Source of the DNA: an uncultured Roseobacter sp. | Lineage (GTDB): Bacteria; Pseudomonadota; Alphaproteobacteria; Rhodobacterales; Rhodobacteraceae | Direction of reading: 5' to 3' | NCBI GenBank assembly: GCA_947488305.1 | Contig: CANKZM010000006.1 | Location: 248,001-312,000 of the forward strand | Length of the DNA: 64,000 nt | Shown: one piece after another, positions 1 to 64,000 of the stretch | Position numbering within the stretch: position 1 is the stretch's first letter | Layout of the letters: every line of letters starts with the position of its first letter | Program-made: the position numbers and the translations under genes | Notes under the pieces: model-generated | The model's database searches: none | The model's input: the letters and a program-made list of their open reading frames with translations, nothing else | Told to the model about the DNA's origin: nothing

Positions 1-351
1 GATGGCAAAAAAGAGCGCGATATGTGCCCAGTATACCTGCCAGCACCTGAAGGCCACACGGGCGGCCCCCATCAAGAGACCCTGATCCCGAAACACGGCG
101 CCAAATGCAATGGCCGATGCCATGCCAGAGCAGAATACGAACACCTCTGTCGCATCGGAAAAACCAAAGCGCGCGGGAATCCAAAGCGTCAACCAGTTGC
201 CTGGTGTATGTGCAATCAGAATGATGAACATGACGATACCGCGGAAGAAATCCAACCGCGGATCACGAATGCGCGCGGCGGAGTTTGCAGCCGCCTGAGC
301 GGCGGATGGTGCACGTGGTTGGCTCATCTGTGACGGGTCGGCAAGTGTCAT
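1..351 (-). CDS. OpgC-like membrane acyltransferase, N-terminal part (runs off the window)
   Basis: The reading frame starts at ATG 351 on the minus strand and is open to the first base of the window, giving the first 117 residues. After a 28-residue Ala/Ser-rich leader comes RLDFFRGIVMFIILIAH, a first membrane helix preceded by the RxxDxxRG-type motif of acyltransferase-3/OpgC proteins. Further on, a TPGNWLTLW stretch and FSDATEVFVFCSGM are typical of the OpgC family, which substitutes osmoregulated periplasmic glucans (succinylation). The rest lies outside the window, so length and activity cannot be judged. An alternative start at ATG 326 (MSQPR) is possible; neither start has a convincing Shine-Dalgarno. 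Confidence 0.7.
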   Translation of the reverse strand, partial: MTLADPSQMSQPRAPSAAQAAANSAARIRDPRLDFFRGIVMFIILIAHTPGNWLTLWIPARFGFSDATEVFVFCSGMASAIAFGAVFRDQGLLMGAARVAFRCWQVYWAHIALFFAI

Positions 352-399
352 GGCCGGTCTTTATGCCTTCGAGTAGTTCTTGTCATCAGGACCGAATAT

Positions 400-1749
400 C
401 TATTGAGCGGGTATGCGCCGGGTATCAACCAGTTGCGCCAGACGCGTGCGGGTAAAGCGGTCCGCCTGTCCAGCACGCCGCGAAAGCCGGTCCTCCAGAA
501 TGGCTTCCGTCTGGTCTAACCGTCCCGCGCGCAAACCTGCGTCGATCGTGATCCGTTCAAAGACGTCGCGTTGGGCGTGGCTGCCTCCGATGGATTGCAT
601 GTCTGGCCGCGCTGACGACAGCGCCGTGAAGGCTGCATCATATCGGCCTTCGGCGAAGGCATTCAATCCGTCAAGGGCCGAGAGGCCGGGTCGCGCGTAC
701 CGTTGTTGCATTTCACCGGCCCGGGCTGCGTCCCGCTTGAAGCGATTTGCCATTGCTGCCTGTGCATCGGGCCGGTCGGCTCCGGTAAGCGCCAGCATGT
801 AGTGCAGGTCAGCAAAGACCACACAGCCGTCGTCCGTCCGGCGCTGGGCGATATCTGCAAGTTCATTCCAGCGTGGTCCCACATCCACACCTTCCAGTTC
901 GAGACGAACCAGCAGTGACGTGGCATTCGAGATGTCGCGGTAGTCATCGGTTTTTTCCGCGCGGACCTGCGCGTCATAAAGGCCAAGGGCCACGTCCATC
1001 TCACCGCGGTCCAGATGCAGCAGCGCCTTGTGCCACCAGACGTGGTAGCGAAAATTATTCGAATGTGTCCAGGCGCCGGCACTAGTCTCGATCAGTGAAA
1101 TGCCCATGTCGGGCCGGGCCGTCATATCGTAGACATGCGCGACCGCGTGGAGCCCCCATGCATCATCCATTGCCAATTCCAGGCCTGCGCGTCCTGCGGC
1201 TTCCGCCAGATCGTATTCGCCGGTTTCTTCGAGCGTGAACGCGTGGCATCCCAAGACATATCCCCGACAAGGATGATCTGAGCCATGCGCATCCAGTACG
1301 CGTTCGATTGAACGGCGCATCCCTTGCGCATCCCCAAGAATGAAACGGATGGCATGGCTGACCTTGGCCGAAAGCGTATCAGTGGGGTGGTTTTTTAGCA
1401 CGTCCTCCATCGCCGCGACTGCACCTGTAGGCTCCCCCTCCAGCCAGCGATCAAGCGCCGTCACCCAAAGCCTTTCACGTGGCGTGACCTCTTTGAAGGT
1501 CATGGCTGTGCGCGCGGCTTGCGCTGCCTCTCGTGCAGTTTGGACCAATTCCGCCCGACCCATCATCAGGGAGAAAAGGCCCCGGGCCGCGTGACCCATG
1601 GCGAATTGTGGCTCCGCTGTCATCACAGCGCCCAAGTGCATTGGGGTGGCTGTCCCATGTGCGAGAAAGGCGCGGATCATCGCATTCCATTCCGACAAGG
1701 TGTCGTTGGAGTCCAGTGAAACTGGAGCGTCACAAATATCAAACATCAT
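400..1749 (-). CDS. TPR-repeat protein of the TTC38/StaR-like type
   Basis: This 449-residue protein is almost entirely helical and made of degenerate tetratricopeptide repeats. Alternating AxxAxRAxxxAP-like helix pairs are recognisable, for example around residues 170-200 (EYDLAEAAGRAGLELA) and 235-260 (WHKALLHLDRGEMDVALGLY). The motif HAVAHVYDM near residue 200 and the HVWWHKALLHL segment are characteristic of the tetratricopeptide-repeat-38-like family found in bacteria and animals. The molecular role of the family is unknown; TPRs imply protein-protein contact. Two adjacent ATG codons (1749, 1746) give equivalent starts. It is divergent from nothing obvious and separated by about 180 bp from the next gene, so it is probably a single-gene unit. 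Confidence 0.7.
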   Translation of the reverse strand: MMFDICDAPVSLDSNDTLSEWNAMIRAFLAHGTATPMHLGAVMTAEPQFAMGHAARGLFSLMMGRAELVQTAREAAQAARTAMTFKEVTPRERLWVTALDRWLEGEPTGAVAAMEDVLKNHPTDTLSAKVSHAIRFILGDAQGMRRSIERVLDAHGSDHPCRGYVLGCHAFTLEETGEYDLAEAAGRAGLELAMDDAWGLHAVAHVYDMTARPDMGISLIETSAGAWTHSNNFRYHVWWHKALLHLDRGEMDVALGLYDAQVRAEKTDDYRDISNATSLLVRLELEGVDVGPRWNELADIAQRRTDDGCVVFADLHYMLALTGADRPDAQAAMANRFKRDAARAGEMQQRYARPGLSALDGLNAFAEGRYDAAFTALSSARPDMQSIGGSHAQRDVFERITIDAGLRAGRLDQTEAILEDRLSRRAGQADRFTRTRLAQLVDTRRIPAQ

Positions 1750-1933
1750 GCGTTAGGCGCCTCTTTCTCGGTACTGCATTCGTTGTACCGAAATATGACC
1801 GCCGGCGAAGTCCTTGCCCCGTGGGCACACGCCAACGTGAAGCGTCGTGTTGTGAAACGCCTAATTTCTCACGTTTTTTTGCAAAAATCCGCGCATGAAA
1901 CGGCGTTGATCCGGGTCTGTGTGCCGAAACATT

Positions 1934-3142
1934 TCAATCCTTTTCGTCATCAAGACCATAACGTTTCAGGATATCTTGCGTATTCTCTCCAAAGCGCGGC
2001 GGAGCATGACGGTATTGAACGGGCGTTCGTGAGAATTTCAGTGGATTACCAAGCAGTTTGACCGTCCCTGATTCTATGTTTTGCGCAGGTATTTCAACGA
2101 CGGAGTCGCGCGCCTTGGCCTGATTTGAATTCAGAGCCTGTTCAACTGAATGAATGGGGCCTGCGGGTACTTTGACTGCATGCAGTTTCTCAAGGACCTG
2201 ATCCGCGGAGAATTCAGCCAGTTTTCCGGCGATGATGCTCGTCAACTCGACGCGATGGGTTATCCGGTCCAGATTGCGCAGAAAGCGCGGGTCTGTGGCA
2301 ATGTCGTCCAGTCCAAACGCGTCGCAAAAGCGCACGAATTGCGCGTCATTGCCAACCGCGAGCAAAATGTGCCCATCCGCGCAGGCAAAGGCATCGTAGG
2401 GGACAATGTTTGGATGGGCATTACCGCGTCGCTCCGGAACCTTGCCAGACGTGAGGTAGTTGGTCCCTTCATTGATCAGCCAGGCCATCTGAGCGTCTAC
2501 AAGCGACAGATCGATGTGTTGGCCTTCGCCGGTGGCATCTCTGTGCCTGAGGGCCGCAAGAATCCCAATGGTGGCGTACATACCGCACATCACATCTGCG
2601 ATGCCGACACCAACCTTCATCGGGGGGCCGTCTGGTGCGCCGGTCAGCGACATGATCCCGCCATATCCCTGCGCCATGAGGTCATAGCCAGGTTGATCGC
2701 GGTTTGGACCGGTTTGCCCGAAGCCGGATATTGAACAATAAACCAGCGCGGGATGGGCAGCACAGAGCGTTTCATGATCCAGCCCGTACTTTTCCAGGCC
2801 GCCCGGCTTGTAATTCTCAATGACCACATCCGCGCGCGCTGCCAATGCCCGAACGGTGTCCTGTCCATTCTGCGTAGAGAGATCGACGGAAATAGATTCT
2901 TTGTTGCGGTTCGCAGCCATGAAATATGCAGACAGATCAGTGGCCTGTCCGTCCGTGTCCATCGCGTAATTCGGCCCCCAACCACGCGTATCATCCCCGC
3001 CGGTCTTCGGGTTCTCAACCTTGATGACTGTCGCGCCAAGATCACCCAACATCTGTGTGGCGGTTGGGCCCGCGAGGATACGGCTCAGGTCAAGTACTAC
3101 AAGCCCGTCAAGGGCTTGCGGCGTATCAGATGCGTCCGTCAT
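1934..3142 (-). CDS. Family III CoA-transferase (CaiB/BaiF)
   Basis: The protein has 402 residues, the usual family length. It starts with LDGLVVLDLSRILAGPTATQMLGDLGA, the signature N-terminus of CaiB/BaiF (formyl-CoA-transferase-like) enzymes, which move CoA from an acyl-CoA donor to a carboxylic acid acceptor through an aspartyl-CoA intermediate. The probable catalytic Asp lies in PGYDLMAQGYGG near residue 168. The start is ATG 3142. The gene overlaps the end of the upstream TPP-enzyme gene by 17 bp, so the two are almost certainly co-transcribed and coupled. That pairing recalls oxalate-type acyl-CoA activation plus TPP-dependent decarboxylation, but the acyl substrate cannot be read from the sequence. 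Confidence 0.85.
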   Translation of the reverse strand: MTDASDTPQALDGLVVLDLSRILAGPTATQMLGDLGATVIKVENPKTGGDDTRGWGPNYAMDTDGQATDLSAYFMAANRNKESISVDLSTQNGQDTVRALAARADVVIENYKPGGLEKYGLDHETLCAAHPALVYCSISGFGQTGPNRDQPGYDLMAQGYGGIMSLTGAPDGPPMKVGVGIADVMCGMYATIGILAALRHRDATGEGQHIDLSLVDAQMAWLINEGTNYLTSGKVPERRGNAHPNIVPYDAFACADGHILLAVGNDAQFVRFCDAFGLDDIATDPRFLRNLDRITHRVELTSIIAGKLAEFSADQVLEKLHAVKVPAGPIHSVEQALNSNQAKARDSVVEIPAQNIESGTVKLLGNPLKFSRTPVQYRHAPPRFGENTQDILKRYGLDDEKD

Positions 3143-4748
3143 AACTGCCCTTGTCGATCTGCGCGGCGATTACCGTGAAACGGTCGGCAACAAGGGCGTC
3201 TTCAAGTGCCGCCTTCAAATCGGACCTGCTGCGTACAGTAACCCCGGCGCCACCAAACGCCTGTCCTATCGCTGCGAAATCATGCGCCCCAAAATCCACC
3301 CCGTTGTTGCGCATCTGGCGTTGTCGCTGTTTCAATTCAATCAATGCGAGTGAGGCATCCACAAACACAACGAATATGGGACAGAGGCCCAGTTCCGCGG
3401 CTGTTGAAAGCTCTCCCGCGATCATCAGAAACCCGGCATCGCCCGAAAACGAAATCACGGGCCGGTCAGGGCTGGCCAGTTTTGTTCCCATGGCAAGCGG
3501 GAGCGCACACCCCATCGTGCAAAGCGCTGTCGACTGAACCAAGCCGCGCGGGGCATAACAGGGCCACATCTGGCTGAGCAGAATCCGGTGCGCGCCACTG
3601 TCCACGGTGGCAACCGTATCGCGCGGCAGCGTTTGTCGGCAGACATCTATGACTGCGGCGGGTCCCCATTCATCGTCTGTGGGGAACGCGGCTTCCAGCG
3701 CTGTCTTGGCCTTCGCGGGTAAGCCGTCGGACCAGGTTTCACGGGCAGGCACGCCATCAGAGATGGCGGTCAGCGTCGCCGCGCAATCCGCGATGATGTT
3801 CAGGCCGGACTGATGCATGTAATGGTGGTTGGGCGCGGCCGTGATGTCGATGACCCGCTGTCGCTCAGGCGACCAGGCATCGCGCCAGCCCGTGCGCATC
3901 TCAATGGGATCATAGCCAACGCAAACGATTAGGTCCGCTGATTCGACAAGGGGCAACAGGTGTTTGTCAGCAAGTGGGGAGAGGCCCGCCCCGCCCAAAG
4001 CCAACGGATGATCTTCGGGTAACAACCCCTTGGCCTTATAGGTTGTGATGACGGGTATTTGGAATTTCTCGGCAAACGTGGTCACGTCATCGCCCGCGCC
4101 TTCATTCATGGCGTCAACACCAACGATCATCACGGGACGCCGGGCTGCAGCAAGCCAGTCCCGCGCAGTGACGAGATCGGCCGCCGCAGGGGCCGTGCGC
4201 GCCGCGTCTTTGCGTGAGGGTGGTGTTACCGCCGACACCTGCGCATCAGCGACCGAAATTGGCACGTCGATATGCACAGGCCCCGGACGCCCTTCGGTCG
4301 CGATGGCGACGGCTTTGTCGGCGATCACATGCGCGGCCCCCGGCACAAGCGAAAAGCTGGCTTTTGTGATGGGGCGAAAGACGGCCTGCTGATCCAGCAC
4401 CTGATGCGTGTAGGTTTGCACTTCGTCCGGGTCGACAGCGCCGCAAAGCACAATCATGGGCACACGGTCCTGATGCGCATTGGCGACCGCATTCACGCCG
4501 TTGAGCGCACCCGGACCAACGGTTGCCACAAGGATCGCTGGCGCGCCGGTCTGGTGGTAGGCCCCCTCCGCCATGAAGGCGGCAGCATTTTCGTGTTTGG
4601 CCAGCACAAATGAAATGCCCGCCGCTTCAAGCGCATCCACAAGCGTCAGAACTTCGCCACCGGGCATTCCAAAGGCATACCGGCACCCCGCAGCGGCCAA
4701 CCTGCGGGCCAGCGCGTCAGCCGCGCGAATTGTTGAAGATTCAGTCAC
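3126..4748 (-). CDS. Thiamine-pyrophosphate-dependent enzyme, acetolactate-synthase-like
   Basis: This 540-residue protein has the three-domain layout of the pyruvate oxidase/acetolactate synthase superfamily. An N-terminal pyrimidine-binding domain contains GMPGGEVL and the activating Glu in LAKHENAAAFMAEG (near residue 55). A central domain follows, then a C-terminal PP-binding domain with GDAGFLM (near residue 450). Members decarboxylate 2-oxo acids or oxalyl-CoA, or add activated aldehyde to an acceptor. The start is GTG 4748, with AAAGG upstream. The downstream CoA-transferase gene overlaps it. I cannot tell ALS proper from a specialised decarboxylase, and no small regulatory ALS subunit gene is nearby, which argues against biosynthetic IlvB. 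Confidence 0.85.
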   Translation of the reverse strand: MTESSTIRAADALARRLAAAGCRYAFGMPGGEVLTLVDALEAAGISFVLAKHENAAAFMAEGAYHQTGAPAILVATVGPGALNGVNAVANAHQDRVPMIVLCGAVDPDEVQTYTHQVLDQQAVFRPITKASFSLVPGAAHVIADKAVAIATEGRPGPVHIDVPISVADAQVSAVTPPSRKDAARTAPAAADLVTARDWLAAARRPVMIVGVDAMNEGAGDDVTTFAEKFQIPVITTYKAKGLLPEDHPLALGGAGLSPLADKHLLPLVESADLIVCVGYDPIEMRTGWRDAWSPERQRVIDITAAPNHHYMHQSGLNIIADCAATLTAISDGVPARETWSDGLPAKAKTALEAAFPTDDEWGPAAVIDVCRQTLPRDTVATVDSGAHRILLSQMWPCYAPRGLVQSTALCTMGCALPLAMGTKLASPDRPVISFSGDAGFLMIAGELSTAAELGLCPIFVVFVDASLALIELKQRQRQMRNNGVDFGAHDFAAIGQAFGGAGVTVRSRSDLKAALEDALVADRFTVIAAQIDKGSYDGRI

Positions 4749-4858
4749 GATCTATCTGCCTTTGCCAAAATCCGGGTCGGACAGGTCATACCCCACAAAA
4801 CAGCGCGCGCAACTCACCTTTCTGTTTGTGATGTTTCAAGCTGGAAAATTGTACTGGT

Positions 4859-5419
4859 TTACCGGCGTCGGTCGCGGCGTGATGACATCGGCTGAAAAGC
4901 CACGCCAACATGCGCTTCACAATAGGGTTTGCCTTGTTGGACTGGCAGACCACAAAACCAGAAGTCCTCAGTTGCGGGATCGCCAACCGGCCATTTGCAG
5001 GTCCTCTCGGTCAACTCCATCAGTGAGAGCTTTTTGGCTTTCTTCTCGATGGCGGAGACTTTGGCCAGTGCTTCCGGGCTGATCTCGTTTGCCGAGGGTT
5101 GCGGGGGCAGGGGCTGGCCCGCAGGAATGATTTGCTTGCGCGCCGGGATAGGCTTGGGAACTGCCGGTTCTTCGGCCTTTGCAGCGGGTTCGACCGGTTT
5201 TGATGCGGCCTTGGGTTTCGCATCGGCCTTGGCAGCGGGTTTCGCCTTCGTGTCACTTTTGGTCGTTGTCGTGGCCCGGTTTGACAGGCCCAGCCTGTGT
5301 ACCTTGCCGATCACGGCGTTGCGTGTCACGCCCCCCAGTTCTTTCGCGATCTGGCTTGCGGATTGTCCCTCACCCCACATCTTTTTGAGCAATTCCACCC
5401 GTTCATCAGTCCAGGACAT
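4859..5419 (-). CDS. gcrA: GcrA cell-cycle regulator
   Basis: The protein has 186 residues when started at ATG 5419 (MSWTDERVE), the canonical GcrA N-terminus; an in-frame TTG two codons upstream is less likely. Residues 1-45 form the GcrA helix-turn-helix domain (WTDERVELLKKMWGEGQ, then NAVIGKVHRLGL). A long Ala/Lys/Pro-rich linker follows. The C-terminus carries the conserved CKWPVGDP ... FWFCGLPV ... YCEAH block that binds the sigma-70 factor. GcrA activates promoters that contain CcrM-methylated GANTC sites in alphaproteobacteria. I found no GANTC site in the 377 bp between this gene and argD, so autoregulation through that motif is not visible. Confidence 0.95.
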   Translation of the reverse strand: MSWTDERVELLKKMWGEGQSASQIAKELGGVTRNAVIGKVHRLGLSNRATTTTKSDTKAKPAAKADAKPKAASKPVEPAAKAEEPAVPKPIPARKQIIPAGQPLPPQPSANEISPEALAKVSAIEKKAKKLSLMELTERTCKWPVGDPATEDFWFCGLPVQQGKPYCEAHVGVAFQPMSSRRDRRR

Positions 5420-5796
5420 CAGCAAACCCCTAAGTCAAAAGGCGGCCCCTGTTTCGAGGACCGCCAGCGTATCAGCGTGAAGCCCTATTCTAAGCACTCA
5501 AGACGGAGATACAAGCGGCGAAAACCATCTGTGCCTTCGTGGTTTCAGCATTGTTGCAGCATGCAATCAAAAAACGCTTTGCATCTTGATGTTGCTGCCT
5601 TAAGGAAGCCTCATGATTAGCATGGCACAAATTCTCCTTCGACGACGAGCACGCCAGACGGTGTGATGCACCGCTAATCATTGCGCGCATCAAGGTGCGC
5701 GCCTTCTCTCCATCTTTCTAAACAATATTGACCTGTGGTGCTGGCTCATGCACGTTCTGCGTTCTCGCTTCGCCACCCAATTCTAAGGATGATCCA
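5420..5796. promoter_or_regulatory. Divergent intergenic region gcrA/argD with a GC-rich hairpin
   Basis: These 377 bp separate two divergent genes and hold no plausible gene. A perfect 7-bp inverted repeat, GCGCGCA (5683-5689) and TGCGCGC (5696-5702), with a 6-nt loop lies about 95 bp before the argD start. No T-run follows, so it is more likely a protein site or leader hairpin than a terminator. Promoters for both genes must lie here, but I could not fix -35/-10 boxes with confidence. Confidence 0.4.
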
Positions 5797-6972
5797 ATGA
5801 TCCCGACGCTTCTACCCACTTATGCCCGTGCTCCCATGAGCTTCGTCAAAGGCGAAGGCTCCTGGCTGATCGAGGCAGATGGGCGACGCTTCCTCGATCT
5901 TGGGGCAGGGATTGCGGTCACTGCCATGGGACACGCACATCCGAAACTGGTCGAAGCGCTGACGGAGCAAGCGGGCGCGCTGTGGCATACGTCCAACCTC
6001 TACCAGATCCCGCAGCAGCAGGCCCTCGCGGACAAACTAACCGACCTGACCTTTGCGGACACCGTGTTCTTTACCAATTCGGGCACCGAAGCCTGTGAAC
6101 TGGCGGTCAAGATGGCGCGCAAATATTGGGACGAAAAGGGGCAGCCTGAGCGGTCAGAGATAATCGGCTTTACCGGATCCTTTCATGGTCGTTCCTCTGC
6201 CGGTATCGCGGCCGCCGGGTCGGAAAAGATGACCAAGGGGTTTGGTCCGTTACTTCCAGGGTTCGTTCATCTTGAATTTGGCGACCACGACGCTTTGCAG
6301 GCAGCGGTCTCCGATCAGACAGCGGCCATCATCATTGAGCCCGTTCAGGGCGAAGGCGGTATCCGTCCGGTACCCGATCAATGTCTCAAGGGGCTTCGCG
6401 ATCTGTGCGATGAACACGGCATTCTTCTGATCTTTGACGAGGTGCAATGCGGCGTTGCGCGGACAGGGAAGCTCTTTGCCCATGAATGGGCCGGGGTAGC
6501 GCCGGATATCATGATGGTCGCCAAGGGTATCGGCGGCGGCTTTCCGATTGGTGCTGTGCTGGCCACCGAAGATGCGGCAAGCGGTATGGGGCTTGGAACG
6601 CATGGATCTACTTACGGTGGCAATCCGCTGGGGTGTGCCGTTGGATGTGCTGTCATGGATCATGTCTCCGATCCTGAGTTTCTCGCCAAGGTCGCCCGCA
6701 AAGGCGCTATGATGCGTCAGCGGCTAGAAGGGTTGGTGGCCTCGCACCCGGACGTTTTTGAAAGCGTTCGAGGCGCTGGTCTGATGTTGGGCATCAAATG
6801 CAAGGCGACGAATACGGATGTTGTGAAATCCGGCTATGGAAAGGAAATCCTGACCGTACCGGCGGCAGACAATGTCGTTCGCCTGTTGCCTGCGCTCACA
6901 ATCAGTGACGAGGAAATAGTCGAGGCCGTATTGCGCCTCGACGCTGCCGCAAGTGCTATGGAAGCCGCCTGA
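5797..6972 (+). CDS. argD: Acetylornithine aminotransferase
   Basis: This 391-residue class-III aminotransferase transfers the amino group from acetylornithine (or makes it in the biosynthetic direction from N-acetylglutamate semialdehyde) in arginine synthesis, and in many bacteria also serves lysine synthesis. Recognisable landmarks are [40 protein letters not shown] and the PLP-lysine region [16 protein letters not shown] start it at ATG 5797, preceded by TAAGGATG; the frame is open a further 23 codons upstream but that stretch is unlike the family. argF follows 50 bp downstream in the same direction, forming an arginine operon. Confidence 0.95.
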
Positions 6973-7022
6973 TCAACAAATTGCGGAGGGTGCGCCCTCC
7001 GCCTCAGATTGAAGAATTCGAC

Positions 7023-7949
7023 ATGAATCATTTTTTGGATATTCACTTGACTGACCCTGCCGCCTTGCGGGGCATTATCGATCAGGCATCAGATATGAAG
7101 TCGGCCCGTCAAGGGCGCCCGCGCGGCGCGCAGGACGATGCATTGGCGCTGAAAGACCGGATGGTGGCTCTGATTTTCGAAAAGCCGTCGACACGTACCC
7201 GGGTCTCATTTGACGTAGGCGTGCGCCAGATGGGGGGGCAGACCATGGTGCTTTCCGGTTCTGACATGCAGCTGGGACATGGTGAGACGATCGCTGATAC
7301 GGCGCGCGTTCTCAGCCGCTATGTGGACCTTATCATGATCCGGACATTTGACGAGGCTGTGCTGACCGAAATGGCGGAATTTGCGACGGTGCCCGTCATC
7401 AACGGGCTGACCGACCGCACCCATCCCTGCCAGATCATGGCTGATGTGATGACTTTCGAAGAGCACCGCGGCCCGATCCGTGGCAAAAAGGTCGTGTGGT
7501 CGGGAGACGGGAATAATGTTTGTTCGTCATTCCTGCATGCGGCGGGTCAATTTGGGTTCGATCTCACCTTCACCGGCCCGCAGACACTTGACCCTGAGCC
7601 GGAATTTGTTGATCTCGCGCGCTCCAAAGGCGTGACCGTAACCATTGAACGGGATCCCATGAAGGCGGTTGAGGGGGCTGATCTGGTGGTCACAGATACA
7701 TGGGTTTCCATGCATGACGCGCAATCCGCGCGTGAACGGCGCCATAATCAATTGCGGCCGTACCGGGTGGATTCGCATTTGATGTCGCATGCCAAGCCAG
7801 ACGCACTGTTCATGCATTGCCTGCCCGCCCATCGCGATGATGAGGCGACGTCCGAGGTGATGGACGGCCCCAATTCCGTGATATTTGATGAGGCGGAGAA
7901 CCGTCTGCACGCCCAAAAAGCCATCATGCGCTGGTGCCTCGAAGTCTGA
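7023..7949 (+). CDS. argF: Ornithine carbamoyltransferase
   Basis: This 308-residue enzyme condenses ornithine and carbamoyl phosphate to citrulline. The carbamoyl-phosphate motif appears as [13 protein letters not shown] (near residue 54), the second-substrate motifs as [10 protein letters not shown] and the catalytic Cys region as [11 protein letters not shown] near the C-terminus. The start is ATG 7023 (MNHFLDIHL), the family N-terminus; the frame runs 14 codons further upstream without family similarity. It is co-directional with argD. The next gene, hrpB, converges on it with only 6 bp between the stop codons. Confidence 0.95.
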
Positions 7950-7955
7950 TTTCCC

Positions 7956-10394
7956 TTAGCGTCTCGGTTTTGCCCGCAGCGTAGGATCAGCCTGGGTCGG
8001 ATCTTCCGGCCAGGGATGTTTCGGGTATCGTCCGCGCATGTCTTTGCGCACATCCGCGTAGGAGGTGGCCCAGAAACGCGGCAGATCCTCTGTCACCTGT
8101 ACGGGGCGCTGTGCAGGGGACAGAAGGGTAACTTGCAAGGGTGTACCGGCAACTGTTGGATGCCTCGTGACACCAAAAACCTCCTGAAGGCGCAATGCGA
8201 TGCGGGGCTGTGCCTCTTCATAGTCAATGGGCACTTTACGCCCCAGCGGGGTTTCGAAATGGGCTGGCACGGATTTATCGAGCGCCTGTGTCTGGCCCCA
8301 GTCGAGCATCGCTTTCAGCGCAGGTAAAATGTCGAAGGATTTCCAGTCCGACGCGGTTCTGACACCTGTCAGATGTGGCAAAAGCCAGACGTCCAGAGTG
8401 TCTGTCAGGGCTTCTAGCGACATATCAGGAAAATCGGGCAGTTGTTGTCGCATCAGGCTCGCGCGCGCCAGAAAACGTTGCGCCTTCTGGGAAGGTTTGA
8501 GGCCCAGCTGACGAACACCGTCAAGCATTGCCAGCGCAATGGCCTCTTCAGGTGCGTCGCGCCACACGCGATCTTCCAGCACAATCGCGCCAAATTTTTT
8601 CTGCTGGCGTGTTTCCACCCGAGCTTCACGTTTGGACCAAAGGCAGATGTTTTCCCACTGGATTTGGTCTGGGAAGGTATCCTGCAGTTCTTGAAAAGTC
8701 AGAGCCACTGCCTGACGGATACGGGCTTCTCTCGGGTTCCCATCCAGATCGGTCGCGACGATCAGCTTTTCCCCGGACAGGGCGTCTCCGTCGGGCAGGA
8801 TTGCACCTTTGCCGCCCGACAGAATGTAGCGAGGCGCATCGCCCGAACGACGCCGTCCGACACGATCCGGATAGGCCAGCGCCGCCATAACTGCCACTGA
8901 CTGAGCCAGCCCGTCATTTGAGAACCGGGTCAGGCGTTTCGCCTCCTGCCGGATACGGGCAATGGTTGCGCGATGCGGTTCCAAACCATATGCGCCGCGA
9001 AACCGATCAGGATCGCGGGCGGCAGCGACGCGCAGCATCAAGTCGCATGACGCCCCACGCAGAGGGTCACGTTCCGCCAGCAATGCCGCGAGCAACGGAG
9101 CATCCCTCCCGCCAAGCGTCACCATATGCGCCAGACGTGGATGCAACGGAAGTTTTGCAAGGCGCCGGCCATGGTCCGTGATACGCCCCGATGCGTCCAA
9201 CGCGCCCAGCATGGCCAACACCGCGCGCGCTTCTGACATGCGCCCTTCATGTGGTGGCGTGAGAAAGCGCATCTCTTCCGGCGGGCTACCCCAGAGTGCG
9301 ATGTCCAGAGCCAGACTGGTCAAGTCACTGGCTTCAATCTCAGCAGGGGGAAAGGCAGGCAATGCGCCGTCTTCGCCCTTCGTCCAGAGTTTGTAACATG
9401 CTCCGGGTGCGAGCCGACCTGCCCGACCGGCGCGCTGAGTGGCTTCTGCCCGCGACACCCGCGTGGTGATCAGCCTCGCCATACCGGATGCCGGATCGAA
9501 TTCGGAGCGGCGCGCGCGCCCCGCGTCCACGACAATACGAATGCCTTCGATGGTCAGAGAGGTCTCTGCAATTGAGGTGGCCAGAACCACCTTGCGCCCG
9601 GAAGGTGCAGGTGCAATTGCGGCACGCTGTTCCTTGAAGTCCATTGCACCGAAGAGTGGATGCAACGTGGTATCTTTGGGCAGATTGCCTTGCAGCAGCG
9701 ATTGAGTGCGCCGGATCTCTCCTTCGCCGGGCAGGAACACTAGGACGCTTCCGGGTTCCTGAGAAAGCGCGTTCAGCACGAGGTCTGCTGTCGCCTGCTC
9801 TAGGCGTTGGTCCTTGCGCAAGGGGCGCGGCAACCAATGCTCGGTGACATCAAACGAACGCCCTTCCGATGTAAGGATCGGTGCATCCATCAGATCGGCC
9901 ACTGGCTGCGCGTCAAGCGTCGCGGACATGGCAACAAGCATCAGATCGTCCCGAAGCGCGTCTGTCACTTCCAGGCAGAGCGCCAGACCTAGGTCTGCAT
10001 TGAGAGAGCGTTCGTGAAATTCATCAAAGATCACAGCGCCCACGCCGGGCAGGTCCGGTTGATCCTGAAGCATGCGGGTCAGGATGCCTTCAGTGACCAC
10101 TTCGATCCGTGTGGCTTTGCTGATCTTCGACTGGCCCCGGATGCGGTAGCCGACGGTCTGACCAACGGGTTCGTCCAAGGTCTGCGCCATCCGTTCAGCT
10201 GCGGCGCGCGCGGCAAGCCTGCGCGGCTCCAGCATCAGGATCCGGCCATCTGCGACGTCGGCCTCCAGAATTGCCAGAGGAACCCGCGTTGTCTTGCCCG
10301 CGCCGGGCGGTGCCTGCAGGACCAACCGCCCGACAGCGCGCAATCGGTCAATGACTTGCGGTAGCAGTGCATCAATGGGTAGTGTCGAGTTCAT
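7956..10394 (-). CDS. hrpB: ATP-dependent RNA helicase HrpB
   Basis: Started at ATG 10394 (MNSTLPIDALLPQV) the protein has 812 residues, the usual HrpB length; the frame continues 62 codons upstream but that part would overlap the meaB promoter region and lacks family features. Superfamily-2 motifs are clear: Walker A QAPPGAGKTTR (residues 30-40), the DEFHERS box II, SATLDAQPVAD, and RAGRAGRLAPGACYKLW (motif VI). The C-terminal HrpB domain with SPAQRPVQVTEDLPRFW and the terminal RGRYPKHPWPEDP is typical. HrpB is a DEAH-family helicase of poorly defined RNA function. Confidence 0.95.
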   Translation of the reverse strand: MNSTLPIDALLPQVIDRLRAVGRLVLQAPPGAGKTTRVPLAILEADVADGRILMLEPRRLAARAAAERMAQTLDEPVGQTVGYRIRGQSKISKATRIEVVTEGILTRMLQDQPDLPGVGAVIFDEFHERSLNADLGLALCLEVTDALRDDLMLVAMSATLDAQPVADLMDAPILTSEGRSFDVTEHWLPRPLRKDQRLEQATADLVLNALSQEPGSVLVFLPGEGEIRRTQSLLQGNLPKDTTLHPLFGAMDFKEQRAAIAPAPSGRKVVLATSIAETSLTIEGIRIVVDAGRARRSEFDPASGMARLITTRVSRAEATQRAGRAGRLAPGACYKLWTKGEDGALPAFPPAEIEASDLTSLALDIALWGSPPEEMRFLTPPHEGRMSEARAVLAMLGALDASGRITDHGRRLAKLPLHPRLAHMVTLGGRDAPLLAALLAERDPLRGASCDLMLRVAAARDPDRFRGAYGLEPHRATIARIRQEAKRLTRFSNDGLAQSVAVMAALAYPDRVGRRRSGDAPRYILSGGKGAILPDGDALSGEKLIVATDLDGNPREARIRQAVALTFQELQDTFPDQIQWENICLWSKREARVETRQQKKFGAIVLEDRVWRDAPEEAIALAMLDGVRQLGLKPSQKAQRFLARASLMRQQLPDFPDMSLEALTDTLDVWLLPHLTGVRTASDWKSFDILPALKAMLDWGQTQALDKSVPAHFETPLGRKVPIDYEEAQPRIALRLQEVFGVTRHPTVAGTPLQVTLLSPAQRPVQVTEDLPRFWATSYADVRKDMRGRYPKHPWPEDPTQADPTLRAKPRR

Positions 10395-10484
10395 GGCCTT
10401 GCTTAGCTGAAGGGCGCAGGCGCGCCAAGCACTGGACATTTCCCTGTCGCTGCCGGAAAACGCACTAGGCAAAAGGGCATATGC

Positions 10485-11474
10485 ATGGACATAGCTGATC
10501 TGGCAGAGCGGGTAGGCAAGGGCGAGCGGCGGGCGCTGGCCCGCGCCATTACGCTGGTTGAGAGCGCGCGCGAAGACCACCGCGCGCAGGCCGCCGATTT
10601 GCTGCAGACCCTGCCGCGTGATCGGCAGGCATTGCGGATCGGCCTCTCGGGCACGCCCGGCGTCGGAAAGTCCACGTTTATCGAAAGCTTCGGCATGATG
10701 CTGATCGGGCGCGGATTGCGCGTCGCGGTCCTGGCGGTGGACCCGTCCTCCGCGCGCTCCGGCGGCTCGATCCTGGGAGACAAGACCCGTATGGACCGGC
10801 TGTCGCGCGAACCTGACGCCTTCATCCGTCCGTCACCCAGTCAGACCCATCTTGGGGGCGTGGCACGGCGATCCCGCGAGGCCGTGGCGCTCTGCGAGGC
10901 GGCGGGGTTTGATGTCGTTTTGATTGAGACCGTCGGGGTCGGTCAATCGGAGACGGTTGTGGCCGAAATGTCCGATCTTTTCCTGCTGCTGCTGGCCCCC
11001 GCGGGCGGCGATGAGCTGCAGGGGGTCAAACGTGGGATCATGGAAATCGCCGACTTGATTCTGGTGAACAAGGCAGATGGTGACTTGCGCGCGGCGGCGA
11101 CGCGCACTTGTGCGGATTACACAGGCGCGCTGCGCTTGTTGCGCAAGCGCCCGCAAGACCCCGAAGGCTTCCCCAAGGCGCGCATGGTTTCTGCCCTGCA
11201 CGAGGATGGCCTTGCAGATGTCTGGTCGGAAATAGAAACCCTGGTATCCTGGCGCTGTGACGCAGGTTTTTGGGACCGAACACGCGCTGAACAAGCACGA
11301 TACTGGTTTGGTCAGGATGTACGCCACGCCTTGCTGGCACGGCTTGAAACATCTGCGGCGCGGGAAGCTTTGGCAAATTTCAGCGAAAAGGTTGCGGAAG
11401 GAGAAATGGCACCTTCCGTGGCTGCAGCGGCGTTTTTAGAGGAGCTGGCATCAAAGGGTGCCTCGGAGTCCTGA
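10485..11474 (+). CDS. meaB: Methylmalonyl-CoA mutase-associated GTPase MeaB
   Basis: This 329-residue G3E P-loop GTPase protects and reloads methylmalonyl-CoA mutase with adenosylcobalamin. Walker A is GLSGTPGVGKST (residues 53-64). LAVDPSSARSGGSILGDKTRM is the MeaB/ArgK signature, ETVGVGQSE is switch II, and LVNKADGD is the NKxD guanine-specificity motif. ATG 10485 is a good family start. No mutase gene is nearby, so it probably serves a mutase encoded elsewhere. It is divergent from hrpB with about 90 bp between starts. Confidence 0.92.
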   Translation: MDIADLAERVGKGERRALARAITLVESAREDHRAQAADLLQTLPRDRQALRIGLSGTPGVGKSTFIESFGMMLIGRGLRVAVLAVDPSSARSGGSILGDKTRMDRLSREPDAFIRPSPSQTHLGGVARRSREAVALCEAAGFDVVLIETVGVGQSETVVAEMSDLFLLLLAPAGGDELQGVKRGIMEIADLILVNKADGDLRAAATRTCADYTGALRLLRKRPQDPEGFPKARMVSALHEDGLADVWSEIETLVSWRCDAGFWDRTRAEQARYWFGQDVRHALLARLETSAAREALANFSEKVAEGEMAPSVAAAAFLEELASKGASES

Positions 11475-11612
11475 ATATCGTGTTCCACCGGGTTGACCGC
11501 TGCTGCGATTCCCACTAAAGCCAGCAAACGAATTTCCGGGGTGTTGCCTGCGGCAGCCCCCTTTGTCGTTCACCGGACCGCCGGTACGACCTGAGAAAAA
11601 AAGGATGAACCC

Positions 11613-11912
11613 ATGTCGCGCGTTTGCGAATTGACCGGAAAAGGCCCGATGACTGGCAACAATGTCAGCCACGCCAACAATAAGACACGCCGGCGTTTTC
11701 TGCCGAACCTGAATGATGTGACCCTGCAATCCGAAGCTCTGGGTCGCGGCTTCAAGTTCCGCATCTCGGCGGCGGCTTTGCGCACCGTGGATCACCGCGG
11801 TGGTTTGGACAAGTTCCTCGCCAAAGCGAAAGACGGTGAGCTTTCGTCCAATGCGCTGAAGGTGAAGAAAGCGATCGCAAAAGCATCTGGCGACGCCGAA
11901 GCGCTCAGCTAA
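11613..11912 (+). CDS. rpmB: 50S ribosomal protein L28
   Basis: This 99-residue protein begins [29 protein letters not shown], the unmistakable L28 N-terminus with the alphaproteobacterial C-terminal extension that follows [24 protein letters not shown] precedes ATG 11613 and serves as the ribosome binding site. It is followed by a good intrinsic terminator, so it is a monocistronic unit. Confidence 0.97.
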
Positions 11913-11937
11913 GCCAAGCAAAAGTGCAGAATTATCA

Positions 11938-11964
11938 CCCTGTCCGTTTTCGGGCAGGGTTTTT
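11938..11964 (+). terminator. Intrinsic terminator after rpmB
   Basis: CCCTGTCCG and CGGGCAGGG pair over nine positions (one G-U) around a TTTT loop and are followed by TTTTT. It sits 26 bp after the rpmB stop. Confidence 0.85.
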
Positions 11965-12010
11965 GCGTTTTGGGTGGCGGCTGCGTTCCGGTTTCCGATA
12001 GAATTGACCT

Positions 12011-12361
12011 ATGAGGAGACGTCGTCTTAGCCCGGTGTGCAGCGCTTTGCTGGTTTTGCTTTTGGTTGTTACCGGGCAAAGCATGGCCGTGGCACGTGGT
12101 GCTGCGGCGGCAACCGGTCAGATGTCCATCTGTATCGGTGCTGAGACAAAAAATGTCTATGTCGATGCGCAAGGAAACCCAACCGCGCCACCGCACCTTT
12201 GTCCGGACTGTGTATTGATCTTTGCAGAAGCGGAGTTATTTGACCCGCTTTCATTTGATGCCCCAGCGACGGTGCAAATGCAGCGCTTTAGGAATGCGCT
12301 GGACATAGTACAGGGTCGCCTGAGTGGTTTTCTGAGCCGGGCACCCCCGGCTCTGGCCTGA
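12011..12361 (+). CDS. Small secreted protein with a CPDC motif, DUF2946-like
   Basis: The 116-residue protein has an Arg-rich start, a hydrophobic stretch at residues 10-25 (SALLVLLLVVTG) and likely cleavage near residue 29, so it is exported or anchored. The middle holds HLCPDCV (about residues 62-68), a short Cys pair like that of DUF2946 proteins found next to copper genes. The following gene, 45 bp downstream, encodes a PCu(A)C copper chaperone, which supports a role in copper handling in the periplasm. That role is inference from context; the family has no proven activity that I know of. Confidence 0.55.
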   Translation: MRRRRLSPVCSALLVLLLVVTGQSMAVARGAAAATGQMSICIGAETKNVYVDAQGNPTAPPHLCPDCVLIFAEAELFDPLSFDAPATVQMQRFRNALDIVQGRLSGFLSRAPPALA

Positions 12362-12405
12362 TCAACTCACGCCAATTGACTCAATTCCAGATACCGGAGA
12401 CATCA

Positions 12406-12885
12406 ATGTTTCGTTCCTTCCTTGCGCGCGGCACGTTTGCCGCGACCCTTATCTTTTCCCCTGTCGCGGGCCTCGCTGAAATCGTCATCACGGACCCTTA
12501 TGCGCGGGTATCGCGCCCCAACGCACCGACGGGCGCGGCTTTCATGATCATCGAGAACACGGGCGATAGCGCCGACCGTCTTGTCGCGGCGCGCTCTGAC
12601 GTTGCAAAGCGGGTCGAGCTTCACACCCATATCGATCAAGGCGACGGCGTTATGAAGATGACCGAGATCGAAGGCGGCATTGATATCGCAGCCGGAGGGT
12701 CACACGCGATGCAACGCGGTGGCGATCATGTGATGTTTATGGGGTTGAACGAAGCTCTTGAGCAGGGCGGTTCGGTGACGGTCACTTTGGTTTTTCAGAA
12801 GGCCGGGGAGGTCACCGTAACTATCCCCGTCGATAACGACCGCAAAGCCAAGCATGGGCACATGAACCACGGCGAAAGCAACTGA
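12406..12885 (+). CDS. Periplasmic copper chaperone PCu(A)C
   Basis: The 159-residue protein starts at ATG 12406 behind CCGGAGAC. A signal peptide ends near AGLAE (residue 24). The core shows the DUF461/PCuAC pattern: ITDPYARVSRPNAPTGAAFM, then HTHIDQGDGVMKM, the conserved H(M)x~10Mx21HxM copper ligands, and HVMFMGLN. The His/Met tail KHGHMNHGES probably adds metal ligands. PCu(A)C delivers Cu(I) to the CuA or CuB site of cytochrome oxidase. It is the second gene of a copper pair. Its stop codon abuts the stop codon of cobB on the other strand. Confidence 0.92.
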   Translation: MFRSFLARGTFAATLIFSPVAGLAEIVITDPYARVSRPNAPTGAAFMIIENTGDSADRLVAARSDVAKRVELHTHIDQGDGVMKMTEIEGGIDIAAGGSHAMQRGGDHVMFMGLNEALEQGGSVTVTLVFQKAGEVTVTIPVDNDRKAKHGHMNHGESN

Positions 12886-13584
12886 TCAGCCTGATGTCGC
12901 GAGGACTTCCGTTACCCATGCCGGTAGGGTTTGGGTGGCGGGACCAATCCGGATGTCATCAAATTGGCTGCCGATCGCAGACGGCTCGAGATTGAATTCG
13001 ATCGTTCGGGCACCGTGGCGCCGGGCTTCCGCCACAAAACCCGCTGCTGGGTAGACGTTGCCAGAGGTTCCGATGCTGACGAACAGGTCGGCTTCGGCCA
13101 AATGATCGTAGATCTCATCCATGTCGTAGGGTATCTCTCCAAACCAGACGATATCGGGCCGCGCCGTAGGGGCACCGCATTGCGGGCAGGCGTCACCGGG
13201 CGCCATTTGCATTGGTGCGGGCCAACGATGGTCGCAGGCGGCGCACAGCGCGCCTTTCAGGGCCCCATGCATATGCATGACACGTCTTGATCCGGATTGT
13301 TCATGCAGGTCGTCGACATTTTGTGTCACGAGAACAACTTCTCCGGGGAATTGAGCCTCAAGCTCGGCCAGCGCCACATGCCCAGCGTTGGGGGCCGCTT
13401 CCGCTGCTTGTGCGCGCCGCGCATTGTAGAAATCCATTACCAGCTTGGGATCCCTGGCGAAGCCTTCTGGGGTTGCAACATCCTCGATCCGGTGTTGCGC
13501 CCATAGCCCACCTTCGGCTCGAAATGTCCCCAAGCCGCTTTCCGCTGAGATACCGGCACCGGTAAGGATCACAATCTTCTGCAT
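12886..13584 (-). CDS. cobB: NAD-dependent protein deacylase (sirtuin)
   Basis: This 232-residue class-III sirtuin removes acyl groups from lysines with NAD+. Motifs in order are GAGISAESGLGTFR (residues 9-22), TQNVDDLH, the catalytic His in MHMHGALKG, a four-Cys zinc site (CAACD and CPQCG), and the NAD-pocket segment SIGTSGNVYPAAGF. RPDIVWFGEIPYDMDEIY contains the VWFGE segment of bacterial CobB. It is divergently arranged with the nitrilase gene and starts at ATG 13584. Confidence 0.95.
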   Translation of the reverse strand: MQKIVILTGAGISAESGLGTFRAEGGLWAQHRIEDVATPEGFARDPKLVMDFYNARRAQAAEAAPNAGHVALAELEAQFPGEVVLVTQNVDDLHEQSGSRRVMHMHGALKGALCAACDHRWPAPMQMAPGDACPQCGAPTARPDIVWFGEIPYDMDEIYDHLAEADLFVSIGTSGNVYPAAGFVAEARRHGARTIEFNLEPSAIGSQFDDIRIGPATQTLPAWVTEVLATSG

Positions 13585-13655
13585 CTGAGCGGTCTCCTGT
13601 TATTGTGTTGTTTGATATAATGATAACCATGACGACGACCGCAAGGAGGATACCG

Positions 13656-14531
13656 ATGAAAGTTGCCACGGCGGCCTACCCGTTGGATGTGCTGAGCTCC
13701 TGGGCGCAGTATGAAGACAAGATCGCTGCCTGGGTGGCGGAGGCCGCAGGTGAGGGGGGCGACATCCTTGTTTTTCCGGAATATGGTGCAATGGAACTGG
13801 CGACCTTGGAAGGCCTTGACGTGGCGGGAAATCTTGAAGCGTCTTTGTTCGCCGTGTCGGATCGCTTGCCAGAAGCCGATACCCTGCATAACACTTTGGC
13901 GCAGAAGCACGGCGTTCACATTTTGGCAGCATCCGGGCCCGCTGCGACGGCAACCCGGCCCGTAAATCGCGCAAGGTTCTTTGCCCCAAATGGCAAGTCA
14001 GGGGTTCAGGAAAAACAGATCATGACGCGGTTCGAACGAGACCCTTGGGGAATACAAGGTGGCAGCGGCCTGCAGGTATTTGAGACGACATTGGGTAAGA
14101 TCGGTGTCCTGATCTGCTATGATGCGGAGTTTCCGCTTCTAGGCCGCGCACTGGCTGATTGCCAGATAATCATGGTGCCCTCCTGCACCGAAGCTCTTTC
14201 TGGTTATTGGCGGGTCCGCATCGGGGCCATGGCGCGTGCGTTGGAAAACCAATGTGTGACGGTGATGTCTTCGGTAGTCGGGGAGGCGGCCTGGTCCGAG
14301 GCCGTCGATATTTCGACCGGGACGGGTGGGGTATTTGCGCCGCCAGACAAGGGTTTTCCACCCACAGGCGTGCTATCGGAGGGGGTATTGAACGTGCCGG
14401 GCTGGACATACGCGGAGGTCGATTTGGCGGCAGTCGAACTGATCCGACGGGACGGGATTGTGCTGGGTCGAAAGCACTGGAACGAGCAGCTGGGCCGTGA
14501 CGGCACGCCGGATATCGTTAATTTGGCATGA
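13656..14531 (+). CDS. Carbon-nitrogen hydrolase (nitrilase superfamily)
   Basis: The 291-residue protein carries the Glu-Lys-Cys triad of the superfamily. Glu lies in LVFPEYGAMEL, Lys in EKQIMTRFE and the nucleophilic Cys in VLICYDAEFP. GCAAGGAGGATACCG before ATG 13656 is a near-perfect ribosome binding site and decides the start against the open frame 17 codons upstream. Substrates of the superfamily range from nitriles to amides and N-carbamoyl compounds; the sequence does not tell which. The gene lies alone between cobB (divergent) and infA. Confidence 0.88.
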   Translation: MKVATAAYPLDVLSSWAQYEDKIAAWVAEAAGEGGDILVFPEYGAMELATLEGLDVAGNLEASLFAVSDRLPEADTLHNTLAQKHGVHILAASGPAATATRPVNRARFFAPNGKSGVQEKQIMTRFERDPWGIQGGSGLQVFETTLGKIGVLICYDAEFPLLGRALADCQIIMVPSCTEALSGYWRVRIGAMARALENQCVTVMSSVVGEAAWSEAVDISTGTGGVFAPPDKGFPPTGVLSEGVLNVPGWTYAEVDLAAVELIRRDGIVLGRKHWNEQLGRDGTPDIVNLA

Positions 14532-14611
14532 ATTACCCTTGAAAAACCCCGCAAATGCGCTCATTTAGGCGGCGTCCGCCTTTGGCGGGTACGTTTTAAA
14601 AAGGAGAAAAC

Positions 14612-14830
14612 ATGGCCAAGGAAGATACGCTCGAATTTCCCGGTGTCGTGAAGGAACTCCTGCCTAATGCGACATTTCGGGTCGAGCTTGAAAACGGCCA
14701 TGAGATCATCGCACATACGGCAGGCAAGATGCGCAAGAACCGCATCCGTGTTCTGGCTGGCGACAAAGTGCAGGTCGAGATGACCCCCTATGATCTGACA
14801 AAGGGTCGGATCAACTACCGCTTCAAGTAA
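14612..14830 (+). CDS. infA: Translation initiation factor IF-1
   Basis: This 72-residue S1/OB-fold protein ([13 protein letters not shown] ... GRINYRFK) is IF-1, which occupies the ribosomal A site during initiation. AAAAAGGAGAAAAC precedes the ATG. A GC hairpin (GGCGGCGTCCGCC, 14568-14580) lies in the leader. maf follows only 3 bp after the stop. Confidence 0.98.
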
Positions 14831-14833
14831 CCC

Positions 14834-15400
14834 TTGTTTATACTGGGGTCCGGATCGGCGCGCCGCAAGGAATTGCTGGCGCAGTTGGGCGTTGTGCCGG
14901 ATGATATTCGTCCGCCTGACATTGATGAAACGCCGCGCAAAGGTGAGTTGCCCCGTCCGTACTGTGTCCGAATGGCACTGGAAAAAGTGCAGGCCGTGTC
15001 CGCGCGACCGGAAGACATCGTCTTGTGCGCGGATACAACCGTGGCCCTTGGTCGCCGTATTTTGGGCAAACCTGAAAGTGTTGATGAAGCGCGCTTTTTT
15101 CTCAAGGCAATGTCTGGGCGCAGGCACCGCGTGATTACGGCAATTGCCGTAAGGTGCAGCGATAAGCTGTGGCAAAGGGATGTGGTCAGCAAGGTACGGA
15201 TGAAACCGCTCTCGTCGGCGGAATTGGACTCCTACCTTGCAACCGACGACTGGCGCGGCAAGGCGGGTGGATACGCAATCCAGGGACCTGCAGGTGCATT
15301 CATTCCGTGGATCAGTGGATCCTATACCGGCATCGTTGGTTTGCCACTTGCCGAAACAGCCGGTGTGTTGCACGCGGCAGGATTGGAAGAGGTCATATGA
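14834..15400 (+). CDS. maf: Maf-like nucleotide pyrophosphatase
   Basis: The 188-residue protein starts at TTG 14834, 3 bp after the infA stop. No in-frame ATG lies near, and the family N-terminus ([12 protein letters not shown]) is reached at once, so the TTG start is well supported and probably depends on translational coupling to infA. Maf landmarks are [11 protein letters not shown] (residues 4-15), [18 protein letters not shown] and [24 protein letters not shown]. Maf enzymes hydrolyse (modified) dTTP, UTP or related nucleotides to monophosphates. The gene ends in an ATGA overlap with rng. Confidence 0.93.
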
Positions 15401-16419
15401 AAGGTCGCACTATTCTGCTCGACCACGTAGGCGAGCGAGAGGCCGCAGCGTTGATCGTTGATGGGGTCTTGGAAGATCTGCTGATAGATGCGGATGCGCC
15501 ACGACCCGGAACGGTTTACCGCGCTATCGCGGATCGTCCGGTGAAGGGGCAGGGGGGGATGTTCCTCAAAACACCTGATGGCAGTGCATTTCTGCGTCAG
15601 GTGAAAGGGTTGGCGCCGGGGCAGCCCCTCTTGGTTCAGGTAACCGGCTACTCCGAACCGGGCAAAGCATTGCCTGTTACCCAGAAGCTGCTCTTCAAAA
15701 GCCGCTATGTTATCGTCACACCGGACGCGCCCGGGCTGAATGTGAGCCGATCCATTCGCGATGATGCGGAACGGGATCGGTTACTAGAGATCGCTCACGA
15801 TGTGATGGGGGGGACCTCCGTCGGGTTGATCCTGCGATCCTGTTGCGACAGTGCGGATGCGGAAGATATCGCAGAAGACATCGAGGCAATGATGATCCTT
15901 GCCCAAAGTGTTGCGAATGATGCTGGCTCCGAGATGGAAACATTGGCGCAGGGCGACGGACCTCACGTTCTCGCATGGCGGGACTGGGTCGAACTTGCCG
16001 ACGTGGATACAAGGGCGGGAGCATTCTCAGAGCATGGCGTTCTTGATGAGATCGACGCCGCACGTTTGGCCTTGGTGCCTTTGGAAGGCGGCGCCAGCAT
16101 GTATGTCGAACCCACACGGGCGCTGACGGCGGTGGATGTGAACACCGGGCGCGACGCGTCGTTGACCGCAGGAGTGAAAGCCAACCTCGCCTGTGCTCGT
16201 GCTTTGCCACGGGCGTTACGTCTCCGCGGGCTGGGAGGCCAGATTGTCCTCGATCTTGCACCGATGCCTAAGAAGGAACGCAAGGGATTTGAAGCTGCGT
16301 TGCGTCATGCGCTCAAGGCAGAAGACATCGAGACAGCACTGGTAGGCTGGACGCCGCTTGGGCATTTCGAACTTCAACGCAAGCGCGCCCGTATGGCTTT
16401 GTCGGAGGTCCTGAAATGA
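15397..16419 (+). CDS. rng: Ribonuclease E/G family protein (short RNase G)
   Basis: Started at ATG 15397, which overlaps the maf stop (ATGA), the protein has 340 residues, well short of E. coli RNase G (about 490). It keeps the catalytic metal-binding block [14 protein letters not shown] (near residue 245), but the second acidic site reads [13 protein letters not shown] rather than the usual IDFIDM. An early S1-like portion is present. This reduced form is typical of Rhodobacterales, where it sits between maf and yacG. It probably trims rRNA or mRNA 5' ends; that is inferred from the family. Confidence 0.88.
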
Positions 16420-16613
16420 CCTGTCCGATATGCGGCAAGGCCACAAATGCAACCGCCCGCCCGTTTTGTTCAAAACGATGCGCGGACCTGGATCTGGCGC
16501 GCTGGCTGAATGGGTCTTATGCCGTGCCGTCTGATGATCCTGAAGACGCCGATGAATTGGACCAGGCATTAGATCTGGAGCGCACCAGATCTGAAAAAGA
16601 AAAAAGGCACTAG
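16416..16613 (+). CDS. yacG: DNA gyrase inhibitor / zinc-binding protein YacG
   Basis: This 65-residue protein has the four-Cys YacG zinc knuckle CPICGKA ... PFCSKRCADLDL at residues 3-26, followed by ARWLNGSYAVP, the gyrase-binding tail of the family. It overlaps rng by ATGA and is the last gene of infA-maf-rng-yacG. Confidence 0.95.
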   Translation: MTCPICGKATNATARPFCSKRCADLDLARWLNGSYAVPSDDPEDADELDQALDLERTRSEKEKRH

Positions 16614-16790
16614 CGTAGCATTGCTCGGAGAAGTGCTTGTTTGAGTTGGCCTTTTCCGGAGCTTAAGGGGTAAGTGTGAGCCAGGCATCGGAACGCTCCT
16701 CGGTGAATTGCGAAAGTCGAAAATTTGGCTGGACACCTCCGTCGCAAACTCCTAGAACCCGCTCACCCAGTCATTAGTTTGACATCCCGT

Positions 16791-16865
16791 GCCCGGGTAG
16801 CTCAGGGGTAGAGCAGTGGATTGAAAATCCTCGTGTCGGTGGTTCGATTCCGCCCCCGGGCACCA
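16791..16865 (+). tRNA. tRNA-Phe (anticodon GAA)
   Basis: The acceptor stem GCCCGGG (16791-16797) pairs with CCCGGGC (16855-16861); discriminator A and an encoded CCA follow. The D arm is GCTCAGGGGTAGAGC. The anticodon loop TTGAAAA contains GAA, and the T arm is GGTGGTTCGATTCCGCC. The 3' end is used as the attachment site of the island that begins directly downstream. Confidence 0.97.
16848..16865 (+). repeat. Candidate attL: 3' end of tRNA-Phe
   Basis: TTCCGCCCCCGGGCACCA forms the 3' side of the T arm, acceptor stem and CCA. A copy lacking one G occurs at 55131-55147. The integrase gene lies about 150 bp inside, the usual layout for a tRNA-targeting element. Confidence 0.75.
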
Positions 16866-17011
16866 CTCCAAGATCCAGCAGCGTCCGGTAACGTCCAACT
16901 TATTGTAATGGTTGGATTCCGAGTCCAGTGGTGTCCACCCAAAACCAGTGACAGCGACAAAACTTGGGGGTATATTGCAGGGTACATATAATTTGATTCC
17001 GAGTTTTGCCA

Positions 17012-18214
17012 GTGCCCCTGTCCGATGTCGCCATCCGTAACCTCAAGTCGCGAGACAAGCCTTTCAAGGCAACCGACTCGCACGGCCTTTATCTGCTAAT
17101 AAATCCAACAGGATCAAGGCTTTGGCGTTTTAAGTACCGTTTCAGCGGGAAAGAAAAACTGCTGGCGTTGGGGAGCTACCCGCTCGTCGGTCTTAAGCTC
17201 GCGCGGGAAAAACGTGACGACGCGCGCCTTCTGCTCGTCGAGGGGTACGATCCGTCCGCCGAACGCAAGCGCAGGAAACGGCAGGAATTCCTCGAGAAAG
17301 GCATCTCGTTCTCCAAGCTGGCCGCGGAGTACCTCGACAAGCTGAAGCGCGAGGGCCGGGCCGCGCAGACCCTCAAGAAGCTGGAGTGGATCGTGTCGCT
17401 TGCAGAGGCACGACTCGGCGACATGGAGGTGAAGGAGATCGAGACGCAGGACATCCTTGCCTGCCTTCGCGTTGTTGAGGCCGAGGGCAAGTTTGAGACT
17501 GCGGGGCGCTTGAGATCTACGATTGGTGCGATCCTGCGCTACGCAATTGCCACGGGGCGCGCGACGACCGATCCGACGCAAGCCTTGAAGGGGGCTCTCA
17601 TCAGCCCGAAGAAAAAGCACCGCTCTGCATTGACGGACAAGCGCGAGTTGGGCGCGTTGTTGCTGGCCATCGATGCCTATTCCGGCGAGCCGAAAACGGC
17701 CATCGGTTTGCAGCTCCTAGCGATTTTGGCCCCGCGACCTGGCGAGCTACGCCTTGCAAGTTGGGATGAGTTCGATTTTGAAGAAGCGACTTGGCGCGTC
17801 CCGGCGGAGCGGATGAAGATGCGTCTCCCGCACCGCGTGCCGTTGCCGAGGCAGGCCGTGAGGTGGTTGGAAGAACTTATGCGCTACCGGCAAAAAAGTG
17901 ACCTGCTGTTTCCATCGACGCGGGAATGGAAGAAAGCGATTTCCGAAAACACCTTCAACCAGGCCATTCGGCGGATGGGCTACAACAAGGACAAGGTCAC
18001 TGCCCACGGCTTCCGCGCGACCTTTTCCACGCTGGCCAACGAGTCCGGCAAATGGAACCCTGACGCTATCGAGCGTGCGCTTGCCCACGTGGAAGGGAAT
18101 GACGTGCGCCGGGCTTACGCGCGTGGCGAACACTGGGACGAACGTGTGGAGATGGCACAGTGGTGGGCCGATGAATTAGATGGCTATCGAGATGTAGTGA
18201 ACCCTGATGGCTGA
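17012..18214 (+). CDS. Tyrosine recombinase, P4-type integrase
   Basis: The 400-residue protein has an N-terminal DUF4102 arm-binding domain (LSDVAIRNLKSRDKPFKATD, then GLYLLINPTGSRLWRFKYRF). The catalytic residues appear as R in PRPGELRLASW, H-x-x-R in HGFRATFSTL, H in LAHVEGNDVRRAY and the nucleophile Tyr in that last segment. I prefer GTG 17012 as start because it gives the family N-terminus MPLSD; a TTG two codons earlier is also open. It targets the tRNA-Phe gene beside it. The downstream gene overlaps its last 8 bases. Confidence 0.93.
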   Translation: MPLSDVAIRNLKSRDKPFKATDSHGLYLLINPTGSRLWRFKYRFSGKEKLLALGSYPLVGLKLAREKRDDARLLLVEGYDPSAERKRRKRQEFLEKGISFSKLAAEYLDKLKREGRAAQTLKKLEWIVSLAEARLGDMEVKEIETQDILACLRVVEAEGKFETAGRLRSTIGAILRYAIATGRATTDPTQALKGALISPKKKHRSALTDKRELGALLLAIDAYSGEPKTAIGLQLLAILAPRPGELRLASWDEFDFEEATWRVPAERMKMRLPHRVPLPRQAVRWLEELMRYRQKSDLLFPSTREWKKAISENTFNQAIRRMGYNKDKVTAHGFRATFSTLANESGKWNPDAIERALAHVEGNDVRRAYARGEHWDERVEMAQWWADELDGYRDVVNPDG

Positions 18215-18971
18215 CACTCCGCAGACTAAACTAGGAATAATTTATGCTGACTGGATGCCCGCAGAGGCCGGAAACAGGCTCGTTAAAGCGGCTGAGCAGT
18301 CACTTGCAGAAGGCGTGACAGTCGATCATGTTCGCGACGGTTTGTGCTTCGGGATACAGTTTGCCGCTGCAACAATGCACGTGCCTTTGAACGCGCAAGC
18401 GCGCAGGAAAATAGACAGCGCACGGAACGCCGTTGCCAAGTACGATCTGATCGCGCGCGAACTGGGTGTCGAAGGGATCGAGCTTCTCAGCCTCTCTGAT
18501 GGATGGTTTGATCGGGCGATCAGCCACCTGGATGCTCTGGCAGAGGAACCGTTAGGCGTACGCCGTGCCGATTACGTCCGAAAGCGAATTTACCCCTACT
18601 TGCTTGCCTTGTACGAACTGAGCTTCTGCAAGACACCGACCGCTTACTACGACGGTGGGGCGGAAAGGGATGGGCCAGCGCTTGCGTTCGTCAGGCGAGC
18701 GGCTGTCGAGTTGGACGAGACTCACTCCAAGATGTTTGCCAGACCATCTGTTGCTTCCGCTCTGTTTGGAGATGGCAAAGGGGGCACATTGTCGGTGTCT
18801 CTGCCGCAGGGCGACTCGTTGCGGCGCGCACTTGAGCCCTTCATCAAGGCTCGTGCTGACATCAAAACTTGGATTGAGCCAGACTCGGGTCCCGAAAGCG
18901 ATCACGCGCGCGCTTACCGTTACGCTTACAACCTGCTCAAGTTCAGGGTTTTCTCCAATAATATGAACTAG
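18207..18971 (+). CDS. Unrecognised protein co-transcribed with the integrase
   Basis: The 254-residue protein starts at ATG 18207 inside the last codons of the integrase gene (8-bp overlap), so the two are translated together. It is mostly helical, without a signal peptide or membrane segment. A central Tyr-rich stretch (IYPYLLALYELSFCKTPTAYYDGG, split here as IYPYLLALYELSF and TPTAYYDGG) is notable. I do not recognise the family. The tight coupling suggests a role in excision control or element maintenance, which is inference only. Confidence 0.75.
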   Translation: MADTPQTKLGIIYADWMPAEAGNRLVKAAEQSLAEGVTVDHVRDGLCFGIQFAAATMHVPLNAQARRKIDSARNAVAKYDLIARELGVEGIELLSLSDGWFDRAISHLDALAEEPLGVRRADYVRKRIYPYLLALYELSFCKTPTAYYDGGAERDGPALAFVRRAAVELDETHSKMFARPSVASALFGDGKGGTLSVSLPQGDSLRRALEPFIKARADIKTWIEPDSGPESDHARAYRYAYNLLKFRVFSNNMN

Positions 18972-19077
18972 GTAATCTGCCTGCGAAAAAAGCTGCTCAA
19001 GTCCTTATCGTGACCCTACATGGACGTTCTAGGATCGCCCTGCATCAATCCGGTGCAGTCTAGAAACGAGGCGATCT

Positions 19078-19332
19078 ATGAATACGCATAAGAACTTTCC
19101 AAAACCCTGGGCCGATTGCCCGCCGACAGGGCGCTTGCTTCGCCCGCAGGAAGTCTTTGAACGCACGGGCCTCAGCAGGTCGCAGGTTTATGCGATGATT
19201 GCGGATGGCGCATTTCCGCCCTTCCTGAAGGTCTCGGAAAGGGCCGCCGCCTTGCCTGAATCCTGGCTGGACTGCTTCGTCAATGACCGTGCCCAGGCCG
19301 CTCTGAGCAATCTGCACACACCACCGAACTAG
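19078..19332 (+). CDS. AlpA-like helix-turn-helix regulator / excisionase
   Basis: The 84-residue protein contains GRLLRPQEVFERTGLSRSQVYAM followed by GAFPPFLKVSERAAALPESWLDCFVN. This is the MerR-like winged helix of AlpA/excisionase proteins: a first-helix LLR..EV, a recognition helix LSRSQVY, a wing FP, and the W(x)3(D)W-like end. AlpA regulates the P4-type integrase gene and excision. ATG 19078 is preceded by GAGGCGATCT. Confidence 0.85.
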   Translation: MNTHKNFPKPWADCPPTGRLLRPQEVFERTGLSRSQVYAMIADGAFPPFLKVSERAAALPESWLDCFVNDRAQAALSNLHTPPN

Positions 19333-19447
19333 GCTAAACGCTCAATATTTGCTTTGGGCGAAGCCGCGTTTGGCATCTTTGCACGCCAGAGTTCCATGCC
19401 CGTACAGAAAAGCGCGAGTGAAGCTTTTGCGGCTGAAAGGAAAAAGA

Positions 19448-19771
19448 ATGAATATTACAGGGAAAAATATCCAGCTATGCACGTGTATTGGCCTCGATAT
19501 CTTTGACGAGTGTACGTGCGCCGTAAACAAGTCTGATGACCCCGATTGGTGGGCCAGGAAAAGAATTGCCAAAATACTCAAGTTCATGCTCCGCACAAAC
19601 GTTATGTCTTACGTCGAGTACTGTAAGTTAAACAACCTGAGCACGGCTAACTCCGAACAGGCAGAAAACCTTACCTGTTATTGCCACGAACTTCTGTTCA
19701 TCTACGAGAGTATCGAAGGTGCCACGCGGGACGGACATATGGCCCCCGAAATCTTTCGTTTTGACCCGTGA
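19448..19771 (+). CDS. Unrecognised small island protein
   Basis: Started at ATG 19448 behind GAAAGGAAAAAG, the protein has 107 residues; the frame is open 33 codons upstream, but that part lacks a site for initiation. It contains several Cys residues (LCTCIGLDIFDECTC, then LTCYCHELLF), which could bind metal, and no membrane segment. The position between alpA and the primase gene suggests a replication or regulation accessory role. I know no family for it. Confidence 0.6.
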   Translation: MNITGKNIQLCTCIGLDIFDECTCAVNKSDDPDWWARKRIAKILKFMLRTNVMSYVEYCKLNNLSTANSEQAENLTCYCHELLFIYESIEGATRDGHMAPEIFRFDP

Positions 19772-19838
19772 GCACTATCCCATGTGAGCTTGCTCGACAG
19801 GCACAGCAGACAAGGTGACCTCGAACAGGAACCCGACC

Positions 19839-22676
19839 ATGAAAAAACCCCAGAAAACCAATGCAAACCACGTCGTAGAGTTCGCCCTTGGATCACCCAG
19901 TAACTTGGGTTTGGCTGAAACCGTCAGCGAACCGTGGGGCGTGTTTAAAGATCGATTTCACGAACCACTTCTCACCGACGAGCTTTTTGCAGAATATCTT
20001 GAATCTTCGCGCGAAGAACAAACCGCCATCAAGAAGAAACCAGGCTGGTACATCAGAACAAGTCTGCGTGAGAACAGGCGTCGTTCGCGAGATGTGAAAC
20101 CTGGACGTATTCTGACTCTCGATATCGACTACGCGACGAGAACATTTTTGCGTGAACTTGTGGCGGGCAGAATACTTGCGGGCTTTGAGTTTTTTGTTCA
20201 CTCCACGCATTCGCACACACTGGAAAGCCCGCGACTGCGTCTGGTTGCGCTTCTGAAATGCAAGGTTGGTCCAAAATACTACGGCACAATTGCACGTCTC
20301 ATATCGCAACTGATCGACCCCAAACTCGGGATTATTGACAAGGCATCCGTCAGGCCGGCTCAGATGATGTTCCTCCCGTCGGTTTCTTGCGACATGCGGG
20401 AACAGTATTTCTTCTATGAACAGGCCGGACACCGTCTGGATCCGAGAAAGCTAATCGCAGACTGGGAAAGCGGGACGGGCCACTCCGTAGATGACCTGAG
20501 TGCCCTGCCGCGATTTCCCGGCGAGAAAGAGCCGCGGGAATCCGGTCAGACATCAGAAGACCCATTAATCAAGAAAGGTGATATCGGGGCGTTCTGTCGC
20601 GCGCACTCTATCACCGACCTCATCGAGGGCGGACACGATGGCATACTTGGCACCATGTCCGAGAAATACGTGGCCGATGATTATGAACAAGGAGCGGTTT
20701 CACGGGCCACCTATCTGGGCGGCAGCAGCGCCGGAGGAGTGGTGGTATATGAGGACAAATGGGTTTTTTCTTACCACGCGACCGATCCTTGCGAAGGACA
20801 CCTTTTAAACGCCTACGACTGGGTTCGGATCAGTTGTTTCGGCGAACTGGATCCGGAAAATGTCGATGACATTCCAATGGGGAAAAGGCCATCGGTCAAG
20901 GCAATGCGCGAGCAAGTGATAGATCATGACGACGCGTTCCAAAAGCAACTGATCGAGGATCAGTATGACCTGGATGCGATGTTTGATGATGCCGATGTCG
21001 CGGAAAACGCGCCACAAGACAGCGAACAAACTGGTCTGGAAAAAATGGAAGAACTCGACCGCCTGCTTTTTGACGAGCCTTCGGTCGAGGGGCGCTACGC
21101 ACGCCTGTCAGCCGACCCGCCAAGAAAAGGTTGGATTGGGTCGCAGCTTACAATCAACAGAAATGGGACGATACGATCCGATGCGATGAATGTCGCAACA
21201 ATACTGACCAATGATCCCAGATTTTTTCGCAAGATAGCCTGGAATGAATTTACCGAGGAACCGGTTATAATCGCGGACATCGAGACCAAGAACCCGCTCA
21301 TTCAACCGCTCCGTTGTCACGATCCGGAAATGGGTACTCCCTGGCAGGCCAGTTATGACCTTGCAATTCAGGCTATTCTTGAATCCGGCAAGGGGCCGGG
21401 AAAGACTGGCTATGGCATGAAGGTTGCTCAATCCGATCTTTATGCAGGTATAAAGCTGGCGGCGCGGAACAACAGCTTCAATCCCGTTATCGAACGCATT
21501 TTGAGTTTCGCTTCTGAACATCCCGATGACGGTATCGATTATCTGGGTGGCTTTGCGCCGACCTACCTTGGCACTGAGAACAATGCTTACACACGAGAAG
21601 TAATGACAATTGCATTGGTCGCATCCGTCGCTCGTGCTTTTGAGCCAGGCTGCAAATTTGACCATATGCCAATCTTGCAAGGCGTACAGGAGATTGGAAA
21701 AAGCTCTCTCATCAGGATGATCTACGGAGATGACTTGTTCGGAGAATTGGACGCCGATCTGAAAGATCGCAAGGCATGCGCGGAGCAGATCAAGGGCAAG
21801 CACGGCATGGAAATGCCGGAGATGTCTTCTTTCAACAAGGCCGATCACGATCAGGCCAAGCAGTTCGTCACGCGTCAGGATGACACGGTGCGTCTTTCGT
21901 ACGATCGCAGCAACACAATCCTTCCAAGGAAAACCGTCTTTTGGGGTACTTCCAATCCTCAGGTGATGCTTAGAGACCCGACCGGCAACCGCCGCTACTG
22001 GCCGCTGCACTGCGCGGCAAAGCAGTTCGACTTTAAGGCCTTAGGTGAGGTCATCCCCAAGCTTTGGGCGCAGGCGTATCGGATATACAAGGACATGCGC
22101 GCGAGACAACCGAACATGAAGCTAAATCTCAACCTGTCTCTCGGGCCCGAGGCGACAAGGATCGCGAAACGAGTTCAGGAGTCTGCCCGCAAGAGCGATG
22201 TTGCAGAGGAATGGGCCAACCAGATTGAAGATTACTTCAATGAAAGCCTCCCCCTCGGAACTGTCATAAACGAAATCATTGAAACCAGAAATTGCGTTGT
22301 GCCAGAAAGCTCGGATTCTGATCAAGTTTGCCGACTTGCCGCCTCGCCGGTCAGGGTCCGTGAAGACTGCCTCGGACTGAAGGCCGGAACATTGCGAAAT
22401 CAAATCGACACGTCCAACTGGCAAGGTGCGAGAGATACTCTGGAATCCCGCGGGTTCACATTCACAACGACAAAGGGAGGAGACTATAGCAGGGTCAAGA
22501 GCCCGCGCATCGGTGGACGCTGGACCGAAGGACGAGGTGTTCAGAGAATGTGGATTCTTGCGCCTGGCTGGCGCGATCACGATCTAAGAGATGGATTCAG
22601 ACCACTGGATGGTCAGGACGCAGAAGAGGAGCCAGATGATCTGGAAGAGGACATCGAAGCAAGCATGCTGATGTAA
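19839..22676 (+). CDS. VapE-type primase-helicase
   Basis: From ATG 19839 (AGGA nine bases upstream) the protein has 945 residues. The N-terminal part resembles an archaeo-eukaryotic primase core: RILTLDIDYAT (near 88-98) with the metal-binding DxD, and VHSTHSHTLESPRLRLVAL with the STHS...R pattern. The C-terminal half is the virulence-associated-E P-loop domain. It has GVQEIGKSSLIRM (Walker A, near residue 615), ELDADLKDRKACAEQIKGK, VFWGTSNPQ and DPTGNRRYWPL. Such proteins replicate or prime satellites and integrated islands. An acidic tail ends the protein. No other replication gene is present in the element. Confidence 0.88.
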   Translation: MKKPQKTNANHVVEFALGSPSNLGLAETVSEPWGVFKDRFHEPLLTDELFAEYLESSREEQTAIKKKPGWYIRTSLRENRRRSRDVKPGRILTLDIDYATRTFLRELVAGRILAGFEFFVHSTHSHTLESPRLRLVALLKCKVGPKYYGTIARLISQLIDPKLGIIDKASVRPAQMMFLPSVSCDMREQYFFYEQAGHRLDPRKLIADWESGTGHSVDDLSALPRFPGEKEPRESGQTSEDPLIKKGDIGAFCRAHSITDLIEGGHDGILGTMSEKYVADDYEQGAVSRATYLGGSSAGGVVVYEDKWVFSYHATDPCEGHLLNAYDWVRISCFGELDPENVDDIPMGKRPSVKAMREQVIDHDDAFQKQLIEDQYDLDAMFDDADVAENAPQDSEQTGLEKMEELDRLLFDEPSVEGRYARLSADPPRKGWIGSQLTINRNGTIRSDAMNVATILTNDPRFFRKIAWNEFTEEPVIIADIETKNPLIQPLRCHDPEMGTPWQASYDLAIQAILESGKGPGKTGYGMKVAQSDLYAGIKLAARNNSFNPVIERILSFASEHPDDGIDYLGGFAPTYLGTENNAYTREVMTIALVASVARAFEPGCKFDHMPILQGVQEIGKSSLIRMIYGDDLFGELDADLKDRKACAEQIKGKHGMEMPEMSSFNKADHDQAKQFVTRQDDTVRLSYDRSNTILPRKTVFWGTSNPQVMLRDPTGNRRYWPLHCAAKQFDFKALGEVIPKLWAQAYRIYKDMRARQPNMKLNLNLSLGPEATRIAKRVQESARKSDVAEEWANQIEDYFNESLPLGTVINEIIETRNCVVPESSDSDQVCRLAASPVRVREDCLGLKAGTLRNQIDTSNWQGARDTLESRGFTFTTTKGGDYSRVKSPRIGGRWTEGRGVQRMWILAPGWRDHDLRDGFRPLDGQDAEEEPDDLEEDIEASMLM

Positions 22677-23239
22677 GGATGGCCTTTGCTATCAGTCATC
22701 GGTGTGGAGATAGATGTGGAGACGGGTTTGTTGGGCAGGTATCCGGAGAAATACAGTTATTTCAGTATCTTGGGTGGCTGAAATACGGAGATCCTGTTTT
22801 TCGGTACGATCCACGCTCCCGAGGGGCTGACGTAAGTTAGCCAGCCAACCGCCCCCCCCCCGTATATGTTGTAAAATGTCAGAAAAACTTTTTAATTCAG
22901 GTATCTCCTGTATCTCCGTATGTCAGATTCCTTCTAACCATTTGAAAGTATTTATTTTTAGGATTTCGATCGGAATACGGACCGTATCTCACAGGTCTTC
23001 CCGGTATCCCGTAGCCCTTTGCGTCAGTTCTTGAGGAAAATATGTATGTTATATTATAACAATAGAAAAACTCTGGAGAACCGAGGCTCAGCGAACCCCC
23101 TGAAAGCCAAAGCACCCTGGGAAGGACCCAAGCGACCTTTACTGGTACGAGGCCCTCACAACCATAAGACCCCGAGGCCACGGACACCCATGGCGGAGCC
23201 ATCCTTTTCATTCCCGATGCTGGATGGCACAAAGTCTCC
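22677..23239. other. Gene-free stretch with repeats, candidate replication origin
   Basis: These 563 bp hold no plausible gene. ATACGGAGAT (22783-22792) recurs inverted as ATCTCCGTAT (22912-22921). Related pieces are TATCCGGAGAAATAC (around 22740), GTATCTCCTG (22901-22910) and ATACGGACCGTATCTC (around 22976), followed by an AT-rich part. A run of ten C residues stands near 22851-22860. Repeats beside a primase-helicase gene are what an origin would show; this is inference. Confidence 0.4.
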
Positions 23240-24670
23240 ATGTCGAAAAAGACCCTCAACAAGGATAATCTGACTGCGCTGGGCGCCAAGCGTCTGGCCG
23301 ATCTTCTGCTCGAGGTCAGCACCGGTAGTGCCGACATAAAGCGGCGACTGCGGCTGGAGCTGAGCTACAGTGTTGGTGCGACAGAACTTGCGCGCGATGT
23401 CCGCAAGCGTCTCGTGTCACTGCGCAAATCGACCAGCTTTGTGGGGTGGCGCAAGCGCAAATCCCTGATCAAGGACCTCACTACCCAAGTAGATATGATC
23501 ACCGAAAAGATAGCACCGGAGGAGCCGACAGAAGCCTTTGAATTGCTGTGGCAGTTCACTGAGCTGGCACCCTCGGTCTATGAGCGGGTAGATGACAGTC
23601 GCGGCGATGTTGGAGATGTCTTTCGGTCTGCAGCGTTGAGGTTTGAAGATATTGGCCCTCGTGCAGTTCTGGATTCAACAGCTTTGGTATCTCGCGTTTG
23701 GGATGCGCTACGTGATAACGGCTATGGCGAATTTGACGGGATCATAGGTCTGCTTGCCCCGACAATGGGAGAGGAAGGCTTACAGCACCTCAAGGACCTG
23801 GTTGAAACATACAACGAGATGCCCTCAGAAGAGCCTTCAGACGACCATGAGGCGCTCCAGTTTCTCCGCGACCTGCGCAGTGACAGCGGCAATTACGCAA
23901 GCGATCGGAAAGACCGCCTGACAAAGATGTGTCTGCAAGAGATTGCAGAGGCTCAGGGCGACACCGCGGCCTATATTGCTCAGTATTCAGAGCGTGATCT
24001 GGAGCGTCCTAAAATTGCCGCCGAGGTCGCACAATTGTTGCTGTCGCAGGGACAGGCCAATGATGCGCTAAAAACACTGACCGGTGCACACCTGACTGGA
24101 CGCGCGATTGGTCAAAGGGAATGGGATGCGGCGTACATTGCCTGTCTGATTGCGCTTGGCCGGATTGACGAGGCCCAGTCCCATCGCTGGGAACGCTTCA
24201 GCGAGACGCTCAACCCGGATCCCCTGCGGGACTATCTCAAGGTCCTGCCGGATTTTGATGATATCGAGGCAGAAGACACAGCAAAGGCCAAGGCTTTTGA
24301 TTATGAGGATCTGCACCTGGCGTTGATATTCTTTCTGGACTGGCCGGATTTATCCTGTGCTGCGCGCCTAATCGAGACACGTGCTGACGAACTGGACGGT
24401 GACTTCTACCACATCCTGACACCAGCTGCTGAGGCCCTGAGAGAGAAGTATCCCTTGGCGGCCGTCTTGCTGTGGCGGGCCATGATTGATCATGCGCTCA
24501 CTGAGGGTCGCTCCACCCGCTATGGTCATGCAGCGGATCACCTGATGGACTGTGTGTCAGTGGATGAAGAGATTGGCAATTACGGCCCTTTCGCGCCGCA
24601 TCTGAGCTATCTGGCGGACCTACATACGCGGCACGAGCGAAAGACGTCCTTCTGGCGAAAAGTGCACTAG
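23240..24670 (+). CDS. DUF6880-like protein, helical-repeat protein of unknown role
   Basis: The 476-residue protein starts MSKKTLNKDNLTALGAKRLADLLLEVS, the N-terminus I associate with the DUF6880 proteins of alphaproteobacteria. It is nearly all helix with TPR-like pairs (for example DALKTLTGAHLTGRAIGQ and AAYIACLIALGRIDEAQ) and a C-terminal ATEALREKYPLAAVLLWRAM-like segment. No signal peptide or membrane helix is seen. The TTG/ATG context at 23240 (CATGTCG) gives a plausible start. Function is unknown; it is probably cargo. Confidence 0.6.
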   Translation: MSKKTLNKDNLTALGAKRLADLLLEVSTGSADIKRRLRLELSYSVGATELARDVRKRLVSLRKSTSFVGWRKRKSLIKDLTTQVDMITEKIAPEEPTEAFELLWQFTELAPSVYERVDDSRGDVGDVFRSAALRFEDIGPRAVLDSTALVSRVWDALRDNGYGEFDGIIGLLAPTMGEEGLQHLKDLVETYNEMPSEEPSDDHEALQFLRDLRSDSGNYASDRKDRLTKMCLQEIAEAQGDTAAYIAQYSERDLERPKIAAEVAQLLLSQGQANDALKTLTGAHLTGRAIGQREWDAAYIACLIALGRIDEAQSHRWERFSETLNPDPLRDYLKVLPDFDDIEAEDTAKAKAFDYEDLHLALIFFLDWPDLSCAARLIETRADELDGDFYHILTPAAEALREKYPLAAVLLWRAMIDHALTEGRSTRYGHAADHLMDCVSVDEEIGNYGPFAPHLSYLADLHTRHERKTSFWRKVH

Positions 24671-24871
24671 GGCCCGGATCAAGATGTGTCGTTCGCTGAT
24701 CGTAGATGGCTGTGGTTGATTTTTTGATTGGAACAGCGGGAATGGCGAACGTGAGGGCCAATTTCGTCAACTTGTTAAGTTGAAAAAAGTGTATTGATGA
24801 TGACCGCACAGCGACCTTGCGGCAATCCATCACCGCTTACCGATCATTTGAACGTTTGCTAAGAACACTGC

Positions 24872-25060
24872 ATGAAGACGGGAACGCGTGTAATCGTAAC
24901 CTTTGGCGAAGGCACAAATCTTGACCCATCACCGGGCAAGGTTATCGACTTGCTGGTTGGATCGAAAAACGGGCTGCTGATCAAAGTCCTGCACGACAAC
25001 GGACAGGAAAATCGGTACCCGGCAAAGCTGGTCAGTCCATTGCTTCGGCCAGTTCCCTGA
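24872..25060 (+). CDS. Small hypothetical protein
   Basis: The 62-residue frame from ATG 24872 encodes a predicted small beta-rich protein (TGTRVIVTFGEGTNLDPSPGKV, cut to VIVTFGEGTN and SPGKVIDLLVG) with a KOW/SH3-like feel and no signal peptide. The ribosome binding site is weak. It lies 40 bp before the hydratase gene in the same direction. It could be spurious. Confidence 0.4.
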   Translation: MKTGTRVIVTFGEGTNLDPSPGKVIDLLVGSKNGLLIKVLHDNGQENRYPAKLVSPLLRPVP

Positions 25061-25102
25061 CGCAAACATCAGTGCGGCCAGGCGCTGCAAGGAGATTCTT
25101 GG

Positions 25103-25915
25103 ATGACAGGTTCGATGGCAGATGCCGCAATTGAGGCCTATACCGCTGAGCTTCTTAAAGCCTATGACACGGGCTGCCAGATCCCACCAATTTCCCATAA
25201 CGATCCTGCCTTCGACGAGGAGGCGGCGTATCGCATCGCCCGTGAGATCACCGCGTTGCGCGAAGCACGGGGCGAGCGGCAGGTGGGCCGCAAGATTGGT
25301 TTCACAAACCGCACGATCTGGCCGATCTATGGCGTCTCGGGCCCGATGTGGGGGCCGGTGTGGGATACAACTCTGCACGAGATTGGCGATGGGGTACACA
25401 CTTTGCCTCCGGTGCCTGAACCCCGGCTTGAACCGGAGATTGCCTTCGGATTGAAGTCCGCGCCCCGGATGGGGATGAGCGAGTCTGAGCTTGCAGGGTG
25501 CATCGCTTGGGTGTCACACGGGTTTGAGATCGTATTTTCGCCCTTTCCTGACTGGCGTTTTTCCGGTGCAGACTGTGCCGCGGCTTTCGGCCTGCACAGC
25601 GCGCTCTATCTCGGCCCACGGCTGCCCCTTACGCAATCCATCATCAACCAGCTGCCCCGATTTCGCATCGTGCTTGAAGGACCGGATGGCAAGCGGCTGG
25701 CGGGCTGCGGCGCAGATGTTCTGGACGGTCCGCTACGGGCGCTCGGTTATCTTCTCGACACGCTGGCAACCGACCCCGGTACAAAGCCAATCGGCGAGGG
25801 AGAGATCGTTACCACCGGAACCTTGACTGACGCAGTGCCGATATCGCCTGGCGACCGCTGGACCACCCGGCTCGACGGAATCGACCTTCCGGGCGCGACG
25901 ATCGCCTTCCGCTAG
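25103..25915 (+). CDS. 2-keto-4-pentenoate hydratase family enzyme
   Basis: The 270-residue protein shows the family landmarks GRKIGFTNRTIWPIYGV, EPRLEPEIAFGL (the metal-binding E-x-E) and WVSHGFEIVFSPFPDW. The hydratase/4-oxalocrotonate decarboxylase family acts late in meta-cleavage of aromatic compounds, adding water to or decarboxylating 2-oxo-dienoic acids. GCAAGGAGATTCTTGG before ATG 25103 is a strong ribosome binding site. No other catabolic gene is next to it, so it looks like an orphan cargo enzyme. Confidence 0.85.
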   Translation: MTGSMADAAIEAYTAELLKAYDTGCQIPPISHNDPAFDEEAAYRIAREITALREARGERQVGRKIGFTNRTIWPIYGVSGPMWGPVWDTTLHEIGDGVHTLPPVPEPRLEPEIAFGLKSAPRMGMSESELAGCIAWVSHGFEIVFSPFPDWRFSGADCAAAFGLHSALYLGPRLPLTQSIINQLPRFRIVLEGPDGKRLAGCGADVLDGPLRALGYLLDTLATDPGTKPIGEGEIVTTGTLTDAVPISPGDRWTTRLDGIDLPGATIAFR

Positions 25916-26062
25916 CATTTCAGGCAGGCACTAAAGAACTCCTTCATGGGCACGTTAGGTGGGGTTCAGCCGCCGCTCATCTTTCTTAAGTGGGTTAGTG
26001 GTTTTGTCGTATGAGTTATCCAGACGACATTCTGGCAGCTACATCCCGCTTTGCTGCCGCTA

Positions 26063-26221
26063 AAGGTCTTCGCGCACCTCAAACGCATCCTCGGGCTGGG
26101 ACGCCTACGATTGCGCGGACCATGCGGCGCAAATGACGAATTTCTGCTCGCCGCTACCGCCCAAAACCTCCGCAAACTAGTCAAGATCTTCCCTGCACCG
26201 CAGCAAACGCCCAAAGCCTGA
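26063..26221 (+). pseudogene. IS1182-type transposase, C-terminal remnant
   Basis: The frame from about 26063 to the TGA at 26219-26221 reads LKVFAHLKRILGLGRLRLRG, then GANDEFLLAATAQNLRKLVK. This is the C-terminal end of IS1182-family transposases. There is no upstream transposase sequence, so only the last 50 or so residues remain. The surrounding 25916-26431 contains nothing else I can recognise. Confidence 0.8.
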
Positions 26222-26431
26222 TAAGAAAGGCGTTCGCGCGCCTATTTTGACACGACTTCCTGCGCCAGCAACACGTTGTTTTTCCACAGAATCGGCGGAG
26301 AGCAGTCATTCGCTGCAGCAGCGCGACGAATAGGATGAACGGCAAGAAGAAGTCATTCGCCTTGTTCGAAAGCTATTGGACATATGAAGTGGTAGCCTGG
26401 CTGCCAGTCAGATAGAAGCAAAGGAGTTGCC

Positions 26432-27115
26432 TTGAGCTTAATTGAAAGCACTCGAAAGTTTCTTGATATGTCATCTAACGAACCTTTACCCTCCTCGCCT
26501 CAGCGCGAAGAACAGTCCGATGAAGTTCTGATTTTCGTGATCGACGAAAGCTACGACCGCTTTGGTGAGTATGTAAATTGGGACGAGTACGCTGACGAGG
26601 GAGCGGCGACAGATGCGGCCAGCCAGATCTTTCTAAGTCGTATCAAATCCGAGTTCGATGCCGACTTCGACGAAGCAAACATTGGTCCCGGCGCGGACTT
26701 GCCTGCGTTCGTCACGGTGATAGCCTCAAATTTGGTCCCCCTTATTCCTTGGCTGATGGCGGTATTCTTTTCCGGCAAGCCCATCGTCGACAATATAGAA
26801 GCTTGGCGAACCATACTCAGTAAGATCAGACCGTTTTTTCGACGAACTATCGTTCTGAACCGGAATGGCGCAGCGGTCTTGGCAATGGACGCAGTCTTCG
26901 AAGACATGGGTGGCATACCCAAAAGGGTAGTCCTTCATGGGTACAAGCCTGACTATAGGTACGACGACGCTGAATTAGTTGTCCCAACGGAGATCGAAGA
27001 ACCGATGCCCACGCTGAACATGAGCATGGTAAAGCACGTTTTTCACATTGAGGCTGACGGGGTCCTATTCGTGGTGTCCGTCGACGGGACCAAAGTAAGC
27101 GCTAAACGGACCTAA
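26432..27115 (+). CDS. Unrecognised protein with one hydrophobic helix
   Basis: The 227-residue protein starts at TTG 26432, fixed by AAAGGAG six bases upstream. An acidic N-terminal half is followed by IASNLVPLIPWLMAVFFSGK (about residues 100-120), a hydrophobic helix, then beta-rich segments (RTIVLNRNGAAVLAMDAVFE; HVFHIEADGVLFVVSVDG). The helix-then-strands plan faintly resembles small effector-associated proteins, but I cannot assign a family. It is the first gene of the defence-like cluster and is convergent with the HEPN gene. Confidence 0.65.
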   Translation: MSLIESTRKFLDMSSNEPLPSSPQREEQSDEVLIFVIDESYDRFGEYVNWDEYADEGAATDAASQIFLSRIKSEFDADFDEANIGPGADLPAFVTVIASNLVPLIPWLMAVFFSGKPIVDNIEAWRTILSKIRPFFRRTIVLNRNGAAVLAMDAVFEDMGGIPKRVVLHGYKPDYRYDDAELVVPTEIEEPMPTLNMSMVKHVFHIEADGVLFVVSVDGTKVSAKRT

Positions 27116-27141
27116 TCGGGAATCCTGTACGGTCCAGGCGA

Positions 27142-28104
27142 CTATCTGTCCATCCACTCGCTCATCAAGCGCTCAATCTGGTCAATCCTTTCCCGGGTAA
27201 GCGCTGCTTTTTCTGAGGCCCAGATCGTTGGATACATTGAGCCGCCTTCTACTTGAAAGGCCACTAGGTTGGCTTGCATGTCGGCCCAATCGGCCCAGGC
27301 AGTCTGCAACGCACTGAGTGCGGCGCGATCAATTCCATCAAGCTTGTTGGCTTCATCCAATGCAGCCGTTAGTTGGGCTTCCTCGTCACGCAATTCGTCG
27401 CCCTTACTGAGGTTCATTGCAATCTGCGTTTTTGGCACGGAACCGTGCAGGGCTTCGACCACGACCCAGTCTGTTGCCGCAATGAATGATTTCGCTGCCT
27501 TCGAAAGCTTTGGTACTTCAGCCGGAACAAGAAACGGCGAAGATGGAAGTTCGTGGGTTAGGACATGACGCACCTCGTATAGACGGGCTAGTGATGCCAT
27601 CACCAGATCGCAGTCGTCGATGATTGGCCGCAGCGGCCAGTCTTCGCTCTCTTCGGTCCATCTGGGATGCGCGGTCCTCAGCTTAGCCGGGAAGTCTAAA
27701 AGCAATGTGTCCAAGGTGCTGATGATTGATTCAACGTTGTTTAAGGAGACAGCATGCGCAACAAAGTCGCCGATGGTGAGTTCGCGACGATCGATGTGGG
27801 CGGCAAATGCAAGATCAAATTTCGCACCCTTAACGAGCTTGTCGCTTCGCTCAAAGTAGTCGTCCCTTTCATCAATTAACTCTGCTATCACGCCCCGAAG
27901 AAAGACTTCCAGTATTGTAACCAGTCGAATCGGAATGAACTCGATAAATTCTGGAGAACTTCCTGAGACCGCATCAGCCTCTTTCATGAGCCGGTCGATA
28001 TCGTGGACCAATTCAGCGCCAAGCCTACGGTGGTCACCTTGGCGTTCGTTCCAGTCAATAATCTGTTGGTACTTGGTTCGCCTCATGAACTGACACTTGC
28101 CCAA
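27142..28104 (-). CDS. HEPN-domain protein with a DUF1311/LprI-like C-terminus
   Basis: The 320-residue protein carries RHVLTH at residues 179-184 (R-x4-H), the catalytic motif of HEPN ribonucleases, at the end of a helical domain (about 30-190). Residues 245-315 (DRAALSALQTAWADWADMQ, EGGSMYPTIWASEKAALT, RERIDQIERLM) closely follow the pattern of DUF1311, the N-terminal domain of lysozyme inhibitor LprI, which is normally periplasmic. Here there is no signal peptide. The TTG start at 28104 has GAAGGA upstream; ATG 28086 is the alternative. HEPN proteins are usually RNA-cleaving toxins or antiviral effectors. The combination is unfamiliar to me. Confidence 0.7.
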   Translation of the reverse strand: MGKCQFMRRTKYQQIIDWNERQGDHRRLGAELVHDIDRLMKEADAVSGSSPEFIEFIPIRLVTILEVFLRGVIAELIDERDDYFERSDKLVKGAKFDLAFAAHIDRRELTIGDFVAHAVSLNNVESIISTLDTLLLDFPAKLRTAHPRWTEESEDWPLRPIIDDCDLVMASLARLYEVRHVLTHELPSSPFLVPAEVPKLSKAAKSFIAATDWVVVEALHGSVPKTQIAMNLSKGDELRDEEAQLTAALDEANKLDGIDRAALSALQTAWADWADMQANLVAFQVEGGSMYPTIWASEKAALTRERIDQIERLMSEWMDR

Positions 28105-28191
28105 AATGATCCTTCAAGCAAGCAGTTGGCCCACCATATCTTTTGTGTCAAAACAGCTCAAACAGGCTAAGACTTGCGCCACGAGTAAGAC

Positions 28192-29130
28192 GTGACCGCT
28201 CGCCATATTATTCCTGCGACAAGAACGTCCCCGGCAATGCGCGATTGTGATCGAAACGCACGAAAGGGGAAGACCGCACTGTATGAAAGATGGGAAATGG
28301 TGTTTGAGAAACTCAAACAATGGCGCTCCAAGGCTAAGGCAAGAAAGCGCATTGAACAATACGACCGAAAGTACCGAAAAGCGTTGCCCAATTCGGAACG
28401 CCCCGATGCTTTGCATGTCGAGCAAACCTTTGACGCATTCGTTGCTGAGTTTGGTGGAAAGAAGATTTCAGACCTGATCGAAAACAAGGCTCAGATGCCA
28501 CTAAACGCCGACTATTTGTTTGAGGACCAAAATGTAATTGCGGAGCTGAAAACGCTTGAAGGTATCTTCTCTGGCCCTGACGCGATCAAGCAGTTGACAC
28601 AAACTTACATCGACGCGGGCTGTACTGGGTCGGATGTAATGGGGCTGCTTTTTCGAGGCGAACCTGTGCCAGAGGCGGCGGCAAAACTAGCGCAAAAGCG
28701 CATTCGGCGGTCGATAGAACAACGAATAAAGCAGGCCCGTAAGCAACTCCGAAAATCAAGGGAAGAGTTCGGCGATAAAGATACCAAGCTGCTGATTCTA
28801 ATCGCCATGGATCAACAGCCGTTGTTCGGGCACAGAACTATGCTCTTCAACACTGCAAAGATCATGGGCGACAACTACGCGGACGTGCATACCGATGGTG
28901 TCGTTTATCTTAATCCCAACGTGCCTACAAAAATCCGCCCTGACAGCATGGAGTTCGCTGGTTGGTACCCATTCTATCGCGACGACGATGTGAACAATGA
29001 ATTGAGCGATTTCGTCAACCTGCTTGGGAATAAGTGGCTGAACTACTACGGAAAGCAGATAGGCGAAACGAATCCTATTTTGGAATTGGAATCCTTCGAC
29101 GAAATGACAGCGGCGCTTGAACGCTTCTAG
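28192..29130 (+). CDS. Candidate PD-(D/E)xK nuclease, otherwise unrecognised
   Basis: Up to 312 residues; GTG 28192, ATG 28237 and ATG 28297 are all possible starts and none has a clear ribosome binding site. ADYLFEDQNVIAELKTLEG around residues 106-124 gives D107, E118 and K120, spaced as in PD-(D/E)xK nucleases, with hydrophobic strands on both sides. A basic helical middle (KRIRRSIEQRIKQARKQLRK) may bind nucleic acid. The end is Tyr/Trp-rich. It is divergent from the HEPN gene and convergent with the Shedu-type gene. Confidence 0.65.
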   Translation: MTARHIIPATRTSPAMRDCDRNARKGKTALYERWEMVFEKLKQWRSKAKARKRIEQYDRKYRKALPNSERPDALHVEQTFDAFVAEFGGKKISDLIENKAQMPLNADYLFEDQNVIAELKTLEGIFSGPDAIKQLTQTYIDAGCTGSDVMGLLFRGEPVPEAAAKLAQKRIRRSIEQRIKQARKQLRKSREEFGDKDTKLLILIAMDQQPLFGHRTMLFNTAKIMGDNYADVHTDGVVYLNPNVPTKIRPDSMEFAGWYPFYRDDDVNNELSDFVNLLGNKWLNYYGKQIGETNPILELESFDEMTAALERF

Positions 29131-29236
29131 ATGATCGATGCCACGAGAAACGTAGCAAACTTCTTGAATCCGGCTGCTTTCCTTTGAAGTGTCCGACCGG
29201 CCGAACCAAATTCCCAAATTCAGAAACTGGTTATCA

Positions 29237-30097
29237 TCAGTTCCAGTCATTCAAGTCATTGTGCCAATCGTCGCGCTCAAGGCGAAAATTCGCGTTCCGG
29301 GCAAGTTGCTCGAAGGTGTGGATCTTCACCGGACCGGACTGATTCCGATGCATTATTCGCGCCTTTTCTTCAGTGTCTAGCTTGGACCATCGGCCAAGAA
29401 TGGCCGTGTAGGTCCAAAAACACTGTTCACTACCGCCAAACATATCCCAGATTCTTTTGACGTCCCCGGAAGAAGTGAAACGCACTCCTCTCGAGGTTTC
29501 TCTGACTTTGTCATGTTCATCCAGGCTTTGTGCCATTCTGAGTAGCTCACCGGCATAGAACTTGGGCTGGCGATCAATTTCAATGCGCCAATCTTCGAGT
29601 TGACTCAAAGCTCCCGCTAAGCGCTTTGCTGGATTTCCCTTCTTCGTGAATAGCATCTCGTGAGAGGTTTCTATCTCGATCATGTGAGCAACTGCACCAC
29701 CCTGATGAGCCTGAAGAACACAGAAATCTGCGACGAAGCGAGTTCCGACTTTGGGTTTGAAAAGGACAGCTAGATCGCTGTTGTCGGGACCGCCAAGGAG
29801 ACCAGTTAAAAAACCAAAGTTCGCCTCGAGAAATTTCTGAAGAACTTCTTCTTTTGGTTCAGTGGCGAGCAATTCGCACAAATCGAATAGCTCATCAGGC
29901 CCGGGTGTCGGAGCCCTTAATCGGTTGCCAATCGCAAGGGTTCTATCCGATCCGACCGCAAAGATGTCCTTTAGGACCTGCTCAGCATCAAGTGACAAGG
30001 GCATAACTATCTTCTCTTCTAGTAGCTGCGATTTTGAACGCTTGTGTTGCTTACTCCAAAAGCCCTTTTCCGTCTTGGTTTGGTTAGTTGTGGCCAC
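29237..30097 (-). CDS. Shedu-type anti-phage protein (DUF4263)
   Basis: Residues 83-175 fit the Shedu/DUF4263 nuclease domain: EEVLQKFLEANFGFLTGLLG, then GTRFVADFCVLQAH with D124, then MIEIETSHEMLFTKKGN with E141 and E143, then ALSQLEDWR with Q166. The E-x-K of other PD-(D/E)xK enzymes reads E-I-E here, a form I recall from part of this family. Single-gene Shedu systems protect Bacillus and others against phage. GTG 30097 gives 286 residues; ATG 30004, with AGAGAAG upstream, would trim a charged leader. It stands alone on the minus strand, as Shedu systems do. Confidence 0.8.
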   Translation of the reverse strand: MATTNQTKTEKGFWSKQHKRSKSQLLEEKIVMPLSLDAEQVLKDIFAVGSDRTLAIGNRLRAPTPGPDELFDLCELLATEPKEEVLQKFLEANFGFLTGLLGGPDNSDLAVLFKPKVGTRFVADFCVLQAHQGGAVAHMIEIETSHEMLFTKKGNPAKRLAGALSQLEDWRIEIDRQPKFYAGELLRMAQSLDEHDKVRETSRGVRFTSSGDVKRIWDMFGGSEQCFWTYTAILGRWSKLDTEEKARIMHRNQSGPVKIHTFEQLARNANFRLERDDWHNDLNDWN

Positions 30098-30151
30098 CGC
30101 TGAGTAATTTTGGTGATAAGTTTCGGGAAGGCAAACTAGTCAGATGTTCAT

Positions 30152-30919
30152 TCAATGAATACATCCAAGGTACATTGATCCGAACCGTTTTCGGGCGGCT
30201 TCTGTAACCTCTGGGGATGCACTTGGATCAATGTACAATCCATGCGGTTCGACTAACACAACTGCAAAATCCTCATCATCGATGTCTGCGCCGTTGCCAA
30301 CGCTCAAAAACGCGTAGCGTATGCCTGCCCACATCTCGAAGCCGAGATAGATTTCCACATCGTCGTCATATCCTGAGTTTGGTACGTTGACGATCTTGTT
30401 GATTTTCCCCAGCCCATCAAGAAGCATCGTTCCGCAAGTGTGAGCAATTAGATCAGCCACTTGGATGCCTGGCACGAGCTGCGAGTCTTGCTCAAAGTGA
30501 ATTGTGCATGCGTCGAAGCCACCAATATCTGCAGCGATGCTCTTGGCCTTGGCTTCGGACAAGAAGAGACCTTCATCAAAGAAAACTTGATGCTGTTGAT
30601 CGCGCAGCGTTGGATGCAAGACTGCTTTCTTCAAGAGCTCCAGGGATGCAGGTCCGATCTGCTTGTCCCCATCAACCACGCAGACGGCGATCTGGCACTT
30701 AAACCTTACAAAACCCCTTAATGGGTCGCGCAAGCGCTGTAGGCTGGGATTGTCGTACATCTTTGAAGAGGATTTGTACTCGTAAGTTGATAGATCGAAA
30801 CCAAACTTGGCAAATGTTGCTTCTAGCTCCTCTCGGGGATCGTCGTCACAGATCGCGAAAGCAGCTATGGAAAAGCCATGTGCGTGATGTTTGCTGTCGT
30901 CTAGGTAGAAGTGAGCCAT
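30152..30919 (-). CDS. DUF3800 protein
   Basis: From ATG 30919 the protein has 255 residues and begins MAHFYLDDSKHHAHGFSIAA, the FxDES-like first strand of DUF3800 proteins (RNase H-like fold). The last conserved block LVPGIQVADLIAHTCG (near residue 150) fits as well. The frame extends 19 codons upstream without an initiation site. DUF3800 proteins are common on mobile elements and in defence islands; their activity is not settled. It lies 55 bp from the Shedu-type gene on the same strand and may share its transcript. Confidence 0.8.
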   Translation of the reverse strand: MAHFYLDDSKHHAHGFSIAAFAICDDDPREELEATFAKFGFDLSTYEYKSSSKMYDNPSLQRLRDPLRGFVRFKCQIAVCVVDGDKQIGPASLELLKKAVLHPTLRDQQHQVFFDEGLFLSEAKAKSIAADIGGFDACTIHFEQDSQLVPGIQVADLIAHTCGTMLLDGLGKINKIVNVPNSGYDDDVEIYLGFEMWAGIRYAFLSVGNGADIDDEDFAVVLVEPHGLYIDPSASPEVTEAARKRFGSMYLGCIH

Positions 30920-31178
30920 GGATGGAGTGTAGTCAATCAAATCTGTCCCCGATAGCCTTTCCGACAATAAGACCAATGTCTGCTTTCGGAAAGCTGCGCT
31001 TCAGCGTTCGACAACGTCAGAAACGGCAGGTCTGGGCCGAACATTATCTCAGTTCGTCCTCACGCTCCCGCAGCAGAGTCACCAACTCACCGGACGCCTT
31101 GCTCTTGTTCTTCCTTGGCCAAGACCATTAGGGATCCGCTCTGCTCTGCAATGAATCTCGCAAGCGCTGTATCGGAAG

Positions 31179-31329
31179 GTGAAAGCTCTGCTGCGCATGG
31201 AGGGCTGGAGGGTTAACCATAAGAAGGTTGAACGTTTATGGGGCGAAGAAGGTCTGTAGCTGCCGCATCGGCATAAGAAGCGACGGCGGCTCTATCCTAA
31301 AGACAGTTCGGTCAACCTCAGATGTTGAG
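31179..31329 (+). pseudogene. IS3-family transposase fragment with an internal stop
   Basis: VKALLRMEGWRVNHKKVERL, then WGEEGL, a TAG stop at 31257-31259, then LPHRHKKRRRLYPKDSSVNL match the HTH_21 region upstream of the DDE domain in IS3-family OrfB. The DDE core is absent. The piece before it (31130-31178) reads as a decayed continuation. The rest of 30920-31508 has no recognisable gene. Confidence 0.75.
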
Positions 31330-31508
31330 TGCCCTCCTGAGAGGTGCAAGTAAGGTTCTGTCAGATTTCGTTTGCCATGGGATGCCCAAAGTGGCCACAA
31401 GAGTTGCCTAAATCGAAAATTTCAAGCTAAGGTTGGGTAGATGAAGGCTGTGATTGTTCAAGTCTTTCATATTTTTAAGTGCTTATGAACTGTCTAGGGG
31501 TGGAATTG

Positions 31509-31871
31509 ATGAAGTTGGAATTTGAACTCCATGGAAATTCAACAAAAGAACAGGATGTCGCGGATGCTAGAGACTTGCTGACCTGGCTCAAGGCCTCGCG
31601 CATTCAGACTGTAGAAGACCTGTCGCTAAAAGAAATACCACCCCAACCAGGCGAAATGGGCCCAACTGTTTTAGCCATCATCGGTGCTATTCTTGGAGCA
31701 GAGGCCACAGTTGAGTTAGTTAAGCAGGTTTTCTCATGGTTGGAAGCGAAGAATAAGAAGATCGAGATATCAGTGAACCGAGGTGGCGAGCAGGTGACTG
31801 TAAAGTCAGACAACCTGACGCCGGAAGAGCTAGGCCGTGTGGCCGCGACTTTGGGTTTGGGAAGTGATTGA
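31509..31871 (+). CDS. EACC1-like effector-associated component
   Basis: From ATG 31509 the protein has 120 residues: an N-terminal alpha/beta part, a Gly/Ala-rich hydrophobic helix TVLAIIGAILGAEATVELVK (residues 53-72) continuing into QVFSWLEAKNKK, and C-terminal strands (KIEISVNRGGEQVTV). This plan is that of EACC1, the small constant component encoded next to caspase-, trypsin- or nuclease-type effectors in bacterial conflict systems. Its stop codon overlaps the start of the caspase gene (TGATG), which matches that pairing. EACC1 is thought to be an adaptor; no enzyme activity is expected. Confidence 0.75.
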   Translation: MKLEFELHGNSTKEQDVADARDLLTWLKASRIQTVEDLSLKEIPPQPGEMGPTVLAIIGAILGAEATVELVKQVFSWLEAKNKKIEISVNRGGEQVTVKSDNLTPEELGRVAATLGLGSD

Positions 31872-33580
31872 TGCTATCCTTTCAACCTGGCAGCAAGGCA
31901 ATTCTGATTGGTACGTCGATCTCGGCGTCAGACCCTGAGAACCTACCAGATATCCCCCAAGTGTTGACCAACTTGGACGATTTTCGGGAAATCTTGTCAG
32001 ATGTCGCGGTTGTTGGTTTGGAGCCTGAAGACATCGAGGTCGTCGCAAACATCGATTCCAGGGAAGGGTTTCTGAAGAAACTCAAAGATATCGCGCAATC
32101 TGCAAAGGATACACTTTTAGTATACTATTGCGGGCATGGGCTATACGGGGACGCAAAGGAGCCGCTCTACTTTTGTACAAGCGGAACGACTTCTCATGAC
32201 AAAGAAATTGATGGTGTGCCAATATCCGCTGTCAAATCAGCTATCGCTGCATCATCGGCAAAGAAACGAATTTTCTTGTTGGACTGTTGTTATGCAGGAC
32301 AGGCAATTGAAGGAGCTATGGACGCTGTTGACGGTGTCGAAGCTCAGCTCGATGTCGAAGGCACTTATGCGATAGGCGCTGTGCCAAGAGATAAGAAGGC
32401 AATTGCAGAACCAGACGCTCGAAATACAGTGTTTTTTGAGCACTTCAAGGAGGCCATAAGTTCCGGAGTCGAGAATGGAAGGAATACGGTCTCGATTGCA
32501 GAACTGCACCAAGAGACAGAGAAGTCAATTTCTAGAACTGCGAAGTACTCACTTCCCGTAAAGAGAGTATGGGAGGATGGTGATAAGTTTGAGTTTTGTA
32601 TCAATCAGTTCAATAGCTCAAAGCTGACCAAAAAAGATATCGAAAAGATCATTGAGGCACGTTTGCAAGGGATTGTCGCAAAGAAAACCAAAGGTTTCAA
32701 AAGGTATATCTTTCCATCTCTAGTTGGAGCAGGTGCTATAGGTGCAGTCACAGCTATTGCAGGGCTTGTTTGGCTGAGCAGCTTATCTTCTAAACACACA
32801 AGTCTTCACAGTAACGTAAGTGATATTTCCAGCAATGTCGGAGAGCTGGACGGCAGTGTTAAGTCGCTATTTGAATCGGATACGACGCAATCCACGGTTT
32901 TGGGTGCCATTAGTGATACAGTGAATGGTTTTACTCAGACCCTGGAGACCCTTGTAGGGTCTGACAAGGAAAAAAAAGCACGCATCAATCAACTAGCGGG
33001 TGCGGTGGTTGAGCCCGATGCTCAAACGGACTTTAGCCTATTTCGCGTGAATACAGATTTTGGTCAAGATGACGACACGGTAAGTCAGTTAAGGCTGGTT
33101 CTTCAACCCGAGCAGTTCCGAAGAATTAACTTGCATCAGTTTAAAGGTGAGGAAGATCAGGTATTTACATACATTCAAAAAACCTCACATCGGATAATGT
33201 ATCGAGCTGGGTATAAACTGCATCTGTACGTACAACCTGAGCGTAGAAATCCTTACAACCGTGAACTCTATGACGTACAGGAAAACGAGGTCACATATGG
33301 CATCAGTGTGGCGGGTGGAAGACCGCAGGGCTTTGATCCTACGAACTCGAACCGATTAAGACGGCATTTTGACTTCACCCAAGACGCTTGTGCTCACCTA
33401 GCGGATGAAGAAGGCGAGTGGGATTATATTCCGATAAGACTTTGTTTTGGAGGCAGCGACGATAGTAGTCCCTGTAGCAGCGGCACAGGCGTTGACCGGA
33501 AGACACAGTTTGAATTTAGACTTACTGCGGTTCTAGAAAAGTCGCTCGAAGCAGAAGAGGTTTGCAAGGGTGAAGAATAA
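31871..33580 (+). CDS. Membrane-anchored caspase-like protease
   Basis: The 569-residue protein (ATG 31871, coupled to the EACC1-like gene) begins with a C14 caspase domain. GSKAILIGTS is the first strand, VYYCGHGLY holds the catalytic His (residue 89) and FLLDCCYAG the catalytic Cys (residue 140 by alignment with DxCxxG of metacaspases). A basic stretch KKTKGFKRY precedes one membrane helix at about 280-303. After it comes a heptad-like Ser/Val/Leu region (about 305-365), likely coiled coil, then a beta-rich C-terminal domain with several Cys (DACAHL, RLCFGG, SPCSSG). By the positive-inside rule the protease is cytoplasmic and the C-terminal domain periplasmic. This suggests transmembrane sensing that triggers proteolysis. 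Confidence 0.88.
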   Translation: MLSFQPGSKAILIGTSISASDPENLPDIPQVLTNLDDFREILSDVAVVGLEPEDIEVVANIDSREGFLKKLKDIAQSAKDTLLVYYCGHGLYGDAKEPLYFCTSGTTSHDKEIDGVPISAVKSAIAASSAKKRIFLLDCCYAGQAIEGAMDAVDGVEAQLDVEGTYAIGAVPRDKKAIAEPDARNTVFFEHFKEAISSGVENGRNTVSIAELHQETEKSISRTAKYSLPVKRVWEDGDKFEFCINQFNSSKLTKKDIEKIIEARLQGIVAKKTKGFKRYIFPSLVGAGAIGAVTAIAGLVWLSSLSSKHTSLHSNVSDISSNVGELDGSVKSLFESDTTQSTVLGAISDTVNGFTQTLETLVGSDKEKKARINQLAGAVVEPDAQTDFSLFRVNTDFGQDDDTVSQLRLVLQPEQFRRINLHQFKGEEDQVFTYIQKTSHRIMYRAGYKLHLYVQPERRNPYNRELYDVQENEVTYGISVAGGRPQGFDPTNSNRLRRHFDFTQDACAHLADEEGEWDYIPIRLCFGGSDDSSPCSSGTGVDRKTQFEFRLTAVLEKSLEAEEVCKGEE

Positions 33581-34658
33581 ACTAATGAGCCTTTTGACTG
33601 TTGCGGCACTGTCTTTTGCGGCTCCAGCAAATGCAGAGACGGTTTGGAGTAGTCTGTATCCAGGGGTGGACGTGGCCCGGCAACAGTCATTTACTTCGAG
33701 TGAAGATGAAGAAATACGGTGGTCTGGCATCCGGATTAGAACTGGCAATGCGCAGATTGAGCTTGTTGAGACACAGCAATTCTTAGAGCGGCGAATTTCA
33801 TCAGAGGCTGGTGGGAAGTTAGTCTCTGGTGATCAATCAGGTCTTATCTCATCCTTTGGATACTCGCTGGATGAAATATGGGCTGAGGTGCAAGCAGACT
33901 CTGATGTCAAAGCAGTGGTACCGATTGGCTACGTCGAGGAAAGTGGAAACCCTCAAGTCGCAGGTTTCTTCAAAAGACTTGGTATTGTTCGCAACCCTTT
34001 GATGAATGCACCTAACTTAACGGCTGTCTTCTGTTTAAATGCAGAAGCGTTCAGGACCACTCGTAACCCTGAGCGAACAATAACTGAAACGGGTGTAGCC
34101 CCATATCTGTTCGATGTTAAAACGACGGAGACCCGGCAATACCAGTACGTGCAGGGCCTGGATCGTCTGGAGCTTCAGGAACACTATGGGGACGGCAGAA
34201 TTCGCCAATACTTCAACTCGTGCCGTGACGCGATACAGGTAGGGCCCAAGGTAATTTTCCCTCGTCGCCAAGAACTACTGGCAGGACAAGAACCAAGCCT
34301 TTCTGGTACGCGCCGATCTGTGGATACGGACTATTTTCGTGGAGGACGGAATGCATATCGTACCTATTTTCTTTGGGACCTACGAGGCGACATCACGATA
34401 ATCACAACGCATACTCGTTCATCCTTAGACGTTGTTTGGGAGTTGGCGTCTAACCGAGACTTCTTTCGGGGGAATGCGAGTTGTCGGGGAGCGGATGAGC
34501 TAAGCCAAGCATGTGAATACTGGGCGGTCGCACTTACGTCTTTCGAGCACAGCGGTCTCATTTATAGAGACGCTGCGGGTAACCGTGTTCCATTGCGTCG
34601 AACAGACTCAGTTATCCCTGCGGCTCTGCTGATTAGGGTTAAGTCCGGCTCCGATTGA
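33570..34658 (+). CDS. Secreted protein of the caspase operon, family unknown
   Basis: GTG 33570 overlaps the caspase gene by 11 bp and gives a classical signal peptide: KNK, then MSLLTVAALSFA, with cleavage after PANA near residue 22. ATG 33585 would lose the positively charged part. The 340 mature residues are soluble and beta-rich. Four Cys (AVFCLNAEA, NSCRDA, ASCRGA, QACEYW) could form two disulfides. I recognise no family. The three-gene operon places it in the periplasm, where the caspase protein's C-terminal domain lies, so it may be its ligand, inhibitor or co-sensor. That is inference. Confidence 0.75.
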   Translation: MKNKLMSLLTVAALSFAAPANAETVWSSLYPGVDVARQQSFTSSEDEEIRWSGIRIRTGNAQIELVETQQFLERRISSEAGGKLVSGDQSGLISSFGYSLDEIWAEVQADSDVKAVVPIGYVEESGNPQVAGFFKRLGIVRNPLMNAPNLTAVFCLNAEAFRTTRNPERTITETGVAPYLFDVKTTETRQYQYVQGLDRLELQEHYGDGRIRQYFNSCRDAIQVGPKVIFPRRQELLAGQEPSLSGTRRSVDTDYFRGGRNAYRTYFLWDLRGDITIITTHTRSSLDVVWELASNRDFFRGNASCRGADELSQACEYWAVALTSFEHSGLIYRDAAGNRVPLRRTDSVIPAALLIRVKSGSD

Positions 34659-35110
34659 TTACTTAGGCCACAGGCACAAACGGTCGTTTTTGGCCGAGCA
34701 ATCTGCCTCACCATTGATCAACCGCTTGGCTAGGACCAAATCCCCCGGCAAAACTCATGCGGTTCTGGCAGGGTTTTGTCCCTTGCTGCGCCTGAGGGTC
34801 CACATATGAGAATGTCCGCTTCTGGGAAGCTGTGGTGCAGCATCGACTGCGGTGACGAACGGCAGCAGCCTTAGGACGCGGTAAACAGCGTGGCGCAGCC
34901 GCGACGATTGCCTGCCGCCGGAGGTGCCTGTCGCTTCCGGTGCGAAGCGTACAAACCGGACCATGGCGCTGGAGAAACAAACGGCAGGAAAGTCCGCAAG
35001 TCTACCAGTTCGTAGTCGGCTCGATTTTGCACCGGCAGCGAACGGCGGCAAAGCGGGCTGCGACTGCAGCATCGAGACCAGAGGTCGGACGGCGGCTTTG
35101 GGCCGGATGC
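34659..35110. other. Gene-free stretch
   Basis: About 450 bp, higher in GC than the caspase operon, with no gene I can support. It contains short words around GCAGCATCGACTGCGG and CTGCGACTGCAGCATCG that resemble a word at 41175-41195. These look like decayed intergenic sequence at the edge of the metabolic cassette. I see no terminator with confidence. Confidence 0.35.
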
Positions 35111-36028
35111 TCAAGCCTTGCCCAGTTTCTCGACAAGCTTATCTGAAAGTGCTTCACCGACGAGACGTGCGGCGCGGGACAAGGGGCGGCGTGCATCGAT
35201 CGCAACGCTGATGGTTTGCGGGCGCAGACCCTGGTCCGTCAGCGGAATGAAGCGGAGCATGCCGCTTTCCAACTCACTTAGTGCATCAAGTTGTGACGTA
35301 ATCGCCAGATACTTCCCGTTTTTCAACATCTGCTTCAGAAACTGAAGCGAGTTTGTCACCAGCGCGGGTTCGGCCGACTCGAAAAACCATCCGAAACGTT
35401 TGTCGAGATATTCCCGAACGGGCAGCACGCGGCTTTGCGCGGCCAGGGAATGTTCGGCCGCCTCGCTCAGGGTCGTGCTAGACTGTTCCCAAAGCGGATG
35501 GTCCTGGCCTACGACGCAGCCGAACGGCAAAGGAGCGGACCATAGGACATGGCGGGAGCGGTCATTCGGGAGGTTGAAGGCCAGTGCAAGATCGATGCTG
35601 CCGATATCGAGTTCGTGCGCTGCTTCTTTTGGTGTCATAATGTCGACAGCAAATCTGATCCTTGGATACTGCTCGGCAAAGTTTGAGACCAGCTCCGGCA
35701 AGATTGAGTTCACGAGACTGTCCATCGCGCCGAGCCGGACCGTACCGAACTGCTCGCCGCGCATCGTCCGCATTTCTTCTTCGAGACGTTCTTCATCCGC
35801 GCGCCAGCGCCGAGCCAGAAGCACGACGGCCTCTCCAGCGGAGGTCAGACGCATGCCGCGCGCATGCCGCTCGAAAAGAGGTGTCTGACAATCTTCTTCC
35901 AGCGCGATGATCTGTCGGTCGATAGCGGAAGCGGCAATTCCGATGGAGCGGGAGGCGGCCTGGATCGATCCCACACGCGCGACGGTTTCAAGATAGTTCA
36001 GTGCCCTTGGTAATACATGCAGTGGCAT
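35111..36028 (-). CDS. LysR-type transcriptional regulator
   Basis: From ATG 36028, preceded by GCAGGAGAACCAGT, the protein has 305 residues. Residues 1-65 form the LysR helix-turn-helix (LPRALNYLETVARVGSIQAA, then FERHARGMRLTSAGE). The rest is the periplasmic-binding-like effector domain (FGTVRLGAMDSLVNSILPEL). It is divergent from the OHCU-decarboxylase/TctBAC operon with 105 bp between starts, the standard layout for a regulator that controls the neighbouring operon. The effector is probably the ureide or carboxylate substrate of that operon. Confidence 0.93.
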   Translation of the reverse strand: MPLHVLPRALNYLETVARVGSIQAASRSIGIAASAIDRQIIALEEDCQTPLFERHARGMRLTSAGEAVVLLARRWRADEERLEEEMRTMRGEQFGTVRLGAMDSLVNSILPELVSNFAEQYPRIRFAVDIMTPKEAAHELDIGSIDLALAFNLPNDRSRHVLWSAPLPFGCVVGQDHPLWEQSSTTLSEAAEHSLAAQSRVLPVREYLDKRFGWFFESAEPALVTNSLQFLKQMLKNGKYLAITSQLDALSELESGMLRFIPLTDQGLRPQTISVAIDARRPLSRAARLVGEALSDKLVEKLGKA

Positions 36029-36133
36029 ACTGGTTCTCCTGCTATTGCTTTTTTGCGAATGCAGCGTGGATAATTTTGAAATAGATGGCAATGCAGAATC
36101 GACGCTAGCCTTGCGGTGGACTTGGGGGTTCAG

Positions 36134-36727
36134 ATGCAAGGCACCGCGCCGCACAGCTTTTCAATTCAGGCGTTCAATCGGGCCAAGATCGATCAGGCGA
36201 CTGCCATGATGGATCGGATCGTCGAGCGTTCGGCCTGGCTTGCACGCCGCGCGGCGGAAGCTCGCCCCTTCGGCACCGCAGAAGAGCTTTCCGCATGGAT
36301 CGACACGGAAGTGCGGAGCCTCACGAAGGACGAAGCGCTGCAGCTTCTTTGCGCCCATCCCGAATTGTCGCCACCAGATCCATCGACGATGTCACTCGCC
36401 TCGCAGACGGAACAAGGCAGGCTCAAGCTGCTGAATCTCGATCAAGAAAGGGCGACGGCGTTGGCGGATCTCAACCGGCGCTACACACGGCGGCATGGCT
36501 ATCCGCTGATTGTCGCGTTGCACGAGCATGCGGATTTCGGAGTAATCCTCGACCAGTTCGATCTCAGGATCTCAGCGGACCCGGATGAGGAACTCAAACG
36601 ATCGCTGGGGCAGGTGGTTTCCGTGATGAAAGCACGCCTGTCCCGACTAACGGACAATAGCTCAAAACCGCCTGAAACCTTGCAGGCGGAGGTAACGGGT
36701 GCCAACGCGGGAGGGTCAACCCGATGA
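36134..36727 (+). CDS. uraD: OHCU decarboxylase-like protein
   Basis: This 197-residue helical protein contains LLCAHPELSPPDPSTMSLAS, then QTEQGRLKLLNL, then NRRYTRRHGYPLIVAL, and ends with a helix holding KARLSRLTD. These match the HPxLA, SxxEQ and FxxRxGxPFI motifs of 2-oxo-4-hydroxy-4-carboxy-5-ureidoimidazoline decarboxylase, the last step from urate to S-allantoin. The catalytic His is in AHPEL and the Glu in TEQG. The order is as in the family, but the spacing after HPEL is looser. GGGGG lies just before ATG 36134; GTG 36116 is an alternative. It overlaps tctB by ATGA. Confidence 0.82.
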   Translation: MQGTAPHSFSIQAFNRAKIDQATAMMDRIVERSAWLARRAAEARPFGTAEELSAWIDTEVRSLTKDEALQLLCAHPELSPPDPSTMSLASQTEQGRLKLLNLDQERATALADLNRRYTRRHGYPLIVALHEHADFGVILDQFDLRISADPDEELKRSLGQVVSVMKARLSRLTDNSSKPPETLQAEVTGANAGGSTR

Positions 36728-37212
36728 GAGCTTTCCTGCTGCGCTTGCGCCGAAACGAAGAGGAGGCCCGGCCGCCACATGCCTACCTCGGCGCGCTCGG
36801 CGGGGCTGGGCTTCTGGCGCTGAGCATTGTGTTCATCGTGGGCGGGTACGAGCTCGGTGTTGGTTCGCCGCGCCGTCTTGGAACGGGTGCCTTTCCGGTG
36901 ATTACCGGCTTTATTCTTGCAGTGCTTTCGTTGATCGTCATAGCGGCTGATCTCCGCAACACCGAGGATGCCGAACGCCCGGACTGGATATCCTTCGCAG
37001 CGATTGGTGCGGCGCTGGCCGTCTTTGCCCTCACCGTCGGGCGGATCGGACTGGTGCCAGGCGCGTTTCTTACCGTCATCACAGCCAGCCTGCCAGACCC
37101 GTCACTGCCGATCCTTGGCAAGCTTGTCCTCGCCGCGTCTGTGTCATTGGCATGTTGGGCGTTGTTCATCGGGCTGATCGGCTTGCCCTTCGCACCGTTC
37201 GGAGGGGTGTGA
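36724..37212 (+). CDS. tctB: Tripartite tricarboxylate transporter, small membrane subunit TctB
   Basis: The 162-residue protein has four predicted membrane helices: GLLALSIVFIVGGYEL, FPVITGFILAVLSLIVIAA, WISFAAIGAALAVFALTV and the C-terminal pair through LPILGKLVLAASVSLACWAL. GSPRRLGTGAFPVI after the first helix is the TctB signature. Its start overlaps the uraD stop (ATGA), and tctA follows 2 bp after its stop, so the operon is tightly coupled. Confidence 0.9.
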   Translation: MRAFLLRLRRNEEEARPPHAYLGALGGAGLLALSIVFIVGGYELGVGSPRRLGTGAFPVITGFILAVLSLIVIAADLRNTEDAERPDWISFAAIGAALAVFALTVGRIGLVPGAFLTVITASLPDPSLPILGKLVLAASVSLACWALFIGLIGLPFAPFGGV

Positions 37213-37214
37213 CG

Positions 37215-38762
37215 ATGGAGATCCTGGCTGGCTTCGGAAACGGACTGCTCGTCGCGCTGCAACCTGAGAACCTGCTTTATTGTTTCGTCGGAGTCTTCCT
37301 TGGCACATTCATTGGCGTTCTTCCCGGCATCGGCTCGATGGCCGCAATCTCGATGATCCTGCCACTGACCTTCTATCTAGAGCCGACATCAGCGCTGGTG
37401 ATGATAGCCGGGGTGTATTACGGGGCGGAGTATGGAGGATCGATCGCGTCGATCCTGATGAATATCCCCGGCACGCCATCTTCGTCGATCACCTGCATCG
37501 ACGGCTATCCGATGGCCCGCGATGGGCGGGCGGGCATCGCCTTGTTCGGGAGTGCGGTTGCGTCTTTCGGGGGCGGTATCATCGGTATGATCGTGATGGC
37601 CGTGCTGGCGCCCGGATTGGCCGAACTCGCGCTGAATTTCGGGCCGACGGAGTACTTCGCGGTCATCCTGTTGGGGCTCGTCGCGGCATCGGCCGTTTCG
37701 AACGGCAACCCGATTAAGGGCATAACCATGGTCGTCGCGGGCCTAATGCTGGGGACAGTCGGGGTTGATATCACGACCGGGGCGGAGCGCTTTACCATGG
37801 GCATCCCCGAGATGCGGGACGGTGTACACTTGGTGATCGTCGCCATGGGCCTTTTCGGGGTGGGTGAGCTGATTGTCTCGATCCGGGCCAACGCCAAAGG
37901 CGCCTTACAGAACGAGATTGACTACAAGAAGTTCTATCCCTCACGCGCCCAATGGAAGGCCATGTTCGCACCCATCCTGCGTGGGTCGGGCATCGGCAGC
38001 TTCTTTGGCGCGCTGCCGGGCACGGGCCAGACGGTCGCCTCTGCTGTGGCCTATGCTGTTGAAAAGAAGGTCTCGCCCAACCGCGAGAGTTTTGGCAAAG
38101 GGGCGATCGAAGGCGTTGCCGTTCCCGAAGCTGCGAATAACTCCGCTACCCAGACCGCCTTTATCCCGACCCTGACGCTCGGTGTGCCGGGTAGCGCCTC
38201 TATGGCGCTCGTGATCGGGGCGCTGATGATGTACGGGATCGTGCCCGGCCCGCGCCTTCTGGTCGAGCATTCCGATCTGTTCTGGGGATTGGTCGCAAGC
38301 TTCCTGATCGGGAACATCCTGCTTCTGATCCTCAATATTCCGCTGATCGGGCTTTGGGTGCGGTTGCTGAAAATTCCTTACCGCTACATGTACCCGACGA
38401 TCATCGTGCTGATCTGCATCGGGGTCTATTCTCTAAACAACAATGTCTTCGATGTCTGGCTGACGATGGCTTTCGGATGGGCGGGTTACCTGATGCGTCT
38501 CTTCCGGTTCGAGCCGGCGCCCTTCCTGATCGGCTTCGTCATTGGCCCTATGATGGAGGAACAGCTTCGCCGCGCGATGCTTCTGTCCCGCGGCGATGCG
38601 ACCGTCTTCCTGACCCGTCCGATCAGCGGGGCGCTGATCGCCATCACTGTGCTTCTTCTTATCTATGCCATCGCTTCTGCCCTAAGGGCACGACGTCGGG
38701 CCGCTCAGGCCACAGACGTTTCGTCCGAGATCGAAGCTCCCTCGACCTCCAACAAAGGATAA
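37215..38762 (+). CDS. tctA: Tripartite tricarboxylate transporter, large permease TctA
   Basis: The 515-residue permease starts at ATG 37215 behind GGAGGGGTG. The TctA signatures are GTFIGVLPGIGSMAAISMIL, GVYYGAEYGGSIASILMNIP and ALPGTGQTVASAVAYAVEKK. It has about ten to twelve membrane helices. It forms the ion-driven import channel with TctB and takes substrate from TctC. The C-terminal 25 residues (RRRAAQATDVSSEIEAPST) are a hydrophilic cytoplasmic tail. Confidence 0.95.
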   Translation: MEILAGFGNGLLVALQPENLLYCFVGVFLGTFIGVLPGIGSMAAISMILPLTFYLEPTSALVMIAGVYYGAEYGGSIASILMNIPGTPSSSITCIDGYPMARDGRAGIALFGSAVASFGGGIIGMIVMAVLAPGLAELALNFGPTEYFAVILLGLVAASAVSNGNPIKGITMVVAGLMLGTVGVDITTGAERFTMGIPEMRDGVHLVIVAMGLFGVGELIVSIRANAKGALQNEIDYKKFYPSRAQWKAMFAPILRGSGIGSFFGALPGTGQTVASAVAYAVEKKVSPNRESFGKGAIEGVAVPEAANNSATQTAFIPTLTLGVPGSASMALVIGALMMYGIVPGPRLLVEHSDLFWGLVASFLIGNILLLILNIPLIGLWVRLLKIPYRYMYPTIIVLICIGVYSLNNNVFDVWLTMAFGWAGYLMRLFRFEPAPFLIGFVIGPMMEEQLRRAMLLSRGDATVFLTRPISGALIAITVLLLIYAIASALRARRRAAQATDVSSEIEAPSTSNKG

Positions 38763-38769
38763 TCAGACC

Positions 38770-39726
38770 ATGAAACACTTCCTCGCCATCAGTGCTGCCG
38801 CCCTCGTCATTGCCGCCCCCGCCGTCGCAGAACCCGGCAAATGGAGCGACGAGCCGGTCCGCATTGTCGTTACCTTCCCGCCGGGCGGCACAAGCGACCT
38901 GATCGCACGCGTTCTGGCGCAGTACTTCGAGAGCGAGTACGGCCAGAAGGCGGTCGTCGACAACCGGCCCGGCGCAGGTGGCACGGTTGCGGCTGACTTC
39001 GTCGCCGAGCAGGCGCCCGATGGCACGACGCTGATCCTTGGCAACAATGCGCCGTTCACCATCGCGCCAACCCAATTCGAGGACCTGCCTTACGATCCGA
39101 TGGGGGACTTCACCCACATCGCCTATCTTGGCGCATCAACGCCCGCGCTATTCGTGCAGCCGGCCTCCGGCATCACGACGATTGACGAATACATCGCCCA
39201 GGCAAAAGGCGACGGTATCACGTACGGGTCTTCGGGCGTCGGCTCGATCACGCATATTCTTGGCAAGGCCGTCGATATCGAACTTGGCATCGAACAAATC
39301 CATGTCCCTTACCAGGGCAGCGCCCCAGCCATTCAGGATTTCCGCGCCGGTGTGCTTGAAGCTTACTACGACATGGTCGCGCTCAACGGCGATCTTATCA
39401 CCGAAGGCGAAACCCAACCAATTGCGCTCGCCGCGCCAGAGCGGTCCGCCGCCTTCCCGGAAATCCCGACCTTCCGCGAGTTGGGACATGACATCGTGAT
39501 CGAGAACTGGACGGGTTTGTCCGGCCCTTCCGGTATGGACCCGGAGATGGTCAAGACCATCAACGAAACTGTTGCCGCGATTATGCAGCTTGAGCCGGTG
39601 ATCGAACGGCTCGCACAATTCGGCGTTGAGCATACGCCAATGTCTGCGGAGGAGTTCACGACTTTCGTCGAGGGCACAATCACCACGTGGGAGCCGCTGA
39701 TTAAGGCGGCCAATGTCAACGGCTGA
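38770..39726 (+). CDS. tctC: Periplasmic binding protein of the TctC/Bug family
   Basis: The 318-residue protein has a signal peptide (cleavage after APAVA, about residue 20), then PVRIVVTFPPGGTSDLIARV and VVDNRPGAGGTVAADFVA, the two loops that hold a carboxylate through water in Bug proteins. HIPYQGSAP reads HVPYQGSAP here (near residue 180). It captures a substrate, probably an acidic ureide or purine product given the neighbours, and hands it to TctA/TctB. A strong hairpin follows the gene. Confidence 0.93.
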   Translation: MKHFLAISAAALVIAAPAVAEPGKWSDEPVRIVVTFPPGGTSDLIARVLAQYFESEYGQKAVVDNRPGAGGTVAADFVAEQAPDGTTLILGNNAPFTIAPTQFEDLPYDPMGDFTHIAYLGASTPALFVQPASGITTIDEYIAQAKGDGITYGSSGVGSITHILGKAVDIELGIEQIHVPYQGSAPAIQDFRAGVLEAYYDMVALNGDLITEGETQPIALAAPERSAAFPEIPTFRELGHDIVIENWTGLSGPSGMDPEMVKTINETVAAIMQLEPVIERLAQFGVEHTPMSAEEFTTFVEGTITTWEPLIKAANVNG

Positions 39727-39736
39727 CAGGTTGAAC

Positions 39737-39761
39737 TGCGGGGCGCTTTCGGTGCCCCGCA
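39737..39761 (+). promoter_or_regulatory. RNA hairpin after tctC, not followed by a T-run
   Basis: TGCGGGGC (39737-39744) and GCCCCGCA (39754-39761) pair perfectly and the stem can extend inward to a TTTCG loop. No U-tract follows. Such hairpins downstream of binding-protein genes commonly stabilise the upstream mRNA or attenuate the next gene. Confidence 0.6.
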
Positions 39762-39779
39762 TCCATCGACGAAAACAGC

Positions 39780-40685
39780 ATGAAGATTTCAGTCATCTTT
39801 GTTGGCGAACTACACGATAACGGGTTCAATCAATGCGCCCTTGAGGGTGTTGGGCAGATTCAACGTTCTGCTGCCGATATAGATGTGGTGAGTGGCATTC
39901 CGTATGATCCTGCCGAGATGACGCAGGCGCTGCGTAGTGCTGCTGAAAAATCGGATGGCGTCGTTTTCATCGGCGGGCAAGGCAATCTGGTCACACCGAA
40001 AGTTGCGAATGCGCTTCCCGATCGGACCTTTGCCGTTGTGCAGGGCAACGTTAGCGGGCCGAATATGGCCAGTTACGACGTCCTGCAGGAGCAGTCCGCC
40101 TTTCTTGCCGGGGTCTTTGCCGCGCGGATGACGCGGACAGGAGTGGTCGGTCATTTGTCCGGTCATCGGGTTCTGCCCGGCCTGAAGGGGCGTGCTGCGT
40201 TTGCCTCAGGTATTCGTTACGCCGACGAGAGCATCCGCCTCGTCACCGGCTTTTGTGGCACGCAGGACGAAAGCGCAGTAACCGAAGCCTGGACCATTGC
40301 AATGGCAGACGAAGAGGCCGACATAATTTTCACTATGCTCAATGCGGCCCGGGAAGGCGCGACCCGCGCTTGCCGCGCGACAGGCGCGCGCCAGATCGGA
40401 AACGCCGCTGATTGGTGCGAGATTGACCCGGAAGTTTTTGTTGCATCAGCAGTGGCCAGGATCGATCTCGGTGTCATACGCGCAATCTCCGATATGCAAA
40501 GCGGGTTTCGCCCTGACGAGATTGTGCGCCTCGGGATCCGTGAAGAGGCGGTTGCCCTCACGATGAAACAAGATGTCCCGCAGCCCGTCCGGCAGGAAAT
40601 CGCGGAGCTTGCAAGACTAATCGCCGACGGCAGCATTTCTGTCGGGACGACCTATGATGGCCCGGAATTCGAGGTCGCCGCATGA
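39780..40685 (+). CDS. BMP/PnrA-like binding protein without signal peptide
   Basis: The 301-residue protein starts at ATG 39780 with MKISVIFVGELHDNGFNQCA, the first strand and loop of BMP-family (basic membrane protein, nucleoside-binding) proteins, followed by the expected YDPAEMTQAL and VVFIGGQGNLV segments and GYASFLAG-like EQSAFLAGVFAARMT. It has no signal peptide, so it is cytoplasmic as read. PnrA/Med relatives bind purine nucleosides. It could act as a sensor or buffer for a purine-like substrate of the operon. It overlaps the next gene by 4 bp (ATGA). Confidence 0.75.
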   Translation: MKISVIFVGELHDNGFNQCALEGVGQIQRSAADIDVVSGIPYDPAEMTQALRSAAEKSDGVVFIGGQGNLVTPKVANALPDRTFAVVQGNVSGPNMASYDVLQEQSAFLAGVFAARMTRTGVVGHLSGHRVLPGLKGRAAFASGIRYADESIRLVTGFCGTQDESAVTEAWTIAMADEEADIIFTMLNAAREGATRACRATGARQIGNAADWCEIDPEVFVASAVARIDLGVIRAISDMQSGFRPDEIVRLGIREEAVALTMKQDVPQPVRQEIAELARLIADGSISVGTTYDGPEFEVAA

Positions 40686-41056
40686 CGGGATCGGCCGTCA
40701 AGTCCGGTGGGATATCAATCCACGCCGTAGACGTCGCTCACGGGGTGCCTGCGGCCAATCTTTCGGTTCTGCTCACCCGCTATGATCCCGACAAGATAGA
40801 AATTGCGCGAGGACACTGCACGGAGAACGGCCATTTCGTCCATCCCGTGTCCGAAGGGTTTGGAGTGACCCGGGGTCTTTACGAGGTCTCCTTCGCTGTC
40901 GCAGCGTACTATCGAACGAATGGCATTGAATTGCCTGAACCCGCCTTCGTCGAGGATGCGGTGTTCCGTTTCGGAATCGACAGAGTGTCCGAGCATTTCC
41001 ACATCCCGTTCAAGTTCACGCCTTGGGGATTTTCGCTTTTTCGTGGTGGGGCATGA
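40682..41056 (+). CDS. Divergent 5-hydroxyisourate hydrolase / transthyretin-like protein
   Basis: The 124-residue protein has the TLP fold pattern: GISIHAVDVAHGVPAANLSV with the first catalytic His, EDAVFRFGIDRVSEHFHIPF with the second, and the C-terminal WGFSLFRGGA. Two features differ from working HIU hydrolases. The Arg expected in the T-x-DGR segment is replaced in TENGHF (near residue 50), and the C-terminal YRGS signature reads FRGGA. It is therefore either a variant acting on another ureide or an altered enzyme. It is the last gene of the uraD-tctBAC-BMP operon. Confidence 0.75.
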   Translation: MTGSAVKSGGISIHAVDVAHGVPAANLSVLLTRYDPDKIEIARGHCTENGHFVHPVSEGFGVTRGLYEVSFAVAAYYRTNGIELPEPAFVEDAVFRFGIDRVSEHFHIPFKFTPWGFSLFRGGA

Positions 41057-41454
41057 AACCCGATCCTGATTAAACATGACAGTTGCGCGGAAGCGTCTCA
41101 GTCCCCTGTCGATTTCCGTCGGATTTTGTTTGTGTGAAACGAAATTTGCATCTGCCCCGAACGTCCGCAATGCGGAATGCGACTGCAGCATTGTGTCACT
41201 ACGCTGAGAGTCCGCTATGGGCCGTCCCCTCCAAGGTTAAACACGTGGTGAAAGCCAGCAAGTACGAGTAGACACCGAGGCGTTGTCTGTCGGCGAAAGT
41301 TAAGAAGTCTTTGGCTGCCGCCATCGGGCGCAAGTCGATGGGCCTGACCGCACTTGCAAGGCATGTGAAAGAGTTTTGTTTTTCTGTATAAACTGAGACA
41401 ATGTGAGCTGGAAGGGCTCAGATTGGATTACGACGCAGATTTTGGAGGCCACAA
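41057..41454. other. Gene-free stretch
   Basis: About 400 bp with no supported gene. A word at 41175-41195 (GCGACTGCAGCATTG) resembles one at 35058-35075. The last 40 bp contain the GGAGG site for the following hydrolase gene. Promoter elements were not resolved. Confidence 0.35.
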
Positions 41455-42579
41455 TTGTTCCCGGATGACATAACCGAACCCGTTCCGCTCGGAAGTCGTT
41501 CGTTCTTTGAACAAGACGGTGACTCGCCCTCACGGTTCACGCTAGCGGCTTATCTTTTGTTGACGGGAATGCTTTTTGTCCGTCGCGATGACGCAACCGA
41601 GGAGCGGCTTGAACTTCCATCCGATGAGGAGTTCGAAATCCTTGGAATTAGGCGAGATGCCCCAGAGCAAGTACCGTTCGGAGAAGTGGATTTCCGGGAA
41701 TTCTCGCGTGATGACGTCGATGGTGTTCCATCGGCTGCGCTGGCCGATTTCGCGACGGGTGCAAATGAACGAGGAAACCCCACCGATGTCCTACGTTTGA
41801 TAGCAGCGGGCTGCAAATCGGATGACGAATTGATCCGGATATGTGCCCTTGGTTCCGCCGTCGATCTTTTCCGTCGGCAGACCATCGACATGCCCGGTCA
41901 GATTGCCTGGTTTCTACGAAATGCCCGTGAACGTGAGACATTCGAATTGCTTGGCGTGCTGCTCGCGCGAACCAATCCCAGCCCAGCAATCGGTTACTTG
42001 GCAGGGCCGACTACAACGCTCGGAACGACAACGAAAGGCCTGATGGCCATTCATGGCACGGTCCTACCCCATACGCAGTCTAATAGGCCTGAGTGGTCCG
42101 TTCCACCTAACGGAAGCTTGTTTTCCCATCTGAAGAGCTTCCGCAAGGACATTTACGGATCGCCCGATTTTTTCCGCTGGGAAGGTGGATACACGGACTA
42201 CGCGCGTGAGGTCGCGATGACGAATCTGCGCGACTGGGTTTCCAGCCGTGGCCTGCATGGTATCGACGTGGTTGCACATAGCCATGGCTGTAACGTCGTT
42301 ATGGGTAGTTCGGCTCTTGGCACCGCCTACACCAAGACTGTGTTGCTAAGCTGTCCCGTGCATTGGTCGAAATACAATTTGCCGCCAGCGAAGATAACAA
42401 ATGACGTTGTCTCTATCCGCACAAGAGTGGATTTTGTGATTATGATGGATCGGGGCGGTCAGAGGTTCCCAGCCGGTACGATCAAAGATGTCATTTTGCC
42501 GTTCTGGTTCACCTCGCACAATGCAACAACAAAACCGAAGAACTGGCAGACCCAGAATCTGGATAAGTATTTGATGTAG
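41455..42579 (+). CDS. Alpha/beta-hydrolase-like protein (lipase-type motif)
   Basis: The 374-residue protein starts at TTG 41455; TTTGGAGGCCACAA fixes this start. The second half holds GLMAIHGTVLP, the oxyanion-strand region, and GIDVVAHSHGCNVVMG (near residue 280), a G-x-S-x-G-type nucleophile elbow written A-H-S-H-G. The first 150 residues are acidic and unlike known lipases. No signal peptide is seen, so it acts in the cytoplasm. It could be a lipase- or phospholipase-type effector; it lies between the metabolic cassette and an IS. Confidence 0.65.
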   Translation: MFPDDITEPVPLGSRSFFEQDGDSPSRFTLAAYLLLTGMLFVRRDDATEERLELPSDEEFEILGIRRDAPEQVPFGEVDFREFSRDDVDGVPSAALADFATGANERGNPTDVLRLIAAGCKSDDELIRICALGSAVDLFRRQTIDMPGQIAWFLRNARERETFELLGVLLARTNPSPAIGYLAGPTTTLGTTTKGLMAIHGTVLPHTQSNRPEWSVPPNGSLFSHLKSFRKDIYGSPDFFRWEGGYTDYAREVAMTNLRDWVSSRGLHGIDVVAHSHGCNVVMGSSALGTAYTKTVLLSCPVHWSKYNLPPAKITNDVVSIRTRVDFVIMMDRGGQRFPAGTIKDVILPFWFTSHNATTKPKNWQTQNLDKYLM

Positions 42580-42656
42580 AAAGAGGCTTGGGGCTCTGCC
42601 CTGGCCCGGACCAGAAGGTGGACCTGTCACGCTTTCTTGCCGCTCCAAGTGCTCGT

Positions 42657-43514
42657 TTAAGCCACCTTCCGTTCGAAGGCGACAGGGCTTTTCCAGCCCA
42701 GTGCTGAGTGACGGCGGCGCGGATTGTAGAAGCCGTTTATGTACTCGAAGATCGCAATCTCGGCTTGTCGGCGCGTTTCCCATGACCGCCGCCAGATCAG
42801 CTCAGCTTTGATGGTCTTGAAGAACGTCTCGACAGCGGCGTTATCGTAGCAATTACCCTTGCCGCTCATCGAGGCTTTGAAGCCGTGCTGGCGCAGGACT
42901 TTCTGGTAATCGTGCGAACAATATTGGCTGCCTCGGTCGGTATGATGAATGCAGCCTTTGGGCGGCGAGCGGAATGCTATCGCCATGTTCAACGTGCGGA
43001 TCGCCAGGTCCCGCTTCATGCGATTGCTGACGGCCCAACCGATCACACGCCGGGAATGCAAATCAAGGATCACAGCCAGATACAGCCAGCCTTCACGGGT
43101 CCAAATATAACTGATGTCACCGGCCCATTTCTGGTTTGGCGCATCTGCCGTGAAGTCACGATCCAGTAGGTTCGGTGCGATGTTGAACTTGTGATCGCTG
43201 TCTGTCGTCACCTTGTGTTTACGGGTCCGTACGACAGATATGCCGTTCTGACGCATCAATCGGCCAACACAGCGGTGGCCCACATCCAAGCCAATCTCTT
43301 TCAGCTCTTCTGTCATCCGCGGCCGGCCATAGCTGCCCAGGCTGAGCCGAGACTGTTCCTTGATATGGGCCAGCGTCACCAGATCAGACCGTTGTCTACG
43401 GCTAGCAGGGCGGCTGCGGAAGGCACGCAACCCACGTGCGCTTACGCCGACAACGTCGCACAACCGGTTAGCGGGGAAATGGCCTCTGTGCTCTTCGACA
43501 AACCTAAACTTCAT
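42657..43514 (-). CDS. IS3-family transposase OrfB
   Basis: The 285-residue protein contains the DDE catalytic residues: WAGDISYIWT, HHTDRGSQYCS and NAAVETFFKTIKAE. The N-terminal HTH_21 region is GRPRMTEELKEIGLDVGHRC. Its ATG overlaps the orfA stop (ATGA). The OrfAB fusion transposase is expected from a -1 frameshift at A-AAA-AAG in orfA. Confidence 0.95.
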   Translation of the reverse strand: MKFRFVEEHRGHFPANRLCDVVGVSARGLRAFRSRPASRRQRSDLVTLAHIKEQSRLSLGSYGRPRMTEELKEIGLDVGHRCVGRLMRQNGISVVRTRKHKVTTDSDHKFNIAPNLLDRDFTADAPNQKWAGDISYIWTREGWLYLAVILDLHSRRVIGWAVSNRMKRDLAIRTLNMAIAFRSPPKGCIHHTDRGSQYCSHDYQKVLRQHGFKASMSGKGNCYDNAAVETFFKTIKAELIWRRSWETRRQAEIAIFEYINGFYNPRRRHSALGWKSPVAFERKVA

Positions 43515-43786
43515 TGCTTTAGGCCCGCGAAGAACTGGGTGGCCTTTTTTAGGATTTCCCTCTCCTCCTTGAGAAGCCGAACCTCACGCCGAAGCCGATC
43601 ATTCTCTTTGGCGAGGTCCAAATCCTCTTTCGACACCATAGCCATGTCTCGATGTGCTGTGACCCATTTGTTCAGCGTCGACATGCCAACACCCAGATCA
43701 TCAGCCACTTGCCTACGCGTTAGCCCGCTTGTCAGCGCGATACGCACCGCATCCTGGCGGAATTCGTCCGTCCGTTTCAGTCCCAT
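43511..43786 (-). CDS. IS3-family transposase OrfA
   Basis: The 91-residue helix-turn-helix protein (FRQDAVRIALTSGLTRRQVA) ends in a leucine zipper (LAKENDRLRREVRLLKEERE). The codons CTA AAA AAG in the stretch ILKKATQ form the slippery heptamer A AAA AAG at 43545-43551 (complement). A -1 shift there reads through GGC CAC CCA into orfB. Confidence 0.95.
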   Translation of the reverse strand: MGLKRTDEFRQDAVRIALTSGLTRRQVADDLGVGMSTLNKWVTAHRDMAMVSKEDLDLAKENDRLRREVRLLKEEREILKKATQFFAGLKQ

Positions 43787-43849
43787 AGTCAGTCTCCTTT
43801 GTTGCAGTAAATGCTATCAAAGGAGCGGCATCAAACCGCGACAGGTCCA

Positions 43850-44052
43850 AGGTGGGTCTTCGCCATGCTCGCAGAAAACTGGCGCTTTGGCGGTACGACT
43901 ACAACCACGTAAGGCCGCATTCGTCGCTGGAAAACCAAACACCCGCAGAAGCGCGCCGAGCGCTTGAGCAATTTGAAGGCTCCGCGCACGCCGAGCTTGC
44001 CCAAACTGACGACGAAGAATATGAAACCCAAACCCGCAAACTCTGGTTATGA
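43850..44052 (+). pseudogene. C-terminal remnant of another IS3-family transposase
   Basis: The frame ending at TGA 44050-44052 reads RKLALWRYDYNHVRPHSSLE, then TPAEARRALEQFEG, the C-terminus of a different IS3-family OrfB on the plus strand. Everything before ARRKLAL is missing. The remnant abuts the right end of the intact IS and then a stretch of about 60 bp without a gene. Confidence 0.85.
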
Positions 44053-44117
44053 ATGAGGGAGCCTCGGGGGGCAGGTCAAGCCGTGATTGAACTACAAAAG
44101 CAAGTGAATCTTTTTCG

Positions 44118-44579
44118 TCAGATTTCAAGAAACTTGTCTTTGTTATCATCGAAGAGCCACTCTGCCAGAGAATCCAACGACTTCTCGCGTTTGGCGCTTT
44201 TCCTTTTTTTCTGCTCGACCGAGCATTCCCATATCACAGCAATTCGATAATCTGCATCTTTCGCGGTTTCTATGTTGAGTCTGTCCCTTGCGATGTTGGC
44301 GGCGAATTTTGCAGCCCAAAATGCATCAGAATCTCCTCCAACTTTTGCGGCTTTGGCACAGCCAGAATGTTGGTGCCAAAAGCAACCATGAACAAAGACA
44401 ACCGCCTTTCGTCCTTTAAAAACAATGTCGGGTGAGCCGATCGATTTTGGCCCATGCAAACGATAGCGTAGACCGCGCGCATAAAGACCTCGACGGACAG
44501 CAAGCTCAAGTTTCGTGCCCTTACTTTTGTTGCTCCGCATGACTTTGCGGCGCTGTTCTACCGTTAACGGATCAAGCAT
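44118..44579 (-). CDS. vsr: Very short patch repair endonuclease Vsr
   Basis: From ATG 44579 the protein has 153 residues. Residues 14-22 (MRSNKSKGT) are the Vsr signature. SPDIVFKG holds Asp51, and VHGCFWHQH holds His64 and His69, the same positions as in E. coli Vsr. Cys66 and Cys74 in GCFWHQHSGC could bind zinc. Vsr nicks T:G mismatches left by deamination of 5-methylcytosine. It is divergent from the C5 methyltransferase gene with 74 bp between starts, the classical pairing. Confidence 0.95.
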   Translation of the reverse strand: MLDPLTVEQRRKVMRSNKSKGTKLELAVRRGLYARGLRYRLHGPKSIGSPDIVFKGRKAVVFVHGCFWHQHSGCAKAAKVGGDSDAFWAAKFAANIARDRLNIETAKDADYRIAVIWECSVEQKKRKSAKREKSLDSLAEWLFDDNKDKFLEI

Positions 44580-44653
44580 GGGATATTTGTCCCTGGTTTT
44601 TCCCCAACATCCTGGTAGAACATTTGCTGTTAGCCTAGGAACAATTCGAATTG

Positions 44654-46210
44654 ATGAAAGCACCTTATCAGATTGTCGATCTCTTTGCTGGTCCTGGAGG
44701 TTTGGCGGAAGGGTTCTCTTCCGTCGTCTCTGGTGGCGAACGGAAATTTGACATCGCACTTTCCATCGAAATGGAGACCGCTGCGCACCAAACGCTGACT
44801 CTTAGGTCTTTTACGCGTCAATTTGCTTGGCGAAGGTTGCCCAAAGCTTACTACCGATACATTGCCGGGGAGGTTACCCTCAAGGAACTGCAGCAAAAGT
44901 TCCCTGAAGAGTGGGGGGCAGCGACCCGCGAAGCACTTTGCCTAGAGCTTGGCTCAAAGGATTCGGCAAAGCTCATCCTCCCGAAGATTGACGCAATCCG
45001 TGAGCGTTCAGATGGGAGAACGGTTCTCATTGGAGGACCACCCTGCCAAGCATACTCATTGGTCGGGCGCGCGAGAAACGCCGGCATTGACGGGTATGTG
45101 CCTGAAGATGATGGTCGCCACTTCCTGTATCGAGAGTATATCCATATTCTTGATCGACTGAGGCCTGCTGCATTTGTGATGGAAAATGTTAAGGGGATCC
45201 TTTCCTCTTCAGTAGGTGGCAACCAAATCTTCCAACGTATTCTCGATGATCTTGCGAATGTTGGTCGGGAGGATGGTGGATATAAGCTTTTGGCGCTTGC
45301 TCCCAATGATGAATCTGAGAATTATAGTACCCGCAGTTTATTGCCCCGTGACTTCATAGTGAGGGCAGAGAAGCACGGAGTTCCACAGGCACGGCATAGA
45401 GTATTTGTCGTTGGCGTCAGAGCAGATATCGCAACAAATATGGACATCCCGAATGACGGTCAGTTTCTTTCGAGACTGGCGGAAGTGTCCGTCCGCCAAT
45501 CGATCGGTAGTCTACCCAGGCTTAGAAGCGGTCTGAGCAAGCAGGACGACGAGATGTCTTGGCGAAGAACAGTTTCGGAAGCGGCATCCGAGTTGGGTAA
45601 ACTAGGGGCAAAGCGGAATGCTTCCGAGACGGTCAAGTCTGCTGCGAAGAGGATTAGGTCGCTTTCTCCAAGCATCAAGCGCCCGAACACTCCAATGCCA
45701 AGGGGCAGCCTGAAGTACCACACGAGAGAGCTAGCACAGGGACTCAAAGGCGATCTTAGGAAGTTTATTGTAGATCCCAAGCTTATTGAACTGTCTCATC
45801 ATGAGACGAGGGGCCACATGAAAAGTGACCTCGCGAGGTATCTCTTCTGCGCGGCATTTGCGGAGGCCAATTTGCGTCCACCAAGAGCCTCCGACTTTCC
45901 TGACGAACTTGCACCAAATCACCAAAGCTGGAGCACGGGCAAATTTGCAGATCGATTCAAGGTTCAAACTTGGGATGGACCTTCGACAACTATTACAAGT
46001 CATATCTCAAAGGATGGGCACTACTACATCCACCCGGACCCGGTTCAATGCAGAAGCCTCACTGTACGGGAGGCTGCCCGGCTTCAGACATTTCCAGACA
46101 ACTACGTTTTTCTGGGCAATCGAACACAGCAATACGTGCAGGTGGGAAACGCGGTGCCACCATTCTTGGCGAAGCAGATTGCCCAAGTGATGACCGCAAT
46201 CTTGCCCTGA
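44654..46210 (+). CDS. DNA (cytosine-5-)-methyltransferase
   Basis: The 518-residue enzyme (ATG 44654) shows motif I LFAGPGGLAEGF (residues 10-21), the catalytic PC motif GGPPCQAYS (127-135), MENVKG (motif VI, about 177-182) and the C-terminal GNAVPPFLAKQIA (motif X) with TVREAARLQTFPDNY (motif VIII/IX side). It is longer than small type-II enzymes because of an extended region between motifs I and IV and a large target-recognition part. It methylates C5 of cytosine at an unknown site. It converges on the DptH-like gene with 15 bp between stops. Confidence 0.95.
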   Translation: MKAPYQIVDLFAGPGGLAEGFSSVVSGGERKFDIALSIEMETAAHQTLTLRSFTRQFAWRRLPKAYYRYIAGEVTLKELQQKFPEEWGAATREALCLELGSKDSAKLILPKIDAIRERSDGRTVLIGGPPCQAYSLVGRARNAGIDGYVPEDDGRHFLYREYIHILDRLRPAAFVMENVKGILSSSVGGNQIFQRILDDLANVGREDGGYKLLALAPNDESENYSTRSLLPRDFIVRAEKHGVPQARHRVFVVGVRADIATNMDIPNDGQFLSRLAEVSVRQSIGSLPRLRSGLSKQDDEMSWRRTVSEAASELGKLGAKRNASETVKSAAKRIRSLSPSIKRPNTPMPRGSLKYHTRELAQGLKGDLRKFIVDPKLIELSHHETRGHMKSDLARYLFCAAFAEANLRPPRASDFPDELAPNHQSWSTGKFADRFKVQTWDGPSTTITSHISKDGHYYIHPDPVQCRSLTVREAARLQTFPDNYVFLGNRTQQYVQVGNAVPPFLAKQIAQVMTAILP

Positions 46211-46225
46211 TCGGTTTCTCCTGGC

Positions 46226-49200
46226 TCAGACCTTTGCGCACTGAACTCGAGTCAACACCCCGCTTTCTTTAAAGAAGGCATCCCCTTTTCCAGTAAGAGA
46301 TTCCGCTCCCGGATCATCCATGATAACACGGCTTTCCGTTGCGCTTTTCACCCGCAATGCCAACTGCGCTGGAAGGTTCGACCTCAGGTTGGTGCTGATG
46401 ACCGATGCGTCCGGCTTCTGAGTAGCTATGATGACGTGAATGCCTGCTGCCCGGGCTTTCTGTGCAAGCCGTTTCAAGTGTCCTTCAATCGTCTTCTTAG
46501 TCTCGGGATCCGACGTAAGATCAGCATACTCGTCTAGAACAATGACCCATCTTGGTATGCGCTCATCAAGCGACGCTTGTTCGTTGAACTGGCCAAGAGT
46601 CTTTACCCGGACAGTCTTGAACCGCGAATAGCGAGTCTGCATTTCGTCCACAGCTTTTGACAGGATTTCTATAGCATCCTCATCGTCCCACCCGATCTCT
46701 CCATCCACATGTTCGGTGTTCGAGAGATGCTCGAGTTCCGTGCCCTTGGGGTCTATTAGTTGTAGCCTTACTTCTTTTGGGGAATAGTGTTCTGTCATAC
46801 CTGCTAGGATAGTGTTCAGTGCCTCTGACTTTCCGCTTCCCGTTGTCCCACCGATCAGAAGATGGGGCGAGTTCGACGAAGTGAAGTCTATTTCCACCAC
46901 GTTGCCGAGACGATCTTCGCCGATTGGAACAGTCAGTCCAAATTCGGGGCGGTTCCACCGAGACCAAAGATCTGGTGCATCTACGAAATACCGATCCTCA
47001 TCCAACTTGGGCACGTCAATGGTCACATAGCCCTTGTCGATATCGAAACGCATCTCTTGGGAGGCCTCCAGCTCGAGAGCAAGTTTCAGTGCGTCGCGCT
47101 TCTCCGAAAGCTTCCTTGGATCTACTCCCTTTCCGGGGCGAATTCTGAAGAGAATGGATGCGGGGCCCTCGACAGCGGGCTCAACCGCTGCATCAGTCTT
47201 GTTCACACTAATGCCGTACTGCCCGAACGTGTCGAGTATCACTTGGTAACGCCTATCAAGTTCGGCTTTTCCCAGGTGACCACGCACGCCAGCGCGATGT
47301 CGGTCCGTTGAAGGACTGGCGCTTGCAGTAGGTTTGTTTTGGGAAATAAGGCTCTCACCTACCGTGGAAGCGGGAACTCGGTTCGTCGGCTGCGCCCCCT
47401 GTGTGTTCACTTCATTCTTTGACGCGTCAGCCGTTGTCTCATTTTGCCCCCCTCCTTTTTCCTCGGCAACCGGCTTTGCGGAAGATGAGAGGATCAGGGG
47501 TGCGGCGGATCGGTCGAGCAGTGCGCCGCCCCCGGTTTGGACAATAGTCACTCGGGTATCGGCGTCGTATTGATAGCTCTCCGTTTCTTTCATTCGAGAA
47601 TATTCGCAAATTGAATAGAGTCCGGCGACGTTAACGGAAGCGAAATCTCCCTCGCGGAATAGGCTTTTAATTTCCCCAGACACCCTTGAACGCTTAAGTG
47701 TTTGCTCCGATCTTGCGGCATTTGAGATGAAGACGGCATCTTTGCTAACAGTATCGACCGCAGACAGGAGTGTGTCCCTCCAGAGTTGCCCATCCATTGG
47801 GTCTTCGTCTTTGTTCCGTGGGAGAACTGCGTCGAACATTTTTAGGGTCTTGCGGACTTGTTCTGCCCCGTGTGAATCGTATCCGGATCGCCTCAACTTA
47901 CTTTCGATCACCAGAAAATCGACTTCCAGCCCTCTATCAGTAAGGTTAAGCGACATTCTGAGCATGTCGGCCCGCATCGAATTCACCGAAGAAAACCACT
48001 CCGGATGCTCGTCGAGTGATATCCAAGCGATAAACCCGTCTTCGGCGGTGGTTGGTAGCTGACGGTCCGCCATTTGCCGCGCAATACTAAGTCCAAGGAT
48101 TTCTTCAGTGACACGGGATATGCCGAGCGCATCAAGCGTCAATCTAGGAGCTATCTGCCTCGCTTCCTCGTATATCTTTTCCGCAAGCTGATGCGCCTGC
48201 TGCTTCGCCATTTCCTGTCGACCGATCGAAGTGGCAATTCTACTGAGTTTTCGTGTCAGCCGATCGACGATGAATTCCTTACCAGCGTTGGAGGATACAA
48301 TCAAAGTGAACAATCCGCCTGGTCCGACGCCATCACGCAATGAGAGGACCTCTGGACGCGTTTCCAGTTTCTCAATCTGTTCCCTGGTAATGTGTCGTTC
48401 TACCGTAATAACCCAGTGCGAGAGTTTGTGCAGCATACCAAAAAATCGCGCTGTATTTTGAAAGTTTATCCGGATGTCCATAAAATCCGTCGCTTGCGGT
48501 CGATCCGCGGCCACTGGGTTTTTTCGCTCGTGCCTGACGGCAAGGGTCGACCAGTCCGAAAGAGCGGTGTCGGGCATTTTGGGCCTCAATGAGACCCACA
48601 GAGCGGAGGAGCCGGTTCCGGAAGCGATATAAGTTGGCTCGTCGAGTAGTGGGTCGAATCTACCCATAGAAGTCGTTTCGTCCTCGGTCTTTGCGTCTGT
48701 GCTGATGCTGTCATCCAAAAATTGAGGAACGATCGCTAGATCGCAGATCAAACCGCGAAGTGCCGCATCAGCATCCTCCCTAACCAACCTCAAATCGTGA
48801 AGGTTGAGTTGCACCGGCGGGAAGAGAGCACCCTCACCAGCGAGGCGGTTGTCCGTGTCGACAAGTTCAAACTGGCGAGCCGCCTCGTCCCAACAATCTT
48901 TGGGAGCGACCAGTTCAATTGTCATCGACAGGTTCTTGAATTCGCCTTTTCGCACACTCTGTACCAAGTCTGCAGGAAGGGCGCTGGCACCTGCCGTAAC
49001 AACAAGGATCCTCAGTCCATCGGCCTTGTAGGGATGAGCATGCAGATATGCTGTGATCTGCCGGACTATTTCTGTGACCAGGCTCGCATGAACCCTGTCT
49101 CCTGAAGACGTGCCTCCGGACAAGGCGGCCGTCTGGAAATTCTCGGTCCAACCCCGTTCGCCACCCGCGAAGAGGATGTGCCCATCGGCGGCAGTGTGGA

Positions 49201-51355
49201 TTGAAGGCTGCTGATGCGGGGAAAGTCCTTGGATCCAATCCAGATAAAGGCTCTCACCGTTTTCATTCAGTTTTAAGGAACCTTCGATCGCTTCAGCCGC
49301 AAGCTGGGAGGATTTTGTGAGATAGGCTGCAATCCATCTCAGCTTCAGTGGGTGGGACTGCAACATGAGGACGCGATCGTTGTCAAATTCCTGCACACAG
49401 TCTGCGTTAAGAAATTCGATCATACCGTCTGGCGCTTCACCGTCAGGCAAAAAAATGTCCCGTGCTTCTCCGAGAAGCCCTGACCAATTATCAAACACAT
49501 CATTCAATAGTGTTGAGGAAATTCCCTCGCTTTCCGCGTCGGCTCTGAAATCCTCGCGAATATCGACCAGCCGGGAAATCATCGGATGCTGTAGAATGCT
49601 ATCCCGGATTGGGCGTGACCTTCCATTTGCGAAGGGCAAAAGGCGACGAGCAACCTCGTCAATCCATGCCCCTCCACTTCGATTCGGGGGCGCAAAAAGT
49701 TCTGCCGTCACTTCACATCTGTCTTCGCCACACACGGATATCCAAAACAGCGCGAGGTAGTGTAGATCATCCGGGAACCATTCAATGGCGACTTCGCTAT
49801 CCAGCTCCGATCCATCCTCGCAGTTAACAAGTGCGAACTCGAGGGGAACTGGAAGCCATACCGTTCCATCATCCTCTTCTGACGATCCGCTGTCAGAAGC
49901 TTCAGTATCTGGATCAATTTCCTCCTTGAGTGGAGGAGCTTTAGTCTGCGTCGTGAGCAAGTCACCTACTTCGAGCGCGACATTTCCGGGGCCGTCTTTC
50001 AATGAACCGTGGATTTCGATCAGTGATTTTCCATACAAGAACGCGAAGAGGCCAAGAGCCGGTGCATGCCGTTCAGTTATGCCCGCGCCGGGACGCATTG
50101 TGATCCGGAACTCGCCACTCTCGAGATCATTTCGCGACCGAAAGTCCGTGGCAACCTGCGAGAGCTTGATAAGAGGATTCTTGATTGTCTCGGCCGCCGG
50201 GGCGGCCAGTTTCTCAACCATTCTAAGCGTTTGCTTCGAAAGCAGGTCTTTTAGGGGCAACGCGCTGGAGCTTTCAGGTTCACTTTCGAGGAAGTTGCGC
50301 GCTTCTTCGGCGGAACGGTTGCTTAGACCGAGTTCAACGGAAAGTCCGTCGAACTCAAGTTTCCTTTGGGGATCGTTGTCCACGATTTCCTCGGCCACTC
50401 GCTGACCTAGGGGTAAGCCCTTCACATCCTTGCCAAAGACTTGTTCGAACACTCTGTACGGGATGCGCTTCCGCCTCTCGCTAGAAGGGTCGAGACAGTA
50501 TTCGGAGCATTCCCTTCGCCAGTGAACCTGGGTGTCAGGCTCGTACTGCTCACCGGTTTCATCCACAAATTTTGTTCGTAAGCAATCCTGCGCCGTCTTT
50601 TCTGAGTCCAGTTCTGATGAAGGCGACGCTGCGAGTTCCGATCGCAGCAAATTTAGAGAGAGGCGACGAGGTGCACCACTGGGGTTTGCACGCCATTGTT
50701 CATCGGGGAACATATCGAGGTGCACGAAGCTTCTGCCAACCAGTGCTGCTATCTCATCTGGCGAGTAAACATTACCACTCGAAACCAATTCATCTGCTGC
50801 AGCGAGCACAAATCTGGCAAACATTCTCACTGGTACGGCCCGTCCGGAGCTAGTTAGTCCACTAAGAACTTCAACGAGGCGATCTCGAAACAATTCGTTG
50901 CCGTCGGGGTTAGGAGAACCTGCCGATAACAGCGCTTGACGCACCATCTCCTCCGGAACAATGAACACGCCTTCCTCGTCAAATGTACCGTCAAGGAAGT
51001 TCACGTCTCGCAGCGTAAAGAGGTTCTTGAGCCCTTGCTCATCGCTTTCAACCTTCGTTTCTATATAGACGAGTCCGTTTTCATTGTTGTTTCGGTAATA
51101 GGTGATGGAGTGCTCAGGATTTGCTCTGAACTCCTCTGGGAAATCCTCATGCGAGTCACTGGCAACAAGAAGCTTGACGCTGCCAAGGCCTTGGCCACCG
51201 CTGCGATCTCGCCAAACTTGGAGGAACTCCAGCGCCTCATTTCTCATCAGATTCTTCAGTCTGAACGAATTTCGGCTGGAGCCCTCATGGGCCAAGAAGC
51301 TGCGCGCGACAATCTCAAATGCCGTACCGGCAATGATGCTTTCAATTCTGCTCAT
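46226..51355 (-). CDS. FtsK/HerA-type ATPase, DptH-like restriction protein
   Basis: This 1709-residue protein is mostly unassigned except for its C-terminus: an FtsK/SpoIIIE-type motor with LLIGGTTGSGKSEALN (Walker A, residues 1502-1510), LQLIDPKGTELEHL, WVIVLDEYADL (Walker B, about 1603-1613) and IHVIIATQKPD. The size of about 1700 residues and a motor at the extreme C-terminus match DptH of the Dnd (phosphorothioate) restriction module. The central part contains long acidic and Ser-rich stretches. Its role is presumably DNA translocation or cleavage of unmodified DNA. It follows the DptG-like gene after 13 bp. Confidence 0.7.
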   Translation of the reverse strand: MSRIESIIAGTAFEIVARSFLAHEGSSRNSFRLKNLMRNEALEFLQVWRDRSGGQGLGSVKLLVASDSHEDFPEEFRANPEHSITYYRNNNENGLVYIETKVESDEQGLKNLFTLRDVNFLDGTFDEEGVFIVPEEMVRQALLSAGSPNPDGNELFRDRLVEVLSGLTSSGRAVPVRMFARFVLAAADELVSSGNVYSPDEIAALVGRSFVHLDMFPDEQWRANPSGAPRRLSLNLLRSELAASPSSELDSEKTAQDCLRTKFVDETGEQYEPDTQVHWRRECSEYCLDPSSERRKRIPYRVFEQVFGKDVKGLPLGQRVAEEIVDNDPQRKLEFDGLSVELGLSNRSAEEARNFLESEPESSSALPLKDLLSKQTLRMVEKLAAPAAETIKNPLIKLSQVATDFRSRNDLESGEFRITMRPGAGITERHAPALGLFAFLYGKSLIEIHGSLKDGPGNVALEVGDLLTTQTKAPPLKEEIDPDTEASDSGSSEEDDGTVWLPVPLEFALVNCEDGSELDSEVAIEWFPDDLHYLALFWISVCGEDRCEVTAELFAPPNRSGGAWIDEVARRLLPFANGRSRPIRDSILQHPMISRLVDIREDFRADAESEGISSTLLNDVFDNWSGLLGEARDIFLPDGEAPDGMIEFLNADCVQEFDNDRVLMLQSHPLKLRWIAAYLTKSSQLAAEAIEGSLKLNENGESLYLDWIQGLSPHQQPSIHTAADGHILFAGGERGWTENFQTAALSGGTSSGDRVHASLVTEIVRQITAYLHAHPYKADGLRILVVTAGASALPADLVQSVRKGEFKNLSMTIELVAPKDCWDEAARQFELVDTDNRLAGEGALFPPVQLNLHDLRLVREDADAALRGLICDLAIVPQFLDDSISTDAKTEDETTSMGRFDPLLDEPTYIASGTGSSALWVSLRPKMPDTALSDWSTLAVRHERKNPVAADRPQATDFMDIRINFQNTARFFGMLHKLSHWVITVERHITREQIEKLETRPEVLSLRDGVGPGGLFTLIVSSNAGKEFIVDRLTRKLSRIATSIGRQEMAKQQAHQLAEKIYEEARQIAPRLTLDALGISRVTEEILGLSIARQMADRQLPTTAEDGFIAWISLDEHPEWFSSVNSMRADMLRMSLNLTDRGLEVDFLVIESKLRRSGYDSHGAEQVRKTLKMFDAVLPRNKDEDPMDGQLWRDTLLSAVDTVSKDAVFISNAARSEQTLKRSRVSGEIKSLFREGDFASVNVAGLYSICEYSRMKETESYQYDADTRVTIVQTGGGALLDRSAAPLILSSSAKPVAEEKGGGQNETTADASKNEVNTQGAQPTNRVPASTVGESLISQNKPTASASPSTDRHRAGVRGHLGKAELDRRYQVILDTFGQYGISVNKTDAAVEPAVEGPASILFRIRPGKGVDPRKLSEKRDALKLALELEASQEMRFDIDKGYVTIDVPKLDEDRYFVDAPDLWSRWNRPEFGLTVPIGEDRLGNVVEIDFTSSNSPHLLIGGTTGSGKSEALNTILAGMTEHYSPKEVRLQLIDPKGTELEHLSNTEHVDGEIGWDDEDAIEILSKAVDEMQTRYSRFKTVRVKTLGQFNEQASLDERIPRWVIVLDEYADLTSDPETKKTIEGHLKRLAQKARAAGIHVIIATQKPDASVISTNLRSNLPAQLALRVKSATESRVIMDDPGAESLTGKGDAFFKESGVLTRVQCAKV

Positions 51356-51368
51356 ATCATTATTCCGA

Positions 51369-52667
51369 TTACGAATCTGTTCTTGGGCTGACCATTCGCG
51401 TTGCGTCGGAGTACTGCGTAACCAGCCCGGCTGCGATCATCTGGAGAGCAAGATGTTCTTCATTCCCCTCGAATATGCTGGCGTCAATTGAGTTCACGAG
51501 TCCCGACGCCTCGGCGGCTCCACGACCGACCGCAATTCCAAGGCGATCATAAAGAACATCGGTTACGTATCGCTCGAATGGCATTTCCGTACCAGTTGGG
51601 ATGGTCGCAAGCACAACCATCTCCAGTGCGTCAACGGAGAGGGTGAAATGCTTGCGGCCGCGCCAAGCATTGAGAAACCCGTTCGCCGCGGCGGTAGCCC
51701 AGAAAAAACTGCGGATCTTGTTGCGCTGAGCCTTCGGCAGTTTGGGGTTTGGTGCAGTCTTGTCCACCGCAGCAAGAATATTGCCCAGAACTTCCTGAAG
51801 GCAACGCTGCGATACACGGCGCAGCTGGGGATTATTGCCGCCGCAATCGCAGATGATTGGCGCATCCTCTAATCCGAGGAAGTTTCTTGAGCGCCTGTTT
51901 TGCATCAGAACCAGCCACAACCCTGTCCATCCCATCACCGCACGGATCTGAGAAACGGATGTCGCGCCCGTCTGCTCAAGGATATTGAGAATACCGTCGC
52001 GGAAAACATCTTCGAAGCTGTCAATGTTGGCCCGAGTCGCTTTTTCAATGCCATCCATTACCGGCTTTTCGTCGCTCTTGCTCTGATCATTCAGAAATCC
52101 GGCGAGGATTTCCAACGGGCTCTTAAGAGTTGCGACATACAGTTCCTTGAAACCTTCCCTTATACGTTCAAGACGAGCAGCGTTACGGTCAGATCTGAGG
52201 ATCTTGAAGGCGAGTGTGCCGCCACCGCGCAAATAGAGACGCTCAAGGCCGATGGTACTGTAGCGTTCTCTTGCGTCCCAGTGGATAAGAGAGGGCGTGT
52301 ACGGGAAGAAGTGCGCCCTTGACCATTTTGGTTCTTTGGTTCCACTGGGAATTTCCAGCTGAAGGCATCTGAGGAGCTCCCTCAGAGTCTCTTCCGCGGA
52401 AGTGTCGTCGAGCAGGACTTCACGACGACGGGCATCATTTTTGAAGCTGCCATCCCAAACCAACCGTCTGCCAAAATCATGTGACCGGCGTGTGATTTTG
52501 ATGCTGTCTCCCGAAGGTAGTGGATCCTCGAATTCACCGCAGTAAACGAAGTTCAAAAGTTCGAGGCCTGGATAGTGCCCGGCGGCGTCAAAATCGAGTA
52601 CGCCTCCAAACAATTCTCGCGAAACTTCGGGACCCTTAGGAATTGTGACTGTATTTTCTTCCTGCAT
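51369..52667 (-). CDS. DptG-like protein, middle gene of the restriction trio
   Basis: The 432-residue protein starts at ATG 52667, 17 bp after the DptF-like stop. It is mixed alpha/beta, without a signal peptide or membrane segment. A Cys-rich CDCGGNNPQLRR (near residue 275) and a hydrophobic C-terminal helix NEEHLALQMIAAGLVTQYSD are the main landmarks. I cannot recognise it from motifs alone; the DptG assignment rests on size (DptG about 440) and position between DptF-like and DptH-like genes. Confidence 0.55.
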   Translation of the reverse strand: MQEENTVTIPKGPEVSRELFGGVLDFDAAGHYPGLELLNFVYCGEFEDPLPSGDSIKITRRSHDFGRRLVWDGSFKNDARRREVLLDDTSAEETLRELLRCLQLEIPSGTKEPKWSRAHFFPYTPSLIHWDARERYSTIGLERLYLRGGGTLAFKILRSDRNAARLERIREGFKELYVATLKSPLEILAGFLNDQSKSDEKPVMDGIEKATRANIDSFEDVFRDGILNILEQTGATSVSQIRAVMGWTGLWLVLMQNRRSRNFLGLEDAPIICDCGGNNPQLRRVSQRCLQEVLGNILAAVDKTAPNPKLPKAQRNKIRSFFWATAAANGFLNAWRGRKHFTLSVDALEMVVLATIPTGTEMPFERYVTDVLYDRLGIAVGRGAAEASGLVNSIDASIFEGNEEHLALQMIAAGLVTQYSDATRMVSPRTDS

Positions 52668-52684
52668 CTAAATGCTAATCCTTT

Positions 52685-54535
52685 TCAGGCTATGCCAACT
52701 TGGATGGTGTTGCCATCAATCGAAATTGTTTGGGATCGACCATCCCGGACCAGATCTATTTGGTCGGAAGTTGCCCTGCTGGATTGCGCAATTCTGCCTA
52801 GAAAGCTTGCAACACGACGGATGTCATGTTCGTAGAATTTCGTTGGCACATGGCCCGCTGCCGCTCTTAAGATGCAGTCGAACATCATGAGATCCAGCAA
52901 TAGATCCTGTGGTTCCTGCAGCTGACCTTGGATTCTCAACACAACATGTCTGTCGATCCAATCAACAGTTTGGTTTACATGGTGAGATATCTCATCGCTG
53001 GGCCCCCATTTTTCGGAGAGTCTTTTCAAGTCGACATCGGCAGATTTGATCTTGGCCGCAAGTATGGCGGTTCCCGACATTGATCTGCCAAATGCGGGAT
53101 CAACGAGGTGGAGCGTGGGCGATTGCTCGGCAAACTGAAGACCTTGGATATGGTGAAGGCCCGCTATAATCTGCCGTTTTAGAAGGGCTCTGGCATGGCT
53201 ATCGAGGTCGCCATGCACGATTTGGAGGAATTCGGAGCCATATGGAAACCCTAGGTGGGACATATCGAGGTTGGCGCTGCCAACATTGTCAAAGTAGGCC
53301 CGTCTCCGAAGCGCCCTGACAACTTTCGTAACGTTTTCGGCTTCGTCGGCTCGTTGTTTCTTGTTGCGGGGATCCCCGATGATCTCGTCAATTCCGTCTG
53401 CAGCGTCAATTATATTCTCGTTTGAAGTCGCAGGAGCGGGAAACTGCAGGTCCAGCTGACCATGCCCAAATATGTCCTGTTGATTAATAATTCGCTCATC
53501 GATTTCGCGAATGGCGCGTCGGCCCGGATCAAGTTTTGGAAGTTGCTGCATCAGGGGCAAGCTCTTGAGCTGTTCCCTGGAAAGCGTATGAGGTGGAGCG
53601 AACGCAAGATTGTAGAACGCATAGGATTGTTGCCAGCCTTTCCGTCGGCCGCGTCTCATCCTGTGGACATCTTCGCACTTCAATCCGCCAGTGAGCAAAT
53701 AGGCGAGTGCCATAAGCATGTCGCGAATGGTGATGACATAGCCTATGCGCTCGAGAGTCGCAAAAAGTAGTCGCAACTTGGCCTTTCTGGCCGCTGCATC
53801 TTCCTCCGCGACACGCTCGGAAAGCATTTCTCTATTTCGGTTTATCGGACAGGTACTGCGCGCGTCGCAGTCTGCGCAGCTTCGCCATCTTGAGCCTGAA
53901 GTCCAGTCGCGGATTGCGCGATCACCCAGAGACTGTCCATCGTCTCCGGCTGCAATGGACTGGTGGTTTAGGTTCACGATGTGAATCCGTCCGTCCCGAC
54001 TGGCTCTTCCATCTACAAAGGACGTTTCGAAACTCTTCAGAATATCAGAGCAGTTTTGTCCTGCAGCATCCGAAGCCAGGACGGCGCGAAGTCGCCCCTC
54101 GTTTGCGCAGATAATAGTGGTGACCTTACCATCACTTGCCCTTTCAACCAATTCGGCTGCTTTTTCAGTCGCTAATTCAGAGATGTCCTTGAAAATGCGA
54201 ACAGCGCCAGTCGCAGGCGTGCCATCCTTCGCTGATATGATCTGTTCGCCTTTGCAGGACTCATTGATGAGTTTTCTTGCCTCCTCTTCATTGAAACCTA
54301 AAAGCCCCTCAATTACCCTCCTGCACAAGTGGGTCTTGCCGTGGCCTGCGTCACCAGTCAGGACAATCACATGCGCACCGCTCTTGGCAGCCTCGAGCAC
54401 ATAAGAGTATGCCGCTGTATCCAGATTCAGCGAGTCACTGGCGACTTGATACTCCTCGTAAATCTGATCATGCGACGGATCGAATGGGAGGAATCTGGCC
54501 ATTCTATAGACATGCTGGTTGCTGACTTCAGGCAA
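52685..54535 (-). CDS. P-loop ATPase, DptF-like
   Basis: The 616-residue protein starts at TTG 54535, supported by GGGAG seven bases upstream; ATG 54502 has no such site. HVIVLTGDAGHGKTHLCRRV holds Walker A (GDAGHGKT, residues 61-68), and IICANEGRLR (about 141-150) follows as in AAA-type ATPases. A three- to four-Cys cluster WRSCADCDARSTCPINRN (217-234) may bind zinc. The rest is helical. DptF is the ATPase of the Dnd restriction module. The likeness here is in order, size and the ATPase plus Cys-cluster plan. It is the first gene of the trio. Confidence 0.65.
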   Translation of the reverse strand: MPEVSNQHVYRMARFLPFDPSHDQIYEEYQVASDSLNLDTAAYSYVLEAAKSGAHVIVLTGDAGHGKTHLCRRVIEGLLGFNEEEARKLINESCKGEQIISAKDGTPATGAVRIFKDISELATEKAAELVERASDGKVTTIICANEGRLRAVLASDAAGQNCSDILKSFETSFVDGRASRDGRIHIVNLNHQSIAAGDDGQSLGDRAIRDWTSGSRWRSCADCDARSTCPINRNREMLSERVAEEDAAARKAKLRLLFATLERIGYVITIRDMLMALAYLLTGGLKCEDVHRMRRGRRKGWQQSYAFYNLAFAPPHTLSREQLKSLPLMQQLPKLDPGRRAIREIDERIINQQDIFGHGQLDLQFPAPATSNENIIDAADGIDEIIGDPRNKKQRADEAENVTKVVRALRRRAYFDNVGSANLDMSHLGFPYGSEFLQIVHGDLDSHARALLKRQIIAGLHHIQGLQFAEQSPTLHLVDPAFGRSMSGTAILAAKIKSADVDLKRLSEKWGPSDEISHHVNQTVDWIDRHVVLRIQGQLQEPQDLLLDLMMFDCILRAAAGHVPTKFYEHDIRRVASFLGRIAQSSRATSDQIDLVRDGRSQTISIDGNTIQVGIA

Positions 54536-55284
54536 TCGACTGCTCCCAATTGCGATCGCGTTTCTTTGAACGCCTAACTGCGCCGCCGCGCTTGTTCATA
54601 GCGTAGCATATCCTCTGTCGCTTGCAACTGAGGCGAGAGTGTGAAGCCTTTACGGAACTATGGAGATTAACGGGCCCTATGAACTCTTGTTAAGGCGTGG
54701 TTTCACTTCGGACTTTAGGGACTGCCGCCATGTGAATTTCCGAACCGGAATTGAGGTAGTCGAAGAGGCAAGCCGATATGAAATTTTGGCCGCATAAATA
54801 AGCACTGCCAGGCTTTCATGACAGAGCCGCTCATCTTTCTTGACCAAATGCTGACGTCAGTAATGGACCTAGCAACAACCAAAGTGTTGCCTCGGCCACG
54901 TCCGTTTCGCCCTTGCTGGACGCCGTGAATATCTCCACATAATATGCAAAGAGCGGTGGGGTGGAGAGGCCATAGTGAGAGACTTGTTCGATTCCAGAAC
55001 CCGGAATCATATAAATCTTTCAAGTACTTGAAATCTCAAAGCTAGCTAATTAGTGGTATAATAGGGGGTATGCAATACTATTATTTTTTGAAATGTTGTT
55101 TTTTAACAGTTTGTTGAATATCTAGTATGTTTCCGCCCCCGGCACCAATTAAGATAAATTTATCCATATTTATCAAATGTATAGGCTAACAAAGTTGCTG
55201 TTGGTCCCCCTCGCAGTCCCCTTTTGACACGGCCATACCCGCTATTTCACCGTCTCCCCACTTTTCTAGAAAATGGAGATGGAA
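54536..55284. other. Right end of the island: about 750 bp without a supported gene
   Basis: The stretch begins with the promoter region of the DptF-like gene and becomes AT-rich near 55020-55200. It contains the repeat of the tRNA-Phe 3' end (55131-55147). One frame on the minus strand (54715-55023) is open but has no ribosome binding site or family features. Confidence 0.5.
55131..55147 (+). repeat. Candidate attR, imperfect copy of the tRNA-Phe 3' end
   Basis: TTCCGCCCCCGGCACCA matches 16848-16865 except for one G missing from the GGG run. It lies in an otherwise AT-rich stretch. A copy outside the functional tRNA would be free to decay, which could explain the missing base. A chance match of this quality is unlikely in 64 kb. 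Confidence 0.7.
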
Positions 55285-55512
55285 ATGACTGACAAGTACG
55301 TTGAAGCGCGAACGCGCGTGGAATACTTCGCTGACACGCTCGGCTTGGTGCCACCTACACGGATGGTTTCTAACGATGACGCGCCCTCACCAGAACTGCT
55401 GAGCTTTTGCCGTGAAATCGGCATGTCGCTTGATTGGGCGTTTTGCGGCGACCTGCGGCCAATGGTACGCTCGACATTTCAAGCGAACAAAGCGGGGGCC
55501 TCCCATGTCTGA
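55285..55512 (+). CDS. Small accessory protein
   Basis: From ATG 55285 (GGAG at 55276-55279) the protein has 75 residues (MTDKYVEARTRVEYFADTL). It is acidic/helical with no signal peptide, and I know no family. Two upstream in-frame ATGs exist. It overlaps the next gene by 8 bp, so both are real partners of a two-gene unit. Confidence 0.6.
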   Translation: MTDKYVEARTRVEYFADTLGLVPPTRMVSNDDAPSPELLSFCREIGMSLDWAFCGDLRPMVRSTFQANKAGASHV

Positions 55513-55846
55513 CGAAGATTTCCTTATCAACGGAAAATCTCTGCCTGAGTTTTTTCGCGAAACAGGCGAAGAAACCCGTTACTACGTCATGCTGGTGGTT
55601 CTCGCAGTATCCCGAAAAGACCAGAGTACGGTCGACAAGCTTGTTGCCATCCGCAAAATGGAAACTCCCAAAGAAAAAGGACGGGAGGTCAGGCTCAGTG
55701 AAATCGAACTGCCCGCGACGGCAATGCACCTCGAAGACACGGAGCGGGCTTGTTGGACAGGCGCTCTCCTACATGCGGGACTGAGACGCGACCGACCGCA
55801 GATTGCGGCGCTCAAAAACCTGTTGCAAAGACGGGTCGCTTTTTAG
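55505..55846 (+). CDS. Small accessory protein, second gene of the pair
   Basis: ATG 55505 starts a 113-residue soluble protein (MSDEDFLINGKSLPEFFRET) within the end of the preceding gene. The end is basic (LHAGLRRDRPQIAALKNLLQ). No family is recognised. The coupling suggests joint function. Confidence 0.6.
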   Translation: MSDEDFLINGKSLPEFFRETGEETRYYVMLVVLAVSRKDQSTVDKLVAIRKMETPKEKGREVRLSEIELPATAMHLEDTERACWTGALLHAGLRRDRPQIAALKNLLQRRVAF

Positions 55847-55874
55847 ACGCCGCAACTTCGTTAAACGGTACGGG

Positions 55875-56141
55875 CTACCGCTCGTACCGACCCTTTTCGC
55901 ACCAATACTTCGCTGTCACACCGGGCTGCCTTTGAAATAGTTGCGCAGCGATTTGACAGTTCTCTGCATTATAGGTCGCGCTGTCTTCGTCGGCATCAAA
56001 CGTCGCTATATGAATTCGCATGAACTCGTCCACAGGTGAGTTCCGATATAGAGTATGAACATGCTTGCCCGGGCTATGGGCAAAAGCGGCAAAGGCCGAA
56101 AAGGCGAATACTAGTAACACCGCAAAAAGCATCGCTTTCAT
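55875..56141 (-). CDS. Small exported protein
   Basis: From ATG 56141, preceded by CGGAGTGGCA, the protein has 88 residues. A signal peptide MKAMLFAVLLVFAFSAFAAF ends near AHS (residue 22). Two Cys (NCQIAAQ and KYWCEKG) could form a disulfide. The family is unknown. It lies 23 bp after the stop of the upstream exported-protein gene. Confidence 0.65.
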   Translation of the reverse strand: MKAMLFAVLLVFAFSAFAAFAHSPGKHVHTLYRNSPVDEFMRIHIATFDADEDSATYNAENCQIAAQLFQRQPGVTAKYWCEKGRYER

Positions 56142-56164
56142 TGCCACTCCGTTTACGAAGAAAG

Positions 56165-56491
56165 TCATTGGCATGGAAAAGTCCCGGCCAGAATGCGTGA
56201 AGCCAAGGCGAAACCCGCAACCGTCGAAAAATCCGTGGCATCCACCGCGCGCCTCTCAAACATTTCGACAAGCTGGGTACGGCTGGTGCCTGCGGGAACA
56301 CATGCCAACCCAGCCGATACGGTGGCATCCGCAACCGCTTGAAAATAGCCGTTGCAAAAATCAATCCAGTGCATGTCCGCCCGAGTGCACGCATCCAACA
56401 AACTGGGCGCGTCCAGTACGACATCGGCACCCCCTTTGGGCGGGGCTAGAGAGAAAAAACAAATGGCGACCAAAGCGCGTGCGAGAGTCAT
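56165..56491 (-). CDS. Rap1a/Tai-like exported protein
   Basis: The 108-residue protein has a signal peptide (MTLARALVAICFFSLAPPKG) and the pattern DACTRADMHWIDFCNGYFQA, ACVPAGTSRTQLVEMF and a terminal TFPCQ. The four-Cys arrangement and C(N)GY are those of the Rap1a/Tai family, which includes type-VI immunity proteins but also many orphan periplasmic proteins. No type-VI genes are in the window, so a toxin-immunity role is not supported here. It is co-directional with the small exported protein downstream. Confidence 0.65.
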   Translation of the reverse strand: MTLARALVAICFFSLAPPKGGADVVLDAPSLLDACTRADMHWIDFCNGYFQAVADATVSAGLACVPAGTSRTQLVEMFERRAVDATDFSTVAGFALASRILAGTFPCQ

Positions 56492-56566
56492 TCTGCGAGG
56501 CTAAGCAATTTCTTCGCCGCTGTTAAGTTCACTTTTTGTTTGGCATTTTTCGCCAAGACTGAGGCC

Positions 56567-56755
56567 ATGTATTACTTTTGGAAAATTATGGTGGGCAGCC
56601 ACCCTGATGAAGCAGACCACCGCCAAGGCTATGCGTTGGCCGGGAGTATGGGCGAAGCGCTTGAGTTGGCGGGGTATCCTGACGCTGTCGCAATTCCTCA
56701 GACTGGCAAGTTATGGCCCGGTGAGGTGGGGCAGTCTATCACTTGGTCGAACTGA
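56567..56755 (+). CDS. Small hypothetical protein
   Basis: From ATG 56567 a 62-residue protein (MYYFWKIMVGSHPDEADHRQ) with no signal peptide. GAGG lies close upstream. Family unknown. It may be a short surface-exposed domain or spurious. Confidence 0.45.
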   Translation: MYYFWKIMVGSHPDEADHRQGYALAGSMGEALELAGYPDAVAIPQTGKLWPGEVGQSITWSN

Positions 56756-56848
56756 CTGCCGCGAAGTGATGTTGTTGCCGGAACAGGCTTTTCACCTGAT
56801 AAACCTTTAGTAAGCAACTCTTTGCGCGGAACGCTGGACACGCTTACA

Positions 56849-57541
56849 ATGCCCGGTATGGGCTATCACAAAACGCTTTTGAAAAGTATCGATACTGTTT
56901 TTCGCGACGGGTCAGCGGAAGACTTAGTGAAATTCGAGACGCATCTTAGAGAAAACATAGCGACTTCTGTTCAGTTAAAACATAGGGCCCTAATTTGGGC
57001 TTATGGACTGCTAATTGCTCACTACCTGTTGTCCGAAGGTAGAGTGCAAAACGTGGACTTGGGTTACTTTACTCTCGCAAACGCGGTTTTGTTGCAGCTA
57101 CTGATGTTATTCTTGGGCACTGTATGCTTGTTTGCCGCAGTTGTATCCGAGTTCATGTGGCGCTGCCACCGAGAGACTTACGACTACTTTGTTATCGCAA
57201 GACGCTCTCCATTAACGCGCACTGGATTACACGACTTCCAAGTGCCTGCATCTTACGTTCTTGGTCTTGATTTGCTGAGGAGCGACGGCAGTCTGTTAAG
57301 TAGATGTGTTGCAACACTGGCTCTCTTGCTCACAAACACATTCTTGGTAACTTTTCCAGTCATTTACGTTTTGCTGTCTGTGCGAAACGCATTCAATGAT
57401 GACTTGGGTGAGCATTTTGGGATTGCGCTCGTGTTTGTCATGACGGTCTTAACGCTTATCGTGTTGTCCATTTATGTCGTGCTTCAGTCCGCTCGGCTGT
57501 CTAACCCAAGCATTGTCTGGTCTTTCAGGGGCACGGATTGA
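56849..57541 (+). CDS. Membrane protein of unknown function
   Basis: From ATG 56849 the protein has about 230 residues; TTG 56822 and ATG 56861 are other starts. It has at least four membrane helices: ALIWAYGLLIAHYLL, NAVLLQLLMLFLGTVCLFAA, CVATLALLLTNTFLVTFPVI and GIALVFVMTVLTLIVLSIYV. Between helices 2 and 3 is a basic, Tyr-rich loop of 50 residues. No family is recognised. Confidence 0.65.
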   Translation: MPGMGYHKTLLKSIDTVFRDGSAEDLVKFETHLRENIATSVQLKHRALIWAYGLLIAHYLLSEGRVQNVDLGYFTLANAVLLQLLMLFLGTVCLFAAVVSEFMWRCHRETYDYFVIARRSPLTRTGLHDFQVPASYVLGLDLLRSDGSLLSRCVATLALLLTNTFLVTFPVIYVLLSVRNAFNDDLGEHFGIALVFVMTVLTLIVLSIYVVLQSARLSNPSIVWSFRGTD

Positions 57542-57679
57542 GTTTTTGTGTGTGCATAAAGTCTCGCGCGCGTATTGGTCACGCAATTCACTGATTGCCA
57601 CGCAGGTCATCGACTGTCTGAAATACCCGCCTGTTCTTTTCCTGCTTTCAGGAAGTGATGTCATCTTTACAGCGCAAAG

Positions 57680-57940
57680 TCACTGAGCGTTTCGCCTTTG
57701 CCTCGCTGCACGTCTTTTGCATCCAGCACAGCAATACTTCGCATCAGCGCGACGCCATTCAGGCAGGTCGTCGCCACACCAGCGGCAAAACCAATCACGA
57801 CGGGCCATGCGCTGCATTATGGTAATTGCCCTCGCTTTCCTGTTTCCAACATTGCCGGTCCAGAAATACGGCTCATATGTCGCCAGAAGTCGGCCTTCAT
57901 ATTCTTCAAACCAAACGGCGTTTGGGTCTGGTCCGGGCAT
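57680..57940 (-). CDS. Small zinc-ribbon-like protein
   Basis: From ATG 57940, preceded by TTTGGAGAGAAT, the protein has 86 residues. The C-terminal half has FCRWCGDDLPEWRRADAKYC, then CAGCKRRAARQRRN, which gives two CxxC pairs likely to bind zinc. The basic end suggests nucleic-acid binding. No known family. Confidence 0.6.
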   Translation of the reverse strand: MPGPDPNAVWFEEYEGRLLATYEPYFWTGNVGNRKARAITIMQRMARRDWFCRWCGDDLPEWRRADAKYCCAGCKRRAARQRRNAQ

Positions 57941-58079
57941 ATTCTCTCCAAACTTGAAAAAGCACACTCAAAGGCGGTTTATCTATATGAAATCTAAAGA
58001 CATAGAAAGCTGACTTACACTTCGTTGCAGCCTTCTTTCAATAAAAATGCGTTTTCGCGATGACAAGTAGCGTCGTGCC

Positions 58080-58274
58080 TTGGCGGAGGCACCGGATGGC
58101 AAATGCCCGATAAAGGGAATCATCACGCCGGGCAAAGCCAAGCTTAAGATTTATCACACGCCATGGTCTCCGAAATACGGGAACACCAAAATTGACGATG
58201 CAAGGGGCGAGCGGTGGTTCTGCGATGAGGGAGTGGCTTTGGCGGCGGGGTGGCGACCGGTGGCAGAGCGTTAG
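58080..58274 (+). pseudogene. Fragment of a thermonuclease-associated C-terminal (sunset-type) domain
   Basis: The 64-residue frame reads CPIKGIITPGKAKLKIYHTP and ERWFCDEGVALAAGWR, the IKG(N)...IYH.PG...GERWFC.E..A..AGWR pattern that ends many thermonuclease-family proteins. Only this terminal domain remains. A TTG start is possible, but a truncated remnant is more likely. Confidence 0.6.
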
Positions 58275-58475
58275 AACGTTAGGTACTTCCAAACTACAAT
58301 CTGAATGCAAAGCCGACACTCACCGCGCGGCAATTCAATGTCAGTTATGCGGGACAAAGCAGACATTCCCTTATAAAATCCTAAGGCGGCTTTCGTGTCT
58401 CACAAGAGACAGACATCCCACACTGCTAGATCGCACTTTGATCGCAAGTTTGAGTGGCAGAGGCCGCATGTCACC

Positions 58476-59348
58476 TTAGGCTGGCAGCAACTGCGCGCGA
58501 AGGAAGGCAACGTTTGTGGCCAACCCGGGCAGTAGCCATTGGAAGAGGCGCACGACGGCGAGCACTTCTTCAAGCGAGGCATCTTGCGCGGCAGCCTTTT
58601 GCAAAGAAACCGGATCAAGACCCGTGAGGTTCGGCAGACCACAAGCAATTCCGACTGCCTTCTTATGGACGAAGGCGACATGGCCTTCGTAGGCGTCAGA
58701 CATGACAACCTGTCTCATGTCGTCCCAGGCGCGGGCAAAGTAGCTCGGCCAGCGGGCGAAGGCGCGATAATCGGTGTTTACAAACGGCAGTCCAAGGGCG
58801 GAGCGGATATCCTGGTAGAGTGCGGTGATGGTCGGGTCGGCATGGTGACTTTCGATCAGCGTCGGTTTGGGCAGGGCAGCCGCCGAAGCTGGGTCAACGG
58901 TCAAGTGTGTTGGCCCATTCCAGTTGTGGTCTTCAAGCAAGAGCCGGGCGAGTGACGCCATAAGAATATATGGCATGTTCCCGGCCGAAAAAACCTCATT
59001 GCACGATCGGATCTCGTCGATCTCACAGTTGTTGTAGCCAAGCTCTGCAAGGTGGTTCAGAAGACTGGGAGGTGAAAACGCGTTTGCGTTCTCCTCTGCG
59101 CAGGTGCGCAAGTCTTTGCAAGACTGTTGAAATACCTGCGACTTCACCATGGGTTCCATGGCGGACCACAGCGTGTCGTAAAACGTCGGGTAATCGGCAA
59201 AAGCCATAGCAACCACTCCCATCCAAGGTACGCCGAGGCCTTGCTTGGTACGGGCGTAGGTGTCGGCCAACGCTCCGGTGGCGGCGTATTCAGGGATCGG
59301 TCGTATCACCGGGATCGGCGACGGTTTAAGGCGCGGAAGCTCAGCCAT
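58476..59348 (-). CDS. dehI: DehI-type 2-haloacid dehalogenase
   Basis: From ATG 59348 the protein has 290 residues, near the DehI length. It contains two related halves, as group-I dehalogenases do: IPEYAATGALADTYARTKQG with VPWMGVVAMAFADYPTFYDT, and PTITALYQDIRSALGLPFVN with TDYRAFARWPSYFARAWDDM. The family hydrolyses D- and L-2-haloalkanoates. Its start overlaps the stop of the HxlR gene by 8 bp, so it is translated from the regulator's message. Confidence 0.85.
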   Translation of the reverse strand: MAELPRLKPSPIPVIRPIPEYAATGALADTYARTKQGLGVPWMGVVAMAFADYPTFYDTLWSAMEPMVKSQVFQQSCKDLRTCAEENANAFSPPSLLNHLAELGYNNCEIDEIRSCNEVFSAGNMPYILMASLARLLLEDHNWNGPTHLTVDPASAAALPKPTLIESHHADPTITALYQDIRSALGLPFVNTDYRAFARWPSYFARAWDDMRQVVMSDAYEGHVAFVHKKAVGIACGLPNLTGLDPVSLQKAAAQDASLEEVLAVVRLFQWLLPGLATNVAFLRAQLLPA

Positions 59349-59712
59349 TACCCATGTCTTCCGGCAGGCTTTCACTCCATTTTCTAAGCTCCTCCAAAAA
59401 CCTCAGAGCCGTGCGGCCAAACTCCGTGATTTCATATTGAACAGAAACTGGCGCGGTATCCATTACCTGCCGGCTTACAAGGCCTTGCGCTTCCAGATGG
59501 CGCAGTCTTTCCGTGATCATCTTTTTTGACGCGCCCCCGATCATCCGGGCCAGATCATTGAATCGCACAGGACCGTCCTTGAGGTGCCAGAGGACTGACC
59601 CCGTCCATTTGCCTCCAATGACCCGCATCCCACGTTCGATGGCGCAAGGTTCAGTACAGGCGTCATGCACATGACGGCGCCCCTTTGCATCGGCCTCAAC
59701 CCTTGCCTTCAT
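59341..59712 (-). CDS. HxlR-family transcriptional regulator
   Basis: The 123-residue winged-helix protein has CTEPCAIERGMRVIGGKWTG, VLWHLKDGPVRFNDLARMI, and KKMITERLRHLEAQGLVSRQ, the HxlR/MarR-like fold with the conserved first Cys. Such regulators often respond to quinones, aldehydes or oxidants. GGTGGAG lies near ATG 59712; GTG 59721 is an alternative. It is divergent from the oxidoreductase/GST operon and upstream of dehI, and probably controls both. Confidence 0.92.
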   Translation of the reverse strand: MKARVEADAKGRRHVHDACTEPCAIERGMRVIGGKWTGSVLWHLKDGPVRFNDLARMIGGASKKMITERLRHLEAQGLVSRQVMDTAPVSVQYEITEFGRTALRFLEELRKWSESLPEDMGNG

Positions 59713-59740
59713 CTTCTCCACCCTCTCGCGCCATTAGGTT

Positions 59741-59757
59741 ACCAAAAGTATACTGGT
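59741..59757. promoter_or_regulatory. Candidate HxlR operator
   Basis: ACCAAAAGTATACTGGT is an imperfect palindrome (ACCA...TGGT) around the perfect AGTATACT. It lies between the divergent HxlR and oxidoreductase genes, about 30 bp from the regulator start. Confidence 0.55.
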
Positions 59758-59842
59758 TGTTTTTCGTTCTTTGCAAACGCAACTTCCCCAACAGATCTCC
59801 GCGAGTCAAGAGACTCGCATTTCCAATCCAAGGGTAATCCAC

Positions 59843-60451
59843 ATGAGCAACATCTTCCTTCTCAACGGTACACAGCCTTATCCCTTTGCGCCGGGCGCGC
59901 TCAACGACGCCTTTGCCACGCGCGCCGAGGCGTTCTTGAAGGCCCGTGGCCACGACCTGCGCCAAACAACGGTGTCTGAGGGGTATGATGTCGAGGAAGA
60001 AATCGCCAATCACCAATGGGCCGATACAATTATCATGCAGTTCCCGGTGAACTGGATGGGCGTGCCGTGGTCATTCAAGAAATACATGGATGAGGTGTAC
60101 ACCGCAGGCATGGACGGGCGTCTCTGCGAAGGCGATGGCCGCAGCCCTGACGCGCCAAAGGCCAATTACGGTATGGGCGGGACCCTGACCAGCACACGCT
60201 ACATGATCTCAACCACGTTGAATGCGCCGTCAGAGGCGTTTGACGATCCTTCCGAACCCTTCTTCGAAGGTGCGAGCATCGACGACCTGCTGCGCCCGGT
60301 TCACCTGAATGCCAAGTTCTTTGGCATGACCCCCATGCCAACCTTCTCGGCTCATGATGTGATGAAAAACCCTGACATCACAGCCGATTTCGCGCGTTTT
60401 GACACGCATCTCACCACCAATTTCGGAGAAACGTCCCATGTCGCAGCCTGA
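59843..60451 (+). CDS. Flavodoxin-fold NAD(P)H oxidoreductase (MdaB-type)
   Basis: From ATG 59843 the protein has 202 residues and starts MSNIFLLNGTQPYPFAPGAL. IIMQFPVNWMGVPWSFKKYM and DEVYTAGMDGR are the quinone-reductase/modulator-of-drug-activity-B signature. It reduces quinones with two electrons and FAD. The upstream HxlR regulator fits a quinone/electrophile response. It overlaps the first GST gene by 14 bp. Confidence 0.88.
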   Translation: MSNIFLLNGTQPYPFAPGALNDAFATRAEAFLKARGHDLRQTTVSEGYDVEEEIANHQWADTIIMQFPVNWMGVPWSFKKYMDEVYTAGMDGRLCEGDGRSPDAPKANYGMGGTLTSTRYMISTTLNAPSEAFDDPSEPFFEGASIDDLLRPVHLNAKFFGMTPMPTFSAHDVMKNPDITADFARFDTHLTTNFGETSHVAA

Positions 60452-61157
60452 CATTCACCTTTATACCGCCGCCACGATGAACGGGTACAAGCCCGTCATT
60501 TTCCTCGAAGAAGCTGAAGTTCCCTACGATCTGACTTTCATCAACTTCGCCAAGCAGGAACAGAAAGCGCCGGAGTACCTGAAGCTCAATCCCAATGGCA
60601 AAATTCCGACCATCGTGGATCGCGCCGAGGACCGCGCGATTTTCGAATCCGGCGCCATTCTTTGGCATCTGGCAACCAAATATAGGAAGTTTTTGCCCAC
60701 CGATCCGGTGAAGCAGTCGGAGGTGATGCAATGGCTGTTCTTTCAGGTCGGCCACATTGGCCCGATGATGGGCCAAGCCATGTATTTCCAACGCATCGCG
60801 GCCCCGAACGGGCACGAGGAGCCCTTTTCGATCAACCGCTATGTCTCGGAGTCGCGGCGCCTTCTTGAGGTGATGAACACACGCCTCGAAGGGCGTGACT
60901 GGCTGGCTGCCGATGAATACACCATCGCGGATATGGCCACGTACCCATGGGCGCGGGCCTATGTTTGGGCAAAAGTGGAAATCGATGACCTCCCACATCT
61001 GAAGGCGTGGTTTGACCGGATTGACGCCCGCCCCGCCGTGCAAAAGGCTCTGACCATTCCCAAGGCGCAACCGCAATTCTGGGACGCCAAGGCCGACGAC
61101 GGCGCATTCGCGGCTGAAAACGCAGCACGGTTCGCATCCGACGCCAAGAAGGACTGA
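60438..61157 (+). CDS. Glutathione S-transferase
   Basis: The 239-residue protein starts at ATG 60438 behind CGGAGAAACG. The thioredoxin-like N-terminal domain has PDIHLYTAATMNGYKPVIFL and NPNGKIPTIVD with ESGAILWHLA. The all-helical C-terminal domain has ADEYTIADMATYPWARAYVW. It is close to the YfcG/YghU-type disulfide reductases. It conjugates or reduces with glutathione and shares an operon with the oxidoreductase and the next GST-like gene. Confidence 0.92.
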   Translation: MSQPDIHLYTAATMNGYKPVIFLEEAEVPYDLTFINFAKQEQKAPEYLKLNPNGKIPTIVDRAEDRAIFESGAILWHLATKYRKFLPTDPVKQSEVMQWLFFQVGHIGPMMGQAMYFQRIAAPNGHEEPFSINRYVSESRRLLEVMNTRLEGRDWLAADEYTIADMATYPWARAYVWAKVEIDDLPHLKAWFDRIDARPAVQKALTIPKAQPQFWDAKADDGAFAAENAARFASDAKKD

Positions 61158-61160
61158 GCC

Positions 61161-61841
61161 ATGGGCGTCACTCTGATCGGCTACCCGGTATCACCCTTCG
61201 TGCGCAAGGTCCGTGTGGCCCTGGAGACAAAAGGGATCAGCTACACGCTTGATCCCGTTGTACCCTACACCGAGCGCGAGACAGTGCTGACCGTCAATCC
61301 GGCGGGGACCGTGCCCGTGCTCATCCCGGGCGAAGGCGCGGCACCAATCACCGAGAGCGCCGATATCGTGGCCTGGAGCGACCAGACCGTTCCATCGCCT
61401 GCGCTCATTCCGGAAGACCCCGAACAGCGTGCCCGCGCCCTTGACGCGCAACGTTTTGCCGACAGTCAGATGGCCCAGGTCTTCGGCGGTATGATGTTTG
61501 GCCAACGCATCGTCGTGCCGTATTACTTCGGCAAAGCCCAGGGCAAGGAAGAGATGGTGCAAAACGCAATGACGCAGCTTGCTCCGCCTTTGCTTGACAC
61601 TGTGGCGAACCTGATCGGCGACACATCGTTTGTGGCAGGGGATTTCAGCGTGGGCGACATCGCCATGGCAAGTTGGTTGCGCGGCGCCAAGTTGGCCGGA
61701 TTTCAACTCGATGAAGCACGCTGGCCGACGGTCGCCCAATGGCTGGGACGCTGTTTCGATCAGCCCGGCTTTGCCGCCGTCATCGCTACCGAAGAAAAAA
61801 CCGAAGTCGTCAGATGGGCGCGCGCCCGCTATGCGGCCTGA
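61161..61841 (+). CDS. GST-family protein
   Basis: The 226-residue protein has a thioredoxin-like N-terminus (GYPVSPFVRKVRVALETKGI, NPAGTVPVL, ITESADIVAW) and a helical C-terminal domain (DFSVGDIAMASWLRGAKLAG). GYPVSPFVRKV resembles the SPFVRRVR motif of GSTs. It follows the previous GST gene by 3 bp. Confidence 0.9.
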   Translation: MGVTLIGYPVSPFVRKVRVALETKGISYTLDPVVPYTERETVLTVNPAGTVPVLIPGEGAAPITESADIVAWSDQTVPSPALIPEDPEQRARALDAQRFADSQMAQVFGGMMFGQRIVVPYYFGKAQGKEEMVQNAMTQLAPPLLDTVANLIGDTSFVAGDFSVGDIAMASWLRGAKLAGFQLDEARWPTVAQWLGRCFDQPGFAAVIATEEKTEVVRWARARYAA

Positions 61842-61860
61842 CAGATAGGGACTGTTGTAC

Positions 61861-63051
61861 ATGGCGTTGCACGATCATCCGATGTGGCGGAAACCACAGC
61901 ACCATCAAGACCTCGATCACACGCATGAACATGTGCATTGGGCCGAGCTCTTCTACGATCTCATCCATGTCGTGACGATCTTTCTCCTTGGAAACTACCT
62001 GTCGCATCATCTGGATGTGCAGGGTTTCCTGGTGTTTGCGGGGGTCTTTGTCGCGCTCTGGTACGCATGGGGTGAATTGAGCCTTTTCAACTCGATCTAC
62101 GTCAGTACGGATGTCTGGCATCGGGTGATCATGTCCGTGATGATCTGTACGCTGATGTTCATGGCGGCGGCCATTCCAGCCATTGAAGGGGGTGGCTGGA
62201 TGTTCTTTGCACTCGGCTTTGCGGCCAATCGCGCCATGCTCGCCGCGCTCTATCTTCGCGCGCGGCGCGTCAATGCCTCCAGCCATTCCATGTGCTCGGA
62301 ACAGGCCAGGAATTTCGCGATCTTCGCTTTCGTGTTCGCCATTACCGCGTTCCTGCCCAAGCCCTTTGCCTTCTGGGCTTTTGCAGCGGCAATGGTGGCG
62401 ACGCAACTTCTTTACATGATCCCGAAGGTTTCGGTTCTGCGGTTTGACCGGTTCATCCCGCGTGCCGGTCACATGGCCGAGCGTTTTGCTTTGTTGACGT
62501 TGATCGTGCTTGGCGAAGGGTTCTTCAAACTTGTTGTCACGCTGTCCGAAAAGGGGATCTACAAGGTTACGCCTGACGTATTGGTCAATTTCGTCATCGG
62601 AGGCGTGTCCATGTTCGTGATGTGCTGGATCTATTTCGATTTCGTTGGCAACGGCAAGCCAAAGGATGACCGACCCTCTACTCTGGTCACTTGGTGGTTG
62701 TCTCACCTCGTCTTGATGTTGTGCGGTGTGATGGTGGGCGTCGCCCTGGCGGCCGAGGTCAAGGTTGGCTTCTGGGAACCCTTTCCAACAAAATACGCCG
62801 CTATCGGTTGCTTTGGTCTTGCGGGCTACATCGCCATGCTCTGGGTCTTGCGACACGTCATCGAGCATCGTGTCGCATCGGAATTCGGTCGCGGGGATGT
62901 CCGCTTTTTCGGGATCGTATTGGCCATTACCACGTTCTTCATCGTGCCGTATGTTCCGGCGCTTGTGGGCAATCTGCTCTGGGGCACGGCGCTCTTTTCC
63001 CAGATCATCATCCCGGTCACCCGCGCCTGGCTGAGGTTTCGCCATGAGTGA
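61861..63051 (+). CDS. ltrA: LtrA-like integral membrane protein
   Basis: The 396-residue protein has about ten to twelve membrane helices. EHVHWAELFYDLIHVVTIFL (family motif W.ELF.DL..V) and AERFALLTLIVLGEGFFKLV (ERF..L.LIVLGE) are the low-temperature-requirement-A signatures. A His-rich start (HHQDLDHTHEHVH) may bind metal. Its function is unknown. ATG 61861 is preceded by AGGGA; it overlaps the K+ channel gene by 8 bp. Confidence 0.85.
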   Translation: MALHDHPMWRKPQHHQDLDHTHEHVHWAELFYDLIHVVTIFLLGNYLSHHLDVQGFLVFAGVFVALWYAWGELSLFNSIYVSTDVWHRVIMSVMICTLMFMAAAIPAIEGGGWMFFALGFAANRAMLAALYLRARRVNASSHSMCSEQARNFAIFAFVFAITAFLPKPFAFWAFAAAMVATQLLYMIPKVSVLRFDRFIPRAGHMAERFALLTLIVLGEGFFKLVVTLSEKGIYKVTPDVLVNFVIGGVSMFVMCWIYFDFVGNGKPKDDRPSTLVTWWLSHLVLMLCGVMVGVALAAEVKVGFWEPFPTKYAAIGCFGLAGYIAMLWVLRHVIEHRVASEFGRGDVRFFGIVLAITTFFIVPYVPALVGNLLWGTALFSQIIIPVTRAWLRFRHE

Positions 63052-64000
63052 ACACACAAGCCTTCGCGCGCGTGTCTACTGGTGGCTTGAACGTCCCGAC
63101 CGAGAAGCCAGAGGCCCACGTTCGCTGGAAATTGCGCTGATCTTACTGATTACGGCCAATGTGACGGCGGTCATTCTTGAGACCGTCGATACAATCTACG
63201 CGACATGGCAGCCTGCGTTTGATGTTTTTGAACGCATCTCGTTGACGATCTTCATCATCGAATACGCAGCTCGTCTTTGGGTCGTCCCCGAAAATCCGCA
63301 AAACCGGTCGCGCAGGGCTTGGGTGGTCACACCATCAGCCATCATTGATCTGCTGGCAATCCTCCCGGCCCTCTTGGTGCTGCTGTTCCCGATTGACCTT
63401 CGGATCCTGCGCGCGTTCCGGATCGTCCGTCTGCTCAAGCTCACCCGCTACTCTCCGGCGCTTGGAATGTTGCTGGCTGTTTTTGAAGAAGAGGCAGGCG
63501 CTTTCTTCGCGGGTTTTTTCATTCTGATCGTGATGCTGGTGCTCGCGGCCAGCGGCGCCTGGCTGGTGGAACATCAGGTGCAGCCTGACGCCTTTGGCTC
63601 GATCCCCGCGGCCATGTGGTGGGCTGTCGCCACACTGACAACTGTGGGCTACGGTGATGTAACGCCTGTGACCGTTGCCGGCAAAATATTTGGAGCCATT
63701 ATCACTGTGCTTGGGATCGGCATGGCGGCCCTTCCGGCAGGTATTCTGGCCAGTGGCCTGAACGACCAGTTGCACCGGAGACGCTCCAGCATGCAGGCGC
63801 AGTTTCGACGTGCCCTTGAGGATGGCTTTATCTGCGATGCCGAAGAGACCGAGATCGAAGGCCTTCGCAAATCCCTCGGGCTCTCTCATCGCGCCGCTCT
63901 GCAAATCCGCAAAGAGGTCGAAGCAGAGGTTCACGCCCGAATGCGTTCATGCCCGTCCTGCAGGCGTAGCTTATCAGAATCGAAGGAGACAATCGCATGA
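63044..64000 (+). CDS. Voltage-gated potassium channel
   Basis: The 318-residue protein has six membrane helices. S4-like RILRAFRIVRLLKLTRY carries regularly spaced Arg. The pore loop has LTTVGYGDV, the K+ selectivity filter, followed by a GIGMAALPAGILASG inner helix. A cytoplasmic C-terminal tail of about 90 residues has a short hydrophilic coiled stretch and ends CPSCRRSLSE, a zinc-like Cys pair. The stop codon is the last three bases of the window. AAGGAGACAATCGC stands before an ATG at 63997, so the next gene starts there. Confidence 0.93.
   Translation: MSEHTSLRARVYWWLERPDREARGPRSLEIALILLITANVTAVILETVDTIYATWQPAFDVFERISLTIFIIEYAARLWVVPENPQNRSRRAWVVTPSAIIDLLAILPALLVLLFPIDLRILRAFRIVRLLKLTRYSPALGMLLAVFEEEAGAFFAGFFILIVMLVLAASGAWLVEHQVQPDAFGSIPAAMWWAVATLTTVGYGDVTPVTVAGKIFGAIITVLGIGMAALPAGILASGLNDQLHRRRSSMQAQFRRALEDGFICDAEETEIEGLRKSLGLSHRAALQIRKEVEAEVHARMRSCPSCRRSLSESKETIA

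Follow-up and report, generated by a model that had tools for sequence, protein, structure and literature searches.

A distant SspFGH-type gene trio linked to C5-cytosine methyltransferases and Vsr: a proposed restriction-modification system

Background

The SspFGH proteins of Vibrio anguillarum FF-93 damage DNA that lacks the phosphorothioate mark and, without their modification genes, cause host DNA damage and slowed growth (PMC8092258, in the portion available); a resident FGH trio in a genome without phosphorothioate would therefore need another protective mark. Such a trio is encoded in an uncultured Roseobacter sp. (GCA_947488305.1, contig CANKZM010000006.1, positions 248,001 to 312,000 of the forward strand; this stretch of 64,000 nt is here called the window), next to genes for a C5-cytosine DNA methyltransferase and the very-short-patch repair endonuclease Vsr, which raises the question of whether 5-methylcytosine could be that mark. 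The first-pass annotation had taken the trio for DptFGH, coupled to these two neighbors in the absence of Dnd genes. The name had to be abandoned; the description of a trio that lacks phosphorothioate genes and is kept together with a C5 methyltransferase stood.

Results and discussion

A distant SspFGH set beside a C5 methyltransferase and Vsr

All five open reading frames are present with the coordinates and sizes originally assigned to them. The trio (616, 432 and 1709 aa) is co-directional and, like vsr (open reading frame 44118-44759), lies on the minus strand; the methyltransferase gene (open reading frame 44651-46210) is on the plus strand and converges with sspH across a gap of 15 bp. 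The vsr frame, which opens at 44759, is over-long, and the likely start is the ATG at 44579, where the homologs begin. The features are as follows.

44118..44579, minus strand: vsr, very-short-patch repair endonuclease (TIGR00632, 4.9e-33, over the cut-off)
44580..44653, no strand: divergent intergenic region of 74 bp between the ATG starts of vsr (44579) and the methyltransferase gene (44654)
44654..46210, plus strand: C5-cytosine DNA methyltransferase, 518 aa, DrmMII-like (Pfam, 4e-43; PADLOC DrmMII, PDLC02649, 8.4e-93)
46226..51355, minus strand: sspH-like gene, 1709 aa, predicted nuclease and FtsK-type DNA translocase (PADLOC SspH, 2.7e-90)
46412..46957, minus strand: FtsK/SpoIIIE motor of SspH, residues 1467-1648 (Pfam, 4.1e-33)
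47009..47269, minus strand: FtsK alpha-like region of SspH, residues 1363-1449 (Pfam FtsK_alpha, 0.0011, under the curated threshold)
47270..47575, minus strand: Pro/Ser/Glu-rich variable linker of SspH between nuclease and motor, residues 1261-1362 (alignment)
47846..48133, minus strand: predicted PD-(D/E)XK nuclease core of SspH, residues 1075-1170 (motif and AF2 secondary structure)
51369..52667, minus strand: sspG-like gene, 432 aa (PADLOC SspG, 2.9e-14)
52685..54535, minus strand: sspF-like gene, 616 aa P-loop ATPase (PADLOC SspF, 2.7e-44)
53849-53878, minus strand: Cys cluster of SspF, C220/C223/C229 (invariant in 15 aligned F sequences)
54332-54355, minus strand: Walker A motif of SspF, GDAGHGKT, residues 61-68 (invariant in 15 aligned F sequences)
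54533..54555, minus strand: TTG start of sspF with GGAG 7 bases upstream (comparison with close relatives)

Profile searches with the three proteins retrieved SspF, SspG and SspH and gave no meaningful match to DptF, DptG or DptH. The DndF model scored no more than 13 bits, along a 21-residue stretch at the P-loop of the window F, and no DptFGH family of NCBIfam matched the trio. When the proteins were compared by hhalign with their single counterparts from one genuine DndFGH locus (L057), F and G gave no match and H matched in the Walker B stretch of the motor only (E = 5.8e-4), the nuclease regions of the two H proteins scoring a non-significant E = 0.026. These comparisons rule out the name DptFGH; by sequence profile, the trio is a distant SspF/SspG/SspH set. 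Among the PADLOC models, the window G matches SspG and not mad7, and the window H additionally matches mad8 over the motor only (8.1e-26).

The P-loop and cysteine cluster that had been noticed in the first gene product were both recovered in F, and the TTG start with its GGAG recurs at equal spacing in five close relatives (L013-L017). Pfam and PADLOC profile scans of the 616 aa of the window F revealed no kinase match, and no solved relative was found by sequence. The G protein is helical (AF2 model, pLDDT 83) and is probably a DNA-binding or adaptor subunit; its best fold match in the PDB is DndG (7exx), which is weak (E = 0.058, TM 0.22), and the search for solved relatives by sequence returned only one match (E = 0.67).

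The FtsK motor of H indeed lies at the C-terminus and is preceded by a D...E-x-K signature. The residues E1084/E1085, D1130 and E1151-x-K1153 are invariant in 14 aligned sequences, the D and ExK are retained in 8 further H proteins including canonical SspH and MADS relatives, and the AF2 model arranges this region in the order alpha-beta-beta-beta-alpha. A structural search of the PDB with the nuclease model gave no significant match, and the predicted PD-(D/E)XK nuclease assignment rests on the motif and the secondary structure. The linker is of low complexity. The catalytic motifs of the methyltransferase are intact, and their residues are invariant in 12 aligned sequences.

Linkage of the trio to C5 methyltransferases

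The relatives were collected in a single scan based on two peptide patterns, which yielded 16 loci (17 with the window) and is therefore no full census; they belong to Alpha-, Beta- and Gammaproteobacteria and one Desulfobacteraceae MAG. In the F tree, the 15 F proteins fall on one side of a branch (support 97/96). In viral contigs, 81 pattern matches included no confirmed relative. On plasmids, SspG had no match, SspF had six that were distant and partial, and SspH matched 805 records, all below 60% identity and none covering 80%.

A C5 methyltransferase is encoded within 10 kb of the trio at 14 of the 17 loci, usually along with Vsr (12 of 17), so that the homologs are clearly not always found without these genes; linkage to a C5 methyltransferase expected by chance is 0.16 of 15 loci, a figure that leaves out the fragments L026 and L027. 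The central idea of the first-pass annotation, a partnership between the trio and a C5 methyltransferase, thus holds. The remaining three loci (L021, L026 and L027) are cut by contig ends and show no methyltransferase in the flanks seen. L021 has a Vsr fragment at the contig edge, and its genome carries a methyltransferase of the same subfamily with Vsr on another contig of 10 kb; the genome of L027 has one C5 methyltransferase, which was not found in the L027 stretch. Vsr is missing in L019, and a weak 59-residue remnant is detectable in L023 (E = 0.002).

As a separate observation, L026, at the edge of a MAG contig, encodes an F with an internal deletion, and no C5 methyltransferase was found in its genome. 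This would fit a case of 'no methyltransferase, no working FGH', to which we give no weight.

These counts bear on the possibility, which we consider unlikely, that FGH is a standalone anti-invader machine, with the methyltransferase and Vsr forming a cassette of their own, for maintenance or solitary methylation, that shares the island by chance. Rakesh et al. (2024; PMC10853773, in the part available) argue that DndFGH acts alone and describe it as commonly decoupled from its modification genes, and in the family analyzed here the window methyltransferase is on the opposite strand and the position of methyltransferase and Vsr relative to FGH differs between loci. At L018 and L019, moreover, the linked methyltransferases, both counted among the 14, are confirmed members of other subfamilies and adjoin, respectively, an AspBHI-type restriction endonuclease and an open reading frame without family assignment, so that a resident restriction-modification pair could be an island neighbor there. 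The excess of linkage over chance argues against a standalone FGH, as do three further observations: the methyltransferase of the trio is the only C5 methyltransferase found in 8 of the 17 genomes (matches joined by hand), it has been swapped for another C5 methyltransferase rather than lost (see below), and no sixth gene is common to more than 3 of the 17 loci. We favor the reading that the methyltransferase and FGH are parts of one restriction-modification system, in which Vsr fits best as the repair partner of the methyltransferase rather than a restriction component. A single co-inherited cassette of Vsr and methyltransferase was considered and rejected, the distances being uncorrelated (r = 0.14, p = 0.19, 11 loci); the divergence of Vsr follows neither F nor the methyltransferase.

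Exchange of the methyltransferase with FGH retained

Between L020 and L022, the F, G and H proteins are 89, 94 and 90% identical, as against 40% for the methyltransferases. The two F proteins are sisters (support 100/97 in the F tree), and a sister relationship of the two methyltransferases is rejected (AU test, p = 4.6e-7). Judging from these sequences, the methyltransferase was replaced while FGH stayed; across the loci, methyltransferases of three subfamilies are found. Exchange is not constant, given that the F and methyltransferase distances correlate (Mantel r = 0.58, p = 0.002, 11 loci) and that a single methyltransferase clade remains compatible with the data for the six close loci (p = 0.14). 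None of F, G and H was found to contain a target-recognition domain that tracks the methyltransferase; hypervariability within FGH was seen in the SspH linker only. Because no FGH domain changes with the methyltransferase, the choice of target probably resides with the latter.

By the same token, it is not obvious how FGH would recognize diverse marks, which lends some appeal to the idea that the methyltransferase protein, and not the mark, restrains FGH as an antidote by binding, with 5-methylcytosine as a side effect. We regard this as rather improbable: the catalytic motif residues are invariant, three methyltransferase subfamilies would be hard to accommodate for an antidote that relies on specific protein-protein contact, and the presence of Vsr at most loci suggests that 5-methylcytosine is really made.

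A proposed restriction-modification system

Gene content, motifs, linkage, the lack of known phosphorothioate genes in most cases, and methyltransferase exchange together make it likely, in our assessment, that the locus is a restriction-modification system whose SspFGH-type ATPase-nuclease-translocase damages DNA without host 5-methylcytosine. The DrmMII-like C5 methyltransferase would place 5-methylcytosine on host DNA at the target that it recognizes, and Vsr would repair the T:G mismatches that arise from deamination of the added 5-methylcytosine. F (as putative ATPase sensor or regulator), G (as putative DNA-binding adaptor) and H (as predicted PD-(D/E)XK nuclease and FtsK translocase in one chain) would form a complex, the restriction arm, which would attack DNA devoid of the host mark by analogy with the attack of SspFGH on DNA without phosphorothioate. 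The methyltransferase would probably set the choice of target, whether as part of this arm, by binding to it, or solely by way of its mark.

The opposite direction, with a modification-dependent FGH that attacks foreign 5-methylcytosine and a host methyltransferase that marks a different context, is very unlikely in view of the characterized SspFGH, whose target is unmodified DNA and whose action its modification genes relieve (PMC8092258, in the available text). Type IV-like neighbors do recur (the AspBHI-type enzyme of L018 and weak mREase_IV matches in L016 and L021); a linked methyltransferase would be unnecessary for such an activity. Hardly credible is the use of phosphorothioate made by unlinked genes, given that DUF4007, which we take to be SspB, was not found in the genome of the window and is absent in 16 of the 17 genomes (the exception, G686, from which L027 derives, has it on contigs C53 and C101), that it adjoins all three strong matches to canonical SspG at about 4-5 kb, and that dndC, the dnd gene searched for, scores over the cut-off in none of the 17 genomes, that of the window included (G680 has a dndC-like gene below the cut-off, on another contig).

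If the proposed restriction-modification system is real, the discrimination of self from non-self by FGH could be tested with a common, easily mapped mark and exchanged methyltransferases.

Comparison with known systems

With Type II restriction-modification systems that include a C5 methyltransferase and Vsr, the locus shares this pair; it differs in its three-gene, ATPase-containing module, and no single-chain Type II restriction endonuclease was detected among the 10 window proteins scanned. The methyltransferase is closest to the DrmMII model of DISARM class 2, from which the locus is set apart by FGH and by the lack of matches to DrmA, DrmB and DrmC among the window proteins scanned (10 in one scan and 6 in another).

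DndFGH/DptFGH resembles the trio in the order and lengths of its genes (533/434/1712 aa in L057) and in that DndG is a weak fold match for G; it differs in that F and G show no profile similarity, H shows it in the motor only, and dndC is not in the genome. In DndFGH, the nuclease of H precedes a HerA/FtsK motor (PMC10853773, in the part available), and the window H combines FtsK with a predicted nuclease; one review, in its accessible text, calls sspFGH homologs of dndFGH (PMC12707154).

SspABCD-SspFGH of the FF-93 type is similar in the order of the trio, in all three profiles, and in the Walker A of F, the C-terminal FtsK of H and the D/ExK motif of H, whereas the window family has a C5 methyltransferase and Vsr instead of sspB and occupies its own branch of the F tree. 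The literature listings searched, which covered few subscription journals and no bioRxiv, contained no announcement of a trio of the SspFGH type accompanied by a C5 methyltransferase and Vsr; PMC11090510, where Vsr, FtsK, methyltransferase and antiphage occur together, concerns other systems in the part available.

In MADS (MAD1-MAD8), MAD7 is SspG-like, the C-terminal part of MAD6 is SspF-like, MADS locus L051 encodes an SspH-like H that has the D/ExK motif and a P-loop motor, and base methylation is the presumed mark. MADS differs in having a Type I-like methyltransferase (mad2), a specificity-like mad5, mad3 and mad4, as well as an F with a fused kinase-like part; neither the MAD2 methyltransferase nor MAD5 was found among the 10 window proteins scanned (for the window methyltransferase, among the best 25 of 58 families). 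The window trio is best read as a further version of FGH beside the phosphorothioate (Ssp) and base-methylation (MADS) ones. More tentatively, and with somewhat less than even confidence, we suggest that SspFGH, the C-terminal part of MAD6 with MAD7 and MAD8, and the window trio are one modification-agnostic, ATP-dependent restriction engine that evolution has coupled to phosphorothioate, adenine-type and C5-cytosine marks, and that in the 5-methylcytosine version an exchangeable methyltransferase sets the target for both marking and restriction. This version would be a type of restriction-modification system with a translocating nuclease under the command of a Type II-style methyltransferase. 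Ssp, MADS and the window family would be tied into one kind, and the nuclease signature common to the H proteins would supply MADS, which a 2026 review, in the text available, counts among the systems that restrict by unknown mechanisms (PMC12904381), with a candidate for its missing nuclease.

Layout and genomic setting

The five-gene block reported by the first-pass annotation was recovered at the same place in the window, with the following composition:

52685-54535, minus strand, sspF
51369-52667, minus strand, sspG
46226-51355, minus strand, sspH
44654-46210, plus strand, C5-cytosine methyltransferase (MTase) gene, convergent with sspH across a 15-bp gap
44118-44579 (probable start at 44579), minus strand, vsr (very-short-patch repair endonuclease), divergent from the MTase gene

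The spacers within sspF-sspG-sspH (FGH) are 17 and 13 bp. The G+C content at 44-58 kb is 0.50-0.53 compared with 0.55-0.60 at 36-44 kb and 0.55-0.58 past 58 kb, which fits acquisition of the FGH-block DNA. The vsr flank of the block carries an IS3 element; IS3-family elements adjoin vsr both in the window (42657-43813) and in the Marinobacter pelagius locus L018 (21123-21824). The start codon of sspF is TTG, with GGAG 7 bases before it, in the window (54535) and in five close relatives (L013-L017, at 10001), and ATG in more distant relatives, e.g., L018 and L020; retention of the weak start may keep the ATPase at a low level. Separate from the FGH block, an apparently integrative island with other defence genes occupies 16791-34658 and includes:

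tRNA-Phe, then 17006-18214, tyrosine integrase
19815-22676, VapE-like primase
29237-30097, Shedu-like SduA/DUF4263 protein
31868-33580, caspase-like peptidase

Identity of the encoded proteins

Comparison with PADLOC models identified the trio as SspF (2.7e-44), SspG (2.9e-14) and SspH (2.7e-90), the MTase as DrmMII-like (8.4e-93) and the last protein as Vsr (1.2e-20), which also passed the NCBIfam Vsr cut-off. The trio had been called DptFGH-like in the first-pass annotation. The likeness in layout is real, with proteins of 533, 434 and 1712 aa in the single genuine DndFGH locus that served as reference (L057; TIGR03236 matched 1 of 349 genomes), but the name fails by sequence: the NCBIfam scan of the window proteins detected no DptFGH family, and hhalign of F and G against L057, a blunt test with single DndFGH sequences, found nothing. 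Likewise with single sequences, H aligned with DndH over the motor Walker-B stretch (E 5.8e-4) and, non-significantly, at 1051-1202 versus 1011-1176 (E 0.026). The best PDB match of the G model (pLDDT 83) is DndG, but with an E-value of 0.058 and TM of 0.22, so that a shared fold of G and DndG is a lead only.

Within SspH, the region 1075-1170 contains E1084/E1085, D1130 and E1151-x-K1153, which are invariant in 14 aligned sequences; the D and E-x-K are retained in all eight additional aligned H proteins, namely canonical SspH (L045-L047), those of MADS loci L050 and L051, that of the HsdM/HsdS-linked locus L049, and those of the incompletely typed L048 and L052. The predicted secondary structure is helix-strand-strand-strand-helix, with the key residues in the right elements; the mean pLDDT of this prediction is 66, and the first 110 of its 396 residues score under 50. 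A Foldseek search gave no match at E <= 0.001. We accordingly predict a PD-(D/E)XK nuclease from motif and element order, as opposed to a demonstrated fold.

Linkage to a C5 methyltransferase

SspG is rare: of 292 genomes in the order, three carry it, the window's own among them. A single pass through genome_contigs (84,980 species) using an SspF alignment and two peptide patterns yielded 16 relative loci, from Roseobacteraceae, other Alphaproteobacteria, Marinobacter, Alcanivorax, Luteibacter, an Alteromonadaceae MAG, several Burkholderiales and a Desulfobacteraceae MAG. Among the 17 loci including the window, F is intact in 15, and F, G and H are all complete in 14. In 14 of the 17, a C5 MTase is located within 10 kb; it belongs to the window's long subfamily in 12 of these and measures 343 aa in L018 and 321 aa in L019. 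No such gene is visible in the flanks of L021, L026 and L027, which are cut by contig ends. For L021, a Vsr fragment adjoins F and a same-subfamily MTase-Vsr pair is on a separate 10-kb contig; for the fragment L026, no C5 MTase was found in the genome; for the fragment L027, the genome has one, not found within the L027 stretch. Leaving out the fragments L026 and L027, the genomes of the other 15 loci contain 25 C5 MTases (counted after manual joining of matches) in 68 Mb; a random distribution would then give 0.16 of 15 loci with one inside 10 kb, a figure that is a guide only because the loci are related by descent and not independent. Eight of the 17 genomes yielded no C5 MTase besides that of the trio. 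Vsr is present in 12 of the 17 loci, in addition to the L021 fragment. In a comparison between loci of ORFs of 80 aa or more in the surrounding ~10 kb, no further neighbour recurs in more than three of the 17.

The phosphorothioate markers DUF4007 and dndC are scarce in these genomes. DUF4007, which we take to be SspB, is encoded in one of the 17, that of L027, and was not found within the L027 stretch itself; dndC is above cut-off in none of the 17, with weak matches in two and none in the window's own genome. In an SspG survey of 398 genomes (nine with any match, three strong), the three strong loci have DUF4007 ~4-5 kb from the trio, and MTase and Vsr models matched nothing in their 20 kb.

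Adjoining FGH in L018 (18220-21002) are genes for an AspBHI-type (5mC-dependent) restriction enzyme, the 343-aa MTase and Vsr; a methyl-dependent nuclease next to a C5 MTase is an odd pairing. Matches to PDLC03656 ('methyl-directed Type IV') are found next to more than one kind of FGH module:

L016, 8454-9551, weak
L021, 8807-10063, weak
L051 (MADS locus), 15976-16848, strong

Exchange of the methyltransferase

Pairwise identity of FGH among the six close loci is 69-84%; for 13 of the 15 MTase pairs it is 41-49% (67 and 81% for the other two). L020 and L022 are sisters in the F tree (100/97), with 89, 94 and 90% identity of F, G and H versus 40% for the MTases, and the MTase-Vsr pair is on one side of FGH in L020 and on the other in L022. 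The MTase data reject sisterhood of L020 and L022 (AU p 4.6e-7), indicating at least one exchange within the long subfamily, besides the other subfamilies in L018 and L019. A single MTase clade for L020, L022, L023 and L024 is also rejected (p 1.0e-7); one for all six close loci is not (p 0.14). The MTases of L014 and L016 are 81% alike and on opposite sides of FGH. Overall, distances between F proteins are correlated with those between MTases (Mantel r 0.58, p 0.002, 11 loci). In the pairs examined, the sole part of F, G or H that varies together with the MTase is a Pro/Ser/Glu-rich linker in H. The MTase has thus been swapped at least once, with its FGH partnership retained.

Proposed mechanism

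Vsr repairs T:G mismatches at deaminated 5mC and would accompany the MTase. That it is missing from L019, nearly so from L023 (a weak 59-residue stretch, E 0.002), and diverges separately is consistent with an accessory role. SspFGH is described as damaging DNA and slowing growth in cells without its modification, an effect relieved by sspBCD and not by dndBCDE, and the Southern blots reported there show no phage DNA breakdown products (PMC8092258). A resident FGH would need a protective mark, of which the linked C5 MTase would be the obvious source; FGH would act on DNA without 5mC, and the MTase would direct it. The main rival is a standalone trio, as Rakesh et al. propose for DndFGH (PMC10853773), in the main text of which SspFGH, MADS and Vsr do not occur. 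The coupling of the trio to a C5 MTase, the central idea of the first-pass annotation, is supported by comparative genomics; the restriction function of the block is putative.

Relationship to known FGH systems

A tree of 23 F domains places the 15 window-type sequences together on one side of a branch (97/96; in 96% of 200 bootstrap trees), separate from canonical SspF, fused F and HsdMS-linked F; several branches are long, that of L048 above all, leaving the order among families unsure, and the 'MADS' labels of L048 and L052 are based on fusion alone. L048 (4819-20000) encodes an F with a long N-terminal extension (1377 aa) and an adjoining SspC-like gene, with DUF4007 ~10 kb past H in the same genome. 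L051, typed as MADS by PADLOC (mad2 to mad7), has G and H above the NCBIfam cut-offs of MAD7 and MAD8; its mad7 protein also matches SspG, and its mad6 protein resembles SspF in its C-terminal part. SspG of the canonical L045 matches MAD7 (1.8e-12). L050 has matches to mad3, mad5 and mad7. In L049 (6900-19533), F and G are followed by HsdM-like and HsdS-like genes and then H, and the MADS kinase is absent; this locus may represent another FGH type, one with Type I-like modification. FGH thus occurs alongside three kinds of modification gene: those for phosphorothioate, those for a Type I-like (presumably adenine) MTase and its specificity subunits, and that for a C5 MTase, the partner in window-type loci.
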